Below are positions 1 to 64,000 of a stretch of DNA of 64,000 nucleotides, in pieces. Position 1 is the stretch's first letter, and each line of letters begins with the position of its first letter. The DNA comes from Thermoanaerobaculum sp. Its GTDB lineage: Bacteria; Acidobacteriota; Thermoanaerobaculia; Multivoradales; UBA5704. The translations under genes and the position numbers were made by a program. The stretch covers positions 248,001 to 312,000 of the forward strand of contig JAJKHS010000144.1 in the NCBI GenBank assembly GCA_021154885.1, written 5' to 3'. The notes beneath the pieces are model-generated. The model was not told the DNA's origin. It did no database searches and was given only the letters and a program-made list of their open reading frames with translations.

Positions 1-262
1 CCACCTCGGAGAACTTGCCGATCCCGTCAGTGATCTTGTACTTGCCCGCCGTCAGCCCGCCGCCTTTGGCCTCGAGCGTCACGCGCGCTGTCTGGCCGTT
101 GTCGCAGGTGATCGTCCCCTGGCCGTGGGCGACCTTGTAGAAGGCCGACCAGCCGGAGAGGGTGTACTTCATCTCGCACTTCGTCGTCTTGGCAGCACCG
201 GTGGGCGCGGTCAGGGCCACAGCCAGGACCAGCATTAGGAACGCAGAGCTTCGCTTGATCAT
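1..262 (-). CDS. Secreted hypothetical protein, N-terminal part only
   Basis: The first 87 codons of a minus-strand gene whose 3' end lies outside the window. It begins MIKRSSAFLMLVLAVALTAP, a clear Sec signal peptide, followed by a Gly-rich segment (LEAKGGGLTAGKYKITDG). GGAGGAG lies about 6 bases before the ATG, which fixes the start. The mature part is likely periplasmic or secreted. I do not recognise the family, and no catalytic motif is visible in the available part. The next gene (NUDIX hydrolase, same strand) lies upstream of it, 43 bases away. Confidence 0.7.
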   Translation of the reverse strand, partial: MIKRSSAFLMLVLAVALTAPTGAAKTTKCEMKYTLSGWSAFYKVAHGQGTITCDNGQTARVTLEAKGGGLTAGKYKITDGIGKFSEV

Positions 263-305
263 CGAATTCTCCTCCACTTGCATTCTATTCTTATGGAGCC
301 TGATC

Positions 306-929
306 TCACCGCCCGAGGCCGGGAATCTCTTCGAGATGAGGGAGCGGGGCGTCGAGGACGTCCGAGAACAGGGTGAGGACACGGAAGGTGAGCCCCCAGA
401 TGGAGTGGCCGCGGAAGCGGATCGCGGGGTAGAGCAGGCGGGCGCCGCTGCGCTCCCACTCCATGTGATCCGCGTTGCGCGCGTCCCAGAGATGGGAGAG
501 GGGGATCCAGTACGCTTCGGCCACCTCGTCGCTGGTCGTGAACGGTGCCAGGTCCTCCCCCAGGAAGTAGACGAAAGGGGAGAGGATCATCTGGTGGTCG
601 CCGCCGCCCAGGCGCACCAGGACGTCGGAGAGGGGGCCGATCCAGTGCGGGTCGCCGAGGGCGATCCCCACCTCCTCGAAGGTCTCGCGCTCGGCCACCG
701 CCCGCCGGCTGGGGTCCTCCGGCGACGAGCGTCCGCCCGGCAGGGCCATGTGGCCGGACCACGGGTCCAGCGGATGCTCGGCGCGGCGGATGGCGCAGAG
801 CGACAGGTCGTCGCCCGTGCCGGCCAGCACCAGCGCCACCGCCGCCTCGGCATGGGACGGCTGCGGTTCCAGGAGCTGGGGGCTGTGGCCGGAGAGGGCG
901 GTGCGGATCTGGTCGATGGTGAAGGGCAT
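306..929 (-). CDS. NUDIX hydrolase, CoA-pyrophosphatase-like
   Basis: A 207-residue protein with a NUDIX motif: ALPGG, then RETFEEVGI, retaining the REXXEE metal-binding core. The layout resembles the CoA/acyl-CoA diphosphatase branch (NudL/NUDT7/8), which hydrolyses nucleoside-diphosphate-X compounds; substrate assignment is inference. I start at MPFTIDQIR because the upstream in-frame extension reads through a low-complexity CAGGGAC repeat that gives a spurious Leu/Ser-rich stretch. No clear Shine-Dalgarno precedes this ATG, so the start is the least certain part. The protein is probably cytoplasmic. Confidence 0.8.
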   Translation of the reverse strand: MPFTIDQIRTALSGHSPQLLEPQPSHAEAAVALVLAGTGDDLSLCAIRRAEHPLDPWSGHMALPGGRSSPEDPSRRAVAERETFEEVGIALGDPHWIGPLSDVLVRLGGGDHQMILSPFVYFLGEDLAPFTTSDEVAEAYWIPLSHLWDARNADHMEWERSGARLLYPAIRFRGHSIWGLTFRVLTLFSDVLDAPLPHLEEIPGLGR

Positions 930-954
930 GGCGGAGGGATGATACGCCGGAGCC

Positions 955-1068
955 TGCGCGCAGGAAGGCAGAGACAGAGACAGCAGGGACACCAGAGACA
1001 GCAGGGACGAAAAGAGCTCCGGTCTCATCTGTAGTTTTCGTGTCCCTGAAGTCCCTGCTGTCCCTCTC
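955..1068 (-). repeat. CAGGGAC/GTCCCTG inverted low-complexity repeat
   Basis: This gap holds repeated CAGGGAC and GACAGCAGGGAC units (about 970-1012) and their complements GTCCCTG and CTGTCCCTC (about 1041-1066). The two halves form a long imperfect hairpin between the ELWxxDGT gene and the NUDIX gene. Related GGACA-rich tracts recur near 52380-52425 and inside the topoisomerase gene near 39815-39860, so this looks like a dispersed repeat family. It could also act as a transcription terminator for the ELWxxDGT gene. Confidence 0.6.
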
Positions 1069-3924
1069 CTACCGCCCCAGCGGCAGCACCCAGGGCTCCA
1101 CGCCGGCAACGCCGTCGTCGGCCGCGAAGAAGAGGTTGGAGCCGGAGACGACGAAGCCGGTCGGCATCGACGAGAACGGCCCCGGGTTGAGGTCCTGTAT
1201 CATCCGGGTCCCGGCGGCGGTGCCGTCGCTCTCCCACGGCTCCCACCCGTGCTCGCCGTCGTGCGCGGCGAAGAAGACCTTCCCGCCCACGGCGGTCAGA
1301 CCCGTGGGCATGGAGGAGCCCGCGCCCGGCAGGACGTCGCTCACCAGCGCCGTGCCCTGCGGCGTGCCGTCCGTTCCCCACAGCTCGACGCCGTTGGCAT
1401 CGCCCTCGGCGACGAAGAGGAGCCGGTCGCCCAGCGGGGTGTACGAGGGATCGGGACCGTACCGCAATGTGTGCAGCAGGGCCGGCTTGCCATCGGCAGG
1501 CACGCGCCAGAGGGCGAGCTGGCCGCTGGTATCCCCCGGCACGCCGGCGGTGAGGTAGAGCGAGCCCTGGAAGCTGAAGAGCCGGCTCGGCTGCCGCAGC
1601 GTGAGGGCCTGGCGGGTCCCCTGGAGCGTGCCGTCGGTGCGCCAGATTTCCGCGTCCATCCCCTTCCGGCTCACGATCAGGAAGAAGGCCGAGCTACCGA
1701 CACGGACGAAGCCGGGGGCGATCTCGTCGCGGCTCCCCTGGACGCGCGAGATCTGCCGGGTGCCGGCCGGCGTGCCGTCGGACACGAAGAGCTGGGGGAC
1801 GAGCCTGCGCCCCGCTCCGGTGCGGGCGACGAACAGGAACTGCGAACCGAAAGGCTGGACTCCCGTCGCGCAGTGGACGTCCTGGGGAAAGGGGAGGATC
1901 TCCCGGGTGCCGGCGGCGGTGCCGTCGCTGATCCACCAGGCGCACTGGTTCGCGCCCGGTCCCTCCATCTGGAACAGGAGCTGGCCGTTCCAGTCCACGG
2001 CGAGCCTCAGGGTGCGCAGGGGGGTGAAGGCCAGCGCGGGACGGGTCCCCTGTGGCGTACCGTCGCTGCGCCAGAGCTCCTCCTGCCAGCCGCCCCCCGG
2101 GATGAGCTTGATCACCTCGTAGAACTGCAGTCCGCCGGCCGCGAAGAAGCCGGCGGCAAAGGCGGCCTGATCGCTGCCGAGATCGACGTCGGAGAGCCGG
2201 CGCGTTCCCGCACCCGCACCGGTAGACGTCTCGTCGCTCCCCCAGACATAGCGGTGATTCCCTTCCCGGGCCAGCATCACCACGCCGCCGCGAACCGAGG
2301 CGAGGAGCGGGTCGGAGCCCGGAGCCGTGTGCTCCAGGACGGCCACCTGCCGGGTCCCGGCCGCCGTCCCGTCGGTCGCCCACACCTCGCCCCGGGCCGG
2401 CGATCCCGCGATGGCGCCGAAGAAGGAGACGCCGCCCCAGACGGCCAGGTCGGACACGGGGCCGGCGATCTTCCGCGTCCCCTCGGGGGTGCCGTCGGTG
2501 GCCCAGAGCTCGCGCTGATCGTCCGGGTCCGGCGTGGCCACGACGTAGGTGCCCGCGGCGAACGAGCCGGGCGACGGCTCCCCGCCGTCCGCGAATCCCG
2601 AGCACGCCCCCGGGCAGGCGTCCGTGAGGCGCCGCGTGCCCGCTCCCGTGCCGTCGGTGATCCAGAGCTCCTGGCCATAGGTTGAATCCGCGCCCACGAA
2701 CAGCAGGCCGCCGCTATGGACCTCCGTCGCCACCCAGGAGATCGGCGTGGGGCAACCCCCCGCGCAGCCCGTCAAGGCGCTCGCGCTGCCGAGGTCGGCG
2801 CCGCTCGTCCAGAGCCTCTGGACGCCTGCCGCGGGGGCCATCAGGACCCACCGCGTGCCGACCCGCCGCAGGGTGCCATCCACCCGCGGGCCGTTGCCGG
2901 CATCGCCCTGGCTGGGCTGGCTGGGGAAGCCGAGCCAGCGGCGGGTGCCCGCCTCCGTGCCGTCGCTGCTCCAGTACTGGTTCTCTTTCCGCTGCTGGTC
3001 CCGGGCGGTGAAGAAGAGCTCGTCGCCGAAGACTCCCAGGGATTGGATGAACGGGCAGCCGGAGGCGCTCCGGCAGCGGCGCACCTTGTCGAACGCCTTC
3101 GCCCGCCGGGTGCCCGCCGCCGTGCCGTCGGTGACCCAGAGCGCTTCCCGATTGACGCCCATCGTGAAGAAGAGGCGCGACGGCGTGGCGGCGAGGAGCT
3201 CCGCCCGGTCGCCGCCTTCCTGCACCGCGGTCAGGAAGGTGGTGCCGCCGGCCGTGCCGTCGGTCGACCAGAGCCCCGTCCCTCGGCCATCGTCGGCGAG
3301 GAAGTAGAGGCGGCCGCGCCAAGCCGTGAGCGCGTGGGGGTTGCTGCCGTCGGGCCCGGGCCGGAGGTCGCCGACGATCCCCGTCCCGGCCGCCGTGCCG
3401 TCGCTGCGCCAGAGCTCGCACCCCTCGGCGGCCCGGCAGCCCACGAAGAACAGGGCCGCGGTGCCGGGGAGGGGGCCGTCCGCCAGGGCTCCCTGGACGT
3501 CGGCGAGCGGTTCGGTGAGCGGGACTGTTCCCTCCCGCGTGCCGTCCGTGCGCCAGAGGCGGACCGTCTTGTCGTCGAGCTCGGTCCCCGACTCGGCCCG
3601 CAGCAGGGCCACGCCGTGCGGCGTGGCCAGGGGGGTGATGGACTGGCAGGGCGAAGGGCAGATGGAGACCGGGAGCGATGCCGTGCCCTGCGGCGTGCCG
3701 TCCGTGGCCCAGAGGCTGCCGTCGTCTGCGGTGCCGAAGATCGAGAAGACGAGCCGGCCCCCCGCCGGGACGAAGGCGCGGGCCTCCACGGGCAGGGGGT
3801 CCGCCGTGGCCCAGGGCTGCTGGTTGATGTCCGCCAGCAGGCGGGGCGGCTGCTGGGCCGTGGCGGGCCCGGTGCTCAGGAACAGGATGAACAAAGCAGT
3901 GGCTGCAGGGTTCTTGCCATCCAT
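1069..3924 (-). CDS. Secreted ELWxxDGT-repeat protein (paralogue A)
   Basis: A 951-residue protein with a signal peptide (MDGKNPAATALFILFLSTGP, cleavage near ATAQQ). About 16 copies of the repeat x-LW-x-S/T-DGT-xx-GT (for example ELWRSDGTAAGT, ELWITDGTGAGT, EPWESDGTAAGT) recur every 45-60 residues, a spacing that suggests a multi-bladed beta-propeller or beta-solenoid surface protein. The function of the ELWxxDGT family is not established. The start is the ATG preceded by AGGGAGAG; a longer upstream in-frame extension is Arg-rich frame noise. It is the tandem paralogue of the gene at 4029-6842. It ends without an obvious cell-wall anchor. Confidence 0.88.
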   Translation of the reverse strand: MDGKNPAATALFILFLSTGPATAQQPPRLLADINQQPWATADPLPVEARAFVPAGGRLVFSIFGTADDGSLWATDGTPQGTASLPVSICPSPCQSITPLATPHGVALLRAESGTELDDKTVRLWRTDGTREGTVPLTEPLADVQGALADGPLPGTAALFFVGCRAAEGCELWRSDGTAAGTGIVGDLRPGPDGSNPHALTAWRGRLYFLADDGRGTGLWSTDGTAGGTTFLTAVQEGGDRAELLAATPSRLFFTMGVNREALWVTDGTAAGTRRAKAFDKVRRCRSASGCPFIQSLGVFGDELFFTARDQQRKENQYWSSDGTEAGTRRWLGFPSQPSQGDAGNGPRVDGTLRRVGTRWVLMAPAAGVQRLWTSGADLGSASALTGCAGGCPTPISWVATEVHSGGLLFVGADSTYGQELWITDGTGAGTRRLTDACPGACSGFADGGEPSPGSFAAGTYVVATPDPDDQRELWATDGTPEGTRKIAGPVSDLAVWGGVSFFGAIAGSPARGEVWATDGTAAGTRQVAVLEHTAPGSDPLLASVRGGVVMLAREGNHRYVWGSDETSTGAGAGTRRLSDVDLGSDQAAFAAGFFAAGGLQFYEVIKLIPGGGWQEELWRSDGTPQGTRPALAFTPLRTLRLAVDWNGQLLFQMEGPGANQCAWWISDGTAAGTREILPFPQDVHCATGVQPFGSQFLFVARTGAGRRLVPQLFVSDGTPAGTRQISRVQGSRDEIAPGFVRVGSSAFFLIVSRKGMDAEIWRTDGTLQGTRQALTLRQPSRLFSFQGSLYLTAGVPGDTSGQLALWRVPADGKPALLHTLRYGPDPSYTPLGDRLLFVAEGDANGVELWGTDGTPQGTALVSDVLPGAGSSMPTGLTAVGGKVFFAAHDGEHGWEPWESDGTAAGTRMIQDLNPGPFSSMPTGFVVSGSNLFFAADDGVAGVEPWVLPLGR

Positions 3925-4028
3925 TGGAGCTCTCCCTAAGAAGCCGGCAAGGACCCGCAGTGCGGCGGATTCTCCGGGACAATGGCCTCTGCAAGAGGCG
4001 TGACAGGGAGAGGCTGGCTTTGAGCCGG

Positions 4029-6842
4029 CTACGGCGTCCGCGGCTCCAGGGGGAACACCCAGGGCTCGAAGCCGGTGACGCCGTCGGCGGCGGCGAAGAA
4101 TAGGTTGGAGCCGGAGGGGACGAAGCCAGACGGCACCGACGAGAACGGCCCCGGGTTTAGATCCTCCACCATCCGGGTGCCGGCGGCGGTGCCGTCGCTC
4201 TCCCACAGCTCCCAGCCGTGCAGGCCGTCGCGGGCGGAGAAGAAGACCCGGCCGCCGGCCGCGGTCAGGCCCATGGGAAACGAGGAGCCTTCACCCGGAG
4301 CAATGTCCTTCACCAGCGTCGTGCCCGCCGGCGTGCCGTCCGTCTGCCAGAGCTCGACGCCATGGCCGTCGTCGCCGTTGGCGGCGAAGAGGAGACGGTC
4401 GCCGAGTGGAGCCAGTTGCAGGGGGAAGCCGTTTTGAGTGACGTGCAGCACCACTGGAGGGCCATGAAGGGACACGCGCCAGAGGGCTATGGGAGAGGGG
4501 ACGTCCCGGCTGGTCGGCGCCAGGAAGTAGACCGCGCCGCGGAAGGGGACGAGCACGCTGTACAGATCCGGCACCGGCACCTTGGTCACGTAGGAGGTCC
4601 CCTGCGGACTGCCGTCGCTGCGCCAGACCTCGACGGCACGGTCCCTGGGGTCGGCGATCAGGAAGACAGCGGTGCCGCCGACGCGGGTGAGGCTGGGATA
4701 CACGGGGTAGCGATACCCCTCGATGCGTGAGACCTGGCGAGTGCCGGCGGGCGTGCCGTCGGAGACGAAGATCTGTGGCACGACGACGCGGCCCGTTCCG
4801 ACGCGGGCGAAAAACAGGAACTGCGAGCCGAACGCCTGGACTCCCTCCGCACACTGGACGTCCCGGGGGACTTGGAGGATCTCCCGGGTGCCGGCGGGCG
4901 TGCCGTCGCTGACCCACCAGCCGGAGCACCGGTCGGAGGCGAATTCGTAGACCTGGAACAGGAGCCTGCCGTTCCAGTCCACTCCAGCCGACAGCAGCCG
5001 TCCTGAGCTGAACGCCCGCACTCGGAACGTCCCCTTCTCAGTGCCGTCCGTGCGCCAGAGCTCCTGGCTGTCGTTGCCCTCCGAGTCCGTTTTCGCGACT
5101 GCGAAAAACTGCAGGCGGCCCGCCCCGGAGAAGCCAAAATTGAAAAAATCGTTGACGGGCGTGTCGACGAGCCGGCGGGTCCCCGCGGGCGTGCCGTCGC
5201 TCGCCCAGAGGTATTGCTGCCTCCCTTCGTCGGCCAGCATCACCACGCCGCCCTGGACCGGCGCGAAGAGCGGATTGGAGCTCGGGGCGCGCCTCTGCAG
5301 CACGGTGAGCCGCCGGTCCCCGGCCGGTGTGCCGTCGGTCACCCGGACCTCGCCCTCGGAGGTGGCGAAATAGGCGAGGCCGTCGCGGACGCCCACGTCG
5401 GCGGCGAGGCTCTCGAGCCGGTGCGTTCCCGCCGGGGAGCCGTCCGTGATCCAGAGCTCGCGGCGGTTCCCGTCCGGCGTGGCCACGAAGTAGGTTCCGC
5501 CGGAGAACGATGGGCCGGGCGAGCGACCGCCAACGACGCCCGCGCACGGTCCAGGGCAGACGTCGGTGAGCCGGTGCGTTCCCGGCCCCGTGCCATCGGT
5601 GATCCAGAGCTCCGTGCCGTGATCCGGGTCGAAACCGCCGAAGAGCAGACCGCCCGTATGAGCCTCGAACCCCTGGAGGCTGCTCGCGATGGGACAGCCG
5701 CCTTCGCACCCGGCGAGGGGGGTCGCGCTGCCGAGGTCGCCGTCGCTCGCCCAGAGCCGGTAACCGATGTTGTCCGGGTTGGTGACCAGCACGACCCAAC
5801 GCGTGCCCACCCGGCGCAGGGTGTCGTCCAGGAGGGGGCCGAAGGTCTGGCTTCTCCGCATGGGAAAGCCGAGCCGGCGGAGGGTGCCGGCCGCGGTGCC
5901 GTCGCTGCTCCAGTACTGATCTTCTCCGAGCGCATCGTCATAGGCCCCGAAGAGGATGCCGTCCCCGAACGCCTGGAAGGAGTTGATGAAGGGGCAGCCG
6001 TCGGCGCCGGGGACCGAGCAGTGGCGCACGTCGAACGCCCTCACCAGCCGGCTGCCCGCGGCCGTGCCGTCGGTGGCCCAGAGCTCCTGGCGGAATTGAC
6101 CCGCCGTGAAGAAGAGCCGCGCAGTGCCGGCGCCGAGGATCTCCGGCCATGTATCTTCGTCCACGGCGGCCAGGAAAGCGGTGCCACCCTCGGTGCCGTC
6201 GGTCGACCAGAGGCCCATCCCCGTTCCGTCGTCGGCGAAGAAGTAGAGCCTGCCGTGCCAGGCGGTCAACCCGTGTGGGATGACGCCGTCAGGCCCGGGG
6301 TGGACGTCCTTGACTGTCCCGCCGGGAGTGCCGTCGCTGCGCCAGATCTCGCACCCCTCTGCCGGCCGGCAGCCCACGAAAGCCATGAACGCGGTACCGG
6401 GGCCCTCCACCAGAGTGGGCTCGGAAAGGTCTGAGAGGAGCTCGGTGAGTGGATAGGTCCCGGCGAGCGTGCCGTCCGTCCGCCAGAGGCGGACCGAGGC
6501 CGGGAAGCTCGTCTCTACCGCCTGAACTTTCAGCAGTGCCACGTCGTGCAGGCTGCCCGCCGAGGTGACGGCGCAGGAGCCCGGACAGAGCGAGAGCGGC
6601 AGCCACGAGGTTCCCGCGGCCGTCCCATCCGTGCTCCACAGACCGGAGTCCCCCAGGGTCGTCGTCCAGAAGACCATCCGGTGGTCTCCCGCCGGGACGA
6701 AGCCGGAGGCCACCGCCGCCGACCGGTCGTTGGGGCCGGGTTGCTGGTTGGCGTCCGCCAGGAGCTGCGGCACTCCAGCCGCCTTGGCCGCGGAGCCGAG
6801 AAGGAGAAAGGTCAGAACGAGCACAGCGCGGTTTCTCAGCAT
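4029..6842 (-). CDS. Secreted ELWxxDGT-repeat protein (paralogue B)
   Basis: A 937-residue protein, colinear with its neighbour A over essentially the whole length and so a tandem duplicate. The signal peptide is MLRNRAVLVLTFLLLGSAAKA. Repeats include GLWSTDGTAAGT, ELWATDGTAAGS, ELWITDGTGPGT and ELWESDGTAAGT, with conserved Cys pairs (for example CEGGCP, CPGPCAG) that probably form disulfides outside the cytoplasm. The ATG at 6842 has GGAGGG five bases upstream. A 104-base gap separates it from paralogue A, so the two are probably co-transcribed. A secreted adhesin or scaffold role is a guess; no enzymatic motif was found. Confidence 0.88.
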   Translation of the reverse strand: MLRNRAVLVLTFLLLGSAAKAAGVPQLLADANQQPGPNDRSAAVASGFVPAGDHRMVFWTTTLGDSGLWSTDGTAAGTSWLPLSLCPGSCAVTSAGSLHDVALLKVQAVETSFPASVRLWRTDGTLAGTYPLTELLSDLSEPTLVEGPGTAFMAFVGCRPAEGCEIWRSDGTPGGTVKDVHPGPDGVIPHGLTAWHGRLYFFADDGTGMGLWSTDGTEGGTAFLAAVDEDTWPEILGAGTARLFFTAGQFRQELWATDGTAAGSRLVRAFDVRHCSVPGADGCPFINSFQAFGDGILFGAYDDALGEDQYWSSDGTAAGTLRRLGFPMRRSQTFGPLLDDTLRRVGTRWVVLVTNPDNIGYRLWASDGDLGSATPLAGCEGGCPIASSLQGFEAHTGGLLFGGFDPDHGTELWITDGTGPGTHRLTDVCPGPCAGVVGGRSPGPSFSGGTYFVATPDGNRRELWITDGSPAGTHRLESLAADVGVRDGLAYFATSEGEVRVTDGTPAGDRRLTVLQRRAPSSNPLFAPVQGGVVMLADEGRQQYLWASDGTPAGTRRLVDTPVNDFFNFGFSGAGRLQFFAVAKTDSEGNDSQELWRTDGTEKGTFRVRAFSSGRLLSAGVDWNGRLLFQVYEFASDRCSGWWVSDGTPAGTREILQVPRDVQCAEGVQAFGSQFLFFARVGTGRVVVPQIFVSDGTPAGTRQVSRIEGYRYPVYPSLTRVGGTAVFLIADPRDRAVEVWRSDGSPQGTSYVTKVPVPDLYSVLVPFRGAVYFLAPTSRDVPSPIALWRVSLHGPPVVLHVTQNGFPLQLAPLGDRLLFAANGDDGHGVELWQTDGTPAGTTLVKDIAPGEGSSFPMGLTAAGGRVFFSARDGLHGWELWESDGTAAGTRMVEDLNPGPFSSVPSGFVPSGSNLFFAAADGVTGFEPWVFPLEPRTP

Positions 6843-6942
6843 GAGGCCCTCCAACGACCGGCGCTCCGAGATGAGGTGTACAGCCTTTCATTTTAGCATC
6901 GGCCCTGCGGTAGACTGACGTTCCTTTGTGAAGGAGGAGCCG

Positions 6943-7482
6943 ATGCGCATTGCCATCCGTGATCTGGTCGCCGGCGGCCTGCTGCTCGCCGGGCTCGCCG
7001 CCGTTCCCGCGTTCTCCGTGCCGCAGTCGAAACCCGAGAGCCCGCCGCCGGCCGCGCATGCCGAGGAGCACGAGCACGCCGCCGCCGGGGACGCCGAGGT
7101 GCACAAGGCCGTGGCCGAGCTGCACAAGGCCATCGCCGGCAAGGAGAACGAGCCGTCCGAGAAGGTGTTCAAGAACATCAAGAACTTCACCGGCGTTCCC
7201 GCGGGCCGGCTGGTGGCAGCCATGGAAAAGGGCTTCAGCCCCGCCCTGGGAGTCTCCTGCACGCACTGCCACGACGTGGAGCACTGGGAGAGCGACGCCA
7301 AGGACGAGAAGCAGGCCGCCCGCGGCATGATGAAGATGGTGGTGGACATCAACGAGAAATACCTCAAGGGGATGCCCGGCCTGATGAGCGACAAGCCGAT
7401 CGTGAACTGCACGACCTGCCACCGCGGCCAGGTCAAGCCGGCCCTCAACCTGGACGAGAAGGGGCGGACGGGGGGCCACTGA
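6943..7482 (+). CDS. Di-haem c-type cytochrome, photosynthetic-reaction-centre cytochrome subunit-like
   Basis: A 179-residue exported protein: an N-terminal hydrophobic segment (about residues 8-23), a His/Glu/Ala-rich linker, then two haem-binding motifs, CTHCH and CTTCH, near positions 107 and 153. The second lies in VNCTTCHRGQVKP, typical of the short reaction-centre cytochrome c subunit-like proteins widespread in Acidobacteriota that lack any photosystem. Periplasmic electron transfer is the likely role; the partner is unknown. AAGGAGGAGCCG directly precedes the ATG, so I prefer this start to the GTG 15 bases upstream. It is divergent from ELWxxDGT paralogue B. Confidence 0.85.
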   Translation: MRIAIRDLVAGGLLLAGLAAVPAFSVPQSKPESPPPAAHAEEHEHAAAGDAEVHKAVAELHKAIAGKENEPSEKVFKNIKNFTGVPAGRLVAAMEKGFSPALGVSCTHCHDVEHWESDAKDEKQAARGMMKMVVDINEKYLKGMPGLMSDKPIVNCTTCHRGQVKPALNLDEKGRTGGH

Positions 7483-7597
7483 TCCGATGTCCGGTCTTCC
7501 GACCCCGTCAGGCCCTCTGTCCCGCTCCGACCTGTCCCGGGCACTGCTTCAGAGGTCCTGTGCAGCTCATGAAGTCTTATGATCTTGGGGGTTGGCC

Positions 7598-9085
7598 ATG
7601 TCGAGAAACGCGAAAAACGTCTTCTTCTACTTCGTCGTGCTCCTGGTCTTCGGCACGGGGATCTACTTCCTGCTGGACTTCGGCTCGCGGCTGAAACCGG
7701 ATGCGTCGGTCTCGTCGGTCGCAGCGGCTCAACCTTCCGCGACCCACCCGGGCCTCGGGCCGGAGGTGAAGAAGGCGCCAGGGGGCGGGATCGGCCGGAC
7801 TCTGATCGAGAACGTGCAGAGCCCGTTGAGCATCCTCCTGCTTCAGGTCGTCGTCATCGTCCTTGCCGCCAGGCTCCTCGGCACTCTCGTTCACAAGATC
7901 GGCCAGCCTCCGGTCATCGGCGAGATGGTCGCCGGGATCCTCCTTGGCCCCTCCCTGCTCGGGCTGGTGGCCCCGGGAGTGCAGACTTTCCTCTTTCCGG
8001 CGGCGTCGATGGGCCCGCTGCGGATGCTCAGCCAGATCGGGGTCGTCCTCTTCATGTTCGTGGTGGGCATCGAGCTGGACGTGCAGCACCTGCGCAAGAA
8101 GGCGGACGCGGCGGTGATGGTCAGCCACGCGAGCATCATCGTGCCGTTCTTCCTGGGCTGCGCCTCGGCGCTGCTGCTCTATCGCTCCCTGGCCCCCGCC
8201 GGCATTCCGTTCAGCGCCTTCGCGCTGTTCATCGGGGTCGCCATGAGCATCACGGCCTTCCCGGTCCTGGCACGCATCCTCGAAGAGCGCCGGATGACCC
8301 GCTCCCACCTCGGGAGCACCGCCATCGCGTGCGCGGCCGTGGACGACGTCACCGCCTGGTGCCTGCTGGCCGTGGTGGTGGCCATCGTCAAAGCCAACGG
8401 CATGGCCGGCTCGCTGCTGACCATTGGTCTCACTCTGCTGTTCATCGCGGTGATGCTCTTCGGGGTCAGGCCGCTGGTGAGCCGGATCGGGCGCCAGCGC
8501 CCCGAGGGGCAGGCTCCGAGCGTGGGGCTCCTGGCCATCCTCTTCTCATTCCTCTTCGTCTCGGCGCTGTGCACGGAGATGATCGGTATCCACGCGCTGT
8601 TCGGCGCCTTCCTCGCCGGCGTCTGCATGCCGCCGGACTCCGGTCTGCGCCAGTTCCTCCGCGAGCGTCTGGAGACCTTCAGCTCGGTCCTCCTGCTGCC
8701 GCTCTTCTTCGCCTTCACCGGCCTGCGCACCCAGGTCGGCCTGCTCGACGACTGGCGGAGCTGGCTGACGTGCCTGGGGATCGTCGTGGTGGCGATCACC
8801 GGCAAGCTGGTCGGGACCCTGGGGGCGGCGCGCTGGACGGGGATGAGCTGGGGGGACTCCTTCTCGCTCGGCGCCCTCATGAACACCCGTGGCCTCGTCG
8901 AGCTGATCGTGCTGAACCTGGGCTACGACCTGGGGATCCTGTCGCCACGGATCTTCACCATGCTGGTCCTGATGGCGCTGATCACGACCTTCATGACCGG
9001 GCCGCTGCTGCAACTGCGCAGCCTGCTGGGGCGCCGCGAGGCCCTGGTGCCGGCGGCAGGGAGCCGCAGCGGCACCAGGGCGTAG
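7598..9085 (+). CDS. Cation:proton antiporter (CPA2/Kef-type)
   Basis: A 495-residue integral membrane protein with about 12-13 hydrophobic segments. Family signatures include IGEMVAGILLGPSLLG, GVVLFMFVVGIELD and a C-terminal RGLVELIVLNLGYDLGIL. These mark the monovalent cation/H+ exchanger fold (Na+ or K+ efflux against protons). No KTN/TrkA nucleotide-binding tail follows, so it is a short, unregulated form. An N-terminal extension with one hydrophobic segment and an Ala/Pro-rich loop precedes the core. A TTG six bases upstream could also start it; I chose the ATG after GGGGG. It converges with the YetF-like gene, leaving a 7-base gap. Confidence 0.88.
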   Translation: MSRNAKNVFFYFVVLLVFGTGIYFLLDFGSRLKPDASVSSVAAAQPSATHPGLGPEVKKAPGGGIGRTLIENVQSPLSILLLQVVVIVLAARLLGTLVHKIGQPPVIGEMVAGILLGPSLLGLVAPGVQTFLFPAASMGPLRMLSQIGVVLFMFVVGIELDVQHLRKKADAAVMVSHASIIVPFFLGCASALLLYRSLAPAGIPFSAFALFIGVAMSITAFPVLARILEERRMTRSHLGSTAIACAAVDDVTAWCLLAVVVAIVKANGMAGSLLTIGLTLLFIAVMLFGVRPLVSRIGRQRPEGQAPSVGLLAILFSFLFVSALCTEMIGIHALFGAFLAGVCMPPDSGLRQFLRERLETFSSVLLLPLFFAFTGLRTQVGLLDDWRSWLTCLGIVVVAITGKLVGTLGAARWTGMSWGDSFSLGALMNTRGLVELIVLNLGYDLGILSPRIFTMLVLMALITTFMTGPLLQLRSLLGRREALVPAAGSRSGTRA

Positions 9086-9092
9086 CCGGGCG

Positions 9093-9575
9093 CTAAGCCT
9101 TCTCCTTCCTCAAGGTGACCGAGATCGAGCCGTTGTTCTCGAGGATCGCGGTATGGACCTCCTCGACGCAGGTGCACCCCGACTGCCGCAGGGCCGAGTT
9201 GAGCTCGTGGCGGGTGAGCTGGGAGCGGCCCAGGACCTCCTCGAACAGCTTGCCGTTGTGGATCAGGACCTGCGGCCGACCCTCGATGAGGGCTTCCAGC
9301 TTCTTGCTGCGGAAGGTGGCGATCCCCACCGTGTAGTTGAGGACGATGAGCGTCGCCGCCGAGATGAGCCCGCCGGTGAGCGAGTTGTCGCCGCCATTCA
9401 TCGAGTTCTGGACCGCGTTCGAGAGGACGAGGAGCAGGACGAGGTCGAACGGGGCGAGCTGCCCCACCTGGCGCTTGCCGGTGAGCCGCAGCACGATGAT
9501 GAGGAAGAGGTAGACCAGGACGGAGCGAAAAATGAGCTCCCACCAGTGGATGGATGGGACCCAGAGCTCTTTCAT
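9093..9575 (-). CDS. DUF421/YetF-like membrane protein
   Basis: A 160-residue protein with an N-terminal membrane region (SVLVYLFLIIVLRLTGKR, then FDLVLLLVLSNAVQNSM, then a third segment around residues 68-85). A cytosolic alpha/beta domain follows, with RPQVLIHNGKL and ENNGSISV. This is the standard DUF421 (YetF family) layout, and the GKRQ...PFD..LLL...V pattern is diagnostic. The molecular role of the family is unproven. The ATG is preceded by AGGGAGGA at about 10 bases. It is transcribed alone, convergent with the antiporter gene. Confidence 0.87.
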   Translation of the reverse strand: MKELWVPSIHWWELIFRSVLVYLFLIIVLRLTGKRQVGQLAPFDLVLLLVLSNAVQNSMNGGDNSLTGGLISAATLIVLNYTVGIATFRSKKLEALIEGRPQVLIHNGKLFEEVLGRSQLTRHELNSALRQSGCTCVEEVHTAILENNGSISVTLRKEKA

Positions 9576-9654
9576 GAGTTGAAAATCCTCCCTTGAGTTG
9601 CGCTGGAGAACAGTATAGGCCCGCCCGAGGGCGCTCCGGGATAGTCTTGTCGCC

Positions 9655-10332
9655 GTGAAGCCGACCGAGACGCTGGCGCGGGAGAGGACGTCGGACGGCG
9701 GGGAGCTCGTGCTCTCCCGGCATGACGGCGCCTACACCCTGAGCATCGACGGCCTGGAGCTGATGACGAGCCGCGTCCACGGCTCCGAGGAGACCCTGGC
9801 CCGCCGGGCGTGCGAGGCGATTGCGGAGAGGAAGGCCCCGCGCGTGCTCATCGGCGGTCTCGGCTTCGGCTACACGCTGCGCGCGGCTCTCGATCACCTG
9901 CCGAAGGGGGCCGCGGTGGTGGTCTGCGAGGTCTTCGCCTCGCTGCTGGACTGGCACCGCAGCCTGCTGGCCGACCTCGCCGGCCGGCCGCTCGAGGACC
10001 GGCGCGTCACCGCCGTGCGGGCCGACGTGCAGTCCCTCCTCGACGGCCGCGAGCGCTTCGACGCCATCCTGCTCGACGTCGATAACGGCCCCGAGGCGTT
10101 CACACTGCGCTCGAACGACCGGCTCTACAGCCCCGAGGGGCTCGCCCGCCTGTGGCAGAGCCTGACGAAGCGAGGAGTGCTCGCGGTCTGGTCCGCCGCG
10201 ACCAGCCCGGAGTTCGAGCGCCGGCTCCGCAAGGCCGGCTTCGAGGCGTGGACCGAGCGCGTTTCCGCCTTCGGCCACGGGAAACGGCGCCACGCGCTGT
10301 TCCTCGCCCGCCGGCGCGGCCGGCCCGGATAG
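9655..10332 (+). CDS. Spermidine-synthase-like class I methyltransferase fold protein
   Basis: A 225-residue cytoplasmic protein with a Rossmann SAM-binding core: motif I VLIGGLGFGYT (about residues 63-73), an acidic residue after beta-2 (VVCEVF), RADVQSLL and ILLDVDNGP. The GGLGFG form and the DVDNGP motif match spermine/spermidine synthase-like proteins that often lack the polyamine-synthase active site, so an aminopropyl transfer activity should not be assumed. The start is GTG. It is monocistronic between genes on the opposite strand. Confidence 0.75.
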   Translation: MKPTETLARERTSDGGELVLSRHDGAYTLSIDGLELMTSRVHGSEETLARRACEAIAERKAPRVLIGGLGFGYTLRAALDHLPKGAAVVVCEVFASLLDWHRSLLADLAGRPLEDRRVTAVRADVQSLLDGRERFDAILLDVDNGPEAFTLRSNDRLYSPEGLARLWQSLTKRGVLAVWSAATSPEFERRLRKAGFEAWTERVSAFGHGKRRHALFLARRRGRPG

Positions 10333-10344
10333 GGCGCCGGCCCC

Positions 10345-10704
10345 TCAGTGATAGGTATACGCATCCAGCGCCACTTTCGCCGGGTCCTGGGGGTCGATCC
10401 GGACGTCGACCACGGAGCCGGGCTGGAAGCGGGGGATGTCCAGCCGGGAGATCAGGCTCTTGAGGATCGTGGCGGAGTAGGTCGAGCCGTCCGCGCGGGT
10501 GACCTCCACCTTCATGCCAATCACGGGGTCCTGATTGACGGTGATTCCCGTGTCCCAGATCTCCACGATCCGCGCGCTCGCGACCACCCCCGACGTCTGG
10601 AGCCGCTTGGCCTCCGCCACGCCGCTCATGCGGTCGATCATGGCGCAGCCGGCGAGGAGCGAGGCCAGGATGGAGAGGGCGGCAGCCCTATCGCGCCACG
10701 CCAT
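10345..10704 (-). CDS. Small lipoprotein with DUF3592-like beta domain
   Basis: A 119-residue protein with a lipoprotein signal (LSILASLLAGC, lipid-modified Cys at about 20). A beta-rich domain follows: GVVASARIVEIWDTGITVN, MKVEVTRADGSTYSA and RFQPGSVVDVRIDPQDP. The pattern of a variable coordinate, a conversion to a second form and PG..V.V..DP..P is typical of DUF3592-like modules. The function is unknown. Its start overlaps the 3' end of the upstream haem lipoprotein gene by 17 bases, which suggests translational coupling. Confidence 0.65.
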   Translation of the reverse strand: MAWRDRAAALSILASLLAGCAMIDRMSGVAEAKRLQTSGVVASARIVEIWDTGITVNQDPVIGMKVEVTRADGSTYSATILKSLISRLDIPRFQPGSVVDVRIDPQDPAKVALDAYTYH

Positions 10705-11050
10705 TCGTCTCCGGAGCCTCCTGCGCCAGGAACGACCGCAGAAGCTCCTGCTCCTGCGGGTCCTTGATGCGGGTGAACATCTTCTGCCCGAGCGTCCGGA
10801 TCGTCTGAGGGCGATCGAACGGCATCTTTTCGTACATCTTGCCGCCCGTGAAGTGGCAGGGCTGACAGCGCTTCTCCAGGATCGGACGGATCTGCATTGC
10901 GAAGTCCACCGGCCGCAGGGCCGCCGCCGTCGGTACAGGCGCAGAGGCCCGAATGGCGGCCGGCCGCGTCTTCGCCTGCGGGGCAGGGCTGCGGGCCGGC
11001 GCGCACGAGGCGAACAGCAGGGCGACCCCAGCCAGCGATCGAATCTTCAT
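10688..11050 (-). CDS. Lipid-anchored mono-haem cytochrome-like protein
   Basis: A 120-residue protein. MKIRSLAGVALLFASCAPARS is a lipoprotein signal with lipobox-like FASC. After a Pro/Ala-rich linker come RPILEKRCQPCHFTGG, one CXXCH haem site, and a possible axial Met in GGKMYEKM. It resembles the short haem domains found in Planctomycetes/Acidobacteria cytochromes of the form ..PIL..RC..CH..G. A periplasmic electron-transfer or haem-sensing role is plausible. I start at this Met; upstream sequence in the same frame lacks coding character. It overlaps the next lipoprotein gene by 17 bases. Confidence 0.72.
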   Translation of the reverse strand: MKIRSLAGVALLFASCAPARSPAPQAKTRPAAIRASAPVPTAAALRPVDFAMQIRPILEKRCQPCHFTGGKMYEKMPFDRPQTIRTLGQKMFTRIKDPQEQELLRSFLAQEAPETNGVAR

Positions 11051-11097
11051 GGCTTGATGGTACACCCTGGCCGGCCTGGACGGATTCGCGGCGAGCC

Positions 11098-11295
11098 TCA
11101 ATCCGGCACGCAGCGGCAGCAGTCTGGCGGCTTGAGGATCGGGTGCTGGCCCGTGGGGCAGGCCGCGCAGCGAACGGTCGAGCAATCCACCCTGCCCTCC
11201 TTCGATCCCGAGGTGTCGGTGCCCGGGGTCCGGGAGGCGCAGGCGCACAGCGCCAGGAGCCCAACGGTCAGGGCGAGTTTTCTCAGATTCTTCAT
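11098..11295 (-). CDS. Very small Cys-rich lipoprotein
   Basis: A 65-residue protein. It has a textbook start (AAAGGAGAAGCC directly before ATG), a lipoprotein signal MKNLRKLALTVGLLALCAC, and a mature part with six further Cys in about 25 residues (VDCSTVRCAACPTGQH, then PPDCCRCVPD). The paired Cys spacing suggests disulfides or a small metal site. No family recognised. It is the first gene of a short minus-strand set of three lipoproteins and lies downstream of the permease operon on the same strand. Confidence 0.7.
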   Translation of the reverse strand: MKNLRKLALTVGLLALCACASRTPGTDTSGSKEGRVDCSTVRCAACPTGQHPILKPPDCCRCVPD

Positions 11296-11392
11296 GGCTT
11301 CTCCTTTCCTGTCCCGCTCTGTCGGAGGCGGAATCGATTCGGAAAGGTTGAAGCAAATCCCAGACCACGGCAGTCCCGGCGACCGTGGAGAC

Positions 11393-12664
11393 CTACTCAT
11401 ACCGCAGCGCCTCGATCGGGTCCTGCCGTGCCGCCTTCATCGCGGGCCAGAGGCCGGCGGCGAGGCCCACGGTGGTGGAGACGGCGAAGCCGAGGACGAT
11501 CGACCAGAGAGGGGCCGCGGCTTGGAAATTAAACGCGACGCGGGCGAGGAGGGCCGCGCCCAGGCCGATGGCGATGCCGAGGCCGCCGCCCACGCCGGTC
11601 AGCGTCACCGCCTCGGCGAGGAACTGGACGGCGATGTCCCGCTTCGTGGCGCCCAAGGCCTTGCGCAGGCCGATCTCGCGCGTCCGCTGGGTGACGTTGA
11701 CCAGCATGATGTTCATCACGCCGACGCCGCCGACGATCAGCGAAATGCCCGCGATCAGGATCATCACCGCCGCCACGCCGCCCGTGATCTGGCGGAAATT
11801 GTTCAGCATCTCCATGCTGGTGAAGATCGCGAAGTCGTTCGCCTGGTTGGAGCGCAGCTTGCGCCGGGTGCGCAGGATCGCCGTCTCCTGATCGATCAGC
11901 TTGTCCACGTCCTCGGGCCGCCTGGGGACGGTCGCGATGTGCAGGGTGTCGCCGCCGCCGTCGCGAATTTGCGGGAATTGCTCGTCGAAGGCGGTGATCG
12001 GGATGATGAAAAGGTTGTCGTTGCTGCCGCCCAGGAACGAGCCCTTTTTGTCGAGCACGCCGATGACGTCGTAATCGATGCCCTCGATCTGGATGCGGCG
12101 GCCGATCGGGTCGCGGTGCGGGAAGAGCGCTTCGGCCACGTCGGCGCCGAGGACGGCCACGCGGGCGGCATGACGCACGTCGGCGTCGATCAGGAAGCGG
12201 CCATCCTGGACGGAGGAGTGATTGGCGAGCGTGTACTCCGGGGTCGCTCCCACCGGCGTCGGGCCGTTGGCGATCTCGCGTCCGGCCCGCACCTCGACCG
12301 GCGCGAAGAGGTAGCGCTCAGGGGAGACCGCCGCCGCGAAGGTCCCCAGCCGCTTGAGCGCCGCCGCGTCGTCCAGCGTCAGGTCGCGGCGATTCTTCTC
12401 CTCGTCCCGCCGGTCGTCGCCGCCGAAGCGGGGCTCGAATTTCTGGAACTGTACGAGGTGAGTGCCGAAGCTCGAAAACGCCGTGGTCACCGAGCGGTCG
12501 AAGCCGGCGACGAAAGAGACCATCATGATCACCGTGGCGACACCGGCCACGACGCCGAGCAGGGTGAGAAAGGTGCGCAGCTTCTGCGCCCGCATCGCCA
12601 CCAGGGCGAAGCGGACGTTCTCCGTCCAGGAGAGGCGCAGGCGGGAGCCCGGCCGCGGCGCCAT
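11393..12664 (-). CDS. MacB/FtsX-type ABC transporter permease (second of pair)
   Basis: A 423-residue permease. One N-terminal helix (LRTFLTLLGVVAGVATVIMM) is followed by a large periplasmic MacB_PCD-like domain (about residues 45-300) and three C-terminal helices of the FtsX domain, with the family motif REIGLRKALGATKRDI. The MacB architecture moves substrates within the periplasm to outer-membrane export by mechanotransmission. It begins at the ATG that shares its A with the stop of the preceding permease (TGATG), so translation is coupled. It has no nucleotide-binding domain of its own and no ATPase gene lies in this operon. Confidence 0.88.
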   Translation of the reverse strand: MAPRPGSRLRLSWTENVRFALVAMRAQKLRTFLTLLGVVAGVATVIMMVSFVAGFDRSVTTAFSSFGTHLVQFQKFEPRFGGDDRRDEEKNRRDLTLDDAAALKRLGTFAAAVSPERYLFAPVEVRAGREIANGPTPVGATPEYTLANHSSVQDGRFLIDADVRHAARVAVLGADVAEALFPHRDPIGRRIQIEGIDYDVIGVLDKKGSFLGGSNDNLFIIPITAFDEQFPQIRDGGGDTLHIATVPRRPEDVDKLIDQETAILRTRRKLRSNQANDFAIFTSMEMLNNFRQITGGVAAVMILIAGISLIVGGVGVMNIMLVNVTQRTREIGLRKALGATKRDIAVQFLAEAVTLTGVGGGLGIAIGLGAALLARVAFNFQAAAPLWSIVLGFAVSTTVGLAAGLWPAMKAARQDPIEALRYE

Positions 12665-13887
12665 CACTCGGCCCTCAGGGCGTCCACCGGCAGCAGGTTG
12701 GAGGCGGCGACCGCCGGCCAATAGCCGGCCGCGAGGCCGACGGCGATCGAGAGGCCGAGCCCCAGGGCCGCCGTGCCCGGGGTCAGGTTGGCCGGAAAGT
12801 GGGCGATGCGGTCTACCGCCAGCGCCACCAGCGAGCCCACGAGCACGCCGGCCAGGCCCCCGGCCAGCGACAGCAGCGACGCCTCCAGCAGGAACTGGCG
12901 GCGCACGTCCCGCTGGCGCGCCCCCAGCGCCCGGCGCAGGCCGATCTCCTGCGTGCGCTCGGCGACGGCGACCAGCATGATGTTCATGATCACGATCCCG
13001 CCCACCCCGAGCGACACCGAAGCGATGAGCACGGTGAGCAGGAAGGCCGCGGTCGAGATCTGGCGCCAGATCTCCTGCAGGCTCTCGGCGGTGATGATGC
13101 CGAAGGGATCGGGGGCGCGGAAGTCGGTGTGGCGCAGAGCCCGCAGCAGCGCCCGCGCCTCGTCGGCCGAGGTCTCGACTCCTTCGACCCCGTCCCGGGC
13201 CTGGATCAGGACGTCGAGCGTCGTGCGGCCGCCGCTGAACGCCTTGCGATGGGTGTCAATGGGCACCATGACCACGTTGTCGCGGCTCTCGCCGAGAGTC
13301 TTCCCCTGCTGGGTGAGCAGACCGATCACCCGGAAGGGGACGCCGTCGATCAGGACGTCGCGGCCGATCGGGTCGAGATGCGGATAGAGCTCGTCCTTGA
13401 CGTCCCAGCCGATCACCGCGACGGCCTGGCCGGCCCGCGCTTCACTGTCCAGGAAATACCGTCCCGCCGCCAGATCCAGGCTCATCAGGGAGGCGTAGTT
13501 CGCCGTGGTGCCTTGGATCCGGACGCCGCCGAGGCGGTGATCGCGGAAGGTGACGGCGGCCGTGCCCCCCACCTGCGCCCCCACCTGCGCGGCCTGCTTC
13601 AGCTCCGCCCGCAGCCGCTGGTAATCCTCCCAGTTGACGTCCGGCCGCTTCAAGGCATCCAGGAACTCCTCATGGCTACGGATGATGCCGAACTTGGTGA
13701 CCACGAAGACGTCGGGAGCCAGGCCGAAGAGCTTGTCGCGGACGAAGACGTTGAGCCCCGAGATCACCGAGATCACGCCGACCAGCGTCGCCACTCCGAT
13801 GACGATGCCGAGCAGCGTGAGGAAGCTGCGCAGAGCATGTGTCCGGATGGCCCGCAGGGCTTCGCTGAACAGCTCCGCGAGATCCAT
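12664..13887 (-). CDS. MacB/FtsX-type ABC transporter permease (first of pair)
   Basis: A 407-residue permease paralogous to its downstream neighbour. The N-terminal helix is LRSFLTLLGIVIGVATLVGV; the periplasmic domain spans about residues 45-280; three C-terminal helices carry EIGLRRALGARQRDV. Start and stop overlap the adjacent genes by one base each (TAATG upstream, TGATG downstream), so the three-gene operon is tightly coupled. Two different half-permeases in one operon suggest a heterodimer. The matching ATPase must be encoded elsewhere; the ATPase at 21821-22486 belongs to a separate operon. Confidence 0.88.
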   Translation of the reverse strand: MDLAELFSEALRAIRTHALRSFLTLLGIVIGVATLVGVISVISGLNVFVRDKLFGLAPDVFVVTKFGIIRSHEEFLDALKRPDVNWEDYQRLRAELKQAAQVGAQVGGTAAVTFRDHRLGGVRIQGTTANYASLMSLDLAAGRYFLDSEARAGQAVAVIGWDVKDELYPHLDPIGRDVLIDGVPFRVIGLLTQQGKTLGESRDNVVMVPIDTHRKAFSGGRTTLDVLIQARDGVEGVETSADEARALLRALRHTDFRAPDPFGIITAESLQEIWRQISTAAFLLTVLIASVSLGVGGIVIMNIMLVAVAERTQEIGLRRALGARQRDVRRQFLLEASLLSLAGGLAGVLVGSLVALAVDRIAHFPANLTPGTAALGLGLSIAVGLAAGYWPAVAASNLLPVDALRAE

Positions 13888-15116
13888 TATTTCGCGGGGC
13901 CGCCGCGCCCCTCTCCCTTCTTCTCCTCTTCGAGCTTCACCGGATCGCCTGGATTGAGCGTGCGCAGGGCCTTGAACGGACCGTTGACGACCGTCTCGCC
14001 GCCGTGGAGGCCGTCGACCACCTCGATCGCCAGATCGCCGATGAGGCCGGTCTTGAGCGGCTGGAAGCGGGCCTTTCCGCCTTCCATGAGATAGACGCCC
14101 TCCTGCTCGCGGGGCGCGTCCGGACCTGGCGCGGGCTGCCCGGTCTTCTTCTCGAGATCGCGCACCACCAGCGCCTGCAGCGGCACCACCAGAGCGTGGG
14201 CGCGGAAACCGGTCAGGATGTCGGCACGGGCCGAGAGGCCGGGCTTGATGTCCGCCGGCGGATTGTCCACCCGGACCTTGACCTTGAACTTGATCGCCTG
14301 GTTCGTGGCGGCCACCAGTGGACTGCTACCCACCTCGGTGACCGTGCCGTGGAAGGTCTGGTTGGGGTAGGCGTCGAGCCGCACCCGCGCCTCCTGACCG
14401 AGCTTGACGCTGGGGATCGAAGTCTCGTCCACCTCCATCTCGGCCTCGACCACCGACATGTCGGAGATCGTCAGCAGCACCGTCCCCGGGCTGTTCTGGA
14501 TGCCGATCACCGCCACCTCGCCCTCCTCGACCCGGCGGGCGGTGACGACGCCGTCCATGGGCGAGCGGATGGTCGTCTTGGCCAGAGTGTCGCGCGCCCC
14601 TTCGAGCGTGGCGCCCGCCTGCTCCACCCGTTGCTGGGCGGCCTGGACGGCGGCCTCGGCCGAGCGGACCGCGGTGCGCGTGCGCTCCATGTCGGCGGCG
14701 GGGATGATCCCCGCCTTGAAATTCCCGTCGGCGCGCCGGAAGTCGGCGCGGGCCTGCTCCAGCGTGCTCTTGGCCGACTCCAGGTCCTGCCGCAGCGCCT
14801 GCATCGAGTACTCGTTGCTGCGCGCCGCGGCGCGCGGATTGACGGCGTCGATCTGGAGCAGGAACTGCCCCTTCTTGACCCGGTCCCCCTCCTCGACCGC
14901 GAGATGGGTGATCTGGCCGGGGATCGTGGCCGAGATGTCGACCTTCTTCTGCGCCTGGATCTTGCCGTTGGCGCTGACCTTGGCCTGGAGGTCCTCGCGC
15001 CCTATGGTCGCCGTCTGCACCTCGGTCGGCTGGGGCCCGCGCTTGGAGTATGCGAAGCCGCCGAGCACCGCCAGCAACACGACGGCAATAAGAATCCAGA
15101 GGACCTTGCGTTTCAC
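13887..15116 (-). CDS. HlyD/MacA-type periplasmic adaptor protein
   Basis: A 409-residue adaptor. An N-terminal membrane anchor (VLWILIAVVLLAVLGGFAYS) is followed by a split lipoyl/barrel-sandwich domain (ISATIPGQITHLAVEEGD and TTIRSPMDGVVTARRVEEG) around a coiled-coil hairpin (about residues 95-190), then beta-barrel and membrane-proximal domains. The C-terminal tail is Glu/Lys/Gly-rich. I choose the GTG start preceded by GGGAGG, 60 bases inside the longest frame. It is the first gene of a minus-strand adaptor-permease-permease operon and would bridge the permeases to an outer-membrane channel. Confidence 0.88.
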   Translation of the reverse strand: MKRKVLWILIAVVLLAVLGGFAYSKRGPQPTEVQTATIGREDLQAKVSANGKIQAQKKVDISATIPGQITHLAVEEGDRVKKGQFLLQIDAVNPRAAARSNEYSMQALRQDLESAKSTLEQARADFRRADGNFKAGIIPAADMERTRTAVRSAEAAVQAAQQRVEQAGATLEGARDTLAKTTIRSPMDGVVTARRVEEGEVAVIGIQNSPGTVLLTISDMSVVEAEMEVDETSIPSVKLGQEARVRLDAYPNQTFHGTVTEVGSSPLVAATNQAIKFKVKVRVDNPPADIKPGLSARADILTGFRAHALVVPLQALVVRDLEKKTGQPAPGPDAPREQEGVYLMEGGKARFQPLKTGLIGDLAIEVVDGLHGGETVVNGPFKALRTLNPGDPVKLEEEKKGEGRGGPAK

Positions 15117-15240
15117 GGAAATCGCCTCCCAAAAGCTGCCCTTGAAGTTGCTGCGACACGCCCCCACGACCGTCACCGTGGGCGCCCTGCTTCATTCTAC
15201 GCAAGGGAGCCGGGGAAGTTACGCCGGCAGCGGCGGCCGT

Positions 15241-15840
15241 TCACCGGCGGTGGGGTGGGGCGTTCGGCTTGAAGGGAACCACCGGCAGATGGAAATCGCC
15301 GAGGACGGCCATCCCGGGATTGATCAGGATCCCGTCCGCCTCGAGCTGCTTCATGATCTCCTCTGCCTGGTCCTCGCGTCCCAGCTTCTCCAGCACCTTG
15401 GCCAGGTTGAAGCGGATGTTCGAGGCGCCACCGGTGTAGAGAGAGTCCGCACGGCGGAGCGTCTTCTCGGCGAGCTCCAGGAGCTCCCGTTTGCCTTCGG
15501 CCCGGCGGTACAGGAGGGCTCCGAGATCGTTGTATTGCTCGGCGTGCAGACCGGAATCCTGGCCGGCCGCAACGGCCTGGCGGGCGAGCTCCACCGCCTG
15601 CGCGCCGTTGCCGGTCCCGTCCGCGATGAGGGCCTGTGCCACGGTGCAGACCTCGCCCTTGCAGGCGCCCGCCTTCTGCGCGCTGGCCAGGTTCCGGGCC
15701 GCGTCCTCCCATTTCCCGGTGTGAATCGCGAACCAGACCTTGGCCAGAGGAGGAGCCTTGACGTCCTGCGCCGACGCGACGGCGGCGCCGAGCAGGAGGA
15801 GCAGAAACGGGAGCAGCTTCGGAGCGGTCTGGCGGATCAT
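15241..15840 (-). CDS. Secreted TPR-like protein
   Basis: A 199-residue protein with a strong signal peptide (KLLPFLLLLLGAAVASAQ). Helical hairpin repeats follow: KVWFAIHTGKWEDAARNLAS, NDLGALLYRRAEGKRELLEL and RFNLAKVLEKLGREDQAEEI, typical of degenerate tetratricopeptide repeats. It is probably a periplasmic scaffold. GAGGAGAG precedes the ATG. It is transcribed in the same direction as the downstream adaptor operon, separated by 124 bases, so co-transcription is possible. Divergent from the VOC gene. Confidence 0.75.
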   Translation of the reverse strand: MIRQTAPKLLPFLLLLLGAAVASAQDVKAPPLAKVWFAIHTGKWEDAARNLASAQKAGACKGEVCTVAQALIADGTGNGAQAVELARQAVAAGQDSGLHAEQYNDLGALLYRRAEGKRELLELAEKTLRRADSLYTGGASNIRFNLAKVLEKLGREDQAEEIMKQLEADGILINPGMAVLGDFHLPVVPFKPNAPPHRR

Positions 15841-15998
15841 GGGGGATGCTCTCCTCTCGTGAGCCCACGGTAGCAGCGACAAGTTTAACCGAGACCTTGT
15901 TTGTCACGCCGCTGGCACACTTTGCCGGTGGACTTACGCCCCAGTTCCGTATTAGGATGGCGGAGCATGGTAAATTCCGTCATCCAAAGGAGGAGTAT

Positions 15999-16784
15999 AT
16001 GTCCGAAGACAGCGCCCGCGGCCGATTCGTCTGGTACGACCTGATGACCCCTGATCCGGAGGCCGCCAAAGCCTTCTACACCGCCGTCATGGGCTGGGGG
16101 ACCCAGGTCTGGGAGAACCCGGGGATGTCCTACACGATGTGGACCGTCGGCGATCGCGCCATCGGCGGCATCATGAAGCTGCCGGACGAGGCCGTCGCCG
16201 CCGGCGCGCGGCCCCACTGGCTGGCCTACGTCACCGTGCCCGACGTGGAAGCAACCTTCACGCGCGCGACGGAGCTCGGAGCCAAGGTCATGATGCCGCC
16301 GACCAGCATTCCAACCGTCGGCCGCTTTGCGGTCATCGTCGATCCACAGGGTGCCATGATCGCCCCCTACACGCCGGACAACCTGGGACCGGAGCCCGAA
16401 GGCATGCCGCCCGTGGGCGAGTTCTCGTGGCACGAGCTCGCCACCACGGACCCCGAGGCGGCCTTCGACTTCTACCACGACCTCTTCGGCTGGGAAAAGA
16501 CCTCGGCCATGGACATGGGACCGGCTGGCGTCTACCAGATGTACGGGCGTCACGGCGCGACCCTCGGCGGCATCTACAAACCGACCACCGCCGACACCCC
16601 GCCCGCTTGGCTCCACTACGCCCGGGTGGCAGACGCGAACGCCGCCGTCGAGACCGTGCGCCAGCAGGGCGGTCAGGTGCTGAACGGACCGATGGAGGTT
16701 CCCGGCGGCGATCTGATCGCCACGATCCTCGATCCCCAGGGCGGCCCCTTCGCCGTGCATGCGAAGAAGTCGACGCAGGGCTGA
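15999..16784 (+). CDS. Two-domain VOC (glyoxalase/bleomycin-resistance fold) protein
   Basis: A 261-residue protein with two tandem vicinal-oxygen-chelate domains: residues 5-125 (GRFVWYDLMTPDPEAAKAFY ... VIVDPQGAMIAPY) and 135-258 (GEFSWHELATTDPEAAFDFY ... ATILDPQGGPFAVH). The layout matches the CFP30/CFP32-like VOC family. The metal-dependent reaction and substrate cannot be inferred; second-domain His and Glu metal candidates are visible. AAAGGAGGAG lies just upstream of the ATG. The gene is monocistronic and is followed by a strong hairpin at 16815-16866. Confidence 0.85.
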   Translation: MSEDSARGRFVWYDLMTPDPEAAKAFYTAVMGWGTQVWENPGMSYTMWTVGDRAIGGIMKLPDEAVAAGARPHWLAYVTVPDVEATFTRATELGAKVMMPPTSIPTVGRFAVIVDPQGAMIAPYTPDNLGPEPEGMPPVGEFSWHELATTDPEAAFDFYHDLFGWEKTSAMDMGPAGVYQMYGRHGATLGGIYKPTTADTPPAWLHYARVADANAAVETVRQQGGQVLNGPMEVPGGDLIATILDPQGGPFAVHAKKSTQG

Positions 16785-16814
16785 CGGCCAAAATCGAGTC
16801 GATCTGAGCAGTAC

Positions 16815-16866
16815 GCCCGTCCACGATGACCTACCTGCGGCTTTGAGGTGGGTGTCGTGGACGGGC
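16815..16866. terminator. Long hairpin between VOC and oxidase genes
   Basis: GCCCGTCCACGA (16815-16826) is perfectly inverted at 16855-16866. The stem continues inward through G-U-rich pairing of ACCTACCT with AGGTGGGT around a short loop. It lies 30 bases after the VOC stop, and a pyrimidine-rich stretch (CTTTCTCCTTT) follows shortly after. A terminator for the VOC gene is the simplest reading; a regulatory leader for the oxidase is possible. Confidence 0.7.
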
Positions 16867-16956
16867 TGCGACGCCTTTCTCCTTTGCGCTCCAAGTCCCT
16901 GGAAGCTACCCCAGAGGCACCTTGATGGATGAAGGTGAGCAAGAAAGGAGAGAGCC

Positions 16957-18933
16957 ATGTTCCAAACCCAGCGGACCCCCTTGGCAGCGGGGGTGCTCTT
17001 CGCAGCGTTCCTGCTAACTTTGGCCGGCCGTGCCTCGCGGGCGCAAAGCATCCCGGCCTGCCCGCCCCCTCAGGTCGGCGCGGAGCTGCGCGACATCCCG
17101 AGCCTCTATGCCACGAACGGGCTCCTCAGCACGACGTTCACCGTCGAGCTGAAGCGCCAGTGCGTGCCGGTGTTTGCCAGCCAGACGTGGTCGAGCGTGG
17201 CGATGAACCTGCGGACCTACGTCTACTCGAACAGCGCCGGCCAGGTTGGCTGGGGCTTCCCCGGCCCGACCCTTCACCTGCGCAAGCCGAGCTCACCCTA
17301 TGCCATGGGCGACTCTCTCGCCATTCTGCTCGTCAACAACCTCCCGCCCGAAGTCAACAGCACCACGACCCCCTGCGACTCGGCCTGTCCCACCGGCACC
17401 GTCTGCCCCACGGACCCCTCGCAGCTCCCGAATCCCAATACCTCCTGTCCAGGAGATCCCCTGTGCTGCTGCTGGGTGGACCGCAGCCAGACCGCGCCCA
17501 ACTGCTTCCACGGCGACAACACGACGAACCTCCACTTCCACGGCACGCACGTCTCGCCGCAGCCGCCTCAGGACTACGTGCTCCTCGAGCTCCGTCCGAA
17601 CCAGACGACGACGGACCCGGCTCCTCCCCCGGCTCACGACCACGGGATCGTGGCTTATGGCCAGTATCAATACAAGGTCGATCCGCTCCTCTTCACCCAG
17701 TCGGAAGGCACCTTCTGGTATCACCCCCACAAGCACGGCTCGGTGTCGGTCCAGTTGGCCAACGGCATGCCGGGCGCCCTGCTGATCGAAGGCCCGTTCG
17801 ACGACTGGCTGAGAGCCTTCTACCAGAACAACCTCAAGGAGAAGCTCCTGGTCCTCCAGCAGGTCCAGGAGAAGACCAATCTCTATGGCCAGGGCCAGGG
17901 CGCCCCGGCTCTGCTGGTCAACGGCCAGGCCAGCCCCGTGATCACCATGGCTCCCGGCGAGGTGCAGCGCTGGCGTTTCCTCAACGCCACGCTCCAGGCC
18001 TCGGCCCAGGTGTCGCTCTACTTCCCCGCGCAGGCGGCCGCGCGGCAGATCGCCATGGACGGCATCCAGTTCGCGCCTGAGAACTACCGCCGCCAGCCGC
18101 TCTTCTCGCCGAGCAATCCGAGCGCGTTCCAAATCTCGCCGGGCAATCGAGCGGACTTCCTCGTCCAGGCGCCGACGATCGCAGGCACCTTTCCGTTGAG
18201 CTACGAGGTCTTCGGCAACCTCGGGGAGCTGGCCCCTCAGACGGTGCGGCAGAGCGGGCTCGGCGGCGGCGGTGGCGCTCGCCCGCCGCTCGTCACCCTG
18301 GTGGTCCAGGCGCCGGCGAAGGGTGCTACCCAGACGGTGGCGACCGGCCTGCCGACGCCGGCGCAATGGCCGCCGCTCCCTTCATACCTGAGCGACATCG
18401 GCGACAACGAGATCCAGGCGCGGGAGAGCCTGCTCTTCAGCATGACCGCCGGAGCGGGCAACCCCACGACGAAGTTCCTGATCAACGGCAAGCAGTTCAG
18501 CTCCAGTTGCGACGACGTCACGACGAAGCTGGGGACGGCCGAGGAGTGGACGGTGAGCAACAGCAGCGGCCCCCAGCACCCGTTCCACATTCACACCAAC
18601 CCGTTCCAACTCCTGCGCAACGGCAGCACGACCTATACGGCGCCCTGGGTGTGGATGGACACCATCGCCCTCCCTGTCGGCACGCCGCAGACGCAGAGCG
18701 TCCTCCTGCGCCAGCGCTACACGGACTTCACGGGCGGCTACGTGCTGCACTGCCACTTCCTCGGCCACGAGGACCGCGGCATGATGTTCGGCGTCCAGAC
18801 CGTCTGCCCCCAGGACCCGTCCTCCTACGGCAAGGCGAGGCCGGGCGGCGCGCCCGAGTGCGTCTCGGGGAACTTCATCCCGGCGATGCCGATCTGCCCG
18901 TCGATCACCACGGCTGCGGCCGGGAGCAAGTAG
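16957..18933 (+). CDS. Secreted multicopper oxidase
   Basis: A 658-residue three-cupredoxin-domain oxidase with a signal peptide (residues 1-29). All four copper-ligand motifs are present: HFHGTH (193-198), WYHPHKHG (254-261), HPFHIH (541-546) and HCHFLGHEDRGMM (598-610). His598/His600, Cys599, His604 and Met609 complete the type 1/2/3 sites, so oxidation of phenolics or metal ions coupled to O2 reduction is expected. A Cys-rich insertion (about residues 138-182, including CCC at 170-172) precedes the first ligand motif and is unusual. Start ATG after AAGGAGAGAGCC. Substrate unknown. Confidence 0.9.
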   Translation: MFQTQRTPLAAGVLFAAFLLTLAGRASRAQSIPACPPPQVGAELRDIPSLYATNGLLSTTFTVELKRQCVPVFASQTWSSVAMNLRTYVYSNSAGQVGWGFPGPTLHLRKPSSPYAMGDSLAILLVNNLPPEVNSTTTPCDSACPTGTVCPTDPSQLPNPNTSCPGDPLCCCWVDRSQTAPNCFHGDNTTNLHFHGTHVSPQPPQDYVLLELRPNQTTTDPAPPPAHDHGIVAYGQYQYKVDPLLFTQSEGTFWYHPHKHGSVSVQLANGMPGALLIEGPFDDWLRAFYQNNLKEKLLVLQQVQEKTNLYGQGQGAPALLVNGQASPVITMAPGEVQRWRFLNATLQASAQVSLYFPAQAAARQIAMDGIQFAPENYRRQPLFSPSNPSAFQISPGNRADFLVQAPTIAGTFPLSYEVFGNLGELAPQTVRQSGLGGGGGARPPLVTLVVQAPAKGATQTVATGLPTPAQWPPLPSYLSDIGDNEIQARESLLFSMTAGAGNPTTKFLINGKQFSSSCDDVTTKLGTAEEWTVSNSSGPQHPFHIHTNPFQLLRNGSTTYTAPWVWMDTIALPVGTPQTQSVLLRQRYTDFTGGYVLHCHFLGHEDRGMMFGVQTVCPQDPSSYGKARPGGAPECVSGNFIPAMPICPSITTAAAGSK

Positions 18934-18955
18934 AGAGGGGAAAAGCGCGGTCTAT

Positions 18956-18961
18956 TATAAT
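18956..18961 (+). promoter_or_regulatory. Consensus -10 element
   Basis: A perfect TATAAT in an otherwise GC-rich gap, 18 bases before the ATG of the small gene at 18979. No TTGACA-like -35 element is seen 16-18 bases upstream. The gene's GGAGG sits 9 bases before the ATG, so transcripts would carry a leader of only about ten bases. Confidence 0.5.
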
Positions 18962-18978
18962 GTGGGTGGAGGATCGAG

Positions 18979-19197
18979 ATGGAGCTGCTCAGCGAAGACG
19001 ACCTGAACCTCAAGGACATGACCCGCGAGGAGCTGGACCGCGCCTGGAATCTCTGGTTCGATCTCGCCCAGACGACGAACGACTTCGATCCGCCGTATAC
19101 GCACGGCGTGTTCGTGCTCTGTGACCGTTTGCCGGAAGAATCTGATTCTCGCGAGGATGCTGATGGGATAACCACCTCACCCAATCAAGGATCTTGA
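18979..19197 (+). CDS. Small acidic hypothetical protein
   Basis: A 72-residue protein. The N-terminal 45 residues look folded and helical (ELLSEDDLNLKDMTREELDR, then WFDLAQTTNDFDPPYTHG); the last 25 residues are polar and low-complexity. GGAGG precedes the ATG and a TATAAT lies upstream, so expression is credible. Its 3' end overlaps the remnant PIN gene on the other strand by 13 bases, which suggests the tail was created by decay or rearrangement there. Function unknown; position next to a toxin-antitoxin locus is the only contextual hint. Confidence 0.55.
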   Translation: MELLSEDDLNLKDMTREELDRAWNLWFDLAQTTNDFDPPYTHGVFVLCDRLPEESDSREDADGITTSPNQGS

Positions 19198-19284
19198 AAA
19201 GGCATCAGATCGAAGCAGTCGACGATATTCCGGAAGTGCTTCTGGTCGAGAATCCCGCTGTCGAGGAGAAGCAAGGATAGATAT
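19185..19284 (-). pseudogene. Collapsed PIN-domain toxin remnant
   Basis: The minus strand reads SLLLLDSGILDQKHFRNIVD then CFDLMPFQDP and stop. This joins the first residues of a PIN protein like the neighbour (LPLLLDSTILAR) directly to its last residues (NEKHFRNIAEVFDWTPFQDS), with about 125 codons missing. The start codon is ATA where the intact gene has ATG, and a one-base shift lies before LLLLD. The junction TGAGACATA after the preceding small gene mirrors TGAGACATG at the intact pair. It therefore derives from a duplicated antitoxin-PIN unit that has lost its catalytic core. Confidence 0.8.
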
Positions 19285-19287
19285 GTC

Positions 19288-19470
19288 TCAAGAGCGGAAT
19301 GGCGGGCGCTCTCTTTCGAGCGCTGCCTTCAGCTCTTGCCAGAGCTTCTCTTCATATTCCGTGACCGGCCTGTCCATATGGGAGAGAATCAATTCCGCGA
19401 AACGCTTCCGCTGTTCCCTCTCCTCCGGCAAGGGGAGATCGTTCCGCTTCGACTCTATTCTCTCGGTCAT
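19288..19470 (-). CDS. Short helical protein, putative orphan antitoxin
   Basis: A 60-residue protein: MTERIESKRNDLPLPEEREQ, then RKRFAELILSHMDRPVTEYE and a C-terminal RERPPFRS. The segment from PLPEE to FRS aligns with both repeats of the 122-residue protein at 19965-20333 (PEEMEHRKRVIARI ... RERSTFRS). It directly precedes the collapsed PIN gene with the same three-base spacer used at the intact pair, so by position it would be that toxin's antitoxin. It is now an orphan unless it also neutralises the intact PIN protein. The fold is predicted all-helical and is not one of the usual VapB classes I recognise. Confidence 0.65.
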   Translation of the reverse strand: MTERIESKRNDLPLPEEREQRKRFAELILSHMDRPVTEYEEKLWQELKAALERERPPFRS

Positions 19471-19493
19471 CGAGGACGCCTCCTTCCAAGCCC

Positions 19494-19961
19494 TCAGGAA
19501 TCCTGAAACGGAGTCCAATCGAATACCTCCGCGATGTTCCGGAAGTGCTTTTCGTTGGCCGTGATGATATGCCCGCCTGACACCCTGGCTTGGGCGGCGA
19601 GGATGACGTCTACGTCCAGCCCGTCTTCTGCAACTCGCGACTGTCCCTCGCCACGGGTTTGAGCCCAAATACTGGCCGCCAACTTCATGGCCTCCGTCGT
19701 GAGGGGGGTGTAGCCCAGAGAGACAAACTCATCCAGATTGATGAGAGCATCTCGTGCCCATTTTCTTGCGTGATGTCGTTGATATCCAAGGTGGATGAGC
19801 TTGCGACGGAGCTCGTAATCTATGATTTCTGGTACAGAGACGCGGAATTCTGGGTCCTGCTGAAGACGGAAGATCGCCGTCACAACCGGCCTGTTCTGAT
19901 CGAGATCAGACCGTACGATTCTCGCCAAGATGGTGCTATCGAGAAGAAGAGGCAGGGACAT
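19494..19961 (-). CDS. PIN-domain ribonuclease, VapC-like toxin
   Basis: A 155-residue PIN protein. Acidic residues expected in the Mg-dependent nuclease centre are visible: Asp in LLLDSTILAR (about 8), Glu in PEIIDYELRR (about 40-46), Asp residues in GLDVDVILAAQA (about 115-117) and the terminal NEKHF motif. VapC-type PIN toxins cleave tRNA or rRNA. Its ATG comes three bases after the stop of the upstream antitoxin-like gene (TGAGACATG), the usual antitoxin-first order. The catalytic set looks complete, so it is probably active. Confidence 0.82.
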   Translation of the reverse strand: MSLPLLLDSTILARIVRSDLDQNRPVVTAIFRLQQDPEFRVSVPEIIDYELRRKLIHLGYQRHHARKWARDALINLDEFVSLGYTPLTTEAMKLAASIWAQTRGEGQSRVAEDGLDVDVILAAQARVSGGHIITANEKHFRNIAEVFDWTPFQDS

Positions 19962-19964
19962 GTC

Positions 19965-20333
19965 TCAAGAGCGAAATGTTGAACGCTCCCTCTCAAGATC
20001 CGCAATGAACTCCTCCCAAATCCGCTTGTCGGCCTCCGTGGCGGGCTTGGCCATTCGGGCTTGAATCCGTGCGATCACACGTTTCCGGTGCTCCATCTCC
20101 TCCGGAGTAACAGGCGCGTTCAACGGCGGCCAGGCGCCCCTTCCGCGGCTCTTCTCCAGAGTCACCTCTTCGTCGAACTTCCGCCAGAAATCCCGTTCTT
20201 CCTCGGTCAGAGGATGACTCCTGAGGGCGCGGATCTCGGCCAGGAGCCGTCTCCGGCGCTCGATCTCCTCCGGCGTGGGAGGCTCATTCCAATCCTCTGT
20301 GTCTTCGAGGGCGGCCGCTGCGTGTTTGGGCAT
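19965..20333 (-). CDS. Two-repeat helical protein, putative antitoxin of the PIN toxin
   Basis: A 122-residue protein containing the same domain twice: repeat 1 about residues 17-63 (PTPEEIERRRRLLAEIRALR ... WRKFDEEV) and repeat 2 about 74-122 (VTPEEMEHRKRVIARIQARM ... RERSTFRS). A third copy forms the separate 60-residue protein at 19288-19470. It directly precedes the PIN gene and is strongly charged, as expected of an antitoxin. No AbrB, ribbon-helix-helix or Phd DNA-binding signature is visible. Start ATG preceded by GAGGAAC. Assignment rests on gene order and domain sharing. Confidence 0.65.
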   Translation of the reverse strand: MPKHAAAALEDTEDWNEPPTPEEIERRRRLLAEIRALRSHPLTEEERDFWRKFDEEVTLEKSRGRGAWPPLNAPVTPEEMEHRKRVIARIQARMAKPATEADKRIWEEFIADLERERSTFRS

Positions 20334-20509
20334 TCTTCTGTTCCTCCCCGACGTACCCTGTCGTCCATGAACGATACCACAGTCAGGCGCTGCCGTCCAC
20401 GCCGAGCTCGCGGCTCCACCGTTCATTTCCGAACAGTGGCGTCCAAGGCCGGACGTCCCCGCCTCGTTCGCGGACAGGCCAAGGCTAGAGGATTCAACGA
20501 CTTAGCCCA

Positions 20510-20525
20510 TGGCACAGGCCGTGCT
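20510..20525 (+). promoter_or_regulatory. Candidate sigma-54 (-24/-12) promoter
   Basis: TGGCACAGGCCGTGCT has the invariant GG and GC separated by exactly ten bases and a perfect TGGCAC at -24; the -12 half is GTGCT rather than TTGCA. The expected transcript start near 20536 leaves about 19 bases to the adaptor ATG. The same operon encodes a sigma-54-dependent activator, which makes the assignment biologically coherent. Established consensus: TGGCACG-N4-TTGCW. Confidence 0.55.
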
Positions 20526-20554
20526 CTCTCAGGTACGACCGAGGGAGAGCGAAC

Positions 20555-21799
20555 ATGGACCGCGAGTTGGAGGCCAGTTACAGATATCGCCGGTTGGGAC
20601 GCCGGGCGGCTTGGGGCGGCGGGGGGATCGCCTTGGCGGTGGTCGTCCTGCTGCTGTTGCCGGGGTGGCTGCGGCCCTCGGTGGCCCGGGCGGAGATCCG
20701 GACGGGGAAGGTGGATCGGGGACCGGTCGAGGGGATCGTGGAGGCTTCGGGGACGGTCATCCCGGCGTTCGAGTCGGTGATTTCGAGTCCGGTCGAGGCG
20801 CGGGTGGAGAAGGTGCTCAAGCGGCCGGGGGAGGTGGTGAAGGCGGGGGAGGCGATCCTCAGGCTCGATACGTCGGCTTCCAGGCTCGATCTCGAAAAGC
20901 TGCAGGATCAGCTCGCCAAGAAGGCCAACGAGCAGCAGCAGCTCCGCATCAACCTGGAAAAGAGCCTCATCGATCTCAAAGGTCAGATCGAGCGGCAGAA
21001 GCTCGACGCCGAAGGCGCCGCCTATCGCGCGGAGCAGAACCGCAAGCTGCGGACGGATGGCCTCGTCTCCGAGCAGACGGCGCGGGCCTCGGAGGCGGAC
21101 GCCAAGAAGGCGAAGATCGAGCTGGAGCAGCTCCAGGCGTCCGTCGCAAGCGCGCACCGGTCGACCGACGCCCAACTCCAAGGCGTGGAGCTCGATCTCG
21201 CCACCCTGCGCAAGGAGCGGGACGACGCCCGCCGGCTGCTCGAGCTCGCCACCACGCGGTCGGATCGCTCCGGCGTCCTCACCTGGGTGGTCGCTCAGGA
21301 GGGGACGACGGTGCGACGCGGTGACGTCATCGCCAAGATCGCCGATCTCGATTCGTTCCGCGTCGAGGCCACGGTGTCGGACGTCCACTCCTCTCGCCTC
21401 CATCCGGGCCAGACCGTGCGGGTGATGCTGGACGGTCAGTCCCTCAACGGTCGCCTGGCCCAGATCGATCCGACGATCGAAAACGGCGCCATCAAGTTCA
21501 AGGTCGATCTCGACGATGCCAGGAATCCCAAGCTGCGCAACAACCTGCGGGTGGACGTGCTGGCGGTGACCGATGCGCGGGCCAGCGCCGTGCGCGTGCC
21601 CAAAGGACCGTTCGCTCAAGGGGGCGCCGCGGAGCCGGTGTTCGTCGTTCAAGGGGACCACGCCGTGCGCCGCACGGTGCGCTTCGGGATCTCGGGCTAC
21701 GACTCCTACGAAGTCCTCGACGGCTTGATCCCCGGGGAGGAGGTCGTCCTCTCCGACATGAAGGACTACGTTCACCTGCAACGGCTGAATTTGAAATAG
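20555..21799 (+). CDS. HlyD-type periplasmic adaptor of efflux operon
   Basis: A 414-residue adaptor: N-terminal anchor (about residues 21-37), split barrel-sandwich domain (ISSPVEARVEKVLKRPGEVV and RSGVLTWVVAQEGTTVRRGD) around a long coiled-coil hairpin (about 110-220), then beta-barrel and membrane-proximal domains. Start ATG with GAGGGAGAG upstream. It is first in a plus-strand operon running adaptor, ATPase, permease, permease, activator, kinase. The set predicts a tripartite MacAB-like pump for peptides, lipids or antibiotics, with expression under the linked two-component system. Confidence 0.88.
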   Translation: MDRELEASYRYRRLGRRAAWGGGGIALAVVVLLLLPGWLRPSVARAEIRTGKVDRGPVEGIVEASGTVIPAFESVISSPVEARVEKVLKRPGEVVKAGEAILRLDTSASRLDLEKLQDQLAKKANEQQQLRINLEKSLIDLKGQIERQKLDAEGAAYRAEQNRKLRTDGLVSEQTARASEADAKKAKIELEQLQASVASAHRSTDAQLQGVELDLATLRKERDDARRLLELATTRSDRSGVLTWVVAQEGTTVRRGDVIAKIADLDSFRVEATVSDVHSSRLHPGQTVRVMLDGQSLNGRLAQIDPTIENGAIKFKVDLDDARNPKLRNNLRVDVLAVTDARASAVRVPKGPFAQGGAAEPVFVVQGDHAVRRTVRFGISGYDSYEVLDGLIPGEEVVLSDMKDYVHLQRLNLK

Positions 21800-21820
21800 A
21801 CAAATCTCAGGGAGATAATC

Positions 21821-22486
<666 letters not shown>

Positions 22487-22495
22487 GAGAGGGTA

Positions 22496-23758
22496 ATGAT
22501 CAAAAATTATTTGAAGGTCGCGCTCAAGGTTCTGGGCCGGAGGAAGTTCTTCACCTTCATCAGCCTCTTCGGCATCTCGGTGACGCTGGTGGTGCTGATG
22601 GTGGCGACCGCGCTGTTGGACCAGGTCTTCGCTCCCGAGGCGCCGGAGGTCCATGGCGACCGTACGCTCGGCATCTATCAGGTCGGACTGCGTAGCGAGC
22701 AGATCGCCTACACCGGATTCGCCGGCTACGGCCTGCTGGACCGCGTCCTGCGGAACCTCACGACGGAGGTGCCGGCGGTGGAGCGCACGTCGATCCTCAG
22801 CGTCCAGAGCACCGCCATCTCCTATCTCGACGGCAAACGGGTGGAGTCGTGGTTCAAGCGCACGGACGGGGAATTCTGGCGCATCCTCGATTTCCAGTTC
22901 CTGGAGGGACAGCCGTTCAGCCAGGACGACGAGAAGAACGGCCATCACGTGGCGGTGATCAATGCGTCGACCCGCGACCGCTTCTTCGGTGGCAAGCCCG
23001 CCGTCGGCAAGACGATCGCGATCGACGGCCAGACGTTCCGGGTGGTGGGGGTGGTCAAGGACGTGCCGGTCCTGCGGGTCGTCGCCTTTTCGGACGTCTG
23101 GGTCCCGATCAGCACCTTCAAATCGAGCACCTACCGAAAGGATTACATCGGCAATTTCATGGCGATCCTGCTGGCGCGCAGCCGCGCTGATTTCCCGGCG
23201 ATCAGGTCGGAGGTGGCGGCGCGGCTGAAGGCGGCCGAGGCCGGCATCCCCAACCCGGAGATGTACAAGTGGATCTTCGGCGGCGCCGATACGTTGCTCG
23301 GGGCTTTCTCCCGCGTCCTGTTCAGCACCAACAGCCTCGCGGACAGCCATCCGGAGCGGCTGCTCGGCGTGTTCCTGCTGCTGATGATGCTGTTCATGAT
23401 CCTGCCCACCGTAAACCTGGTCAATATCAATCTCAGTCGCATTCTCGATCGGTCGTCGGAGATCGGGGTGCGTAAGGCGTTCGGAGCGTCGTCCTGGACG
23501 CTGGTGGGGCAGTTCGTGGTGGAGAACGTTTTCCTGACGCTGATCGGCGCCGGGATCGGTCTCATCCTCGCCGCGGCGGTGCTCTCCACTCTCAACGCGA
23601 GCGGCGCGATCCCCTACTCGGATCTCCATCTGAATGGCCGGGTGTTCCTCTACGGCCTCGGCATCGCCCTTTTCTTCGGCCTGTTCTCCGGGGTCTATCC
23701 GGCCTGGCGGATGTCCAAGCTCCACCCTGTCCAAGCTCTGCGCGGGAGGCAAGTATGA
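22496..23758 (+). CDS. FtsX-type ABC transporter permease (first of pair)
   Basis: A 420-residue permease: N-terminal helix FTFISLFGISVTLVVLMV, periplasmic MacB_PCD-like domain (about 45-280), and three C-terminal helices starting with GVFLLLMMLFMILPTVNLVN; the conserved cytoplasmic loop reads SSEIGVRKAFGASSWTL. It overlaps the next permease by four bases (ATGA). Unlike classical MacB it has no fused ATPase and pairs with a separate one. The second permease is diverged, so the pump is probably heterodimeric. Confidence 0.9.
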   Translation: MIKNYLKVALKVLGRRKFFTFISLFGISVTLVVLMVATALLDQVFAPEAPEVHGDRTLGIYQVGLRSEQIAYTGFAGYGLLDRVLRNLTTEVPAVERTSILSVQSTAISYLDGKRVESWFKRTDGEFWRILDFQFLEGQPFSQDDEKNGHHVAVINASTRDRFFGGKPAVGKTIAIDGQTFRVVGVVKDVPVLRVVAFSDVWVPISTFKSSTYRKDYIGNFMAILLARSRADFPAIRSEVAARLKAAEAGIPNPEMYKWIFGGADTLLGAFSRVLFSTNSLADSHPERLLGVFLLLMMLFMILPTVNLVNINLSRILDRSSEIGVRKAFGASSWTLVGQFVVENVFLTLIGAGIGLILAAAVLSTLNASGAIPYSDLHLNGRVFLYGLGIALFFGLFSGVYPAWRMSKLHPVQALRGRQV

Positions 23759-24960
23759 TCCGTCATCTCTTCAAGCTGGTGTGGAATCGCAAACGCACGA
23801 GCGCGCTGCTGATCCTGGAGATCTTTTTTTCTTTCCTGGTGGTCTTCGTGGTGGCGACGCTGGGGATGTATTGCTGGGATAACTACAAGCGTCCGCTGGG
23901 GTTCTCCATCAAAAACGTCTGGCAGCTTCGCATCGAGACGAAGAAGTCGGACGATCAGCACACCCCCGAGGAGTCCGCGACGTTCGCGCGGCTGCTCAAG
24001 GAGGTGAAGTCCTTCGACGCCATTGAGTCGGCGGCGGGCGCGATGGGCGCGCCGTATGAGTTCGGCCAGTACCAGAGCGGTATGACGATCCATCACCACG
24101 ACGTGACCATGGAGTTCAACGAGGTGACGCCGGAGCTCAAGGACGTGCTGGGGCTGCGGCTGGTGGCCGGCCGCTGGTTCCAGGAGGGCGACGAGAAGCT
24201 GTCCTGGCTGCCGGTGGTGATCGATCGCGACCTCGCCCGCGACGCCTTCGGCGGTCAGGAGGCGATCGGCCAGCGGCTCGACGAGCCGGCGCCGGATGGC
24301 ATGAAGCCCAAACCCGGGATGCGGGTGATCGGCGTGGTGGACGACTTCCGCCGGGCCGGCGAGCTGTCGGGACCGGGCAACTACCGGTTCGATCTGAAAC
24401 GCCTGGGCAATCCGGACGACCGGCCGGGGCGGATCATCCTCGTCAAGGTGCGATCGGGGACGCCGGCGTCGTTCGAGGAGACGCTCATGGCGCGCGCCCA
24501 AGGTGTCGCTCCCGAGTGGTCGTTCGAGGTCAAGCCGCTGACTCAGCTCCGGGAGTCGGCCTTCCGGCTGCGGCTCACGCCCCTGATCGTGGGCGGCATC
24601 GTGGCCTTCTTCCTGCTGCTGATGGTCGGGCTCGGGCTGATCGGGGTGCTGTGGCAGAATCTTCTGCAGCGCACCCGCGAGATCGGCTTGCGGCGGGCGA
24701 CGGGGGCGTCGCGGGCGGAGGTCCACCGCCAGGTGGTGATGGAGCAGATCCTGCTCACTACGCTGGGGGTCTTCCTCGGCACCGTGCTGGTGGCACAGAT
24801 CCCGATCCTCGACCTGATCGGCTTCGTCAGCGGCCGGGTCTTCGCCGGCGGGCTGCTCGTGGCCATGGTCTCGATCTATCTTCTCTCGATCCTGTGCGCA
24901 CTCTACCCCAGCGCCATGGCCGCCAGGGTGCAGCCGGCCGACGCCTTGAGATACGAATGA
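23755..24960 (+). CDS. FtsX-type ABC transporter permease (second of pair)
   Basis: A 401-residue permease with N-terminal helix (LLILEIFFSFLVVFVVATLG), periplasmic domain and C-terminal helices; the cytoplasmic loop carries TREIGLRRATGASRAEV. Its start overlaps the first permease by ATGA, so translation is coupled. The response-regulator gene starts only 4 bases after its stop, tying transport and regulation in one transcript. Confidence 0.9.
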   Translation: MIRHLFKLVWNRKRTSALLILEIFFSFLVVFVVATLGMYCWDNYKRPLGFSIKNVWQLRIETKKSDDQHTPEESATFARLLKEVKSFDAIESAAGAMGAPYEFGQYQSGMTIHHHDVTMEFNEVTPELKDVLGLRLVAGRWFQEGDEKLSWLPVVIDRDLARDAFGGQEAIGQRLDEPAPDGMKPKPGMRVIGVVDDFRRAGELSGPGNYRFDLKRLGNPDDRPGRIILVKVRSGTPASFEETLMARAQGVAPEWSFEVKPLTQLRESAFRLRLTPLIVGGIVAFFLLLMVGLGLIGVLWQNLLQRTREIGLRRATGASRAEVHRQVVMEQILLTTLGVFLGTVLVAQIPILDLIGFVSGRVFAGGLLVAMVSIYLLSILCALYPSAMAARVQPADALRYE

Positions 24961-24964
24961 GCCG

Positions 24965-26341
24965 ATGATCCTAATCGTTGACGACGACCCCTCGGTGGTC
25001 GCCTCTCTCGGCCTCCTCCTCAAGCGCCACGGCCACCCCGCGCGGGGGGCCCGGTCGCCGGAGGAGGCTCTTCGCCTGCTGCGCGAGCAGGAGCTCGACC
25101 TGGTGCTCCAGGATATGAACTTCTCCCGCGGCACTTCCGGGGAGGAGGGGCTGGATCTGCTGGGCGAGATCCGGCGGCTGCGTCCGCGGCTGCCGGTGAT
25201 CCTCATCACCGCCTGGGGGTCGATCGGCCTGGCGGTCGAGGGGATGAAGGCCGGCGCGTCGGACTTCGTCACCAAGCCGTGGAACAATGCCCAGCTCCTG
25301 CAGGCGGTGGAGACGGCCCTGTCGCTCGCCGCCCAGCCGGGGGACGGGCGGGGCGCCGTGGTCTCGCGCGAGGAGCTCGACCGTCGCTTTGACTTTGGCG
25401 GGCTGATCGGCGCCGATCCCCGGTTCCTCAAGATCCTCGAGCTCATCGGCCGGGTCGCGCCCACGGACGCCTCGGTGCTCGTCACCGGCGAGAGCGGCAC
25501 GGGCAAGGAGCTGATCGCCGAAGCCATCCACCGCAACAGCCGGCGCAAGGCGGGGCCGTTCGTCAAGGTGAATCTCGGAGGAATCTCCTCGACCCTGTTC
25601 GAGAGCGAGATGTTCGGCCACGTCAAGGGCGCCTTCACCGACGCCCGGGCGGACCGCAAGGGGCGTTTCGAGATGGCGGATGGCGGTACCATCTTCCTCG
25701 ACGAGATCGGCGAGGTCGACCCCGCGGCGCAGGTGAAGCTGCTGCGAGTGCTCCAGGATCGCTCCTACGAGGTGCTGGGATCGAGCCACACGCGGACGGT
25801 GGACGTGCGGGTGGTTTCGGCCACGAACCGTGATCTCGGGGAGATGGTGGAGAAGGGGCAGTTCCGGGAGGACCTCCTCTACCGGCTCAACCTGATCGCC
25901 GTGCGCCTCCCCGCTCTGCGCGAACGGCGGGGGGACGTGCCCGCGCTGGCTCGCCATTTCCTCGACGCCAGCGCCCGCACCTACCGCCGGGGACCAGTCG
26001 AGATCACGGGCCGGGCCCTGGACTGGTTGTCCGACCAGCCGTGGCCGGGTAACATCCGCCAGCTCAAGCAGACGCTGGAGCGGGCGGTGCTGGTGCTCGA
26101 CGGCGACCGCCTGGAGGTGGCGGACCTGGTGGCCCTCTCCGGTCTCGCCGAGCGCGAGGCCCGCGGCGCGACCGCCCTCCCCAGCCCCGGGACCATGACG
26201 CTCGACGAAATGGAGAAGGCCATGATCGTCAAATGCATGCGCCACTATGAAGGGAACATTACGCGGGTGGCTGAAGCACTGGGATTGTCCCGCGCTGCAT
26301 TGTACCGGCGCCTTGAAAAGTATGAGCTGAGCTTTTCCTGA
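24965..26341 (+). CDS. Sigma-54-dependent response regulator (NtrC family)
   Basis: A 458-residue activator: receiver domain (acidic pocket DDD at 6-8, phospho-acceptor Asp50 in LQDMNF), AAA+ domain with Walker A GESGTGKE (175-182), sigma-54 contact loop GAFTDA (222-227), Walker B GGTIFLDEIGEV, and a Fis-type helix-turn-helix at the C-terminus (NITRVAEALGLSRAALYRRL). The loop has Asp in place of the Gly of canonical GAFTGA. It should remodel sigma-54 RNA polymerase once phosphorylated by the downstream kinase. Likely targets are its own operon (candidate promoter at 20510). Confidence 0.93.
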   Translation: MILIVDDDPSVVASLGLLLKRHGHPARGARSPEEALRLLREQELDLVLQDMNFSRGTSGEEGLDLLGEIRRLRPRLPVILITAWGSIGLAVEGMKAGASDFVTKPWNNAQLLQAVETALSLAAQPGDGRGAVVSREELDRRFDFGGLIGADPRFLKILELIGRVAPTDASVLVTGESGTGKELIAEAIHRNSRRKAGPFVKVNLGGISSTLFESEMFGHVKGAFTDARADRKGRFEMADGGTIFLDEIGEVDPAAQVKLLRVLQDRSYEVLGSSHTRTVDVRVVSATNRDLGEMVEKGQFREDLLYRLNLIAVRLPALRERRGDVPALARHFLDASARTYRRGPVEITGRALDWLSDQPWPGNIRQLKQTLERAVLVLDGDRLEVADLVALSGLAEREARGATALPSPGTMTLDEMEKAMIVKCMRHYEGNITRVAEALGLSRAALYRRLEKYELSFS

Positions 26342-26376
26342 GCTCCGGACGGCTTTCCTGGGGGCCTGGCGGTTTT

Positions 26377-26590
26377 TGCAATGGGCCGGAGCCTTTTCGT
26401 AATGCGAAAGCGCCTGAGCACATTGGCAAAATCGTCCCCGGTCTGTGTTTACGGCCCCACCCATTGAAGAAACTCCTGGACCCATTGCGCCGACGAATCA
26501 GCCCATTGCAAAAATCCGTGGCGCAATGTGAATTCGCTCCCGCGCAATGTTGAAGCTCCCCGACCTATTGTTCCCGGCCTTCGCGCCTTG
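26377..26590 (+). repeat. 21-bp-phased CA(A/T)TG array between regulator and kinase
   Basis: TGCAATG, CGTAATG, CACATTG, a weak match, CCCATTG, CCCATTG, CCCATTG, CGCAATG, CGCAATG, CCTATTG and CGCCTTG start at 26377, 26398, 26419, about 26440, 26460, 26481, 26502, 26522, 26543, 26564 and 26584. Successive spacings are 20-21 bases, two helical turns. TTTTTGCAATGGGC at 26373-26386 is inverted at 26501-26514. The gap contains stops in the operon frame, so it is not coding. It may be a set of operator sites or a degenerate minisatellite. Confidence 0.7.
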
Positions 26591-26605
26591 TTTCCTGGAG
26601 ATTTC

Positions 26606-27901
26606 ATGAGCTTGCGGGTCAAGATCCTCCTCTATCTCGCTCTGATCCACGCCATTCTGGCAGTGATCTCGTTCGTGGTCTTGCGGGAGAACCGATTGTG
26701 GCTGCTGGCAGTGGAGGGATTGTTCGTCCTCTCGATCGTCCTGGGTTCCCTGCTGGTGCGGGCGTTCTTCGTCCCCCTCGACCTGATCCGGACGGGGGCG
26801 GAGCTGATCGGCGAGCGGGACTTCACCTCCCAGTTCCGCGAAGTGGGCCAGCCGGAGATGGACGCCCTGATCCGCATCTACAACCAGATGATCGGCCGTC
26901 TGCGCGAGGAGCGGCTCAAGCTCCGGGAGCAGCACTATCTTCTGGACCGCCTCCTCACCGCCTCGCCCGCCGGGATCGTGACCCTTGACTTCGACGGCCG
27001 GGTGACCGCCCTCAATCCGGCGGCGGGGAGGCTCCTCGGGGTCGCGCCGGAGGAGGCGAATGAAAAGAGTCTCGCGGAGCTGGCGCCGGCCCTGGCGGCG
27101 ATCCCCGTGGGTGGGTCCGAGGTGCTGTCCCTCCAGGGTAGTGGCCGGCGGCTCAAGGCGTCGCGGGCGGAGTTCTTCGATCGCGGTTTTCCCCGCAGCT
27201 TCCTGCTGCTGGAGGAGCTGACGGAGGAGCTGCGGGCGTCGGAGAAGGCGGCCTACGGCAAGCTGATCCGCATGATGTCGCATGAGATCAACAACTCGGT
27301 GGGAGCGGTCGGATCGCTCCTAGACTCCTTTCGCGGCTACGCCCCGGAGCTGGGGGAGGAGGACCGGGACGATTTCCTCCAGGCCATCGCCGTGGCCGTC
27401 ACGCGTCTCGAAAACCTGCGGGCCTTCATGAACGGCTTCGCCGAGGTGGTCCGCCTGCCGCCGCCGGACCGGCGGGCCACGGACGTCAAGCAGCTCGTGG
27501 ACGAGATCCTCATCCTGCTGCGCCCGGAGCTGGACCGGAGGCGGATCGCCGTCCGCTGGGAGCAGTCGGAGACGATCCCGCCGATCGAGCTGGACCGCAA
27601 CCAGATCGAGCAGGTGTTGGTGAACGTCCTGAAGAACGCCCAGGAGTCGATCGGGGAGGACGGCGCGATCACCCTCCGGCTCAGTCGCGAGGGGGGCCGG
27701 CCGTCCTTGTCGATCGAGGACAGCGGTCCGGGCATCCCGGAGGAGGTCCGGGCCCTCCTTTTCACCCCCTTCTTCTCCACCAAGCGAAACGGCCGCGGTC
27801 TGGGGCTGACTCTGGTGCAGGAGATCCTCACCGCCCACGGCTTCGACTTCAGCCTGGAGACTGGCGAGGGGGGAGGGGCGGAGTTTTGGGTGGGGTTTTA
27901 G
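26606..27901 (+). CDS. Membrane sensor histidine kinase (NtrY-like)
   Basis: A 431-residue kinase: two N-terminal helices (ILLYLALIHAILAVISFVVL and WLLAVEGLFVLSIVLGSLLV) with almost no periplasmic loop, a HAMP-like segment, a PAS domain (about 105-195), a His-containing dimerisation helix (MMSHEINN, His226), and a HATPase domain with N box (NVLKNAQESI), SGPGIP and GRGLGLTLV. The short extracytoplasmic part suggests intramembrane or cytoplasmic sensing. It should phosphorylate the activator encoded upstream. I start at the ATG after CTGGAGATTTC rather than the longer frame running into the 21-bp array. Confidence 0.9.
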   Translation: MSLRVKILLYLALIHAILAVISFVVLRENRLWLLAVEGLFVLSIVLGSLLVRAFFVPLDLIRTGAELIGERDFTSQFREVGQPEMDALIRIYNQMIGRLREERLKLREQHYLLDRLLTASPAGIVTLDFDGRVTALNPAAGRLLGVAPEEANEKSLAELAPALAAIPVGGSEVLSLQGSGRRLKASRAEFFDRGFPRSFLLLEELTEELRASEKAAYGKLIRMMSHEINNSVGAVGSLLDSFRGYAPELGEEDRDDFLQAIAVAVTRLENLRAFMNGFAEVVRLPPPDRRATDVKQLVDEILILLRPELDRRRIAVRWEQSETIPPIELDRNQIEQVLVNVLKNAQESIGEDGAITLRLSREGGRPSLSIEDSGPGIPEEVRALLFTPFFSTKRNGRGLGLTLVQEILTAHGFDFSLETGEGGGAEFWVGF

Positions 27902-27922
27902 CTTCCCTCGCCGCGGGCTGGG

Positions 27923-28767
27923 TCACTTCGCCGCCGTCGTCACGATCCAGCCCGTCTGCAGCGGCCGGCCCACGAGGTCCAGCCCTTCGACGGCGAGGCC
28001 CTTGAAGACGATGGGGATGCCCCGCGAGTAGAGGGGGTCCTGACCGTCGGTGAGCTGGAAGTGGAGATGGGGCTCGGTCGTGTTGCCGGTCTGGCCGACC
28101 TGACCGAGAACTTGGCCGCGGGTCACGGCGTCGCCCACCTTCACCCGCACGCTCCCCTGCTTGAGGTGGGCATACTGGGAGTACTCGCCGCCGGCGTGGC
28201 GGAGGACCACGTAGTTGCCGATCACCGCCTTGGGGTTCTTCATCAGCAGCTCGGTCTGGGCCTGGACGGTCCGCTGCTGGAAGCCCTCCGGGCTCTCGCC
28301 GGGACGCCGCAGGCGCTCGTTGGCCTCGGTAGCATCGGCTGCCACCTGAGCAGCAGCAGCGGCTTGCCGAAGACGACGAGGGCCGTACCCGGAGCGAGCG
28401 TGCGGCTCCCCGAGAGATGGAGGCCGGCCAGGTAGCGGCTGGTCTGAAAGTGGAAGTCGTACAGTTTGAGGACTCCTTGGCCCTCCATGGCGGCGAGGCG
28501 CTGAGCCCCCTTGTCGAGGTCGGCCGCGGGGATGACGACGGTTTGCAGGACCTGGCCGCCGGAGACCGCCTGGATCTCCAGGGAGTCCACGGTGACCGGT
28601 CCGCCGGCCTTCTGGACGACCGCCACGTTCTGGAGCACGACGGTATAGAGGCCGCGGGCCGGATCGACCTGATACGCATAGACGAGGTCGGCGGGATGGA
28701 CACGGATCTCGAGGGCCGCCGCCGGGAGGGACAGCAGAAAAAGCAACAGGGCGAAGATACGCCGCAT
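27923..28767 (-). pseudogene. M23-like (LytM) secreted protein gene with a single-base frameshift
   Basis: The first part (from ATG 28767) encodes a signal peptide, MRRIFALLLFLLSLPAAALE, and a beta-rich domain ending in TALVVFGKPLLLL. The rest, in the -1 frame, begins QVAADATEANERLR and ends with HAGGEYSQYAHL, RVKVGDAV and PHLHFQLTDG, the C-terminal half of the M23 peptidase domain. Loss of one C within CTC(C)AG near 28348 explains the break; restored length is 281 residues. The HxH motif is intact, but the upstream HxxxD zinc motif is not recognisable, so even the repaired protein may be non-catalytic. A sequencing error is possible. Confidence 0.75.
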
Positions 28768-28943
28768 GATCTCTCTCCTTCAGCCCGGCGAGGGAGAATG
28801 GATGGGGCCGGGCTCGTCGGGCGATACTACGAGGCGGGGGAGAGCAGGGTTGCGGGAACAACTCCGGGTCCCTGGTGGCTGTTCCCATCTCGCGGGTGCT
28901 GAGGGAGGTGTCAAGATGGTATAAGGATAGGTGGAGACCGGCG

Positions 28944-30230
28944 ATGTACATCCAGCGTGTGATCCTCGAGAACCTGAAAGGCTTCAAGACGCTCGACTTT
29001 TCCTTCCAGCGTCCCGACGGACGGCTTGCGGGGTGGACGGTCCTCACTGGCGATAACGGCTCGGGCAAGACGGCGCTCCTCAAGGCAATCGCTCTGACAC
29101 TCGTGGGCCCGGATCTTGGCCGGGTCCTGCAGCCGGCTCTTCGGGGCTGGATCCGAGAGGGTGCTGAGAGGGCGGAGATCGCGGTCCAGATCAAGGTGGA
29201 CGATTACGACAAGTTCACCACGGGGCGGCGATACACGCAACCCTTTTGGGCCGAGCTTGAGCTCCAGAAAAACGGTGGCCCCGAGGTTTCGATGAAACCC
29301 GGGAGCAAGCGGAGGGGAAAGAAGAAGAGAGGTCCATTGAACGGCCCTTGGGCGGAGAACACCGGGGGCTGGTTTGCCGCAGGCTACGGCCCTTTCCGCA
29401 GACTCTACGGAGCTTCGCCGGAGGCGCAGCGCCTGATGTCCGGTCCCAGCCGCATTGCCCGCTTCGCCACGATGTTCAAAGAAGACGCTACCCTCCTTGA
29501 GTGCGAGATATGGCTCAAAGACTTGAGCCATAAGAGGCTGGAGAGGCGGGAGAGAGAGACGCGGGTTCTCGATCAGGTCTTTGCGATTCTCAATGACGAC
29601 TTTCTTCGCAACGGCCTACGGGTCGAGCGAGTCGACTCCGATGGGCTTTGGCTCAAAGATGCGGCGGGCACGGTCCTCTCCCTGGCAGATATGAGCGAGG
29701 GGTACCGCGCGGCGCTGGCATTGATGATTGATATTCTCCGCCATATCGAGAAGGTCTATGGAGACGAGAGCCTCATCGAGCAGAAGGGAGACGCCATCGT
29801 CGTACCGCATCCGGGGGTGGTACTGATCGATGAGATCGACGCGCATCTACACCCTGCCTGGCAAAGGGAGATCGGCTTCTGGCTCAAGCGGAGGTTCCCG
29901 AAGATTCAATTTATCGTTACAACCCATAGTGCCCTGGTTTGCCAGGCGGCCGACGAAAATGGAATTTTTCATCTGCCGCCGCCGGGAAGCGATGAATCCC
30001 CGTTTCAGTTGGACGATGAAGATTATTGGAATATTGTTCGCGCAAAGACCGATGACATCTATATCAGTCCTGCTTTCGGTCTCCTGCAAACCCGCTCTCC
30101 TGACGCCGTGGCAGCCCGACAGAATTATGCCCGTCTCAATGCGAAGAAGAAGACGATTGGCCTGACTCCGGAGGAGAACAAACAACTGAACCTCTTCGAG
30201 CGCTACGTCGAACCTGACGAAGAGCCCTGA
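28944..30230 (+). CDS. ptuA: AAA/ABC-type ATPase, PtuA-like (Septu defence)
   Basis: A 428-residue SMC/OLD-like ATPase: N-terminal IQRVILENLKGFKTLDF, Walker A GDNGSGKT (Lys42), a central region with a Lys/Arg-rich insert (SKRRGKKKRG), a signature-like LADMSEGYRAALAL, Walker B VVLIDEIDAHLHP (Asp296, Glu297) and H-loop TTHSALV (His328). It is followed six bases later by an HNH nuclease. ATPase-then-HNH is the gene pair of Septu phage-defence systems, in which PtuA and PtuB form a complex that degrades DNA. Start ATG follows GGTGGAG. The symbol is by architecture, not by measured similarity. Confidence 0.75.
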   Translation: MYIQRVILENLKGFKTLDFSFQRPDGRLAGWTVLTGDNGSGKTALLKAIALTLVGPDLGRVLQPALRGWIREGAERAEIAVQIKVDDYDKFTTGRRYTQPFWAELELQKNGGPEVSMKPGSKRRGKKKRGPLNGPWAENTGGWFAAGYGPFRRLYGASPEAQRLMSGPSRIARFATMFKEDATLLECEIWLKDLSHKRLERRERETRVLDQVFAILNDDFLRNGLRVERVDSDGLWLKDAAGTVLSLADMSEGYRAALALMIDILRHIEKVYGDESLIEQKGDAIVVPHPGVVLIDEIDAHLHPAWQREIGFWLKRRFPKIQFIVTTHSALVCQAADENGIFHLPPPGSDESPFQLDDEDYWNIVRAKTDDIYISPAFGLLQTRSPDAVAARQNYARLNAKKKTIGLTPEENKQLNLFERYVEPDEEP

Positions 30231-30236
30231 CCTCCC

Positions 30237-30992
30237 ATGCGCCGCCTTACCAGGCCGACCCTCGAGGAGGCCCTCAGGGATTACCTTGATCGCATGCAGG
30301 CTCTCGTCGATACAGGTGCCGATGTCAAGGCGACGTGGAGGGCGCAGAGGCAGAGCGCCTCGATGAAGCGAGTTGCTCAGATCCTGGCCGGCATGACGGG
30401 ACCCAGACAACGGTGCATGTACTGCGAGGATTCCCGCGGTACGGACATCGAACATTTCAAGCCTCAAGCCATCTTCAAAGATCATGTCTTTCTATGGCTT
30501 AATATGCTCTGGATATGCTCCGGATGTAATCGCAGTAAGGGGAGTCGTTTCCCCTGTGATGCCTCGGGCCAGCCTCTTCTGATCGATCCAACGGCTGAGG
30601 ATCCGTGGGACTTTCTTTTCTTTGACCCCATGACGGGTGAGATCACTGCGCGGTGGGACAGAGAGACCCGGTTGGAGAGCTCAAAGGGGAGCGCTCTCTT
30701 GGCGATCTTCTCTACTCTTCGGCATCAGGCTGTGACGGAGGGACGCAGGCGCGTCTTCCGCAATCTGCGCCGTGCGGTCCGGTCGTTCCTTGCCCACGAG
30801 GGACGAGACAGCAGCGGTCAGGATGTCTCCGCGGAGTCTCTCCAGGAGCTTTTCGAGAGCATCGAGGACTCGAACGACTACGGGCTCGTGAACTGGTTCT
30901 TTCTCCGTGAAGGCCAGGATGAGGAACCCTTCCGTCGACTGCGGGACGAGTTCCCACGCGTCTGGAGCGCAGTGATCGAGCGGCTGGCCTGA
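30237..30992 (+). CDS. ptuB: HNH endonuclease, PtuB-like (Septu defence)
   Basis: A 251-residue protein with an HNH/zinc centre: C60-MY-C63, EHF (72-74), WLNMLWICSGCNRSKG with Cys94, Cys97 and Asn98. The pattern CxxC...EHxxP...N...CxxCNxxKG is that of PtuB/TIGR02646-type nucleases found with PtuA ATPases and in some retrons. The region after about 110 is helical and may bind the ATPase. It lies 6 bases after ptuA, so the two are co-translated. No reverse transcriptase or ncRNA is evident beside it, which favours stand-alone Septu. Confidence 0.78.
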   Translation: MRRLTRPTLEEALRDYLDRMQALVDTGADVKATWRAQRQSASMKRVAQILAGMTGPRQRCMYCEDSRGTDIEHFKPQAIFKDHVFLWLNMLWICSGCNRSKGSRFPCDASGQPLLIDPTAEDPWDFLFFDPMTGEITARWDRETRLESSKGSALLAIFSTLRHQAVTEGRRRVFRNLRRAVRSFLAHEGRDSSGQDVSAESLQELFESIEDSNDYGLVNWFFLREGQDEEPFRRLRDEFPRVWSAVIERLA

Positions 30993-31001
30993 CCTCTCGA
31001 C

Positions 31002-31017
31002 ACCGGCGTTCGCCGGT
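31002..31017. terminator. Small perfect hairpin between convergent genes
   Basis: ACCGGCG, a two-base loop, then CGCCGGT, located between the stop of the HNH gene and the stop of the convergent phosphoesterase gene. There is no long T tract on either side, so termination strength is doubtful. It is the only structured element in this 36-base gap. Confidence 0.4.
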
Positions 31018-31028
31018 TCAAGACCGCC

Positions 31029-32456
31029 CTACTCCTCCACCTTCCGCCCTAAAAACCCCCACAGCTTCTCCTGAATGTAGGGCAGCGCCTCGGCGGGAGT
31101 CTCCTGGGGGAGGGGCGCCAGCGTCTTGTCCCGGGCCGGCAGGGCGGCGGCGGCGTAGAGGAGGGACTTCTGATAGCCGGTCAGCGGCGCCCAGGCGGCG
31201 GTCTCCACGACCTCTCCGGGCGGCGTGTAGAGCGGCATCGGCAGGCTCTCCGGTCCGTGGTTGAGGTTGTCCGGGCCCAGGGTGAGGGCGTGGGCGAGGC
31301 TGGGGGCGGCTTCGTCGCGGCGGGTCAGGGGGCCGCTTTGCAAGCCGAGACCCTCGCGGACGGTCTTGAGGATCGAGGCGTGGTCGAAGGGGACGTCGCC
31401 CGGCGGGCGGACGATCCCGGGCGGGACGTAGGGCGAGATCAGCAGGGCCGGCACCCGCACACCATAGCGGTCGAAGGTGAAGCCGTCCTGCCCGGGCTTC
31501 GGGGAGCGGCCGTCGTCCGGCTCCGGGGCGGGCGGCGGCGGCACGTGGTCGTAGCAGCCGCCGTGATCGTCCCAGAGCACCAGCAGCAGCGTCTTCGTCC
31601 ACAGGCGGCTCGCCCGCAGGGTGTTGTAGACCTCGGCGATGAGCTGCTCGCCCAGGGAGACGTCGTGGGGCGGGTGCTGGTCGTTGGGCATCAGCTCGCG
31701 CTTGAGGTTGGGGAAGTAGCGCGGCTCGATGAAGGAGTAGGGCGGGAGCTCGCCTGCGGCCACGTCCTGACGGAACCGGCTGTAGCCCTGGAAGTGGTCC
31801 AGGTGCGGCCAGAGGTTCGACAGCAGGAGGGAGTGGGGGAAGTCGTGGAAGTAGATGCGCCACCCGCGGCCGGGCTCCGGGAAGCGCTCCCGGACCTGGC
31901 CGAAGATCGTGGGCATGTCGAACGGGAAGCGCTCGACGACCTTCCAGGACGGGATCGGCAGGTTGTTGACGTAGCCGTTGGCCGTGGCGCAGTGGGCGAA
32001 GAGGCGGTTGGGCCAGGTCTGGCAGGGGGCCGAGGCGAACCACGGGTCGGCGACGCCGAAGCCGGCGGCGAGCGCGCTGGTGGCCGGCACCTCGCGCGGG
32101 TGGAAGCAGTGCATGATCGCCCGCGGGTCGTACTCCAGGGTGGTGGCCACGGTCTGGTTGACGTAGCTGCGGACAAAGCCGCCCATGGTGACCTCGTCGC
32201 CGAGGACGGTGTCGGGGAAGTAGGTCTCGAAGAGCTGGTAGTTGATGTCGGTGAAGCGCTCGCCGGCCGGCTCGGGGAGGTTCATGGTCCCGTAGTCGGT
32301 CCCCTCGTTGCCCCAGACGTAGATGCGCTCGCCGCTGTCGGTGCGGTTGTGGAGGTCGGGATCGAGGCCGAACTGCCAGCCGAGGAGGTTGTCGAAGGAG
32401 CGGTTCTCCATCATCAGGACGACGATGTGCTCGATGGGGGCGAGACCGGACGCCAT
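31029..32456 (-). CDS. Phosphoesterase, phospholipase C/acid phosphatase family
   Basis: A 475-residue member of the bacterial phosphoesterase family (phospholipase C PlcC / AcpA type). Landmarks: IEHIVVLMMENRSFDNLLGW near the N-terminus (metal/nucleophile region), CFHPREVPATSALA, PTIFGQVRERFPEPGRGWRI, and LLLVLWDDHGGCYDHVPPP with the metal-binding DDHGG. It should hydrolyse phospholipids or phosphomonoesters. No signal peptide is apparent, which is unusual for a family usually exported by Tat. AAGGAGCTCCGC precedes the ATG. Divergent from the small secreted gene at 32577. Confidence 0.88.
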   Translation of the reverse strand: MASGLAPIEHIVVLMMENRSFDNLLGWQFGLDPDLHNRTDSGERIYVWGNEGTDYGTMNLPEPAGERFTDINYQLFETYFPDTVLGDEVTMGGFVRSYVNQTVATTLEYDPRAIMHCFHPREVPATSALAAGFGVADPWFASAPCQTWPNRLFAHCATANGYVNNLPIPSWKVVERFPFDMPTIFGQVRERFPEPGRGWRIYFHDFPHSLLLSNLWPHLDHFQGYSRFRQDVAAGELPPYSFIEPRYFPNLKRELMPNDQHPPHDVSLGEQLIAEVYNTLRASRLWTKTLLLVLWDDHGGCYDHVPPPPAPEPDDGRSPKPGQDGFTFDRYGVRVPALLISPYVPPGIVRPPGDVPFDHASILKTVREGLGLQSGPLTRRDEAAPSLAHALTLGPDNLNHGPESLPMPLYTPPGEVVETAAWAPLTGYQKSLLYAAAALPARDKTLAPLPQETPAEALPYIQEKLWGFLGRKVEE

Positions 32457-32576
32457 GCGGAGCTCCTTCGCGCTTGCGCGCGGACCTGGTCAGGGAGAAC
32501 GATAGCATCGCCTCTCCCCGCTGGCGCCGGCTCGCCTTTTGCGATTACTCTATGTCTCAATAAGGAGGAGGTAACC

Positions 32577-32816
32577 ATGACCAAATCGCTCAACGTCCGG
32601 ATCCTCATGCTGCTGCTGGCCGTCCTCTCCACCGTGGTGGCTTTGACGCCCGTGCCACCGGCCCAGGCCTGCCCGGCCTACGAGATCGACACGTGCTACT
32701 ACCCCAACGGGGTGAGCTGCCGCGCGCCGGAATGCCCCAAGCACCCCACGACCTGCAACGGCATCCCTTCGGGGACCCCGACCTGCTACTACCAGTCGGT
32801 CGAGTGCTGCCTCTGA
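32577..32816 (+). CDS. Small Cys-rich secreted protein
   Basis: A 79-residue protein with an excellent ribosome-binding site (AAGGAGGAGG, 5 bases before ATG). The signal peptide spans about residues 1-33 (ILMLLLAVLSTVVALTPVPP, then AQA), followed by a 46-residue mature peptide with eight Cys: CPAYEIDTCYYPNGVSCRAP, ECPKHPTTCN, TCYYQSVECCL. It is probably disulfide-rich and extracellular. No homologue recognised; it could be a structural, antimicrobial or signalling peptide. It converges with the GGDEF-EAL gene downstream. Confidence 0.75.
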   Translation: MTKSLNVRILMLLLAVLSTVVALTPVPPAQACPAYEIDTCYYPNGVSCRAPECPKHPTTCNGIPSGTPTCYYQSVECCL

Positions 32817-32835
32817 TTCGTGGCTGGAGGTGAGG

Positions 32836-35349
32836 TCAGGGCGTGAGGGTGCGCACCCGCCGCATCAGCAGCAGCTCGGCCTCGTCGGCGGGGAGGGGGT
32901 GGGAGAGGTAGAAGCCCTGGCCGTACTCGCAGCCGAGACCCCGGAGACGCGCCCGCTGCTCCGGGGTCTGGATCCCCTCGGCCACCACCTCCATGCCGAG
33001 CTGGTGGGCGAGGGTGACGATGGCCTTGACGATCGCGAAGTTCCCCTCCGCCTCCTCGATGCGGGAGACGAAGGAGCGGTCGATCTTGAGGACGTCCATG
33101 GGGAAGCGGTGGAGGTAGTTGAGCGAGGAGTAGCCCTTGCCGAAGTCGTCGAGATAGAGCTGCACGCCCATGCCCTTGAGGCGCGAGAAGCGGCCGCTCG
33201 CCGAATCGGCCTGGCGGATGATCACCCCCTCCGTGATCTCCAGCCCGAGACAGGCGGGATCGAGTCCCGAGGTGGCGAGGGCCTCGGCGATCTGGTCGAA
33301 GAGGTCGGCCTGGAAGAACTGCTTGTTCGAGAGGTTGACGGTGAGCTTGAGGTCCCCCATCTCGGGGTGCTTGCGCTGGAGCTCGCGGATCTGCCGGCAC
33401 CCTTCGATCAGGACGAAGCGGCCGATGGGCACGATGAGCCCCGTCTCCTCGGCCACGGAGAGGAACTCGTCCGGCGGCAGCAGGCCCCGCCGCGGATGGT
33501 GCCAGCGCACGAGCGCCTCGAAACCCGTGACCTCGTCCGTGGCGAGGTCCACGAACGGCTGGTAGTGCACCCGGAGCTGGCCCCGCTCGACCGCCCGCCG
33601 CAGGTCGGTCTCCAGTTGCAGGCGGGCCATCACGAAGCGGTGCATCACCCGGTTGAACACCACGTGACAGGCCCGTCCCGAGGTCTTGGCGCGGTACATG
33701 GCCGTGTCGGCGTCGCGCAGCAGGTCCTCCGGCCGCTCGTATTCCGGGGTGTGGACGGCGATGCCGATCGAGGCGGTGATGAAGACCTCGTGGCCGCCCA
33801 GGTTGGTGGGGGTCGAGAGGCGGTCGTGGATGCGGTCGGCCACGCGCACGGCATCGCTGACGTCGCGCCCCCCCTCGAGGAGGATGGCGAACTCGTCGCC
33901 GCCCACCCGGGCGATGGTGTCCGACGGCCGCAGGGCGGCGGCGAGGGCGCCGGAGATCTGGATCAGCAGCTCGTCCCCCACCAGATGGCCGAGGCTGTCG
34001 TTGACGATCTTGAAGCGGTCGAGGTCGAGGAAGAGGACGGCGGTGAGGCGGTCCGGCTCGCGGCGCGAGCGCTCCATCGACTGGCGCAGGCGGTCCATGA
34101 ACAGGGCCCGGTTGGGCAGGCCCGTCAGCTCGTCGTGCAGGGCGTCGTGGAGCAGCTTCTCCTCGGCCCGCTTATGGTCGGTGATGTCGTGGGCGTTGAG
34201 CACGATGCCGGCCACGGCGGGCTGGCCCAGGAGGTTCGAGGCCGTGGATTCGAGGGCCCGCCAGTCGCCGTCGCGGTGGAGGAGGCGGTACTCGAAGGTG
34301 ACGATCTCCCGCGGCTCCTCCACGAGCTGGCGCAGGGCGTTCTCCAGCACCGTCCGGTCCTCGGGGTGGACCAGCTCCGGCAGACTGCGGCCCACGTGCT
34401 CCTCCGGCTCGGAGCCCAGCACCCGGCGGTGCGAGGGGCTCTCGTAGCGCACGATCCCCTGGGCGTCGAGGATGCAGATGAGGTCCGAGGCGTTCTGCAC
34501 CAGGGAGCGGAAGCGCTCCTCGCTCGCCCGCAGCGCCTCCTCGGCCCGGTGGCGGTCGGTGATGTCCTCCAGGGCCCCCTCGTAGCGCAGGATCTCGCCG
34601 TCGTCGCCGCGGAAGGCGCGCACGGTGAAGCGCACCCAGATGACGACGCCGTCGAAGCGGCGCACCCGCGCCTCGAAGCTCTGCGCCGAGGCGGCGGCGG
34701 CGATGGCCTGCTGCCAGCGGCGGCGGTCCTCCGGGTCCTGGTAGAGGTCGCCGACCTTGGTTTCCAGCAGCGACTCCAGGCTGGGGAAGCCCAGGATCTT
34801 CACCAGCGTGCTGTTGGCGTCCAGCATGACCCCCGCCGGAGTGGTGCGGTAGAGGCCCACGGGCACGCCCTCGAACAGGCCGTGGTAGCGCACCTCCGAC
34901 TCGCGCAGGGCGCGCTCCACCTGCTCCTCGTCCCGCTTCTTCTGGGAGACGTCGGTGACGACGGCGAAGGAGCCGAGGAACCGCCCATCGGCGTCGAACA
35001 ACCCGCGGGGGAACAGGGCCGTGGAGAGACGGCCGCCCTCGCGGGTCGTCACCTCCAGCTCGTAGCGCGCGTTCTCCCCCTGGCGGCGGCGGCCGATCTC
35101 CTGTTCATGCCGGGCGCGGTTGGCGTCGTCCAGGAGATCGGCGCACCGCCGCCCCAGGAGCTCCTCGCGCGGGTAGCCCACCATCTCGCAGAACCGGTCG
35201 TTGACGTAGACCAGCCGCCCCTCGGCGTCACCGATCCCCAGCCCCTCGGGGAGGCTGTCGGCGATGAGGCGGAAGATGTCGTCTTTCTCCATGGGCTCCA
35301 TGGGTTTCCGCGCCGGGGAGGCATCGTCCTCCAGCAGAGTTACGGACAT
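32836..35349 (-). CDS. PAS-GGDEF-EAL cyclic-di-GMP protein
   Basis: An 837-residue cytoplasmic protein with three PAS domains (about residues 20-135, 150-270, 280-400), then GGDEF (RVGGDEFAIL, 483-487) and EAL (FEALVRWHH, Glu611; LDDFGKGYSSL further on). Both catalytic signatures are intact, so it could make and degrade cyclic-di-GMP, with PAS domains sensing a small ligand, light or redox state. I start at MSVTLLEDD because a TATAAT lies 44 bases upstream inside the longer frame; MEPMEKDD is another candidate. No transmembrane segments seen. Confidence 0.9.
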   Translation of the reverse strand: MSVTLLEDDASPARKPMEPMEKDDIFRLIADSLPEGLGIGDAEGRLVYVNDRFCEMVGYPREELLGRRCADLLDDANRARHEQEIGRRRQGENARYELEVTTREGGRLSTALFPRGLFDADGRFLGSFAVVTDVSQKKRDEEQVERALRESEVRYHGLFEGVPVGLYRTTPAGVMLDANSTLVKILGFPSLESLLETKVGDLYQDPEDRRRWQQAIAAAASAQSFEARVRRFDGVVIWVRFTVRAFRGDDGEILRYEGALEDITDRHRAEEALRASEERFRSLVQNASDLICILDAQGIVRYESPSHRRVLGSEPEEHVGRSLPELVHPEDRTVLENALRQLVEEPREIVTFEYRLLHRDGDWRALESTASNLLGQPAVAGIVLNAHDITDHKRAEEKLLHDALHDELTGLPNRALFMDRLRQSMERSRREPDRLTAVLFLDLDRFKIVNDSLGHLVGDELLIQISGALAAALRPSDTIARVGGDEFAILLEGGRDVSDAVRVADRIHDRLSTPTNLGGHEVFITASIGIAVHTPEYERPEDLLRDADTAMYRAKTSGRACHVVFNRVMHRFVMARLQLETDLRRAVERGQLRVHYQPFVDLATDEVTGFEALVRWHHPRRGLLPPDEFLSVAEETGLIVPIGRFVLIEGCRQIRELQRKHPEMGDLKLTVNLSNKQFFQADLFDQIAEALATSGLDPACLGLEITEGVIIRQADSASGRFSRLKGMGVQLYLDDFGKGYSSLNYLHRFPMDVLKIDRSFVSRIEEAEGNFAIVKAIVTLAHQLGMEVVAEGIQTPEQRARLRGLGCEYGQGFYLSHPLPADEAELLLMRRVRTLTP

Positions 35350-35392
35350 CGACAAACGGCTCGCGACGACGAAGCTGATCCGGAACCCGTGG

Positions 35393-35398
35393 ATTATA
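35393..35398 (-). promoter_or_regulatory. Consensus -10 element for the GGDEF-EAL gene
   Basis: TATAAT on the minus strand within an AT-richer stretch. The expected transcript start is near 35386, giving a leader of about 37 bases to the ATG at 35349. A clear -35 hexamer is not visible (AGTTTT at the expected place). It supports the shorter start of the gene. Confidence 0.5.
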
Positions 35399-35552
35399 TC
35401 GCGCTCTCCGAGGGAAAAACTCTGTGAGGTTCCTCGCAGGCGGACTGTGAATCTCTTCACAGCGCCTGCGGAAGCGCTGAGTTAGGGTTGGAGCTGGCCG
35501 TGACAACGGCAGGCGGTTGTCCGGGGCCTCCTCCGGGCAGCCGCCTCAAGTC

Positions 35553-35607
35553 CCCGGTCCGGTCCGCGCCAGTCGTGCCCCTCCCTGGCGTGGCCGGACC
35601 GGGTTTT
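35553..35607 (+). terminator. Two-tier hairpin followed by TTTT
   Basis: CCCGGTCCGG (35553-35562) is perfectly inverted at 35594-35603, with an inner stem CGCCAG/CTGGCG (35567-35572 and 35585-35590), and TTTT follows at 35604. It lies in the 212-base gap ahead of the DinB-like gene, not after a plus-strand gene, so it may act as an attenuator or structured leader instead of a simple terminator. Confidence 0.55.
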
Positions 35608-35672
35608 ACCGTGCCGGTGATACCCTCTCCCCGGGCCTGCCGCCCGGCGGCCCCTTTCTGGAGACCTGACCC

Positions 35673-36236
35673 GTGACCGACTCTCCGGCGTCTCTCTATC
35701 TGAAGGACGTGGTCGACCAGTTCCGCAAGCTCAAGGAGCTGGGAGACAAGGCTCTGGCCCAGGTGCGCGACGAGGACCTCTTCGCCACCCTCGACCCCGA
35801 GTCCAACAGTCTGGCGATCCTCATCCAGCACCTGGCCGGGAACCTGCGCTCCCGCTGGACCGACTTCCTCAATTCCGACGGCGAGAAGCCGGACCGCGAC
35901 CGCGACTCCGAGTTCGTGGTGGCCGCGAGCACCACCCGCGCGGAGCTCCTCGCCCGCTGGGAGGAGGGGTGGCGCTGTCTCTTCCAGGCGCTGACCGCCC
36001 TGCACGAGAAGGATCTGCCGCTGACCGTCCTCATCCGCGCCGAGCCCCACAGCGTGATCCGGGCCATCAACCGGCAGCTCACCCACAACGCCTACCACCT
36101 CGGCCAGATCGTCTTCCTGGCCAAGCACTTCGCCTCGGACCACTGGCAGACCCTCTCGGTGCCGCGGGGCGGCAGCGCCGCCTTCAATTCCGCCAAGATG
36201 GGGGCCGCCAGGATGGGCCGTCCGCCTTCGGCATGA
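35673..36236 (+). CDS. DinB-like/DUF1572 protein
   Basis: A 187-residue four-helix-bundle protein. The His triad of DinB-like metal sites is visible: His in ILIQHLAGNL (about 50) and two in LTHNAYHLGQI (about 142 and 146). The family includes thiol transferases and stress-induced proteins of unknown activity; DUF1572 is the closest match by pattern. Start GTG after CTGGAG. It overlaps the exporter gene by four bases (ATGA), so the two are co-translated. Confidence 0.8.
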   Translation: MTDSPASLYLKDVVDQFRKLKELGDKALAQVRDEDLFATLDPESNSLAILIQHLAGNLRSRWTDFLNSDGEKPDRDRDSEFVVAASTTRAELLARWEEGWRCLFQALTALHEKDLPLTVLIRAEPHSVIRAINRQLTHNAYHLGQIVFLAKHFASDHWQTLSVPRGGSAAFNSAKMGAARMGRPPSA

Positions 36237-38062
36237 ACGAGCCGGCGCCGCTTTCCGCATCGTTGCCCGAGGCCCGGCGGCCCATGGTCCGCCTGTTCAC
36301 CTATCTCGCTCCCTACCGCGGCAGGCTGGCGCTCGCCACCGGCGCCAGCGTCGCCAACAAAGTCCTCGACCTCATGCCGCCGCTGCTGGTGGGCTGGGTC
36401 ATCGACTCGCTGCGCGGCAGGCCCCCGGGCTGGATCTCCGCGCTCGCCGGCACCCGCGACCCGTGGCAGATGGCGATGGTGCTGGCCGGCCTCTCGGTCG
36501 TCATCTTCTTTTTCGAGAGCCTCTTCCAGTGGCTGTACCAGGCGGGGTTCATGACCCTTGCCCAGCGGGTGCAGCACGACCTGCGGATGGACGTCTACAA
36601 CCGCATCCAGTCGCGCGAGATCGCCTTCTTCGAGGAGCACCGGCTGGGCGAGATGCTGGCCATGCTCAACGACGACGTCAACCAGCTCGAGCGCTTCCTG
36701 AACACCGGCTTCAACGAATTCGTCCAGCTCGCCGTGCTCTTCGCCTTCGCCTTCGCGGTGATGTTCCCCCTCTCCTGGCAGCTCTCGCTGGTGGCGGTGG
36801 CGCCCGTCCCGCTCATCCTCTGGGGGAGCCTCGTCTACCAGCGCCGCATCGAGCCCCGCTACCGCAAGGTGCGCCAGGGGGTGGGGGGCCTCGCCAGCCG
36901 GCTGGAGAACAACATCGCCGGCATCCACGTCATCAAGAGCTTCACCGCCGAGGAGTTCGAGACCGAGCGGGTGCGCCAGGCGTCGGCGGAGTACCAGCAG
37001 GCCAACTTCGACGCCATCCGCCTGTCGGCGATCTACACCCCCCTCATCCGCATGGCCATCGTGATGGGCTTCGCCGGCGTGCTGCTCATCGGCAGCTACT
37101 GGATCCTCAATGGCAAGGGCAACATCACCGTCGGCGAGCTGGTGCTCTTCGCGATGATGACCGAGCGGCTGCTCTGGCCGCTGACACGCCTCGGCACCAC
37201 GGTCGACGACTACGAGCGGGCGAAGGCCAGCGCCCGCCGCGCCTTCGGCCTGCTGGACACCGCGCCGGCCATCCAGGACCCGGAGCGCCCCGAGCTCCTC
37301 GGTCGGGCCCGCGGCGAGGTGGTCTTCGACCGCGTGCAGTTCCGCTACTCCCGCGGCCGGGCCGATCAGGCGGTACTGAAGGGCGTGAGCTTCCGCATCG
37401 CCCCGGGCGAGACCCTGGGGATCGCCGGCGCCACCGGCGCCGGCAAGTCCACTCTCATCAAGCTCCTCCTCCGCTTCTACGACGTTTCGGGCGGTGCCGT
37501 GCGGATCGACGGCCACGACGTGCGCGCCGTCACTCTGGAGGACCTGCGGCGCAATATCGCCCTGGTGAGCCAGGACGTCTACCTCTTCCACGGCACGATC
37601 CGGGAGAACATCACCTATTCGAGCGGCGCCTCGCTGGAGGAGGTGGTGCGGGCGGCCCGGCTCGCCCAGCTCCACGGCTTCGTGGCCTCCCTCCCTCAAG
37701 GGTACGACACCCTGGTGGGCGAGCGCGGGGTGAAGCTCTCGGGCGGCCAGCGCCAGCGCCTCTCCATCGCCCGCGCCATCGTCAAGGACGCCCCCATCCT
37801 CATCCTCGACGAGGCCACCAGCTCGGTCGACACCGAGACCGAGCGGGCCATCCAGCAGAACCTCGGCACCCTGATCGCCGGCCGCACCGCCCTCATCATC
37901 GCCCACCGCCTCTCCACCATCCGCCACGCCGACCGTATCCTCGTCCTGCGCGACGGCGAAGTGGCCGAGGAGGGGCACCACGACGACCTGGTCGCCAAGG
38001 GCGGCATCTACGCCGATCTGTGGCAGGTGCAGTCGGGGGAGCTGGTGGGAGTGGGGACATGA
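36233..38062 (+). CDS. ABC exporter, fused membrane and ATPase domains (MsbA-like)
   Basis: A 609-residue half-transporter: six-helix type IV exporter domain (about 20-330), then an ATPase with Walker A GATGAGKST, Q-loop (LVSQDVYLF), signature LSGGQRQ, Walker B ILILDEATSSVD and H-loop AHRLS. It should homodimerise and export a lipid, peptide or drug. The start ATG overlaps the stop of the DinB-like gene. The gene is followed by a strong hairpin terminator at 38181. Substrate cannot be deduced; no neighbouring biosynthetic genes give a clue. Confidence 0.92.
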   Translation: MNEPAPLSASLPEARRPMVRLFTYLAPYRGRLALATGASVANKVLDLMPPLLVGWVIDSLRGRPPGWISALAGTRDPWQMAMVLAGLSVVIFFFESLFQWLYQAGFMTLAQRVQHDLRMDVYNRIQSREIAFFEEHRLGEMLAMLNDDVNQLERFLNTGFNEFVQLAVLFAFAFAVMFPLSWQLSLVAVAPVPLILWGSLVYQRRIEPRYRKVRQGVGGLASRLENNIAGIHVIKSFTAEEFETERVRQASAEYQQANFDAIRLSAIYTPLIRMAIVMGFAGVLLIGSYWILNGKGNITVGELVLFAMMTERLLWPLTRLGTTVDDYERAKASARRAFGLLDTAPAIQDPERPELLGRARGEVVFDRVQFRYSRGRADQAVLKGVSFRIAPGETLGIAGATGAGKSTLIKLLLRFYDVSGGAVRIDGHDVRAVTLEDLRRNIALVSQDVYLFHGTIRENITYSSGASLEEVVRAARLAQLHGFVASLPQGYDTLVGERGVKLSGGQRQRLSIARAIVKDAPILILDEATSSVDTETERAIQQNLGTLIAGRTALIIAHRLSTIRHADRILVLRDGEVAEEGHHDDLVAKGGIYADLWQVQSGELVGVGT

Positions 38063-38180
38063 GAAATTTCCGGTGACGGCGGTGTCACGGTCCCGCGACC
38101 TTGCCGCACTCCATAGACAGCTTTGCAATTTCTCTTGAAGTCCTCTGTTGTCGTCCAAAGGCGCTGAAGTTGTACCCGGC

Positions 38181-38220
38181 CCCCGCCGCCGCTCCAACTC
38201 CTGGAGGAGCGGCGGCGGGG
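38181..38220 (+). terminator. Strong 15-bp hairpin terminator
   Basis: CCCCGCCGCCGCTCC (38181-38195), a 10-base loop, then the perfect inverse GGAGCGGCGGCGGGG (38206-38220), followed by TTCCTTCCTC. It lies about 120 bases after the exporter stop and before the topoisomerase-helicase gene. The T-rich tail is imperfect but the stem is very stable. The rest of this 291-base gap shows nothing else recognisable. Confidence 0.7.
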
Positions 38221-38353
38221 TTCCTTCCTCTCCTCGCCAAGCCTCTCCGCATCCTCTAGACTCTGGGAGCTCCGATCCACCTCGCCGCTTCCGGGCGTCG
38301 CGAAGTGCGGTAAAATCGGAGCCGCTCGCCGATACCCTGAGCCTTTGCCGGAC

Positions 38354-41300
38354 ATGCCCTCAGAAACCATCGCCACCATCGCCAGCATCGCGGTCATTGC
38401 AGAGAAGCCCGCCGTCGCCCGGGACATCGCCCGTGTGCTCGGCGCGAGCCAGCGGGGGGAGGGCTTTCTCCAGGGCAACGGCTACGTCGTGACCTGGGCC
38501 ATCGGCCATCTGGTCACCCTCGCCCAGCCCCACGAGATCAATCCGGACTGGCGGCGCTGGCGGCGGGACCTGCTGCCCATGCTCCCCCGCGACTGGCCTC
38601 TCGTCGTCGCCGAGGACACGAAGGAGCAGTTCGAGGCCGTCCGCCGGGTGATCACCGCCCCCGGCGTCGAGCGCATCGTCTGCGCCACGGACGCCGGCCG
38701 CGAGGGCGAGCTGATCTTCCGCTACATCTACGAGGCGGCCGGCTGCTCCAAGCCCGTGCAGCGGCTGTGGATCTCCTCGCTCACCGCCGACGCCATCCGC
38801 CAGGGCTTCCGCAAGCTGCGCGACGGCCACGACTTCGACCCGCTCGCCGACGCCGCCCGCGGCCGCAGCCGGGCCGACTGGCTGGTGGGGATGAACCTCT
38901 CCCGCGCCTACACCCTGGACTTCAACGAGGACCTCTCCGTGGGGCGCGTCCAGACCCCCACGCTCGCCATGCTGGTGGAGCGCGAGCTGGCCATCCGCGC
39001 CTTCGTGCCTGAGGACTACCTGGAGGTTCTGGCCACCTTCTCGCCCGAGGGGACTATCGGGGCCAGGGGAATCGAGGAGGAAGCCCGTCCTTCTTATAAA
39101 GGCACCTGGTTCCGGGGAGACTCACCCCATCCCGAGGCGAAGCGGATCAAGGCGGCGCCGGACGCGAAGCCGGGGTCGGATCTCGAAGAGGCCATGCGGA
39201 TCGTCGGCCGGGCTCGCACCGGCCGGGCGGAGATCGAGTCGATCCGCGCCGAGACCAAGAGGATGCCGCCGCCGCTCCTCTACGACTTGACGGAGCTGCA
39301 GCGCCACGCCAACCGCCTCTACGGCTTCAGCGCCAAGAAGACCCTGGGGCTCGCCCAGACCCTCTACGAGCAGAAGAAGCTCATCAGCTATCCGCGCACG
39401 GACAGCCGCCACCTCTCGACCGACGTCGCCGCCACCCTGAACGAGATCGTGCGCGCCGTCGAGGGTCCCTATCTCAACAAGCTGGCCCCCGGCACCGGCG
39501 AGCGGCCCTTGAGCAAGCGGTTCGTGGACGACTCCAAGGTCACGGACCACCACGCCATCATCCCCACGCCGACCTCGCCCGCGGGCGCCGACCTCCTCGA
39601 CGACGAGCGCAAGGTCTACGACCTCATCTGCCGGCGCCTGCTCTCCGCCTGGCACGACGACCACGTCTGGTCCGTCACCACCGTCATCACCGCCATCAGC
39701 AATCCCCCGCCCTCGGGGATCGGCGAGCCGGCCGTGGACCGCTACCACAGCACCGGCACGCTGGTGGATCAGGTGGGCTGGAAGGTGCTCGATATCGAGA
39801 GGAAGAAGGCGAAGAGAAAGGACGACAAGGACGACAGGGACGACAGGGACAAGAAGAAGGACGACGAGGCCGCCGACCCCGCTCCCGTCGAGGAGAACCA
39901 GGACCTGCCGCCGGGCCTGACCCAGGGCCAGGCGCAGGAGGTGCTGGACGTCCGCGCCGTGGCCAAGCAGACCCGGCCGCCCAAGCGCTTCACCGAGGCG
40001 ACCCTCCTCACCGCCATGGAGACGGCCGGCAAGACCCTGGACGACAAGGAGCTCTCCGACGCGATGAAGGAGTCCGGCCTGGGGACTCCGGCCACCCGGG
40101 CGGAGATCATCGAAACCCTCCTGCGCCGCGAGTACATCGTGCGCACCGGCAAGACCCTGGAGGCGACCGACAAGGGCGTCCGCCTCGTCGAGGTCGTCCA
40201 CCCCCACGTCAAGAGCCCCGCCATGACCGGTCAGTGGGAGGCCCAGCTCCAGCGCATCCAGCGCGGCCAGGGCGATCTCGCGGCGTTCATGAAGGGGATC
40301 GAGGAGTACGTGCGGGAGGTGGTGGGGGGAGGCCTCACCTGCCCGGCCGCCACCCCCCTCCCAAGATCCCTCACCCCTGTCCCCTCTCCCGCCGCACTCC
40401 CCCCGACCGGGAGAGGGGGACCCGGAGGTCGCGGTCTTGCTGGTCTCCCTCTTCTCCCGGTTGGGGGGAGTGCGGTGGGAGAAGAGGGTCGGGGTGATGA
40501 GGGTCTTGGGCGGGCGCGCTCTGAGGCCAGGGTAGCCGCCCCCCGCGCCCACGACCTCCCCACCCTCCTCCGCACCGCCTTCCGCCTCACCGCCTTCCGT
40601 CCCTACCAGGAGGCGGTCTGCAAAGCGGTCGTGGCAGGCAAGGACGTCCTCCTCGTCATGCCCACGGGCGCCGGCAAGTCGCTCTGCTATCAGCTCCCCG
40701 GCCTCGCCCGGGGGGGCACGACGCTGGTCGTCTCGCCGCTGATCGCCCTGATGGAGGATCAGGTGGCCAAGCTCCGGGAGCTGGGCCTCAAGGCCGAGCG
40801 CATCCACTCGGGCCGGGATCGCTCCGCGTCGCGGCAGGTGTGCCTGGATTATCTGGCGGGCAAGCTCGACTACCTCTTCATCGCCCCCGAGCGTCTCTCC
40901 GTCCCCGGCTTTCCCGAGATGCTGGCCAGGCGCACGCCGGCCCTCATCGCGGTCGACGAGGCGCACTGCATCTCCCAGTGGGGGCACGACTTCCGGCCCG
41001 ACTACCGGCTGCTGGGCGGACGCCTGCCGCTGCTCCGGCCGGCGCCGGTCATCGCCCTGACCGCCACCGCCACGCCGCTCGTGCAGGACGACATCGCCGC
41101 CCAGCTCGGCCTCGCCCGCGAGGAGCGCTTCATCCACGGCTTCCGGCGCACCAACATCGCCGTCGAGCCGGTGGAGATGCTCCCCTCGGACCGCGCCGAC
41201 ACCGTCCGCCGCATCCTGGCGGACCCCGAGCGCCGGCCGGCCATCGTCTACGCCCCCACCCGCAAGGAGGCAGACCTCCTCGGCACGCTCCTGCACGACG

Positions 41301-42604
41301 ACTTCCCCGCCGCCACCTATCACGCCGGCATGACCACCCACGAGCGCGACCGCGTGCAGACCGCCTTCCTCTCCGGCCGGCTGGAGGTCATCGTCGCCAC
41401 CATCGCCTTCGGCATGGGGGTGGACAAGGCGAACATCCGCACGGTCATCCACACCGGCCTGCCCGGGAGCGTCGAAGGCTACTACCAGGAGATCGGCCGC
41501 GCCGGCCGCGACGGCCTCCCCTCGCGCGCCATCCTCCTCTACTCCTACAACGACCGCCGCAGCCACGAATGGTTCCACAACCGCGACTACCCCGAGGTGG
41601 CCGAGCTCGACCGCATCTTCCGCGCCCTCAATTCCCAGTCCCAGGTGGACGGCCAGGTCCGCAAACGGCTGGGGATGGACGAGGAGCTCTTCGAGCGCGC
41701 CCTGGAGAAGCTGTGGATCCACGGCGGCGCCCTGGTGGACGCGGACGGCAACGTCGCCCTCGGCACGACTGCGGCCAGCGGCTGGCAGCGGGCCTACCTG
41801 GCGCAGCGCGACCACAAGCTCGAGCAGCTCGAGCGGATGGTGCGCTACGCCGAGTCCCACGGCTGCCGCATGCTCCATCTCGTGCGCCACTTCGGCGACC
41901 AGGAGGACTCAGGGCAGCCGTGCGGCCTGTGCGACGTCTGCGCTCCGGACGACTGCGTGGCCCGCCGCTTCCGGGCGCCCAACGACCTGGAGCGGGAGCT
42001 GCTGGTCAGCGTCCTCAAAGGCCTGCGCCGGCGCGACGGCCAGTCCACCGGCCAGCTCTACCGCGAGATCTGCCCGGACGAGCTCTCGGACCGCAAGTCC
42101 TTCGAGCGCCTGCTGGGCGGCATGGCCCGCGCCGGCCTCCTCAGGCTCCAGGAGGACGCCTTCGAGAAGGACGGCAAGACCATCCGCTTCCAGCGCGCCG
42201 TCCTGACCCCCGAAGGCTACAACGGCGATCCGGCGATCATCGGCCGGGTGGAGATGGCCGAGGAGATGCCCAAGACGCGGAAGAAGCGCCAGCGCCCAGA
42301 CAAGGGGGAATCTCGGGCCTATCGCGAGCGGCTCGCGGCCCGCGCCGGCCAGGAGGGCCTCGCACCCGGCGCGGCGCCCGAGCTGGTCTCGCCGCCGCTC
42401 GTCGAGGCCCTCAAGGTCTGGCGCCGGGCCGAGGCCAGCCGCCGGCGCGTTCCCGCCTTCCGCATCCTCACCGACCGCGCCGTCCACGCCCTCGCCGCCA
42501 GCCGGCCGCAGAGCGAGTCCGACCTCCTCAACGTCCCCGGCATCGGGCCGACGATCGTGCAGAAATATGGGCGGGAGATCCTGGGGATCGTGGGCCAGGG
42601 GTGA
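38354..42604 (+). CDS. Topoisomerase III-RecQ helicase fusion protein
   Basis: A 1416-residue fusion. Residues 1-665 are a type IA topoisomerase: TOPRIM (VIAEKPAVARDIARVLGA with Glu17; CATDAGREGE, Asp113-Glu119) and active-site Tyr346 in LISYPRTDSRHL. Residues about 735-1225 are a RecQ helicase: PTGAGKS (Lys775), VDEAHCISQWGHDFRPDY (Asp868), RQC zinc ligands (CRMLHLVRHFGD...CGLCDVC), and a C-terminal HRDC domain. Top3 and RecQ normally act as partner proteins to dissolve double Holliday junctions; here both lie in one chain. A Lys/Asp-rich insert (about 485-505) and a palindromic repeat (670-719) interrupt conserved regions. No C-terminal topoisomerase zinc ribbons. Start codon ambiguous by three codons (TTG upstream). 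Confidence 0.92.
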   Translation: MPSETIATIASIAVIAEKPAVARDIARVLGASQRGEGFLQGNGYVVTWAIGHLVTLAQPHEINPDWRRWRRDLLPMLPRDWPLVVAEDTKEQFEAVRRVITAPGVERIVCATDAGREGELIFRYIYEAAGCSKPVQRLWISSLTADAIRQGFRKLRDGHDFDPLADAARGRSRADWLVGMNLSRAYTLDFNEDLSVGRVQTPTLAMLVERELAIRAFVPEDYLEVLATFSPEGTIGARGIEEEARPSYKGTWFRGDSPHPEAKRIKAAPDAKPGSDLEEAMRIVGRARTGRAEIESIRAETKRMPPPLLYDLTELQRHANRLYGFSAKKTLGLAQTLYEQKKLISYPRTDSRHLSTDVAATLNEIVRAVEGPYLNKLAPGTGERPLSKRFVDDSKVTDHHAIIPTPTSPAGADLLDDERKVYDLICRRLLSAWHDDHVWSVTTVITAISNPPPSGIGEPAVDRYHSTGTLVDQVGWKVLDIERKKAKRKDDKDDRDDRDKKKDDEAADPAPVEENQDLPPGLTQGQAQEVLDVRAVAKQTRPPKRFTEATLLTAMETAGKTLDDKELSDAMKESGLGTPATRAEIIETLLRREYIVRTGKTLEATDKGVRLVEVVHPHVKSPAMTGQWEAQLQRIQRGQGDLAAFMKGIEEYVREVVGGGLTCPAATPLPRSLTPVPSPAALPPTGRGGPGGRGLAGLPLLPVGGSAVGEEGRGDEGLGRARSEARVAAPRAHDLPTLLRTAFRLTAFRPYQEAVCKAVVAGKDVLLVMPTGAGKSLCYQLPGLARGGTTLVVSPLIALMEDQVAKLRELGLKAERIHSGRDRSASRQVCLDYLAGKLDYLFIAPERLSVPGFPEMLARRTPALIAVDEAHCISQWGHDFRPDYRLLGGRLPLLRPAPVIALTATATPLVQDDIAAQLGLAREERFIHGFRRTNIAVEPVEMLPSDRADTVRRILADPERRPAIVYAPTRKEADLLGTLLHDDFPAATYHAGMTTHERDRVQTAFLSGRLEVIVATIAFGMGVDKANIRTVIHTGLPGSVEGYYQEIGRAGRDGLPSRAILLYSYNDRRSHEWFHNRDYPEVAELDRIFRALNSQSQVDGQVRKRLGMDEELFERALEKLWIHGGALVDADGNVALGTTAASGWQRAYLAQRDHKLEQLERMVRYAESHGCRMLHLVRHFGDQEDSGQPCGLCDVCAPDDCVARRFRAPNDLERELLVSVLKGLRRRDGQSTGQLYREICPDELSDRKSFERLLGGMARAGLLRLQEDAFEKDGKTIRFQRAVLTPEGYNGDPAIIGRVEMAEEMPKTRKKRQRPDKGESRAYRERLAARAGQEGLAPGAAPELVSPPLVEALKVWRRAEASRRRVPAFRILTDRAVHALAASRPQSESDLLNVPGIGPTIVQKYGREILGIVGQG
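40361..40509. repeat. Palindromic repeat element embedded in the coding linker
   Basis: Two arms (40361-40422 and 40442-40509) form a long imperfect hairpin: CCAAGATCCCTCACCCC pairs with GGGGTGATGAGGGTCTTGG, and a 23-base stretch beginning CCGCACTCCCCCC at about 40393 is inverted at about 40453 with one mismatch. Such CTCACCCC...CTCCCG...GGGAGAGGGG elements are common intergenic repeats in GC-rich bacteria. Here it is read in frame, giving the Pro/Gly-rich linker (residues about 670-719) between the topoisomerase and helicase. Confidence 0.75.
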
Positions 42605-42676
42605 AGGCCGATCCGGCCGTCCCGCCGTATCATCAGAGCCGGCGCCAATGATCCGCCGCCCTGGAGGTCCGATCCC

Positions 42677-43471
42677 ATGAGCACCATCCTGAAGCTCTCC
42701 TTCCTCGCCCTGGTCCTGGCCGTCCTCGCTCCCCGCGGGGGCTCCGGCGCGGCGGCGGCCGACTCCGACCGCACCGCCGTCGTCGAGCTCTTCACCTCCC
42801 AGGGGTGCTCGAGCTGCCCGCCGGCGGATAGATTGCTGGCCAAGCTGGCCCACGACCCCCAGTACCAGGGGAGGGTCATCCCGCTATCGTTCCACGTCGA
42901 CTACTGGAACTACATCGGCTGGCAGGACCCCTTCTCCTCGGCGCGCTGGTCCGACCGGCAGAAGCTCTACGGTGCCCGGGTGTTCCACACCAACCGGATC
43001 TACACCCCGCAGGTGGTGATCAACGGCCGGGCGGAGTGCGTGGGCTCCGAGGAGGGGCAGGTGATCGGCCGCATCGGCGACGCCCTGAGCCAGGAGCCGG
43101 CCGGCCGGGTCACCCTGGCCGTCGATCCGCCCACGCCGGACGGCCACCTGCGGGTGAAAGTGGGAGCCAAGATGGCCCGCGCCGCCGGATCGGGGGACCT
43201 CGACCTCTGGGTGGCCATCTACGAGAGCGGGCTGTCCACGCCGGTGAAGGCGGGGGAGAACGCCTCGCGCGTCCTGCGCAATGACCGGGTGGTGCGCCGC
43301 TTCGAGAAGGCCCTGACCCTGCCGGCCGCCGCCGGCTCCGAGAAGTCGGCCGAGATCGTCCTCGGCATCGACAAGCGCTGGAAGGTGGACGCCCTGGGAG
43401 TGGCCGCCTTCCTCCAGGACCCGGCGACCCTGGCCATCCAGGGAGCGGCGGCGCGAGAGGTGGGGCGGTAG
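42677..43471 (+). CDS. DUF1223 secreted thioredoxin-fold protein
   Basis: A 264-residue exported protein with a signal peptide (about 1-27) and the DUF1223 core VVELFTSQGCSSCPPADRLL, with redox pair Cys44/Cys47, followed by SFHVDYWNYIGWQDPFSS and YTPQVVINGRAECVGS. It is thioredoxin-like but of unproven function; a thiol-oxidoreductase role is plausible. GGAGGTCCGATCCC precedes the ATG. Its last 127 bases, including the stop, are repeated at 44409-44538 on the other side of a foreign-looking insertion. Confidence 0.88.
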   Translation: MSTILKLSFLALVLAVLAPRGGSGAAAADSDRTAVVELFTSQGCSSCPPADRLLAKLAHDPQYQGRVIPLSFHVDYWNYIGWQDPFSSARWSDRQKLYGARVFHTNRIYTPQVVINGRAECVGSEEGQVIGRIGDALSQEPAGRVTLAVDPPTPDGHLRVKVGAKMARAAGSGDLDLWVAIYESGLSTPVKAGENASRVLRNDRVVRRFEKALTLPAAAGSEKSAEIVLGIDKRWKVDALGVAAFLQDPATLAIQGAAAREVGR

Positions 43472-43475
43472 GAGC
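43349..43475 (+). repeat. Direct repeat copy 1 (3' end of DUF1223 gene)
   Basis: These 127 bases comprise the last 41 codons of the DUF1223 gene, its stop and GGAGC. They are repeated at 44409-44538 with one substitution (ATCGAC/GTCGAC) and one added GTG triplet. The pair flanks 933 bases holding a Panacea gene and a toxin remnant. The toxin-like frame on the minus strand loses similarity exactly at the edge of this copy. Confidence 0.9.
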
Positions 43476-43615
43476 GGGTGTCTACATGACTTGAGGGCGT
43501 CGATGAGCTCGGCCAATAGACGGGTACACTTACCCTGCTCGCTGCTGTTGAGCGAGTTGAGCTCTTTTTGGAAGGTCTTGTCAAGCCAGGTTGGCTCGTA
43601 AGGAACGACAGGTCT
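43476..43615 (-). pseudogene. Truncated toxin-like gene downstream of the Panacea antitoxin
   Basis: In the frame shifted by one from the Panacea gene, the minus strand reads GRPVVPYEPTWLDKTFQKEL, NSLNSSEQGKCTRLLAEL, IDALKSCRHP, a compact helical sequence reminiscent of the N-terminal part of RelE-like or other small toxins. Similarity stops precisely at 43475/43476, the border of the direct repeat; beyond it the frame runs antisense through DUF1223 and is not plausible. No clear start codon is visible, so both ends look damaged. Toxin identity is an inference from position. Confidence 0.55.
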
Positions 43616-44219
43616 ACCCAGCCAGCTTGCGCCTCAAGTATTCATGCGGATCATCGATGGGCTCGCCCCATTCCTCCTCATTCGTGAAATCAAGGTAGGG
43701 GAGACGACCACAAAATGCCTGGTAACCATCGGCCAACCTGGAATAGGCGTCCTCATCCACGGCAGCTCGACGGTTCTTACCCCAGACGTGAGAATCGAAG
43801 TGGGTGTTTAGCGCCTTCGTCAATCTTCCCAGACTTCCTGCGTCCATCCGTCCATACTTTTCGGCGACCAGGTCCACAATGGCCAGCTCTTCCTCGGTGA
43901 GGTCGTTGTCTGGTTCGCCAGCCAGGGAGATCTGCTTGCCGCCTTCTGAGAAGGAGTGCGGCGAGATGTCAAAAGGTCCTTGGATGTCGCCGCCATTCTG
44001 GACGTAGGACCAGACCTCGCTCGTGACGACGCCATGATCCCAGGTCTCGTGCGTGCCATCGGTTATGTGGCGACCAAGATAGTGGGTCGCCTCGACGTCG
44101 ACCAGGTAGGGAAGCTTCACGGCACGGGTCGTGGTCATCGGGCCTAGCTTTTCGCATAGCCTTGCCACGACCGCCTCAAGCCTTCGGCTTAGGCGCTCGC
44201 CTTTTCTCAGTTTCGCCAT
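43614..44219 (-). CDS. Panacea (SocA-like) antitoxin-domain protein
   Basis: A 201-residue protein with a Panacea/DUF4065-type core: VKLPYLVDVEATHYLGR, TWDHGVVTSEVWSYV, a mid-protein EEELAIVDLVAEKYGRMDA and LGRLTKALNTHFDSHVWG. Panacea proteins act as chaperone-like antitoxins for many unrelated toxins. The gene following it on this strand is a truncated toxin-like frame, so the system is probably inactive or the antitoxin is now an orphan. Start ATG with GGAGCTCCAAGA upstream. AT content is higher than in the neighbours, consistent with recent arrival. Confidence 0.75.
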   Translation of the reverse strand: MAKLRKGERLSRRLEAVVARLCEKLGPMTTTRAVKLPYLVDVEATHYLGRHITDGTHETWDHGVVTSEVWSYVQNGGDIQGPFDISPHSFSEGGKQISLAGEPDNDLTEEELAIVDLVAEKYGRMDAGSLGRLTKALNTHFDSHVWGKNRRAAVDEDAYSRLADGYQAFCGRLPYLDFTNEEEWGEPIDDPHEYLRRKLAG

Positions 44220-44408
44220 TCTTGGAGCTCCGCCAGACAGCACAGGCTGGGGAATCATGAAAGCCAGCCTTGGGCCTCAGCATACCACTACCAAGCTGCC
44301 TACACAAAATCTAAGGGTCCTGGTAGACACTGGTACCAGATTTAGTGGCGCAAGAAAGGCGTAGGGCCGTCCACAGTGCCTCCATGCCGGGAAAAGGCGG
44401 GGAGAAAT

Positions 44409-44538
44409 GCCGAGATCGTCCTCGGCGTCGACAAGCGCTGGAAGGTGGACGCCCTGGGAGTGGCCGCCTTCCTCCAGGACCCGGCGACCCTGGCCATCCA
44501 GGGAGCGGCGGCGCGAGAGGTGGTGGGGCGGTAGGAGC
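44409..44538 (+). repeat. Direct repeat copy 2 (duplicated end of DUF1223 gene)
   Basis: These 130 bases duplicate 43349-43475, reading in frame EIVLGVDKRWKVDALG ... GAAAREVVGR and stop, but without the rest of the gene. It is a C-terminal fragment of the DUF1223 gene and marks the far edge of the Panacea insertion. Bases 44220-44408 between the Panacea start and this copy hold no recognisable gene; they presumably carry its promoter and include the palindrome TGGTACCA near 44332. Confidence 0.9.
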
Positions 44539-44576
44539 CTGCTTCGGCCATAGCAGGAATCGCTGTCAAGGCAGCA

Positions 44577-44828
44577 GTCACTGCTGGGCCGCCAGCGGTC
44601 GCTGCTGGGCTGGCAGCAGTCGTTGCTGGCTCGGCAGCGGTCGCTGCTGGGCCGCCAGCGGTCGTCGCTGGGCCGGCAGCAGTCGCTGCTGGGTCGCCAG
44701 CGGTCGTTGCTGGGCTGGCAGCAGTCACTGCTGGGCCGGCAGCGATCGTCGCTAGGCTGGCAGCAGTCGCTGCTGGGCCGGCAGCGGTCGTTGCTGGGCT
44801 GGCAGCGGCCGTTGCTGGCTCGGCAGCA
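44577..44828. repeat. Minisatellite, 12 units of 21 bp
   Basis: Twelve consecutive 21-base units with consensus GTCGCTGCTGGGCCGGCAGC plus A/G. Each unit is an imperfect palindrome (CGCTGC ... GCAGCG). Because 21 is a multiple of three, several frames on both strands stay open, giving heptapeptide repeats such as LGRQRSL (plus) and Ala/Thr/Pro-rich repeats (minus). No convincing start and ribosome-binding site goes with any of them, so I treat it as non-coding. The remaining 44829-44942 holds only a decayed further unit. Confidence 0.9.
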
Positions 44829-44942
44829 GCCGCTGGCAAGGTAGGAGTCGCCGCTGCCGTGATAGCAGTTGGCGCTCGCCACCAGCCGTTCAGAGCTGCG
44901 GTATGGAGATTGCCTGGAAGCGGGAGAAAAGGACCAGGCGGC

Positions 44943-45737
44943 CTAGGAAGGCGCGGCGGCAGGCTTCACGACCCGGAAGGTCCAGGTCTTGTCGGACAGC
45001 GGGGAGCCGTCCTTCCGGAGCCGGAGGGTGTATTCACCGGGCTCCAGGCCGGCGCGGATAAGGACTATATGGACACCTTGGACACCAGGGAGAGGGCTGA
45101 GGGGACTTCTCTGGGAGACCTTTCCCGTCTCGTCCACGACCTCGGCTTCGAGGTTTCCCGAAGCGTTCGTCGTCAGGAACAGGACTTTGAACCGGTCGTT
45201 GGGAAACTCTTGGATAGAGCTCCGCACCACGCCACCCGCACCCATGTCGACCGTATCGAAATCGAAGGCGACGAGAGTCTTCGTGTGGGCGAGTTGATCG
45301 CCCGGCTGCCGGACGGCGTGGAGCCAGCCGCCCGCGGCCACCGTCGCCGCCAGGCTCGCGGCGAGGGCCGCGGCGCGCCAGGTCCGCGGGGCGGCGCCGG
45401 CTGCGGGACGCGGCTTCGCGACCGGGAACACGGCGACGTTGTCCTCCTCCTCCAGCCGCCGGCTCATTCGCGCCATCTCCAACTCCGCGGCGCACTCGGC
45501 GCACGCGGCCAGGTGCTCCTCGGCGGCGAGAGAGGGGTCTTCCCCCCAGGCGAGAGCCACCAGATCCTGGGCGGGGACGTGCTGGGTGAACACCGACCAG
45601 GCCTGTCCGGTCTCGGCCAGGGCCGCGCGGCAGCGTTCGCAGGTCTCCAGGTGCTGCCGGACTTCGGCGAGCTCCCCGGATTCGAGGGTGCCATTCAGGT
45701 ACCAGGGGAGGAGCTCGATGGCTTGGTCACAGGTCAT
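44943..45737 (-). CDS. Anti-sigma factor with two zinc-finger motifs
   Basis: A 264-residue membrane protein. Two zf-HC2-type motifs are visible in the cytoplasmic part: HLETCERCRAAL (about 29-40) and HLAACAECAAEL (about 73-84). A transmembrane helix (AAALAASLAATVAAGGWL) follows near residue 125, and a periplasmic beta domain (VVDETGKVSQ ... GEYTLRLRKDGSPLSDKTW) ends the protein. It should sequester the sigma factor encoded directly upstream; the genes overlap by 11 bases. The sensory domain resembles the beta-sandwich in other such regulators. Start ATG lacks a strong Shine-Dalgarno, as expected for coupled translation. Confidence 0.85.
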   Translation of the reverse strand: MTCDQAIELLPWYLNGTLESGELAEVRQHLETCERCRAALAETGQAWSVFTQHVPAQDLVALAWGEDPSLAAEEHLAACAECAAELEMARMSRRLEEEDNVAVFPVAKPRPAAGAAPRTWRAAALAASLAATVAAGGWLHAVRQPGDQLAHTKTLVAFDFDTVDMGAGGVVRSSIQEFPNDRFKVLFLTTNASGNLEAEVVDETGKVSQRSPLSPLPGVQGVHIVLIRAGLEPGEYTLRLRKDGSPLSDKTWTFRVVKPAAAPS

Positions 45738-46395
45738 TAGGTTTCGCCCTTTCACTCTTGTTAGGCGAACCTTTGACCGTGACGTTACGCCCATTCGCCG
45801 TCCCGCCGTCCAGGAGATCCCGCCTCAAGGCGGCCGCCTTCTCCCGGCAGCGCAGGACGCGCACCCGCAGCGTCCCCTCCGCGACGTTCAGGCGCACGCT
45901 CATCTCCTTGTAAGAGAGGCCCGCCAGGATCATGCGCCACATCTCCCGGCAGTCCTGAGAGACCCGCTCCAGCACTCTGAGGAGCAGGTCCCGGTCCTCC
46001 CGGTTGGAGGTGGGGACGTGGAACGCGGCGGCGGGGCCCTCCCCCTGGTCCAGGGTGTCCAGATCGGCCCACTTCCACTTGCTCTGGGCCCGGAGTTGGT
46101 CGAGGCAGGTGTGGCTGACCACCCGCCAGAGATAGGTGCGCAGGCTCGACTCGCCCCGGAACTTCCCCTGGCCGAGGAGGCGCGTCACCTCCAGCCGGAC
46201 GTCCTGGAGGACGTCGTCCCAGCGGTCGGCCAGCCGGCGCTGATATGGCCACGCGGCGCGCGAGATCCAGCCGTCCACCGTCCCTACCGCCTCGGTTTCG
46301 CCCCGTAGAAAGCGGGCGACCATCTCCCGGTCGTCCGTCGCCATAGACAACATCCTATAGTCTCCAGTCCCCCTTGCGTATTCTCCAGGCTCCAT
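45727..46395 (-). CDS. ECF-type RNA polymerase sigma factor
   Basis: A 222-residue sigma-70 family protein with region 2 (RLADRWDDVLQDVRLEVTRL, SSLRTYLWRVVSHTCLDQLR) and region 4 (MWRMILAGLSYKEMSVRLNV, AEGTLRVRVLRCREK). The C-terminal tail (after about 195) is a charged extension. AGAGGAGGACTCGCG precedes ATG 46395, fixing the start against internal Met at 14 and 18. It is co-encoded with the anti-sigma factor and divergent, with a 45-base gap, from the CHAT protein gene, its likely target. Confidence 0.9.
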   Translation of the reverse strand: MEPGEYARGTGDYRMLSMATDDREMVARFLRGETEAVGTVDGWISRAAWPYQRRLADRWDDVLQDVRLEVTRLLGQGKFRGESSLRTYLWRVVSHTCLDQLRAQSKWKWADLDTLDQGEGPAAAFHVPTSNREDRDLLLRVLERVSQDCREMWRMILAGLSYKEMSVRLNVAEGTLRVRVLRCREKAAALRRDLLDGGTANGRNVTVKGSPNKSERAKPNDL

Positions 46396-46440
46396 CGCGA
46401 GTCCTCCTCTACGAAGTTCTTCGCCGCGAGTGCGATAAAC

Positions 46441-49400
46441 TTGACCTACGTGACAGCTTCGTGCGCATTCCGCTCACTTCGCATCCTCTCCTTCTGCGGA
46501 GTGGCCTTGCTGGTGGCCGGCCTCGCGGCGGGATGTAGGCGTAAGCCCCTGGCTCCCTACCCCGGCGACCTGGGGCTTCCACCGCAGCCGGGTTCCTTTA
46601 TCGAGCGCGAGGTCCGCGGCGGGGCGAGACAGGGATTCAGCCTTCGCGTTACCGACGGTACCTTCGTCGTCCTCGAGATCTCTCAGCGTCGCGCCAGTCT
46701 GTCGTCCAGACTGCGGGATCCGTACGGAGACGAGGTTGCCGTGGGGGAGGGAGGTGGATCTCTCGACTCCCAACTCCTCGCTTGGATAGCTAGGGAGACC
46801 GGCACCTACCGCATCGACGTGAGCGCCTCGGGCTCACCGAAGCTCGCAGGCCGATACAGGGTGACGGTGCGTGTGATGCAACACCCGCCGGTGGCCGGGG
46901 ACGAGGCCCGGGTCAGAGCTGCCAAGGCACTGACCGAGGGCCGTCGTTTCGAAAAGAGCAGGCGCCGAGAGGCGATCACTCGGTTGCAGGAAGCTCTCGC
47001 CGCGTGGAAGGAGGCGGGAGACGGCCGTGGCGAGGTGGAGACCCTCGGAGACCTGGCCCTCCTGAAAAGCCACCAGGGGGACCCTCAGGCCGCCCGCGAC
47101 TGGCAGAAGAAGGCCGTGGCGCGCGCCCATGAGATCGGTTTTACGGGAGGTGAGGCCAGGGCCCTCTCCAACCTGGGCGACTACACCCTGCCCTCGGGAC
47201 AGTACGACCAGGCGATCGATCTCTACCGGCGATCCCTGAGCCTCTGGCGCCAGGCGGGCGGGGCTTACGAGCAGGCTTCCACGCTCGAAAGCCTTGGCAC
47301 CGCTTATCTGTACCAGGGTAAGCCGGATGCTGCACTGGAGGCGTTTCAAGAGGCCCTGCCTCTGGCCGTCGAGGCCGGTGACGTCGTGCGGCAGGCCAGG
47401 GTCCTGATCGGCATCGGTTCCTCCCGCTACAACGAGGGCCAACTCGGCGAGGCGCGGCAGGCCTTCGAGAAGGCCTTGGAGCTCAGCCGGTCCGTCGGCG
47501 GCGACGCGAGGTCCGAAGTCTCGGCGGAGCACAACCTGGGTGCGATCTACCAAACCAAAGGTCAGCTCCAGAAGGCGGTGGAGATGTATACCCGGCTGGT
47601 CCGCTCAGGGGGGCAGCCCGAGGATGTGGGGGTCCACTTTCTCAACTTGGGCGCGATCTTCCTCGAGTTGGGGGAGCCGGAGAAGGCACTGAAAAACTAC
47701 ACTCTCTCCAGAGAGGCCTACCACCAGGCGGGTAGACCCGACCTCGAGGTCGGTGCGCTGGTCGGCATTGGCTCGGCTTATCAGAGGATGGGAGAAAAGG
47801 CCAAGGCGCTGGGTGTGCTCGAAGAGGCTCGCAGGGTAGCTCCTCAGGAATCGTGGACCGTTCTCCATTACCTGGGAGTCGCGCAGTACGTCGCGGGCCG
47901 GCCCCAGGAAGCGCTTCCCACCCTGGAGCGGGCGCTCGCCAAGGCCCAAGCGAGCCACACCCCTTCGAGCGAAGCTCCAACCCTGCTTGCGTTGGGCTCG
48001 GTCTACCGTGACCTGGGCAAGCTGGATCTCGCGGCCGACCGGTTCGGTCAGGCCATCGCTGTGGGGTCCTCCATCGAATTGCAGAGAGTCGTAGCTCCTG
48101 CTCTGCTGCGGCGTGCCGGGCTGTGGAGTGACCGGGGCCGCCTCGCCGCGGCCCGGAGCGACGTCGAGAGCGCCCTGAAGATCGTCGAGTCCACGCGGGA
48201 CAACATTGCGGGATCGCAGCTCCGGACGAGCTTCCTGGCCAACCGGCGGAATTTCTACGAGCTCTACATTGGCTTGCTGCTGCGGCTGGCCCGCTCGCAT
48301 CCCGGGAAGCACTACGAGGACCTGGCCTTGGCGGCCAGCGAGCAGGCCCGGGCCCGCGGGATGCTGGACCTGCTGGCGGAAGGACGCATCGACGTCAGCC
48401 AGGGGCTCGACCCCGATCTTCGACAGCGGGAGAACCAGCTCTCCGACGAGCTCGCCCAGGCGCAGATCCACCTGCGCGATCCCGGGACGACGCCGGACCA
48501 AGCCCGGGACCTGCGCGCAGCGCTCGACCGTCTGGACGAGCGCTGGCAGGCGCTCGACCTGGAGATCCACGCCCGCAACCCGCGCTACGCCCAGGTCCGT
48601 TACCCGAAGCCGCTGACCTCCTCCGAGATCCAGCGCCGGGTCCTCGACGACCGCACGGCCCTGCTCGAGTTCTTCCTCGGAGAGGAGAGCTCCGTCCTGT
48701 TCGTGGTGACCCGCTCGCAGATCCACAGCTTTCCCCTGCCTCCCGAGGGGGTCATTGCGGAACAGGTCCAGCGGCTGCGAGAGGCTCTGGAGAAGGAGAG
48801 CAATCTCACCCGCAAGGACTATTTCGATCTGGCTTACCGGCTGTATCAGACGCTCCTGGCGCCGGCTTCCAGGTCGTTCGTCGGCAAGTCCTATCTTCTG
48901 GTCGCCCCCGACGGGCCGCTCTATTACATCCCCTTCGAAACCCTGCTCACCGCGCCGGTGACGGAGGACCGTGACTACGGGAGCCTGCCCTATCTCCTGC
49001 GCCAAGTCCCCATCGCCTACGTCCCGTCGGCCAGCGTGCTCGCCGGCCTGCGCGATCCGCGGCCGGAGCCTCTGGCGGCGGAGCGCACGCAGGTCGCGGC
49101 CTTCGCCCCTTTCGCCTCGTCCGCGCAGAGCGGGTTCCAGCGCCTGCCCGCCTCCCAGCAGGAGGTCGCCGGAATCGCCGGGCTCTATCCCGGGGAGGCG
49201 GTGAGCTTCCTGGACGATGCGGCCACCGAGGACGTGGTCAGAAGTCCCCGGGTGGCCAGCGCCCGCCGGCTCCACCTCGCCACCCACGCGAAGACCGACG
49301 AGCGCTATCCGGAGAACTCCTACCTGGCGCTGAGGGCGCGCGGCGGCTCCGGGGGGCTGCTGCAGGTGCGCGAGATCTTCAACCTCAAACTGTCCGCGGA

Positions 49401-49695
49401 GTTGGCCGTCCTGTCAGCCTGCCAGACGGGGCTGGGCAAGGAGGTTACGGGCGAGGGCCTGGTCGGTTTGACGCGAGCTTTCTTCTATGCCGGTGTGCCT
49501 AGTCTCGTGGTAAGTCTGTGGAACGTCACGGATGGGCCGACGCCGGATCTGATGCTGGATTTCTACAAAGATCTCGACCAGCTGCACGATAAGAGCAAAG
49601 CGCTGCAGAGAGCCAAGCTGAAGATGATTGCGGATGGTCGATACCCCCATCCCTCCTACTGGGCGCCCTTCATACTGATCGGAGAGCCTCGATGA
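46441..49695 (+). CDS. CHAT-domain TPR lipoprotein (caspase-like peptidase)
   Basis: A 1084-residue protein. A lipoprotein signal (LSFCGVALLVAGLAAGC) is followed by a beta-rich N-terminal domain (to about 140), about ten tetratricopeptide repeats (150-600), a coiled linker, and a C-terminal CHAT domain (about 760-1080). The catalytic pair of this caspase-like family is present: His949 in HLATHAKT and Cys994 in LSACQTGLG. Export and lipid anchoring would place the peptidase outside the cytoplasm, which is unusual. Start is TTG; the GTG three codons on is equally plausible. The adjacent sigma/anti-sigma pair probably controls it. Confidence 0.88.
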   Translation: MTYVTASCAFRSLRILSFCGVALLVAGLAAGCRRKPLAPYPGDLGLPPQPGSFIEREVRGGARQGFSLRVTDGTFVVLEISQRRASLSSRLRDPYGDEVAVGEGGGSLDSQLLAWIARETGTYRIDVSASGSPKLAGRYRVTVRVMQHPPVAGDEARVRAAKALTEGRRFEKSRRREAITRLQEALAAWKEAGDGRGEVETLGDLALLKSHQGDPQAARDWQKKAVARAHEIGFTGGEARALSNLGDYTLPSGQYDQAIDLYRRSLSLWRQAGGAYEQASTLESLGTAYLYQGKPDAALEAFQEALPLAVEAGDVVRQARVLIGIGSSRYNEGQLGEARQAFEKALELSRSVGGDARSEVSAEHNLGAIYQTKGQLQKAVEMYTRLVRSGGQPEDVGVHFLNLGAIFLELGEPEKALKNYTLSREAYHQAGRPDLEVGALVGIGSAYQRMGEKAKALGVLEEARRVAPQESWTVLHYLGVAQYVAGRPQEALPTLERALAKAQASHTPSSEAPTLLALGSVYRDLGKLDLAADRFGQAIAVGSSIELQRVVAPALLRRAGLWSDRGRLAAARSDVESALKIVESTRDNIAGSQLRTSFLANRRNFYELYIGLLLRLARSHPGKHYEDLALAASEQARARGMLDLLAEGRIDVSQGLDPDLRQRENQLSDELAQAQIHLRDPGTTPDQARDLRAALDRLDERWQALDLEIHARNPRYAQVRYPKPLTSSEIQRRVLDDRTALLEFFLGEESSVLFVVTRSQIHSFPLPPEGVIAEQVQRLREALEKESNLTRKDYFDLAYRLYQTLLAPASRSFVGKSYLLVAPDGPLYYIPFETLLTAPVTEDRDYGSLPYLLRQVPIAYVPSASVLAGLRDPRPEPLAAERTQVAAFAPFASSAQSGFQRLPASQQEVAGIAGLYPGEAVSFLDDAATEDVVRSPRVASARRLHLATHAKTDERYPENSYLALRARGGSGGLLQVREIFNLKLSAELAVLSACQTGLGKEVTGEGLVGLTRAFFYAGVPSLVVSLWNVTDGPTPDLMLDFYKDLDQLHDKSKALQRAKLKMIADGRYPHPSYWAPFILIGEPR

Positions 49696-49877
49696 GAATG
49701 CGCGTAACGCCGGACCCTGTACGACGCCTATAAGAGGCCGTGAGCGGCCGGTCTGGAGAGACGGCCCAGCAGTCATAGACGAATTGCTATTAAAACAGCC
49801 GGCGCGGAGCCCCATCGCTCTGGCGCTCAATCATGCCACCGGGCGGGATCGACGTCTGTCCGGCAAGGAGGGATCAA

Positions 49878-50162
49878 ATGTCCACAATACCAGTTGGGGA
49901 TTCCGCTGAAGACGGTCCGATCTATCACATACCTGTCGGTCCTCCTCCGCCCAGAGCGGTGCAGGTGATCGCTCTCGTTCTCGCGGTGATCGCGACGATT
50001 CTGGGTTTCCTGGGGCGCGGTCCCCTCGCCGGGATCGCGGCGTTGGGCAGCTTCATTTTCGGCGCCTACGACCTCGCCACTACCGTGAATACGGTCAACG
50101 TTTCCACGAACGTGGTCGACAGAGAAGGCAAACTGAACATGAAACAGCTCGAGCGAAAATAG
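49878..50162 (+). CDS. Small membrane protein
   Basis: A 94-residue protein with a strong ribosome-binding site (AAGGAGGGATCAA before ATG). A polar N-terminus is followed by two hydrophobic segments (VQVIALVLAVIATILGFL and AGIAALGSFIFGAYDL) and a C-terminal tail (NVSTNVVDREGKLNMKQLER). No family recognised. It follows the CHAT gene by 182 bases and may be in the same transcript; it ends before the hairpin at 50183. A regulatory or structural membrane role is possible. Confidence 0.6.
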   Translation: MSTIPVGDSAEDGPIYHIPVGPPPPRAVQVIALVLAVIATILGFLGRGPLAGIAALGSFIFGAYDLATTVNTVNVSTNVVDREGKLNMKQLERK

Positions 50163-50182
50163 AGAGGCATCGGTTTACGCCC

Positions 50183-50215
50183 CGCCCCCGCCCGGCCTCA
50201 GCGCCGGCGGGGGCG
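50183..50215 (+). terminator. GC-rich hairpin terminator
   Basis: CGCCCCCGCCCGGC (50183-50196) pairs with GCCGGCGGGGGCG (50203-50215) with a single bulged C and a six-base loop, followed by TCTGTCT. It lies 20 bases after the stop of the small membrane protein gene and separates it from the SIMPL gene. Confidence 0.7.
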
Positions 50216-50221
50216 TCTGTC

Positions 50222-50227
50222 TATACT
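50222..50227 (+). promoter_or_regulatory. Possible -10 element for the SIMPL gene
   Basis: TATACT lies 30 bases upstream of the ATG at 50252, just after the terminator hairpin. The matching -35 region falls inside the hairpin arm and has no TTGACA-like sequence. Weak support. Confidence 0.3.
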
Positions 50228-50251
50228 GGTGGGCGGCAAAGGAGAGACCTC

Positions 50252-51040
50252 ATGCGCAAGCACCGCAAACACCGCAAACACCGCAAACACCGCAAACGAC
50301 TGACGATCGCCGCCGTCCTGGCCCTGCTGGCGCTGCCCCTGGCGGCCCAGGCTCCCAGGCCGCCGGCGGGAGGAGGGCCCATGGATGCCGCCGTTCCCAC
50401 CCTCATCGTGTCGGGCTCGGGCCAGGCCCGGGTGGCTCCCGACGAGGCCAACGTCCGGCTGGGGGTGGTGGCCCAGGCGCCCACCGCCCGCGCCGTCCAG
50501 GACCAGGTGAACCGCACCGCCAACGCCGTGCTGGACGCTATCCGCAAGGTGGGGATCCCGGCCGAGGAGATCCAGACCTCCGGTCTCTCGCTCTCCCCCC
50601 TCTACTCGCAGAACCGGCCGGGCGCCGAGAACCAAGCTCCCCGGATCACCGGTTATCAGGCCAACAACACGGTCAGCGTGCGGGTGACCGACCTCGCCAA
50701 GGTCGGCCCGGTCGTCGACGCCGGCCTCGGCGCCGGGGCCAACACCCTGGAGGGGGTCGACTTCGGGCTGCGCAACGACGAGGCGGCCCGCGCCCAGGCC
50801 CTGGCCGACGCCGCGCGGGCGGCCCGCGCCAAGGCCGAGACCCTGGCCAAGGCCCTCGGTCTGCACCTGGGGGAGATCCTGGAGGTCGCGGAGGGAGGAG
50901 TGTCGGTCCAGCCGCCGCCCTCGCCGCGGTTTGGAGTCGCCCGCATGGCGATGGCGGAGTCCATGGCTCCGACTCCGGTTTCGGCTGGCCAGGTGGGAGT
51001 CGAGGCGAGCGTCACGATCCGGTATCGGATCTCCCAATGA
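50252..51040 (+). CDS. SIMPL-domain (DUF541) secreted protein
   Basis: A 262-residue exported protein. After an unusual start, MRKHRKHRKHRKHRKR, come a hydrophobic signal (LTIAAVLALLALPLAAQA) and the SIMPL domain (LIVSGSGQARVAPDEANVRL, ITGYQANNTVSVRV, LVDAGLGAGA-like core, ARAKAETLAKALGL). SIMPL proteins are periplasmic, widespread and of unclear function, often linked to envelope stress. AAAGGAGAGACCTC precedes the ATG. The (HRK)4 stretch comes from a 9-base tandem repeat CACCGCAAA and exaggerates the positive n-region. Confidence 0.85.
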   Translation: MRKHRKHRKHRKHRKRLTIAAVLALLALPLAAQAPRPPAGGGPMDAAVPTLIVSGSGQARVAPDEANVRLGVVAQAPTARAVQDQVNRTANAVLDAIRKVGIPAEEIQTSGLSLSPLYSQNRPGAENQAPRITGYQANNTVSVRVTDLAKVGPVVDAGLGAGANTLEGVDFGLRNDEAARAQALADAARAARAKAETLAKALGLHLGEILEVAEGGVSVQPPPSPRFGVARMAMAESMAPTPVSAGQVGVEASVTIRYRISQ

Positions 51041-51053
51041 CGGGGATCGCCCC

Positions 51054-51497
51054 ATGACGGCCGAGGAGGTCGTCCGGCTCCTCGGCCTCGCTCCCCATCC
51101 CGAGGGGGGCTTCTACCGCGAGACGTTCCGCGCTCCGGCGCCCGAGGGGGAGCGCGGCGCCTCGACGGCCATCTATTACCTGCTGCCGGAAGGGAAGGTG
51201 TCGGCCTGGCACCGGGTGGTGGACGCCGACGAGGTCTGGCACCACTACGCCGGCGCTCCCCTGGAGCTGATCCTCTGGGATGGCCGGGAGCGCTCGGCTG
51301 TGCTCCTGGGCCCGGACCTCGCGGCCGGTCAGCGGCCCCAGGGGGTGGTGCCGGCCGGGGTCTGGCAGACGGCCCGCACCCTGGGCGGCTGGACCCTCGT
51401 GGGGTGCACGGTGGCGCCGGGGTTCCAGTTCGCCAGCTTCGAGATGGCGCCCCAGGGGTGGACGCCTACTCCCCCTCGATCGCCGCGAGCTGGCTGA
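51054..51497 (+). CDS. Cupin (DUF985/cupin_5) protein
   Basis: A 147-residue cupin. Motif landmarks: LGLAPHPEGGFYRETFRAP, STAIYYLLPEGKVSAWHRV, DEVWHHYAGAPLELIL and GVWQTARTLGGWTLVGCTVA, the pattern of the DUF985 family. The family binds a metal or small ligand, with no firmly assigned reaction. It begins 13 bases after the SIMPL gene. Its last 32 bases overlap the convergent nucleotidyltransferase-like gene. I use the ATG at 51054 after GGGATCGCCCC. Confidence 0.85.
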   Translation: MTAEEVVRLLGLAPHPEGGFYRETFRAPAPEGERGASTAIYYLLPEGKVSAWHRVVDADEVWHHYAGAPLELILWDGRERSAVLLGPDLAAGQRPQGVVPAGVWQTARTLGGWTLVGCTVAPGFQFASFEMAPQGWTPTPPRSPRAG

Positions 51498-52317
51498 GGT
51501 CGCCGTCCTTCTCGGCGGCGAGCGTCCAGCGCTCGACCTCCTCGGGGCTCATGTTCCCTTCGGGGCGCAGGCGGGCGTCCTCATAGCCCCACTGGAGAAT
51601 GTCCACCAGGTACTGGGAGCGGGAGAGGATCGGGCCGCGGCAGATCCTCTCGTCCTCTTCGCCGGCGGTGTCGCTGCGCAGGCGGCCGGCGAGGGTCTCC
51701 AGGACGCGGCCGGGGATGAGGCCGGCTCTTCCCGGGTAGATGTAGCCGAAGAGGACGAGGTGGGCGAAGAGCACCCGCCAGCCGCCGTGAGGCTCGAAGC
51801 GGCGGAGGAGGCGGTCCCAGTCCAGGTCCGTGGCGCGGGAGTGGAGCACGTGCGCCACGTCGGCGCCGTCGAAGCGCTCGCGCTCCATGATGAAGGACTT
51901 CGACCAGATCATCTCCTCGGCCGGCACGAGCTTCGCGGGGCGGTCGAGGACCGTCTCGTCCACCGCGTGCTCGAACCACTCGTCGTCGACCCGGGCGACG
52001 CCGTTGCCGGAGCTGAAGATCACGTCCACGAAGTCGTCGCCCTGGAAGCCCTTGCCCAGCCAGTGGGCGAAGGTGCGCTCGGTCTTCCAGCCTTTGCGGG
52101 TGAAGACGTCGAGGGCGCGGTCGAAGTCCCGGGGGCGGACGAAGACGTCGAAGTCCTTGGTGTGGCGGACGATGCCGGTATAGCGGGCATAGGCGTAGGC
52201 GCCCCCCACGAGGTAGGGGACGCCCCCCTCTTCGAAGGCTGCCATGGCCTCGCGATAGAAGTCCAGGGTCTCGGGAGCCAGGACGTTCTGCGCCTGCGGG
52301 GTTTTGGTCTCGATCAT
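51466..52317 (-). CDS. Nucleotidyltransferase-fold protein
   Basis: A 283-residue cytoplasmic protein with a nucleotidyltransferase-like N-terminal region: VPYLVGGAYAYARYTG (G-[GS] motif) and HTKDFDVFVRPRDFD (the paired acidic residues), then a third acidic strand in DDFVDVIFSS. A helical C-terminal half follows. The family includes aminoglycoside- and protein-modifying enzymes and antitoxin-like domains, so substrate is open. Start ATG lies 24 codons into a longer frame. It converges with the cupin gene (32-base overlap). Confidence 0.72.
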   Translation of the reverse strand: MIETKTPQAQNVLAPETLDFYREAMAAFEEGGVPYLVGGAYAYARYTGIVRHTKDFDVFVRPRDFDRALDVFTRKGWKTERTFAHWLGKGFQGDDFVDVIFSSGNGVARVDDEWFEHAVDETVLDRPAKLVPAEEMIWSKSFIMERERFDGADVAHVLHSRATDLDWDRLLRRFEPHGGWRVLFAHLVLFGYIYPGRAGLIPGRVLETLAGRLRSDTAGEEDERICRGPILSRSQYLVDILQWGYEDARLRPEGNMSPEEVERWTLAAEKDGDLSQLAAIEGE

Positions 52318-52464
52318 CGTCGCGGGAGAGAGCAAGAGGCGTACCAGAGAGGTTCTGGCCAAGGCCGTTGGTGCCGGGAAAGCAAGGACACAAAGGACAG
52401 CAAGGACGGCAGGGACAAAGAATGATATCGCCCGAGACTCGACCTTGCTTCGAGCTTCAGACTC

Positions 52465-52480
52465 TGGCACGCCTCTTGAA
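52465..52480 (+). promoter_or_regulatory. Weak sigma-54-like promoter in the gap before the phosphoesterase gene
   Basis: TGGCACGCCTCTTGAA matches TGGCACG-N4-TTG perfectly at -24 but has GA where the invariant -12 GC is expected. It would place a start about 25 bases before the metallophosphoesterase ATG. The rest of the 189-base gap (52318-52506) holds a GGACA-rich low-complexity tract (about 52385-52425) and no gene. Confidence 0.3.
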
Positions 52481-52506
52481 ACCCACTGGCGGCGGGAGAG
52501 AAGGCA

Positions 52507-53259
52507 ATGACCCAGAGAAATGGAACGGTGCGCATCGCAGCGCTGGCGGACCTGCACTACGCGCGGTCGCCTGAGCCCACGGTGCGGGAGGTGCTGACGC
52601 AGGCGGGGCGGGATTGCGACGTCGTGCTGCTGTGCGGCGACCTGACGGACCATGGCCTGCCCGAGGAGGCGGTGGACCTGGCGCGGGAGATCCACGCGTC
52701 GGTCAGCGTGCCGGTGATCGCGGTGCTCGGCAACCACGACTTCGAGGGCGGCAGGCAGGAGGAGATCAAGCGGCTGCTCTGCGACAGCGGCATCCGGGTG
52801 CTGGACGGCGACGCCACGGAGGTGAAGGGGGTGGGGTTCGCGGGGGTGAAGGGGTTCGCCGGCGGCTTCGGCAAGCGCGCCCTGGGGCCCTGGGGGGAGG
52901 ACATCATCAAGCAGTTCGTCCGCGAGGCCGTGGACGAGGCCCTGAAGCTGGAGTCGGCCCTCGCCCGGTTGAGGGGGAGGCCGCGCATCGCCGTGCTCCA
53001 CTACTCGCCCATCCAGGAGACGGTGGAAGGGGAGCCGGTGGAGATCTTCCCGTTCCTCGGCTCCAGCCGGCTGGAGGAGCCGCTGACCCGCTATCCCGTG
53101 CAGGCCGTCTTCCACGGCCACGCCCACCGCGGGCAGCCGGAGGGCAAGACCGCCCAGGGCGTGCCGGTGTTCAACGTCAGCCTCTCGCTCCTGCGCCACG
53201 CCTATCCGGACCGCCCCCCCTTCCGCGTCTTCGAGGTTGCGGTTGGGGAGAGCTCCTGA
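52507..53259 (+). CDS. Calcineurin-like metallophosphoesterase
   Basis: A 250-residue protein with all five metallophosphoesterase motifs: ALADLHY (about 13-19), CGDLTDHG (43-50), GNHDFEGG (75-82), HYSP (about 165-168) and FHGHAHRG (about 202-209). These bind the two catalytic metals, so phosphodiester or phosphomonoester hydrolysis is expected; cytoplasmic, no signal peptide. It is followed 53 bases later by a sensor kinase gene with its own promoter-like element. Confidence 0.88.
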   Translation: MTQRNGTVRIAALADLHYARSPEPTVREVLTQAGRDCDVVLLCGDLTDHGLPEEAVDLAREIHASVSVPVIAVLGNHDFEGGRQEEIKRLLCDSGIRVLDGDATEVKGVGFAGVKGFAGGFGKRALGPWGEDIIKQFVREAVDEALKLESALARLRGRPRIAVLHYSPIQETVEGEPVEIFPFLGSSRLEEPLTRYPVQAVFHGHAHRGQPEGKTAQGVPVFNVSLSLLRHAYPDRPPFRVFEVAVGESS

Positions 53260-53272
53260 ATCCTGATATAAT
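53243..53272 (+). promoter_or_regulatory. Sigma-70-like promoter of the sensor kinase gene
   Basis: TTGGGG (53243-53248), an 18-base spacer, and a perfect TATAAT (53267-53272), partly inside the end of the preceding gene. Predicted transcript start about 53280, giving a leader of about 32 bases to the GTG at 53312. Confidence 0.6.
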
Positions 53273-53311
53273 TTACAGAATTCAGAGATCCCCAACGGGG
53301 GAGGAGGTCCC

Positions 53312-54916
53312 GTGAGCGGGCGGGGCGAGGCCGGCGGGCGTGAGGATTGGTTGCGGCTCGCGTTGGAAGCCGGCCGGATGGGTACGTGGGAGTGGGACCT
53401 CCAGAGCGGCCGGGTGAGCTGGTCGTCCGCGCTGGAGCGCATCCACGGCCTGGCGCCGGGGAGCTTCGGCGGCACCTTCGAGGATTTCCAGCGCGACATC
53501 CATCCGGAGGACCGGGACCGGGTGTTGCGGTCCATTGCCGAGTCCCTCGCCGGTCCCGACGGGCACGAAATGGAGTATCGCATCCTGCCGCCGGACGGCG
53601 AGATGCGCTGGGTGGAGGCCCGGGGGCGCCTGGTGCGGGACGAGGACGGCCGCCCCACCCGCCTGGTGGGCGTCTGCATCGAGGTCACCGACCGCAAGCG
53701 GATCGAGGGGGCCCTGCGGCTGCTGGCGGAGGCCAACTCGGTCCTCTCGGTCTCGCTCGATCCCGACTCCGTGCTGCAGAGCGTGGCCGGCCTGGTGGTG
53801 CCGGGGTTCGCCGACCACTGTCTGATCGACGTGGTGGAGCGGGGCGTCCTCCGCCGGGCCGCCTTCAAGGCGGCGCCGGACCGCGGGGACCTCCTGCGCG
53901 AAGCCCTCCCCGGAGTGCCGGACGCCGGCTGCGAGCGGCATCCCGTGATCCGGGCCATGCGTACGGGCGAGGCCCAGGTCGCATCCCGCGTCACGGCCGA
54001 CGTCCTCGACGATTTCGCCCAGGGGTCCGGGAGCCGCGCCGCGCTGGCGGGCCTCGGCCTCCTCTCCACGCTGGTCGTGCCGCTCGTCGCCCGCGGCAAG
54101 ACGCGGGGAGCGATCGTCCTCCTCTCCGCGGAGCCGGGCCGTCACTACCGGCGCTGGGACGTCAGCCTGGCCGAGGAGCTGGCGCGGCGGACGGCCCTGG
54201 CGGTGGACAACCTTTACCTCTATCAGGACGCCCGGCAGGCGGTGCGCGCCCGCGACGAGGTGCTGGCGGTGGTCTCCCACGACCTGCGCAACCTGCTGAA
54301 CCCGCTCGCCATGAGCGCGGCGCGGATGCTCGCCGCCGCGCCGCCGGAGGGGCGCCGGCCGCTGGAGGCGATGCGGCGCTCGGTGGACCAGATGGACCGC
54401 CTCATCCGCGACCTCCTGGACGTGGCGCGGCTGGACGAGGGGCGGCTGGTCCTGGAGCGCGAGCGGCTGGCGCCGGGAGCCTTGATCGAGGAGGTGGTGG
54501 AGTCCCACCGGCCGCTGGCGGATCACAAGTCGCTGCGGCTGGAGGCCGAGGTGGCGCCGGAGATTCCGGAGGTGGACGCGGACCGGGACCGCCTGCTGCG
54601 GGTGCTGGCCAACCTGGTGGCCAACGCCCTCAAGTTCACTCCCGCGGGCGGCCGGATCGTGGTGGGCGCCGAGCGTTTCGCGGCCGGGCGCGAGGTGCGT
54701 TTCTACGTCGCCGACACGGGGCCGGGGATCGCTGAGGAGGACCTGCCGCACCTCTTCGTCCCCTTCTGGCAGGCCGCGCCCCAGTCCAAGGGCGGCTCCG
54801 GGCTGGGGCTCTCCATCGCCAAGCGGATCGTCGAGGCCCACGGCGGCTCCGTCTGGGTCGACTCGCCGCCCGGCGAAGGCAGCGTCTTCTCGTTCACCCT
54901 GGCGGCGGCGTACTGA
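53312..54916 (+). CDS. PAS-GAF sensor histidine kinase
   Basis: A 534-residue cytoplasmic kinase: PAS domain (about 8-130, WLRLALEAGRMGTWEWDL), GAF domain (about 140-300), His-phosphotransfer helix VVSHDLRNLLNP (His323) and HATPase (NLVANALKFTPAG, DTGPGI, GSGLGLSIAKRIV). No receiver or membrane segments, so input is probably soluble. No response regulator is adjacent, making it an orphan kinase. Start GTG preceded by GGGGGAGGAGGTCCC. The final 23 bases overlap a gene on the other strand. Confidence 0.9.
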   Translation: MSGRGEAGGREDWLRLALEAGRMGTWEWDLQSGRVSWSSALERIHGLAPGSFGGTFEDFQRDIHPEDRDRVLRSIAESLAGPDGHEMEYRILPPDGEMRWVEARGRLVRDEDGRPTRLVGVCIEVTDRKRIEGALRLLAEANSVLSVSLDPDSVLQSVAGLVVPGFADHCLIDVVERGVLRRAAFKAAPDRGDLLREALPGVPDAGCERHPVIRAMRTGEAQVASRVTADVLDDFAQGSGSRAALAGLGLLSTLVVPLVARGKTRGAIVLLSAEPGRHYRRWDVSLAEELARRTALAVDNLYLYQDARQAVRARDEVLAVVSHDLRNLLNPLAMSAARMLAAAPPEGRRPLEAMRRSVDQMDRLIRDLLDVARLDEGRLVLERERLAPGALIEEVVESHRPLADHKSLRLEAEVAPEIPEVDADRDRLLRVLANLVANALKFTPAGGRIVVGAERFAAGREVRFYVADTGPGIAEEDLPHLFVPFWQAAPQSKGGSGLGLSIAKRIVEAHGGSVWVDSPPGEGSVFSFTLAAAY

Positions 54917-55175
54917 GCCTCTCCGCCTCCCCGCTCTCCGGCTGATACTCGGCTGCCGCGAGAAGATCGGCGATCAGAGGGTCCAGGCAGTTTTGAATTC
55001 CGTTGGCGATGACGCTGCGCATCTCCGTCTCCACGTCCCGGTCGCCTTCGAGGTCTTCCCGCGAAGTCTCCTGCGCAGACGGTGGAATGCTCGCCTGCAC
55101 GCCCAAGAGCCGGTACCGGATCGCCGTCAGACCCCTTGCGGCAGCCCGCAGTTCCTGCCTCTCGCTTTCGATCAC
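54894..55175 (-). CDS. Small hypothetical protein
   Basis: A 93-residue protein starting at GTG (GGAGGCCATGGA just upstream): VIESERQELRAAARGLTAIR, YRLLGVQASIPPSAQETS, then DRDVETEMRSVIANGIQNCL and DPLIADLLAAAEYQ. The sequence is helical with an amphipathic pattern and ends in STPPPG, encoded on the strand opposite the kinase 3' end. No homologue recognised. It sits between a sensor kinase and the HTH-TPR locus. Moderate confidence because the region is GC-rich and many frames are open. Confidence 0.5.
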   Translation of the reverse strand: MIESERQELRAAARGLTAIRYRLLGVQASIPPSAQETSREDLEGDRDVETEMRSVIANGIQNCLDPLIADLLAAAEYQPESGEAERLSTPPPG

Positions 55176-55320
55176 TCCATGGCCTCCATCCGTCTGCGCG
55201 GCGGAGTCTCCGATGCGGCCGTTTCGCCCTCGTCCGGAAGGATCCCGAGCTCCAGCGCGGGCACTCGCCGTTTCCGGATCTTCAGCCGTGCCTCGTCGCC
55301 CAGCCGCCAGAGCTGGCGGG

Positions 55321-55662
55321 ATCGAGGAAGCAAAGGCGGCTTTCAAGCAGGCGCGGCAGGTGTTCGCTCGGCGCGAGCTGACGTACGACTACGCGCTGGT
55401 GAGCCTGGAGCTGGCCCTGATCCTCTTGGCGCAGGGCCGCACCGGCGAGACACGCACGCTCGCCGAGGAAATGCTACGGATCTTCCAGGCGCAGAAGGTT
55501 GAAAGGGAGGCCCTGGCGGCGCTCCAGCTCTTCTGCAACGCCGCGAAGCGTGAGGCCGCCACCATCGAGCTGACGCGACGGGTCGTGAAATATCTCTACC
55601 GCGCGCAGCACGACCCCAAGCTACGGTTTGCCGAAGTGGAGAAAGGGGCCGAAGTGGAGTGA
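55321..55662 (+). pseudogene. Truncated copy of the HTH-TPR regulator gene
   Basis: From IEEAKAAFKQARQVFARREL to the end (RRVVKYLYRAQHDPKLRF) the frame is highly similar to the C-terminal 110 residues of the HTH-TPR protein at 56120-57610 (ISEAQTAFEQAREVFGRREL ... RRVVKFLYRAQHDPELRF). The N-terminal DNA-binding domain and most TPR repeats are missing, and the sequence upstream (55176-55320) is unrelated. It is a 5'-truncated duplicate, with no credible start codon of its own. Confidence 0.85.
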
Positions 55663-55693
55663 AGCGCTTCAGCCCCAAGGAAGCTCTGGATTG

Positions 55694-55978
55694 CTAGTGG
55701 CCCGGCGCGCAGTGGCCCAAGGGGTCCATTCCGCACCCCGCATCGATGTTCCGGGTCTGCGTACCCGGTGCGCAGCGGCCGTTGGGGTCGATCGTGCAGC
55801 CGGTCTTGAGCCAGAAGCTCGTGAGGAGGCCGCCCAGGTAGTCGAGGACGTGCTGCGCGGTGGCCCGCCTCGAAGGGTGGCTTTGGGCCGCCGGCCGAAG
55901 CGGAGAGGCCCCAGCCCAAGGTGTTCCGAGGGTGAGCCCGAGGAGGATCAAGACGGCTGCTCTGCGAAGGACTCGCAT
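55694..55978 (-). CDS. Small secreted protein divergent from the HTH-TPR regulator
   Basis: A 94-residue protein with a signal peptide (MRVLRRAAVLILLGLTLGTP, then WAGA) and a mature part ending in a Cys-containing tail: WLKTGCTIDPNGRCAPG, DAGCGMDPLGHCAPGH. The two CxxDPxGxCAPG units are a repeated motif. AAAGGAACTGGTC precedes the ATG. It is transcribed away from the HTH-TPR regulator gene across a 141-base gap. It may be an extracellular peptide whose processed form is sensed by the regulator; that is speculation. No family recognised. Confidence 0.7.
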   Translation of the reverse strand: MRVLRRAAVLILLGLTLGTPWAGASPLRPAAQSHPSRRATAQHVLDYLGGLLTSFWLKTGCTIDPNGRCAPGTQTRNIDAGCGMDPLGHCAPGH

Positions 55979-56119
55979 GACCAGTTCCTTTCCGGGAGGC
56001 GGCTCGCCGGCGGCCCCCATGGCCGCGGAGTCCCAAGCCTCCCGGGTGCCCATGGTGCCAGGGATTCGGGGAGAAAACCCCTGGAAGAGTGACACCTCGT
56101 CACTCCCAAGGAGGATGAG

Positions 56120-57610
56120 ATGGAAGATGGCGCGAAGAACGATCCCGAGGCGAACGATCCTGAGGCGAGGCTGGCCATGGTCCTGCTCCGCTATCTTCGC
56201 GGCTGGAGGACCCATGGCCAGCTCGCCAAGGCCGCCGGGATCGGGCGGAGTCAGGTCTCTACTTATGACGAGGGGAAACGGGCGATTCCGCGGGAGGCTC
56301 TGGAGAAGGTCGCGGCAGCGGCCAGCTTCCCACTCTACCTGCTCGACCCTCTGCTGCGGGGGCTCCGCTCCTTCCGGACCGCGGCGCGGGGGCGCTCACG
56401 CGCCGGCCGCGTCTTTGGGGACGGGGTCTCCGCCGAGCTCATCGTCCTGGTCCAGAGGGCGGCGGACCTGATCCTGGAGCCCCTCCACGCAACGCCCGGG
56501 ATCGTTCGCCCGGGAATCCAGGATCGTGCGGAGGCGGCGGCGCTCTGGGATCGTCTGCAAACGTGCACGGCCGCGGAGCGACGGATGCTGGTGGAAGAGC
56601 TGGACGAGTTCCGCACCTGGGCGTTGTGCGAGCGAGTGGCCCGGGAGAGCATCACCGCGGCACCCAATCAGCCTCGGCAAGCCCTGGAGCTGGCCGAGCT
56701 GGCGCTGTTCATCGCCGAGTTGACTCCTGCGGAAACGGTCTGGAGCTGGCGACTCCAGGGCTATGCCTGGGCGCACGTGAGCAACGGCCGCCGCGTGTGT
56801 AACGACCTGCCTGGCGCCGAGGAGGCGTTCGCCGGCGCGAAGAAACTGTGGGAGGCCGGCGCCGCCGCAGACCCGGGTCTCTTGAACGCAGCCTGGCTGC
56901 CGCGGCTCGAAGCGTCGCTCCGCCGGGAACAAAGGCGTTTGCCGGAGGCCCTGAAGCGGATCGACGAGGCCCTGGCCCTCGATCGGGGAGGAGAGCTGAG
57001 AGGGGAGATCCTTCTCAGCAAGTCAGCGATCTTCCAGATTCTTGCCGACCCGGAAGGCTCGGCTGCGGCGCTTGCCGAGGCGGCCCCCCTCATCGACTCC
57101 GCCCGCCAGCCGCGGAACGCGTTGGTGCTGCGGTTCAACCTCCTGGTGGATCTGACTTTTCTCCACAGGTTCGCGGAGGCCGAGCCGAGGCTGTACGAGG
57201 TGCGGGAGCTGGCCGAGCGGCTGGGCGAGGAGCTGGATTCAACGCGCGTGGTATGGCTGGAGGGGAAGATCGCCGCGGGGCTCGGGCGAATCTCGGAAGC
57301 GCAGACGGCTTTCGAGCAGGCAAGAGAGGTGTTCGGTCGGCGCGAGCTGACCTGGGACTACGCGGTGGTGAGCCTGGAGCTGGCCCTGATCCTCCTGGAG
57401 CAGGGCCGCACCGGCGAGACCCGTACGCTCGCCGAGGAGATGCTGCGGATCTTCCAGGCACAGAAGGTGGAGCGGGAGGCTCTGGCGGCGCTCCAGATTT
57501 TCTGCGACGCCGCCAAGCGGGAGGCTGCCACGGTCGAGCTGACGCGGCGGGTGGTGAAGTTCCTCTACCGCGCCCAGCATGACCCGGAACTGCGGTTCGA
57601 GAGGGCCTGA
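56120..57610 (+). CDS. XRE-type HTH regulator with TPR sensor domain
   Basis: A 496-residue protein: HTH domain (about 18-75; THGQLAKAAGIGRSQVSTYD) followed by a 400-residue TPR array (QALELAELALFIAELTPAET ... EAQTAFEQAREVFGRREL ... LALILLEQGRTGETRTLAEE). This resembles peptide-binding RRNPP-type regulators in layout, although sequence similarity is not asserted. AAGGAGGATGAG precedes the ATG. Divergent from a small secreted protein gene, and a truncated second copy lies 450 bases upstream, so the locus has been duplicated. Confidence 0.82.
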   Translation: MEDGAKNDPEANDPEARLAMVLLRYLRGWRTHGQLAKAAGIGRSQVSTYDEGKRAIPREALEKVAAAASFPLYLLDPLLRGLRSFRTAARGRSRAGRVFGDGVSAELIVLVQRAADLILEPLHATPGIVRPGIQDRAEAAALWDRLQTCTAAERRMLVEELDEFRTWALCERVARESITAAPNQPRQALELAELALFIAELTPAETVWSWRLQGYAWAHVSNGRRVCNDLPGAEEAFAGAKKLWEAGAAADPGLLNAAWLPRLEASLRREQRRLPEALKRIDEALALDRGGELRGEILLSKSAIFQILADPEGSAAALAEAAPLIDSARQPRNALVLRFNLLVDLTFLHRFAEAEPRLYEVRELAERLGEELDSTRVVWLEGKIAAGLGRISEAQTAFEQAREVFGRRELTWDYAVVSLELALILLEQGRTGETRTLAEEMLRIFQAQKVEREALAALQIFCDAAKREAATVELTRRVVKFLYRAQHDPELRFERA

Positions 57611-57642
57611 TTCGGTGCCGCTCTGCGATACGATCCTCTGCG

Positions 57643-58554
57643 ATGCGGAGCAGCGAAGGGTTCGTTTTCGTCCGGCCGGGGCTCCACCTCTACTACCACG
57701 TCCTGGGGGACGGGGAAGAGGCGGTGGTGGTGCCCAATGCCAACTGGCTGGCGGAGATCCTCCAGCCGCTGGCCGCCGAAGGGAGCCGGCGGCGGCTCAT
57801 CCTCTACGACCCGCGCAGCCGCGGCCGGTCGAGCGCCGTCACCGACGGCCGCCATCTCAGCCTGGAGGAGGACGTCGCCGACCTGGAGGCCGTGCGGCGC
57901 TACTTCGGCCTGGAGCGCATGGCTCTCCTCGGCTCCTCCTACCACGCGGCCATCACCGCCCTCTACGCCCTGGACAACCCGGAGCACGTGGAGCGGATGC
58001 TCCTCGTCTGCCCCATCACCCCGCGGCGTCCGGGGGAGTGGCTGCAGGAGACCCCCACCTGGGAGGAGCTGACCTATCCGCCGGGAGTCCCGCGGCTGGA
58101 GGAGATGCGGCGCGAGGGGGTCGACCGCGACGACCCGGTGGCCTTCTGCCGCGCCTGGTTCACCTACTTCCTGCTCCCCGCCCAGATGGGCGAGCTGTCC
58201 GCCGCGGCGCGCTTCCCGCTCGACGACATCTGCTCCTTCCCCAACGAGTGGCCGCCGAACGTCATGAGCCTCTACTTCCGGCACATCATCCCCAAGATCA
58301 AGGGGTGGGACTTCCGGCCGCGCCTGGGGAGCCTGCGGCGGCCGCTGCTGGTGATGCAGGGGACGGACGACCTGGTGCCGGAGGAGGCGTCGCGCGAGTG
58401 GGCGGCCCACGCCGGCGACGGCCGCTTCCTGCGCATCGAAGGGGCGGGCCACCACCCCTACCTCGAGCGCCCGCAGGAGTTCTTCCCGGCGGCCGAGGCC
58501 TTCCTCGCCGGTGACTGGCCCCTGGGGTCTGAAGTCATCCCCCGGCCGGCGTGA
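57643..58554 (+). CDS. Alpha/beta hydrolase
   Basis: A 303-residue hydrolase of the proline-iminopeptidase/epoxide-hydrolase type. The oxyanion strand is YDPRSRGRSS, the nucleophile elbow GSSYHAA (Ser at about 107), the acid in MQGTDDLVP and the base in GAGHHPYLERP, so the Ser-Asp-His triad is present. The elbow reads G-S-S-Y-H instead of the common G-x-S-x-G, a small deviation. No export signal. Its stop TGA overlaps a GTG that opens a spurious frame through the following 21-bp array. Confidence 0.85.
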   Translation: MRSSEGFVFVRPGLHLYYHVLGDGEEAVVVPNANWLAEILQPLAAEGSRRRLILYDPRSRGRSSAVTDGRHLSLEEDVADLEAVRRYFGLERMALLGSSYHAAITALYALDNPEHVERMLLVCPITPRRPGEWLQETPTWEELTYPPGVPRLEEMRREGVDRDDPVAFCRAWFTYFLLPAQMGELSAAARFPLDDICSFPNEWPPNVMSLYFRHIIPKIKGWDFRPRLGSLRRPLLVMQGTDDLVPEEASREWAAHAGDGRFLRIEGAGHHPYLERPQEFFPAAEAFLAGDWPLGSEVIPRPA

Positions 58555-58568
58555 AGCCGCCCCCGATC

Positions 58569-58799
58569 CCGCTCATCGGCTTCGCGAAGCCTCTCATCGG
58601 CTTCGCGAAGCCCGTCACCGGCCTCGCGAAGCCCGTCATCGGCCTCGCGAAGCCCGTCATCGACCTCGCGAAGCCCGTCATCGGCTTCGCCATGCCCGTC
58701 ATCGGCCTCGCGAAGCCCGCGCCGGGCCTCGCGAATTCTCGTAACGGCCTCACGAATTCTCGTAACGGCTTCGCGGGGCCGCTGAGGGGCTTCGCGAAG
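58569..58799. repeat. Minisatellite, 11 units of 21 bp, between convergent genes
   Basis: Eleven 21-base units, consensus CCCGTCATCGGCCTCGCGAA plus G; several contain the perfect palindrome GGCTTCGCGAAGCC. It fills the gap between the convergent hydrolase (stop 58554) and acyltransferase (stop 58806) genes. In-frame translation gives heptapeptides such as KPVIGLA (plus) or GFARPMT (minus), open on both strands but without credible starts. Terminator-like or structural function is possible. Confidence 0.9.
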
Positions 58800-58805
58800 C
58801 CCGCT

Positions 58806-59657
58806 TCAGATTTTCCTCCGTGGCGGCTCAGGGAGTGCATCGTCGCCGTGCTCCGGCTGGAAGGGATCGCCGCGGAGGCGGGCCTTGAGGCGCCGCCAGG
58901 CATCATAGACGCCGCCCACCCCTGCCGCGCCGTCCAGCAGGACGTCGAAGCGGGCGGGGTCGCGGGCGAGCGAGTCGGCGGCGAGCGCGTCCAGGCCCGT
59001 CTGCAGGCGGGTCTCCAGCACCGTCGTCCAGTCGGTGGCGGTGAGGCCCGCCTCGCTGGCGGCGATCTCCTCGCCGAAGCGGGCCAGGGCCTCGGGCGTC
59101 CGCTCCTCCCAGAACGGGTACTCCAACGCCAGGGGGAGGAGCACGGCCTGGCGTACCCGGGCGGCGAGATGGCCGATCCCGGAGCGCAGCCGCAGGGGGC
59201 GCGCCCGGGGATCCGTGAGCTGCCCCTCGGCGGCGATCCAGAGCGCTGTGTCGGGCCGCGACAGCACCTGCTGCGAGAGGGTGAGGAAGTGGCGGGCGCC
59301 GCGGGCGCTGCCGAGCTCGACGCCGAAGAACCCCAGGCGCTCGAACAACGGGTACTTGCGCAGCGCCGCGGCGTCCATAGGGGCGTAGCTCGTGCGGTCG
59401 GGGAAGAACTGCTCCGCCAGGCGCAGGCAGATCAGGGGGTCCCACCAGGACGGGTGGTTGAAGTAGACGATGAGCGGCTTGCCGCGGATGGCCACCGGAT
59501 CGGGGCGCTGGGCCTTGGCCAGGCGAAAGGCGTGGAAGTGCCGGGCGAGATACCCCCGGACGTAGCGCTCGAACATGGAGAGCAGGAGGGGCGAGACCTC
59601 GGGCGCCTGCTTCGTCCGGTCCCGCTCGGGGACCTGTCCAGGGTCGTCTTCGTCCAT
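58806..59657 (-). CDS. Acyltransferase, 1-acylglycerol-3-phosphate (PlsC-like)
   Basis: A 283-residue protein with the HX4D motif in VYFNHPSWWDPL and a block III/IV-like IAAEGQLTDPRARP (EGxx variant), typical of PlsC-family acyltransferases that acylate lysophospholipids. No clear membrane helix is present, which differs from canonical PlsC. C-terminal half is helical. Start ATG lies 62 codons inside a longer frame. It precedes the 21-bp array and follows the small secreted gene on the same strand. Confidence 0.78.
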   Translation of the reverse strand: MDEDDPGQVPERDRTKQAPEVSPLLLSMFERYVRGYLARHFHAFRLAKAQRPDPVAIRGKPLIVYFNHPSWWDPLICLRLAEQFFPDRTSYAPMDAAALRKYPLFERLGFFGVELGSARGARHFLTLSQQVLSRPDTALWIAAEGQLTDPRARPLRLRSGIGHLAARVRQAVLLPLALEYPFWEERTPEALARFGEEIAASEAGLTATDWTTVLETRLQTGLDALAADSLARDPARFDVLLDGAAGVGGVYDAWRRLKARLRGDPFQPEHGDDALPEPPRRKI

Positions 59658-59776
59658 GCGGTTCAGTCTACTCCCCGGCCTGGGACATGGCTGATAGCCG
59701 ATCGTGAATGCAAAAGGCGAGCCCTGCGCGCTCTCCTGAAGCGTCGCCGCGGCCCGGGGCTGGCCGGCTAGATCGT

Positions 59777-60061
59777 CTACGGGTTGACCGAGGGGGTGAA
59801 GGGCTTGCAGTACGCAATGCTGCCGTCGGGCGACTCTGCACATGAGATGTCGGCGCCGCCATTATAGCTGCGCTCACACAGGTAACACGTGTTGCCTTGG
59901 CTATACGTGCATGCGGCGCCGGGGAAAGCCATGGTGTCTCTTATGCCGGTACAGCCGACAGCGTCGGCCACCACCGGCGAAGAGCGCACGAGCACGGTGG
60001 AAGAGATGGCCAAAGCGAGAGCCAGCAGCGCGAAGCGTTGGACACATCGATCTTCAGGCAT
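59777..60061 (-). CDS. Small Cys-rich secreted protein
   Basis: A 94-residue protein: MPEDRCVQRFALLALALAIS, a signal peptide ending near SSPVVADA, then a mature part with seven Cys (GCTGIRDTMAFPGAACTYSQ, NTCYLCERSYNG, ISCAESPDGSIAYCKPF). AGGAGGGACTCTTC precedes the ATG. Likely disulfide-bonded and extracytoplasmic. It follows the hypothetical gene at 60106-61224 on the same strand by 44 bases and may be co-transcribed. No homologue recognised. Confidence 0.72.
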   Translation of the reverse strand: MPEDRCVQRFALLALALAISSTVLVRSSPVVADAVGCTGIRDTMAFPGAACTYSQGNTCYLCERSYNGGADISCAESPDGSIAYCKPFTPSVNP

Positions 60062-60105
60062 GAAGAGTCCCTCCTGAGCGTTGAAGTTTGTTTGGTGAGC
60101 TCGTG

Positions 60106-61224
60106 TCACCGGATTGGCAGCTCCATGACGAGGAGCTCCCCGGGCATCGACTCGTCATCGAGGCTGGGGATCTGTTCTCTTCGCAGGATGACGATGCTGC
60201 TCCCGCGAGCATCCGCCGTGAGCCGGTCGTTCGGTCCAGCGTTCGACACAGGAATCGCGAAACTCCGGATCATCCCGTGCGAGCCGAGCACCTTCAGTTG
60301 CCACGTGGGTCTGCTGTTGACCATCGTGCGGACGATGACCGCCGGCCCTTGGGGCAGAGGGAGGACGGCGTCCACGACCCGGTGCGAGCTTCTCCAAGCA
60401 CGGCACTTCAAGGGAGTCCAAGTCTTGGCAAAGGAATTGGTGACGCCTGAGCAGAGGTCGTCCACCCCCAGGTCGACGTTGGTCCAGGAGTGCAGCAGGG
60501 CGCCCTCGGCGTCGTAGAGGAAAGCTCCTGGCTCGACGGCCGGCACGATGAACATGGAGCCGTCCTGAAGAAAGCGGGCCCCACCGGCGTCCAGCAATCC
60601 GCAGCGGGAGAGATGCGGTGACCCTCTCCCTTCCGAGTCGAGCCGCAGGGGTTTCAGATCCTGAAGGTCCGAGGTGAGCTTGCCAAATCCTGCGAGCCCA
60701 CCCTCGCTATCGTACCTGTCCTCCAAACCCTCCTCGAGCCCGACGCCCAGGAGGAGGAGGCGGTCGCCACGCAGGTCCACCCCTGCCGTGAGCGCCACGT
60801 GTCTCATTTTGAACAGGACCTTCCGGTCGGGCGACGCCTGGATGGGGCGCCAGCCCAGTTTCATGTCTCGATCTGCAAAGGCCAGGATCCCCTCGGAGGC
60901 GGCGACGTGCCAGAAGTACCTGGCCAGGTGGCCCATGGCCTGGCTCGGCACCAGCGTGCGAACGACGGGCAGACCCGGGGCGAGCTTCACCTCGGCCACG
61001 CCGTCCTCAAAGCGCGCGAGATAGACCGAATTCTCGCCGGCCCAGCGGACGTCCGTCGGCGAGGTCGGCTGCCCGGGGACGGCGTAGCGCGCGACCAGGC
61101 GGAGACTGGCCGGGGCCGGCGCGGCGAACAGCGCCAGGGTGCCCGTGAGGGTGACCAGACCGAGAGCTGCGCCCAGGAGTACCCGGGTCACGATGAGCTT
61201 TGCCCGCCGCGGAATGCCGTGCAT
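60106..61224 (-). CDS. Exported hypothetical protein
   Basis: A 372-residue protein with an N-terminal hydrophobic segment (VTRVLLGAALGLVTLTGTLA) and a beta-rich body containing VRWAGENSVYLARF, GDRLLLLGVG, YDAEGALLHSWTNV and ITRADARGSSIVIL-like strands, suggestive of a beta-propeller without clear repeats. GGAGGACGTC precedes the ATG. It probably acts outside the cytoplasm. Family not recognised. An AT-rich patch with a TTGACT element lies just upstream. Confidence 0.7.
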   Translation of the reverse strand: MHGIPRRAKLIVTRVLLGAALGLVTLTGTLALFAAPAPASLRLVARYAVPGQPTSPTDVRWAGENSVYLARFEDGVAEVKLAPGLPVVRTLVPSQAMGHLARYFWHVAASEGILAFADRDMKLGWRPIQASPDRKVLFKMRHVALTAGVDLRGDRLLLLGVGLEEGLEDRYDSEGGLAGFGKLTSDLQDLKPLRLDSEGRGSPHLSRCGLLDAGGARFLQDGSMFIVPAVEPGAFLYDAEGALLHSWTNVDLGVDDLCSGVTNSFAKTWTPLKCRAWRSSHRVVDAVLPLPQGPAVIVRTMVNSRPTWQLKVLGSHGMIRSFAIPVSNAGPNDRLTADARGSSIVILRREQIPSLDDESMPGELLVMELPIR

Positions 61225-61282
61225 GACGTCCTCCGGTTCATCGCCGAGTAGGTGCGCGTCTCTATCAGTAGAGAGAGGAGTT

Positions 61283-61308
61283 TCTATATATTAGTAGTAG
61301 TAAGTCAA
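61283..61308 (-). promoter_or_regulatory. Candidate promoter of the exported hypothetical gene
   Basis: On the minus strand TTGACT (61308-61303) is followed, after a short 14-base spacer, by TATAGA (61288-61283) in the most AT-rich stretch of this region. The spacing is below the usual 16-18, so the assignment is tentative. It also overlaps the inverted repeat TCTCT/AGAGA near 61260-61277. Confidence 0.35.
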
Positions 61309-61326
61309 GGGATAAACGAGCCGAGA

Positions 61327-61965
61327 TCAGCGCCGCAGGCGCTGGAGCCAGCCCCGCCACCCCAGGTAGAGGTTGGGCTTCTCCAGGCGGGTGAGCGTCC
61401 AGCACTCCTCGCCGGGCTCGGTGAAGGTGCGGTGCTGGCTGCCGGGGGGGTAGGAGGCCCAGTCCCCCTGCTCGAAGGAACCGAGGTGGTCCTCGTAGCC
61501 GCCGGTGAGGACGAGGATGTCCTCGGGGCCGAGGTGGAGGTGGGCGGGGAAGCCGCGGCGGGGGGGCATGTGGCCGAGGAGGAGGACGCTGCCCGAGACC
61601 TGGTCCCGGAAGAGGACGGCGTAACGGCCGGGGTTGGCCGGCACCCGGTGCCAGCGCGGCGCCGCGATGTCGGGCATCTCCCGGCGCGCCCCCTCCGGCA
61701 GGGGAAAGGGGGCGAGGGCGGGGTTCTTCGCGGCGCCGCCTCCCGGCGGCAGGGCGCCGATGCCGACCCGCAGCCGCTCCCACAGGGCGTCCGGCGGGCG
61801 CGCGGCCGGGAGGCTGGCGAGCAGGAGGCCGCCCGGGGTGCTGACCTCGGCCAGGGCGGCGCGGCAGGGGGCGCAGGAGTCGAGGTGCCCCTCCACCATC
61901 ACCCGGTGGGGGAGGTCGGCCTGACCGGAGGCGACGGCGACGAGGAGCTCTTCGGACGGGTGCAT
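61327..61965 (-). CDS. ChrR-like cupin anti-sigma factor
   Basis: A 212-residue protein with a zinc-finger N-terminus (HPSEELLVAVASGQADLPHR ... EGHLDSCAPCRAAL, HxxxCxxC at about 27-34) and a C-terminal cupin domain (PGRYAVLFRDQVSGSVLLLG, FPAHLHLGPEDILVLTGGYE). This is the ChrR-like anti-sigma layout, in which the cupin domain responds to singlet oxygen or other stress. Start ATG lies 5 bases after the stop of the ECF sigma gene. Possible metal ligands are the cupin His residues in HLHLGPED. Confidence 0.85.
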   Translation of the reverse strand: MHPSEELLVAVASGQADLPHRVMVEGHLDSCAPCRAALAEVSTPGGLLLASLPAARPPDALWERLRVGIGALPPGGGAAKNPALAPFPLPEGARREMPDIAAPRWHRVPANPGRYAVLFRDQVSGSVLLLGHMPPRRGFPAHLHLGPEDILVLTGGYEDHLGSFEQGDWASYPPGSQHRTFTEPGEECWTLTRLEKPNLYLGWRGWLQRLRR

Positions 61966-61970
61966 GGCGG

Positions 61971-62585
61971 TCAATGGCCCTCCAGCACGGCGCGCAGGGA
62001 CTTGAGCCCCGAGCGGATGCGCGACTTGAGGGTCCCGACCGGCAGGTCCAGACGCCGGGCCGTCTCCTCGTAGGTGAGCCCCCCGAAGTAGGCCATCTCG
62101 ATCGCCCTCCTCTGCTCCGGGGCCACCCGGGTCAGGGCCTGGTGCATGGTCAGACGCAGCTCGCCCTGCTCCTGGGCGGGATCCATCGGCTCGCTCAGCT
62201 CGGCCAAGTCCGCGGCGTCCCCCTGCCGCCGCCACAGGTCCACCAGCTTGTTGCGGGTGATGGTGTACAGCCACCCCGCAGGGTCGCCGCGGTCGGGCCG
62301 GAAGCTGGACGCCCGCCGCCACACCGCCACGAATACTTCCTGCACCACGTCCTCCGCCCCGTCCGGGTGACGGCTGAGCTGCCGCACGTAGGCCAGCACC
62401 CGGCCGGCGTAGCGGCCATAGAAGGTGTGGAACGCCTCCAGGTCCCCCTCCGCGATGCGGCCGAGGAGGAGGAGGTCGCTGGGGGGCGGCGAGGCTGCTG
62501 GCGGCAAGCGCGTGGTCTCCGGCACGGAATATACGCCAACCGGCCGGAGCGGACGAGGGGGCTGGATGAGCGTCGCGAGGTGCAC
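61971..62585 (-). CDS. ECF RNA polymerase sigma factor
   Basis: A 204-residue sigma factor with an N-terminal Pro-rich segment (about 1-35), region 2 (LLLLGRIAEGDLEAFHTFYG ... LYTITRNKLVDLWRRQ) and region 4 (LTYEETARRLDLPVGTLKSR). It is the partner of the ChrR-like anti-sigma gene directly downstream. Start GTG is uncertain: the N-terminal 20 residues may be untranslated, and SVPETTR could be the first residues. Auto-regulation is typical for this class. Confidence 0.85.
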   Translation of the reverse strand: MHLATLIQPPRPLRPVGVYSVPETTRLPPAASPPPSDLLLLGRIAEGDLEAFHTFYGRYAGRVLAYVRQLSRHPDGAEDVVQEVFVAVWRRASSFRPDRGDPAGWLYTITRNKLVDLWRRQGDAADLAELSEPMDPAQEQGELRLTMHQALTRVAPEQRRAIEMAYFGGLTYEETARRLDLPVGTLKSRIRSGLKSLRAVLEGH

Positions 62586-62831
62586 GCCCTACCCTACGCG
62601 CGATTCCCGGTTCCGGATGACGCCGTGCGGGAGTCGAGCCCCGGCCGGCGAGCCGCCACTTCCCGTTCAGACCATTTTCCTTGCCGTCGAGCATCAGAAT
62701 TTTGCGGATGCTGCGCCGTGAGCGGCAACAACTCGTCGCTCAAGGTAACGAGGAAAGCTGGTTAAATTCTTCAAGGAAAAGGACTTAGGTTGATGCGCGG
62801 GGCTGGGTCCGGATAGATTCGGGGCGTGGCC

Positions 62832-63323
62832 ATGTTCGAGCTCATCGGCGAGACCCTGCGGCGGCTGCGCCGGGAGCGGGGCCTGACCCTGGAGGAGCTC
62901 GGCGAGCGGGCCGAGCTCGGCCGTGGCCAGCTCTCGCGCATCGAGAACCACAAGCAGGAGGCGACGCTCTCGACCTTGGCCAAGATCCTCACCTGCCAGG
63001 GGGTGAGCCGGCGCGAGTTCTTCCGCCGCTACGATCTGGTGGAGTCCGAGGCCTTGGCCGTCGAGCGCGAGAAAGGCGGGGTGGCGGCGGGCGCGAGCCC
63101 CTCGCCGCCGGAGGTGCAGGAACTCGTGGGCCGGCTCGAATCCTTCCTCCAGTCCACCCTCCAGCCGGCCGGCACGGTGGCCCAGGGAGCGATCGAGGTG
63201 GGCGACCTGGTGGTGCTCTTCCGGGTGATTCCGCGCTCCGCCGCTCCCCCACCGGCCGGCGGCGGCGAGGAGAAACCCGCCAAGCCGGGCCGTCCGGCGG
63301 GCGTTCGCAAGCGCAAGCGCTGA
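62832..63323 (+). CDS. XRE-family transcriptional regulator
   Basis: A 163-residue protein with an N-terminal helix-turn-helix (about 10-65: LRRLRRERGLTLEELGERAE, LGRGQLSRIENHKQEATLST), then a linker and a basic tail (PAKPGRPAGVRKRKR) that may add non-specific DNA contact. No effector domain visible. Start ATG follows a GTG two codons earlier. The 246-base gap upstream (62586-62831) shows no gene. Likely regulates a neighbouring operon; target unknown. Confidence 0.78.
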   Translation: MFELIGETLRRLRRERGLTLEELGERAELGRGQLSRIENHKQEATLSTLAKILTCQGVSRREFFRRYDLVESEALAVEREKGGVAAGASPSPPEVQELVGRLESFLQSTLQPAGTVAQGAIEVGDLVVLFRVIPRSAAPPPAGGGEEKPAKPGRPAGVRKRKR

Positions 63324-63500
63324 TCTGTCGCCAGTGCCCGCTTTCAGGTCTTTGTTGCGCGGGGTGGGAACGCAGCCGGCTCTTATCCGTCGCACGCCGG
63401 CCATTCGTTGTCGAATCAGACCACGACCGCTGACGATAAGCTCCATGATTTCAGAGACTTGCGCTTGCTTTCGGTGGCGTGCAGCCGATACATTTCCTGC

Positions 63501-63947
63501 ATGGGCATGTTCGCAAACCTGGGACGTACGTTGAGTCTTCTGCGGGAGCTGCGGGGCAAGAGCCAGGCCCGGGTGGCCCGCGAGGCGGGTATCGGCAAGA
63601 GTCAGCTCTCCAAGTATGAGAACGGCAAGGAGCTGCCCAAGCTGGACTCGCTGGAAAAGGTCCTCATCGCCTTGCAGGTGGGGTACTTCGAGTTCTTCTA
63701 CACCCTCTACCTGGTCGATCGCCGGGCCGCCGATCTGGAGCTGAAAGAGGAGGGGGAGGCCGGCATCATCCCCGAGGACATCCTCTATCTGCCGCCTCTG
63801 ATCAAGGGGGAGAGCCTGCTCGCCGAGACCACCGACCAGGCCTTCCGGCAGGTGTTCACCGATCTCCTGCTGCTCTACCGGCGGGTGTTCGAACAGGTGG
63901 TCCTGGCCGCGGTTCCGGAGCCGGAGGATCTCGAGCCCGCGCCCTGA
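63501..63947 (+). CDS. XRE-family transcriptional regulator
   Basis: A 148-residue protein with an N-terminal HTH (NLGRTLSLLRELRGKSQARV, AREAGIGKSQLSKYENGKEL) and a helical C-terminal half (TLYLVDRRAADLELKE ... FTDLLLLYRRVFEQVVLAA). Related in layout to the gene at 62832 but not a close paralogue. The start at MGMFANLG is uncertain; no clear Shine-Dalgarno. It is followed by a hairpin terminator. Confidence 0.72.
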   Translation: MGMFANLGRTLSLLRELRGKSQARVAREAGIGKSQLSKYENGKELPKLDSLEKVLIALQVGYFEFFYTLYLVDRRAADLELKEEGEAGIIPEDILYLPPLIKGESLLAETTDQAFRQVFTDLLLLYRRVFEQVVLAAVPEPEDLEPAP

Positions 63948-63970
63948 CCTCTCCCCTCTCATAGTAAGAT

Positions 63971-63999
63971 CCCCGGCCTGGATTCCGGTCAGGCCGGGG
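63971..63999 (+). terminator. Hairpin at the window edge
   Basis: CCCCGGCCTG (63971-63980) and CAGGCCGGGG (63990-63999) form a perfect 10-bp stem with a nine-base loop, 24 bases after the XRE gene stop. The T tract, if any, lies beyond the window. Confidence 0.65.
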
Positions 64000-64000
64000 G

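Follow-up and report, generated by a model that had tools for sequence, protein, structure and literature searches.

A topoisomerase III and a RecQ-family helicase are encoded as one continuous polypeptide in the window, i.e., the whole 64,000-nucleotide stretch of DNA analysed here. In at least three phyla, soil-type bacteria make the two enzymes as one protein, which probably serves as a single-chain unlinking enzyme working like the two-protein RecQ–topoisomerase III dissolvasome. The gene occupies positions 38354..42604 of the plus strand, on which all of its features described below also lie, and consists of 1416 codons and a stop. Its frame has no internal stop and translates into 1416 residues, as the original prediction of a single topoisomerase III–RecQ frame had it. 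The ATG at 38354 is assumed to be the start; the frame stays open upstream of it (1478 codons from stop to stop), so the start codon is unsure, and a TTG at 38345 would yield 1419 amino acids. The chain runs from topoisomerase III (residues ~14–657) through a low-complexity linker (658–734) to RecQ (735–1416), the latter comprising a helicase core, a zinc site, a putative divergent winged helix, and an HRDC domain. Pfam places Toprim at 14–142 and Topoisom_bac at 162–647 in the first half, and DEAD at 749–907, Helicase_C at 949–1054, RecQ_Zn_bind at 1150–1196, and HRDC at 1349–1413 in the second.

The topoisomerase III half (residues 14–657, 38393..40324) exceeds the cut-offs of two topB family models, PRK07726 (654.8 bits versus 597) and TIGR01056 (560.7 versus 515.75 bits), and its AlphaFold2 model matches the structure of E. 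coli topoisomerase III, 1i7d, with a Z of 37.6. Both the acidic residues of the TOPRIM domain and the active-site tyrosine within SYPRTDS are present, at the positions originally predicted. Glu17 (38402..38404) is a glutamate in 38 of 41 fused relatives, the remainder being two gaps and one Trp; the DAGREGE motif at residues 113–119 (D113 to E119, 38690..38710) is identical in 40 of the 41, with one gap; and Tyr346 (39389..39391) is likewise a tyrosine in 40, with one gap. The genome from which the window comes holds only one other Topoisom_bac-family gene, the product of which is 27% identical to this half.

The RecQ helicase core (residues 735–1068, 40556..41557) is delineated by its conserved motifs and by the family model TIGR00614 (recQ_fam), which gives 378.9 bits versus a cut-off of 219.8, with the SF2 motifs conserved. 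The equivalog model for classical bacterial RecQ, TIGR01389, scores 459.9 versus a cut-off of 640.2; going by these profiles, the half is a RecQ-family member, and we do not call it a classical RecQ orthologue. The Walker A motif PTGAGKS (residues 770–776, 40661..40681) is kept in all 41 fused relatives except for a change of Ala773 to Ser in four of them, and the DEAH box (868–871) and motif VI (1045–1054) are in place. The cysteines of the RecQ zinc site at 1171, 1190, 1193, and 1196 (41864..41941) are conserved in 38 of 41 relatives, with three gaps, and lie in a region that matches PF16124 above its cut-off; the HRDC domain (residues 1349–1413, 42398..42592) matches PF00570 with 66.7 bits against a cut-off of 23.8. 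The core, the zinc ligands, and HRDC had all been anticipated in the original prediction. Residues ~1211–1284 (41984..42205) form a putative divergent winged-helix (RQC) region, for which AlphaFold2 gives helices and two strands at a pLDDT of ~84–91; the Pfam winged-helix model PF09382 has no match in the 1416-residue chain, and mean identity over residues 1201–1340 is 36% among fused relatives. The model of the RecQ half has a mean pLDDT of 86.8 and matches RecQ/BLM structures, and a model of residues 1–1200 has a mean pLDDT of 76.3 and a pTM of 0.52. Since two further RecQ-like genes occur elsewhere in the genome, the fused chain need not be its main RecQ.

Reverse gyrase also joins an SF2 helicase-like domain to a type IA topoisomerase, and the presence of these two enzyme classes in one chain invites the alternative that ATP hydrolysis by the helicase powers directional supercoiling. 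We regard such an activity as highly improbable for several reasons: the helicase is N-terminal in reverse gyrase, whereas the topoisomerase comes first here; the reverse gyrase (rgy) model scores 114.7 bits versus a cut-off of 471.7; and the two halves are connected by a linker predicted to be disordered, not by a fixed interface. The zinc site, putative winged-helix region, and HRDC domain of the RecQ half also set the fusion apart from reverse gyrase.

Conservation was measured as identity to the window protein in an alignment of the 41 fused relatives. Mean identity is 73% for the TOPRIM segment, 60% for the remaining topoisomerase, and 73% for the helicase core, then 51% for the zinc region, 36% for the winged-helix region, 47% for HRDC, and 18% for the linker. 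The catalytic and motif columns are kept throughout, with one to three gaps per column and one non-Glu at position 17, and the variation tolerated within motifs is limited to Ala/Ser at Ala773 and Ile/Leu/Val at Ile1047. This pattern suggests that selection retains both enzymes but not the sequence that joins them. In one fused relative, L236 (G142:C4), the open frame breaks off within RecQ, past query residue 587 of 686, with one TGA counted inside the genome-search match; this relative may have lost HRDC, or its sequence may contain an error.

The fusion recurs in the family, order, class, and phylum (Acidobacteriota) of the window. One full-length relative from the same family (G003) is 71% identical. 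BLASTP of open frames also found the two halves sharing a frame in relatives at the order and class levels, among them G033, G044, G029, G016, G023, G036, G135, G140, G143, G144, G146, G147, and G148. Named records of Bryobacterales, Acidobacteria, Myxococcaceae/Myxococcales, and Bdellovibrionales (among L053–L061 and L069) also carry it by BLASTP, and in a Myxococcaceae-centred sample, BLASTP of the open frames confirmed it in 13 of the 20 stretches examined. Phylum-level searches used the RecQ half alone as the query. In the Myxococcaceae-centred sample, drawn from the phylum of a Myxococcaceae genome, this half was matched at 1e-150 in 49 of 117 genomes; for 42 of these, the match falls in a frame 1219 codons long or longer, the uninspected frames being judged by length. 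Within the class of the window, 50 of 149 genomes have a match, a mix of fused genes, RecQ-only genes, and pieces at contig ends. Among the 5000 best-scoring plasmid records, none covers 80% of the query. The fused order had been called uncommon in the original prediction, which holds only in part: the fusion forms an established family of apparently single origin, with long frames in those 42 of 117 genomes.

An assembly or annotation artefact, in which two genes were wrongly joined across a repeat-rich junction, deserves consideration, as the junction holds a palindromic repeat with at least 40 copies in the genome, where short-read assembly is error-prone. This explanation now has a negligible probability. 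Fused frames occur in many independent genomes, relatives are fused with unrelated linkers, and several fused genes lie within contigs of 9–13 Mb (G386, G421, G449, G445, and G427), so an assembly join cannot be the general cause. It had been reasoned beforehand that relatives encoding two separate genes would speak against a real fusion; when related genomes were searched and counted, close relatives proved to be fused, and such separate genes did not appear.

The linker (residues 658–734, 40325..40555) has a mean identity of 18% and varies from 27 to 249 residues among the relatives, with no evident constraint on length or sequence. AlphaFold2 predicts it to be disordered, with a pLDDT of ~28 over residues 661–731. 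Most of it is a translated, in-frame copy of a dispersed palindromic repeat (40353..40519), a feature that was missed when the fused chain itself was correctly recognised. Inverted arms at 40385..40419 and 40448..40482 pair with each other at 89% complementarity, and the RNA fold of 40353–40520 has an energy of −135.5 kcal/mol; ribosomes might pause at this mRNA hairpin, between the two halves. The repeat is present in at least 40 places in the genome, a count taken from 40 scored candidates out of 334, with 30 copies aligned, and the other copies are 78–93% identical to it. The copy in the linker can be read through in the frame of the gene and contains stops in one of the three forward frames. 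Since the set of open frames varies among the other copies, finding one open in the repeat is unremarkable by itself.

Repeats related to that of the window linker also occur in G001, G002, and G003. The linkers of three related genomes, G146, G147, and G148, contain a different dispersed palindrome (GGCGTGAAATCGTGTAT...) that is unrelated to the window repeat (L157:3178-3390, L135:3535-3735, and L138:2025-2210); the one in the G146 linker has many related copies elsewhere in G145–G148. Hence, in apparently two lineages or more, unrelated repeats were inserted into the linker with the frame left intact. Rickettsia palindromic elements are dispersed palindromic repeats that lie in frame inside genes, and the window repeat is likewise in frame within coding sequence. 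It differs from these elements in repeat sequence and host, as well as in its location in a flexible linker between two enzymes, where different lineages carry unrelated repeats.

In a topoisomerase tree of 59 rows, a clade of 45 members with an SH-aLRT support of 99 contains 42 fused proteins and three that look non-fused and run into contig ends (L154, L163, and L164). The fused topoisomerase halves thus have an apparent single origin. The three candidates for a stand-alone topoisomerase III of this clade, in G001, G002, and G008, are thus cut off by contig ends, and no intact stand-alone member was found in the 149 class genomes or the 59-row tree, in which the sample of stand-alone topoisomerases III is small (n = 13). 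The corresponding clade of the RecQ tree (support 99, over a weakly supported backbone) mixes fused and RecQ-only proteins. In it, the RecQ-only proteins of family f25 fall together with named records of Acidobacteriaceae/Acidobacteriales, in keeping with Acidobacteriota as the phylum of the window. Constraining the fused RecQs to a single clade was rejected (log-likelihood lower by 121.6, p-AU 0.000136). For the f4/g5 genomes, which have RecQ-only relatives, the type IA topoisomerase matches listed are only ~30% identical, and a comparably close topoisomerase III is not among them.

These trees are most simply read as a single fusion event, after which the topoisomerase half was lost repeatedly. 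Several independent fusions are not needed to explain the data, as the fused topoisomerase halves form one clade, a judgement made with a weak RecQ backbone and few stand-alone topoisomerases. Transfer of the fusion between phyla may also have taken place. Since the topoisomerase half was apparently lost several times and RecQ kept, coupling would be dispensable in some lineages.

RecQ and topoisomerase III are established partners as separate proteins in E. coli, yeast, and humans (PMC8191776, PMC8185306, PMC4109787), and this partnership counts in favour of a one-chain unlinking enzyme. The original prediction of a natural one-chain RecQ–topoisomerase III enzyme is further borne out by the retention of the catalytic residues across the 41 relatives and by the match of both modelled halves to known structures. 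What each half of the fused chain does, how the two are coupled, and on which substrates they act is our inference. In the proposed mechanism, the C-terminal RecQ half would act as an ATP-driven helicase of 3'-5' polarity, opening DNA or driving its branch migration, and the N-terminal topoisomerase III half would cut, pass, and reseal the single strand thus exposed. The disordered tether would keep the topoisomerase near RecQ, setting stoichiometry and local concentration and imposing no fixed geometry. The pair would thereby remove precatenanes, links between converging forks, and double Holliday junctions without crossover, much like unfused RecQ and topoisomerase III in other organisms. 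A role as a Holliday-junction dissolvase may be considered on this basis, and decatenation or the resolution of converging forks fits equally well. We tentatively suggest, as an idea with perhaps a one-in-three standing, that RecQ–topoisomerase III coupling needs only a tether and no specific interface: throughout a clade-wide family, the two motors would remain joined, the linker being freely replaced, even by translated repeats.

Alternatively, the fusion may merely ensure equal production of two enzymes whose halves are independent and mechanically uncoupled. The unconserved, disordered linker of 27–249 residues suits this explanation, as do the persistence of RecQ alone in many related genomes and the matches listed for the f4/g5 genomes. 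If the link were irrelevant, however, separated topoisomerase III and RecQ pairs would be expected, and the fact that the topoisomerase half of this clade was seen only attached to RecQ, across the 149 genomes and 59 tree rows, counts against it; we consider equal production alone rather unlikely. The coupled, single-chain unlinking enzyme is the reading that we favour; the equivalog score of the RecQ half, the two further RecQ-like genes, and the apparent losses of the topoisomerase half weigh against it.

E. coli RecQ with topoisomerase III, yeast Sgs1–Top3–Rmi1, and human BLM–TopoIIIα–RMI1/2 combine the same two catalytic modules as the fusion. These dissolvasomes are assembled from separate polypeptides, joined in eukaryotes via RMI/OB-fold proteins, whereas the fusion is one chain with a disordered linker. 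In Listeria (NZ_LR134400.1), recQ is followed by topB at a distance of 23 bp, so both enzymes are encoded together as in the fusion; however, these are two genes in RecQ–topoisomerase III order, in contrast to one frame in the reverse order. No description of a topoisomerase III–RecQ fusion was found in the open-access literature, covered mostly at the level of titles and abstracts, which makes this a weak negative. According to a review, it is not established if the catalytic domains of RecQ and the topoisomerase ever touch or communicate during double-Holliday-junction dissolution (PMC4109787). The natural one-chain form, whose linkers span 27–249 residues and which is conserved in bacteria including named Myxococcaceae, makes this directly testable, and a history of one apparent fusion with repeated loss of the topoisomerase half lets genomes that have the link be compared with genomes that lack it. 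We propose that the fusion is a natural test system for how both machines cooperate.

Repeats of other kinds lie downstream of the fused gene in the window. A 120-nt direct duplication, 98% identical, is located at 43349–43468, where it makes up the 3' portion of a gene for a DUF1223 protein, and at 44409–44528, 1 kb downstream, where it adjoins a tandem array of a 21-nt unit in ~12.7 copies (44570–44835). A SocA/Panacea-domain protein is encoded on the minus strand at 43617–44258. The minus strand also carries a zf-HC2 protein with a sigma-70-like gene at 44946–46395, and this pair adjoins a plus-strand gene for a TPR-CHAT protein (46441–49692). A second 21-nt tandem array, with the unit CCCGTCATCGGCCTCGCGAAG in ~8 copies, is found at 58568–58756.

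Follow-up and report, generated by a model that had tools for sequence, protein, structure and literature searches.

Palindromic selfish DNA that is read in frame within genes is best known from Rickettsia and from a few other MITE-bearing bacteria. The closest described systems are the Rickettsia palindromic elements (RPE; Ogata 2000, 2002; reviewed in PMC10969869 and PMC2229807), the MITEs for which in-frame gene fusions are described, namely ERIC, YPAL, the 107-bp Correia element and QMITE (PMC2229807, PMC5896051; the ERIC, YPAL and Correia fusions also in PMC10969869), and the REP, BIME and REPIN elements (PMC3733652, PMC3116915, PMC2817692). The element described here was found within the window, by which we mean the whole 64,000-nucleotide stretch of DNA that was analysed, where one copy lies in a gene joining a topoisomerase III (Top3) to a RecQ helicase. 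Like RPE, it is a palindromic selfish repeat of 100-200 bp with many copies, some of them in frame in unrelated conserved genes, and its protein product is apparently tolerated. Unlike RPE, it belongs to a different lineage, is GC-rich, is found in both orientations and in more than one frame and is mostly intergenic, with no preferred peptide frame and no sign of open-frame selection. As the copies showed no preferred peptide frame, the element was not classed as an RPE, but the comparison with RPE made in the original prediction is apt as to mode of action, given the in-frame copies in other genes, and by analogy the element may work in the way that RPE do.

In common with bacterial MITEs the element is non-autonomous, hairpin-forming and stop-poor, with terminal inverted repeats (TIRs), putative target duplications and some in-frame copies; it differs from ERIC, YPAL, Correia and QMITE in its 11-bp duplication and AGGCGCTRACTT terminus, in that at least one copy makes up an entire interdomain linker, and in that no driving transposase was found. 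With REP, BIME and REPIN it shares GC-rich hairpin units that are single or in inverted pairs and mainly intergenic, but its units are larger than 20-40 bp, it has TIRs and 11-bp duplications and no RAYT gene was found beside its copies, this last being the reason that it was not filed as a REP/REPIN. The element is met here in a GC-rich, uncultured bacterium whose genome is 8 Mb in size, with a filled/empty gene pair between congeners, and one mobile copy makes up a complete interdomain linker. No description of a Top3-RecQ fusion with a palindromic-element linker came up in literature searches. The most probable account, which we hold with considerable confidence, is that a dispersed MITE-like palindrome transposed into an already fused Top3-RecQ gene and is tolerated there as a disordered spacer, being neither a regulatory device nor the cause of the fusion. 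The features concerned are listed in the table.

Features of the palindromic element and of two genes that carry it (positions are those of the window unless a contig is named)
Feature	Position	Strand	Context or evidence
Top3-RecQ fusion gene	38345..42604	+	1419-codon ORF; Pfam and NCBIfam profile matches
Whole MITE-like palindromic element with decayed TIRs, about 211 bp	about 40330..40540	+	interdomain linker, residues about 663-733
Conserved core CCCTCACCCCTG...GGGGTGATGAGGG	40368..40503	+	alignment of 30 genomic copies; nhmmer model
Left hairpin arm	40385..40419	+	inverted repeat, 89% complementary
Right hairpin arm	40448..40482	+	inverted repeat; 22/23 core block
Decayed left TIR	40330..40367	+	TIR alignment against shuffles
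Decayed right TIR TCTTGGGCGGGCGCGCTCTGAGGCCAGGGTAGCCGCC	40504..40540	+	TIR alignment against shuffles
HisC-HisB open frame (L250/L257)	G000:C160, about 10411-12237		junction with the window's element, antisense

The gene carrying the window copy encodes Toprim, Topoisom_bac, DEAD, Helicase_C, RecQ_Zn_bind and HRDC domains (Pfam), the Zn-binding and HRDC domains both being found in the RecQ half. The topoisomerase half passes the curated cut-offs for DNA topoisomerase III (TopB; NF005829, 654.8 bits for a cut-off of 597; TIGR01056, 560.7 bits for a cut-off of 515.75) and the helicase half passes that for the RecQ family (TIGR00614, 378.9 bits for a cut-off of 219.8), and the two are presumably made as a single polypeptide. 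As predicted, the palindrome is read through in frame between the two parts, and the ORF and Pfam matches place it precisely in the gap at residues 650-740, between Topoisom_bac (residues 165-650) and DEAD (residues 752-910). The Pro/Gly-rich linker role assigned to it was also borne out, as the element is coextensive with the whole linker, which is 71 residues long and rich in Gly, Pro and Ala. AlphaFold2, run with a 15-sequence alignment, gave a pLDDT below 50 over residues 663-734, which are thus predicted to be disordered.

The two inverted GC-rich arms are 35 nt each, and their best ungapped block (40392-40414 against 40453-40475) pairs at 22 of 23 positions, in agreement with the original prediction. 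Folded as single-stranded DNA, the palindrome reaches -64.6 kcal/mol, compared to -39.8 +/- 3.2 for shuffled sequence (z -7.7), and none of 200 shuffles folded as well. The predicted limits of 40361-40509 hold for the palindrome with its outer arms but are slightly too narrow for the element, whose decayed TIRs extend beyond them on both sides. The left TIR aligned to that of the copy at L026 with a score of 13.5 (2.8 +/- 2.7 for shuffles) and the right TIR to that of the copy at L023 with a score of 24.1 (0.8 +/- 2.5 for shuffles), no shuffle out of 500 equalling the score in either case; the left TIR matched those of L026 and L335 significantly, but not those of L029 or of the copy in the ArnT gene described below. 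A target duplication was sought around the window copy and none was recognisable (best 7/11). Such a stable potential hairpin could be a functional signal (a terminator, a translation attenuator or an RNA-processing site) by which the gene would tune its Top3 and RecQ output or keep the two apart, but the linkers of fused relatives have no sequence in common with the palindrome, assessable copies are found in all gene orientations, with 32 lying between same-strand genes, 7 between convergent and 5 between divergent ones, and 6 inside open frames, and no conserved position relative to starts or stops was seen, making this role very unlikely.

The repeat was searched for elsewhere in the genome of the window (G000, an 8.2 Mb draft in 161 contigs) and, as the original prediction supposed, it is multi-copy. 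BLAST with positions 40350-40520 gave at least 40 scored copies, the best of the others being 81-93% identical over 135-170 bp (the top one 93% over 139 bp), and the arm pattern had about 109 matches compared to 68 for a reversed control. An nhmmer profile built from 30 copies and used to search the fetched loci found 80 copies, 56 of them full length, with a mean of 174 bp and 71% GC. The core is common to the genomic copies and the better-kept ones run on into TIRs, as in the ArnT copy (L243) and at L026; in this analysis the element was seen in genomes G000-G003. Many copies in one genome, TIRs, and empty sites in relatives (for the ArnT gene in G001 and G002, and for an FdrA gene in G003, G013 and G010) are together what is expected of a MITE.

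A TIR pattern search of the draft genome gave 69 matches when up to 2 mismatches were allowed, and no transposase with matching ends was noticed among the TIR pairs, which were checked by eye; a MITE does not strictly need such an autonomous partner. The one kilobase-scale pair that was looked at closely (3.8 kb; L327, G000:C143:178600-182900) was rejected as an autonomous partner: it is a small TIR element split by an insertion carrying an IS1595-like transposase (family assigned by eye), and as this insertion has its own terminal repeats and is lodged in the end of a CATAGGCGCTAACTTT element, the 3.8-kb pair is misleading. Movement by a RAYT (Y1) transposase, as a REP/REPIN-type element and not as a MITE with TIRs and target duplications, would be in keeping with the finding in G001-G003 of single-hairpin relatives alongside hairpins in inverted pairs, a mixture known from REP/BIME arrays, and with the 12 Y1_Tnp matches in the genome. 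However, none of these 12 Y1 genes had a hairpin unit in its fetched flanks of about 1.5 kb, as judged by a regular-expression test, and a RAYT-driven REP was rejected on that ground; the length of the units also exceeds 20-40 bp, and TIRs with 11-bp duplications suit a DDE-type MITE better, so that we regard the REP/REPIN reading as unlikely.

The original prediction held that the element created the fusion, by inserting between neighbouring Top3 and RecQ genes and removing the stop of the first, and it is true that the element occupies precisely the junction and accounts for all of the linker, and that palindromic repeats also occupy the junction of the fused hisC and hisB genes in three genomes of the family (see below). 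Relatives were checked for separate Top3 and RecQ genes at this junction, and what was found was fusions with unrelated linkers, a result that the original prediction had itself set against its proposal. Top3-RecQ is one open frame in G003, of the same family as the window genome, and in G016, G023, G029, G033, G036 and G044 of the same order, and fused genes with the same domain order are present in MAGs named Bryobacterales, Acidobacteria, Myxococcaceae/Myxococcales and Bdellovibrionales, the nearest named relatives by this gene in the collection searched being Bryobacterales (Acidobacteriota) MAGs. These homologues show 49-79% identity per half, and their linkers are 37-223 aa long, of low complexity and unrelated to each other and to the element. 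Fusions are thus found far beyond the genomes in which this analysis saw the element, and its having made the fusion is highly improbable; for this lineage the claim is refuted, and it could be rescued only if family f1, to which the window genome belongs, had lost the fusion and then regained it. Comparison of these sequences instead indicates that the element probably inserted into an old, already existing fusion. The G003 linker holds a different single-hairpin repeat of similar sequence style, in another reading frame, and the hairpin unit of this repeat is itself dispersed in G003, suggesting that the Top3-RecQ linker tolerates such repeats. In the congeners G001 and G002 the contigs end before the linker, at query residues 593 and 645 respectively.

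Members of genus g5 of the same order (L042-L051 and others) have a RecQ half without a close Top3 half, a search for the latter giving nothing beyond the level of distant, approximately 30% identical topoisomerases. A related genus (G036) retains the fusion, which suggests that g5 lost the topoisomerase part.

When the codon usage of both flanks was tested for 70 assessable copies, 6 showed the same coding frame on either side, with no stop: those in Top3-RecQ, FdrA, ArnT and HisC-HisB, and candidates in a GAF-C39/ABC gene (L010/L337) and in an NRPS gene. The element is read in the sense direction in Top3-RecQ and FdrA and antisense in ArnT, HisC-HisB and C39. In the FdrA-like protein (L023/L297) it also lies in an interdomain linker, which in relatives is of about 20 residues, being short and without the repeat in G003, G013 and G010. 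The gene for the ArnT-like glycosyltransferase (L243/L312) is uninterrupted in the congeners G001 and G002, and the insert consists of a 232-bp element and an 11-bp target duplication matching at 9/11 (net +237 nt), with the flanks GGAGAGCGGGG/GGGGAGCGAGG. Sister elements that have the same TIR also show 11-bp duplications, and in one of them, about 170 bp long and nested within a copy of the repeat, the duplication (GGGGACAGGGG) is perfect. Many GC-rich ORFs that span other copies (L013, L015, L022, L025 and others) were not accepted as in-frame insertions, since the codon usage of their flanks disagrees in frame or strand, or because there are stops inside.

At L252 (G000:C11, approximately 1669-1755) the match is partial: one hairpin unit, apparently translated in frame, immediately precedes the YIIYTSGSTG motif of an NRPS adenylation domain. 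At L010/L350 (G000:C45, approximately 78370-80628) a copy of the element links a GAF-like segment to a C39-peptidase ABC transporter. The transporter of G002 has its own gene, distinct from that of a GAF-HlyD-like protein, and so either an HlyD-like segment was apparently lost in the joining or the assembly is chimeric at the repeat. Many contig ends of the draft genome fall within the repeat, and an assembly chimera, in which two unrelated contigs were joined at it, might be supposed for the window copy as well as for the GAF-C39 copy. At Top3-RecQ, however, the two sides belong together as parts of one protein (70% and 67% identical to the fused protein of G003), an outcome not expected of a random join, and the halves of ArnT and HisC-HisB match likewise, so that a chimeric Top3-RecQ is barely credible.

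Copies of the element have on average 2.95 stop-free frames, compared to 3.45 +/- 0.13 for dinucleotide shuffles and 3.13 for random segments of the window; as they are not more stop-free than shuffles, the 71% GC alone accounts for the read-through, and selection for translatability was rejected. A possible course of events is that the non-autonomous element, in which TIRs enclose a facing pair of GC-rich hairpin units, sent a copy by transposition into the interdomain linker of the fused gene and that this insertion preserved the reading frame. With around half of the six frames stop-free at this GC content, a disordered Gly/Pro/Ala-rich linker of about 70 residues would be translated, and it would be tolerated because the length and sequence of the linker are free to vary. 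The copy would then be selfish DNA turned spacer, without a regulatory or fusion-causing role, and its product probably a neutral linker that may serve as a flexible joint in an active protein.

The prediction that such repeats join neighbouring genes does not hold at Top3-RecQ, and a circumstantial case for it comes from a different locus. In all three members of family f1 examined (G000, G003 at L258 and G001 at L282) hisC and hisB are in one frame, while in the 23 relatives outside f1 in which the junction was read and the two genes are close neighbours, hisC ends in a stop and hisB is in another frame; the junction was also read in G030, where the genes are approximately 770 nt apart. Each f1 junction holds a different palindromic repeat: beside the window's element in G000, these are a single hairpin of similar style in G003 and, in G001, a palindrome of the GTAGGGGCGGGG type that is dispersed in that genome. 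In G001 the 18 codons that precede hisB include no in-frame ATG, GTG or TTG, and a true fusion is therefore favoured there. A single ancestral fusion whose linker later gathered repeats would fit these junctions, as would repeats that made, or remade, the fusion. These loci form a natural set for asking if linkers, or even gene fusions, can arise from mobile palindromes. That the GC-rich palindromic repeats of f1 are a recurrent glue for gene fusion, with stop-lacking repeat families at gene junctions or interdomain linkers turning operon neighbours into single frames, is a tentative and somewhat doubtful idea, for which hisC-hisB would be the clearest case.

One further element with the same TIRs (L336, G000:C141:3000-3900) carries a 21-bp minisatellite that resembles, by eye, an array in the window near 44570. 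This window array has approximately 12.7 units of 21 bp (44570-44835) and adjoins a 120-nt segment (44409-44528) that is a 98% identical copy of 43349-43468, the 3' part of the ORF at 42677-43471. A second 21-bp tandem array of about 8 units (CCCGTCATCGGCCTCGCGAAG) is found in the window at 58568-58775.

Follow-up and report, generated by a model that had tools for sequence, protein, structure and literature searches.

A recurrent gene module of Acidobacteriota linking an ECF sigma factor and its anti-sigma factor to a predicted exported TPR-CHAT protein

The described bacterial systems closest to the locus considered here concern the control of ECF or ECF-like sigma factors. As given in the parts of the reports cited, the first protease cut in the anti-sigma factor RseA, made by DegS, frees its ECF sigma factor (PMC10028731), and CalpL cuts the anti-sigma factor CalpT in the CalpS system (PMC11417357); the proteases in these two cases are DegS and a Lon-type enzyme and, unlike the protein described below, are not caspase-like. 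A TPR-CHAT protein, Csx29, is part of Craspase, a type III-E CRISPR system that further comprises Cas7-11 (gRAMP), Csx30, and CASP-sigma; the cited part of the report places the Csx29 cut between positions 427 and 429 of Csx30, in a small, flexible loop of the C-terminal domain, and this cut relieves the inhibition of an ECF-like sigma factor (PMC10028731). In Myxococcus xanthus, DdvA is the transmembrane anti-sigma factor of the ECF sigma factor DdvS, the signal of which is given as unknown in the part of the 2015 report cited here (PMC4374960). For the ECF54 group, CHAT proteins have been noted in the gene context and proteolytic control has been proposed; this proposal, in the part of the report cited, concerns sigma factors without an anti-sigma factor, whereas the present locus has one (PMC8999054). 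In the covered part of the open-licence literature, we found no earlier description of the module itself. Control of a sigma factor by a caspase-like protein is known from CRISPR defense.

The locus lies in a 64,000-nucleotide stretch of DNA that we analyzed as a whole (the window), situated on one contig (C144) of the 8.2-Mb genome of a Thermoanaerobaculum species (Acidobacteriota, class Thermoanaerobaculia). An ECF sigma factor gene (positions 45727 to 46344, minus strand) and an anti-sigma factor gene overlapping it (44943 to 45737, minus strand) are separated by an intergenic region (46345 to 46440) from a divergent gene with a TTG start that encodes a TPR-CHAT protein of 1,084 residues (46441 to 49695, plus strand). 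The sigma factor, which comprises only regions 2 and 4, scores 65.1 bits against the ECF model TIGR02937 (cut-off, 42.9), with the Pfam models for the two regions scoring exactly at their cut-offs. Its longest open reading frame begins at 46395, but the ATG at 46344 is probably the start because an AGGA element common to the orthologous DNA is found there and conservation in the protein alignment begins there. The adjoining anti-sigma factor possesses a zf-HC2 domain (PF13490; 47.6 bits against a cut-off of 22.2) with two HxxxCxxC motifs, both of which are kept in two orthologs. Most of its gene falls outside the segment covered by an earlier note made from the sequence alone, which began at position 45727. 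That note had called an ECF-type sigma factor, a zinc-finger anti-sigma factor, and a TPR-CHAT protein with intact His949 and Cys994, and all three calls are borne out by these scores and by those that follow.

An AlphaFold2 model of the CHAT protein (pLDDT, 87.3; pTM, 0.81; 41 sequences) displays, in order, a signal helix (residues 9 to 30), a beta domain (53 to 144), a TPR solenoid, and the CHAT domain. The candidate signal sequence, which has parallels in the leaders of relatives, extends to Cys32 of a lipobox (LAAGC; 46441 to 46536), and the N-terminal beta-sandwich domain that follows (46597 to 46872) is PPC-like in relatives: the model PF04151 scores above the cut-off in one and below it in another of five relatives scanned, and the Pfam scan of the window protein gave no match to it. 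Next come the TPR solenoid of residues 152 to 601 (46894 to 48243; PF13424, 193 bits), which is helical in the model, and the CHAT domain of residues 797 to 1082 (48829 to 49686; PF12770, 220 bits against a cut-off of 24). The latter retains both catalytic residues, His949 (49285 to 49287) and Cys994 (49420 to 49422), along with Asp1031 of an LWxVxD motif (49531 to 49533), which lies 37 residues past the cysteine and aligns with the LWDVTD of separase.

Two in-frame starts, TTG at 46441 and GTG at 46450, precede the hydrophobic stretch of the CHAT protein. A crude gene finder based on codon scores favored a start at 46876, past the beta domain; we set this aside because the beta domain and the leader are conserved in relatives. 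By eye, the lipobox is acceptable if noncanonical; one ortholog (L065, from GTG 4748) has a canonical one, LALGC, and the other (L064) has a signal-like segment without a cysteine. Taken together, these features predict an exported protein, as had been suggested before, and probably a lipoprotein. Leader-like N termini are present in most of the CHAT relatives, including those of cyanobacteria, and export therefore appears to be a trait of the subfamily that is not tied to the sigma link.

The divergent triplet recurs in two others of the four genomes of the family (counting the window's own), with identities in the first (G003) of 67% for the sigma factor, 54% over the first half of the anti-sigma factor, and 41% for the CHAT protein. 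In the second (G001), the sigma factor is 68% identical and is read with an interruption, and the CHAT protein is spread over two frames; the remaining genome (G002), that of a genus-mate, yielded no match for the window anti-sigma factor. The sigma factor, 67 to 68% identical to its orthologs, has diverged most slowly in these loci, and the outer domain of the anti-sigma factor and the CHAT protein have diverged fastest.

Beyond these orthologs, the association of CHAT with sigma and anti-sigma genes recurs across the window's own genome and the phylum. Among the 38 CHAT matches in the own genome, an ECF sigma gene is found within 4 kb of 14 of the 20 that score above 150 bits and of 2 of the 18 weaker ones, as against 2 of 81 ABC ATPases used as a control (Fisher p = 8e-11 for the comparison with 14 of 20); these counts exclude 9 of 68 sigma matches that were short or confined to region 4 and 8 of 89 ABC matches that were weak or partial. 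Gene order varies among the modules, with the CHAT gene upstream, downstream, divergent, or convergent. The pairwise distances of sigma and CHAT sequences are correlated across the 14 modules (r = 0.45, p = 0.002) and remain so across 13 when a single distant pair is left out (r = 0.50, p = 0.0005). In genomes with names, relatives were recovered with an alignment as the query (A1), whereas the single CHAT protein, when searched against the genome contigs, found none. An ECF sigma gene lies within 4 kb in 20 of the 41 noncyanobacterial loci so obtained (in one of the 20, L133, it is about 3 kb away, and in two, L100 and L108, a kinase rather than an anti-sigma factor stands beside it) and in none of the 36 cyanobacterial ones, where sigma factors may be underdetected by a profile built from 17 own-genome sequences. 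The proximity of the three genes is thus more than chance, and the tie between the CHAT protein and the sigma/anti-sigma pair, noted earlier from the window alone, is a recurrent one.

The anti-sigma factors of these modules possess either a zinc finger or a zinc-less N-terminal domain, mostly followed by one strong membrane helix, and many of them share, despite their differing N termini, a C-terminal domain of about 110 residues, henceforth cdom. Pfam offered no fitting model for it (best E value, 0.0033, in 2 of 15 members). The structural model of one member (L140; pLDDT, 89.1) is a nine-strand sandwich of a broadly Ig-like type, for which the top structural matches, with middling Z scores, were either general Ig-like folds or those of phage baseplates. 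The seed consisted of 27 sequences chosen by eye among module anti-sigma factors, 24 of which were used in the alignment (A6). Leave-one-out profiles recovered 25 of the 27 at E values below 0.001, the other two being the window protein (0.005) and one further member (L095; 0.11). Three own-genome modules (L035, L039, and L041) have zinc-finger anti-sigma factors without cdom.

The window anti-sigma factor is the least typical member of the set. Its cdom (44946 to 45272, minus strand) is divergent, the E values of 1.7e-11 in the profile and 1.3e-12 in the own-genome profile search having been obtained with the protein itself in the seed. Its candidate transmembrane helix, AAALAASLAATVAAGGW (residues 122 to 138; 45324 to 45374, minus strand), is marginal, with a hydropathy of 1.46 over 19 residues and an approximate insertion energy of +1.5. 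The helix is likewise marginal in the two orthologs and clear in most relatives, the insertion energy being negative for seven of the eight module anti-sigma factors scored outside this ortholog group. The topology of the window protein is uncertain on account of this helix.

Like the sigma genes, cdom tracks the CHAT genes. Own-genome matches with E values below 1e-6 number 11, and all but one (at C6:30139) have a CHAT gene within 3 kb. This count is partly circular, the seed having been picked by eye from CHAT-linked loci; 2 of the 10 linked matches (on contig C12 and at L038) are in proteins unlike typical anti-sigma factors. This circularity does not extend to unseen genomes. In 15 such genomes of the phylum, we obtained 12 cdom matches, 10 of them with a CHAT gene no more than about 4.3 kb away; all five genomes that bear cdom have CHAT, all seven without CHAT lack cdom, and three have CHAT without cdom. 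A further 18 genomes added 37 matches, 27 of them with CHAT within about 6 kb, and altogether cdom is present in 24 of 149 genomes. Of the 27 CHAT-linked validation loci, 20 have the CHAT gene on the same strand, half of them upstream and half downstream (10 each); the gene is convergent at another 5 and divergent at the last 2. The validation loci with cdom and no CHAT nearby number 12 of 39, two of the 39 (L232 and L233) being known CHAT-less cases that were fetched again and repeat two earlier rows, and contig ends truncate several of the loci.

A single arginine stands out in cdom. The column contains 26 arginines and 1 lysine in the 27 seed rows, arginine in all 13 rows covered of an unseen set of 15, and 32 arginines and 1 lysine in the 33 rows covered of an unseen set of 39, where the next-best column reaches 82%. 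The residue that follows is mostly G, S, or D. The arginine lies between strands 1 and 2, in a loop (12 to 22) that forms the lowest-confidence block of the model and is probably flexible. In the window protein, the candidate cleavage site is Arg172 (R|SSI; codon at 45222 to 45224, minus strand), which in one alignment falls one column off the conserved arginine.

On the side of the CHAT protein, the histidine, the cysteine, and the separase-like aspartate are conserved in all 14 linked own-genome proteins and in 76 of 77 external ones, the remaining one having an unread base at the histidine. The aspartate belongs to a motif, AGAxxVVxxLWxVxD, that is common to separase. Separase cuts after arginine, which it binds through the aspartate of LWDVTD. 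A regular-expression search, in which the aspartate seemed absent from the short CHAT proteins, had made it look like a mark of the module; the profile alignment found it in most of them, and as a general feature of CHAT domains in the own genome it therefore supports arginine specificity and not the pairing with an anti-sigma factor. In a fold search with the model of the CHAT protein, the TPR-CHAT protein of Craspase (7y83_D) ranked first (Z, 30.2; rmsd, 7.1; 565 residues); separase (5u1s_A; Z, 26.4; rmsd, 6.4; 706 residues) and DdvA (8rw5; Z, 23.0; rmsd, 6.4; 621 residues) also ranked high. The CHAT-type histidine and cysteine motifs of DdvA were aligned in a weak sequence match (E value, 0.12).

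Taking these findings together, we tentatively propose that the CHAT protein is an arginine-specific protease that makes the first cut in the anti-sigma factor of a three-part envelope signaling module. The ECF sigma factor would be held by the anti-sigma factor, the C-terminal Ig-like domain of which would lie outside the cytoplasm. Its TPR and beta domains might enable the exported TPR-CHAT protein to sense a signal or a partner, whereupon the separase-like, caspase-like CHAT domain would cut the exposed Ig-like loop after the conserved arginine (Arg172 in the window). Ordinary proteases, an RseP-type M50 enzyme and then Clp, could clear the remainder and free the sigma factor; M50 proteases are present in the own genome. 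The freed sigma factor would probably also boost the expression of its own module, with positive feedback being likely where the genes are codirectional.

The known systems offer partial precedents for such a module. By analogy with Craspase, it combines a TPR-CHAT protein, a sigma inhibitor, and an ECF-like sigma factor; Csx29 differs in being activated by RNA and in having MWKVRS in place of the aspartate-bearing LWxVxD. Craspase is cytoplasmic, and on this analogy we read the window module as its envelope, apparently CRISPR-free counterpart. Separase resembles the window protein in its CHAT-like fold and in the motif named above and differs in being eukaryotic and intracellular, with cohesin as its substrate. 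The nearest solved relative is DdvA, in which a physical tie between an anti-sigma factor and a TPR-CHAT region is already known: there an ECF sigma factor is held by a transmembrane anti-sigma factor, as may also be the case here, but DdvA carries the TPR-CHAT region on the same chain, whereas in the window the two are encoded by separate, divergent genes, the CHAT protein having its own predicted leader and the anti-sigma factor having at its C terminus the Ig-like domain that bears the conserved arginine.

DdvA also furnishes the main rival to proteolysis, namely, that the CHAT protein is a sensor subunit that binds the Ig-like domain of the anti-sigma factor and alters its grip on the sigma factor without cutting, the arginine serving for docking and DdvA representing the fused form. 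Besides the structures of DdvA as a solved transmembrane anti-sigma factor with a CHAT region (8rot and 8rw5; Z, 22 to 23), this is favored by the retention of the arginine where no CHAT gene is near: most of the CHAT-less cdom loci keep it, and it could therefore be structural or serve another partner. Binding alone, however, would not need the histidine, cysteine, and aspartate kept in all 14 linked CHAT proteins, and the setting of the arginine, in a flexible loop and with a small residue next to it, likewise argues against a sensor that does not cut, which we consider rather unlikely.

The earlier note had instead placed the CHAT protein under the control of the sigma factor, as a stress-made envelope or extracellular protease with other substrates. 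Consistent with such an output, the CHAT gene lies on the same strand beside the sigma/anti-sigma pair in 20 of the 27 validation loci, as a member of the regulon might, and the exported CHAT proteins without a nearby sigma gene at all 36 cyanobacterial loci suggest that CHAT can work alone. Against it, 5 of the 27 pairs are convergent, from which it follows that cotranscription is not what keeps them together, and being one target among many would not explain why, in unseen genomes, CHAT accompanies one particular anti-sigma domain; we regard this output role as unlikely. Of the earlier proposal, the predicted placement of the peptidase outside the cytoplasm and its tie to an envelope sigma/anti-sigma pair stand. 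Its control by the sigma factor gained no support from a promoter scan of positions 46200 to 46700, which found no sigma-70-type site, ECF promoters being outside the scope of the scan, and a comparison of the three orthologous intergenic regions revealed no shared ECF-type promoter. The further idea of a cell-cell protease found no support in this analysis. The evidence for CHAT acting on the anti-sigma factor points to a case at least as strong as that for the sigma factor acting on CHAT. CHAT-type proteases are linked elsewhere with cell death and CRISPR defense, in the cited part of the report (PMC10028731), but an intracellular suicide or defense effector lying beside a sigma locus by accident is highly improbable, given the leader-like N termini of most relatives, the linkage of 14 of 20 CHAT genes against 2 of 81 ABC ATPases, and a PADLOC run that returned for CHAT only TPR-type matches and one weak, unnamed match.

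If the CHAT protein is indeed a first-cut protease, a broader and more speculative possibility is that exported TPR-CHAT proteins are widespread, dedicated arginine-specific proteases of anti-sigma factors, each paired with an as yet unnamed Ig-like outer substrate domain that bears the cut site and amounting to about a dozen parallel caspase-gated switches in one genome; Craspase and DdvA would be later variants derived from this protease-inhibitor-sigma unit. Apparently CRISPR-free modules that recur within a single genome and are distributed through Acidobacteriota and further afield would hint at the source of the CRISPR version. A single conserved arginine as the predicted cut site would also make the module testable with two purified proteins and one point mutant. 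In the surroundings of the locus, the Rfam search of positions 40000 to 52000 gave nothing at the gathering level, and no cas7-11 was seen among four neighboring genes scanned with Pfam; one of the four had no match, and the other three gave DUF1223, SocA/Panacea, and SIMPL.

The anti-sigma factor of the window (44943-45737, minus strand) carries a second HxxxCxxC motif at residues 75 to 82, which is retained in both of its orthologs; with two such motifs, the protein looks as if two zinc-finger domains had been fused. By eye, the CHAT-linked zinc-finger anti-sigmas of three loci from other lineages, namely, KSB1 (L115), an "Actinomycetota" bin (L118), and Gemmatimonadota (L132), possess a TPR-like C-terminal outer domain in place of the Ig-like one.

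The locus L032 (local positions 3221-18755) has a tandem pair of sigma/anti-sigma/CHAT modules, with a third, short CHAT gene farther along. At another locus (L038), CHAT number 15 of the window's own genome is flanked by two Ig-like-domain proteins (4271-5524 and 11676-12875), neither of which is a typical anti-sigma, and the closest sigma gene adjoins a kinase-like gene. In the orthologous module of genome G001, from the same family (L065, 4054-8061), the sigma gene is interrupted and the CHAT gene is split over two frames, reflecting either decay or an assembly error.

Downstream of the window's anti-sigma gene, an antitoxin-like SocA/Panacea-domain gene (43614-44258, minus strand) is bracketed by two copies of a 120-base direct repeat (98% identity), one (43349-43468) within the 3′ part of a DUF1223 gene and the other (44409-44528) past the SocA/Panacea gene, as though it had been inserted with duplication. 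Between the latter copy and the anti-sigma gene lies a tandem array of 12.7 copies of a 21-base unit (44570-44835). A Gln/Ser/Leu-rich repeat similar to this array begins the ORF of CHAT number 27 (L015).
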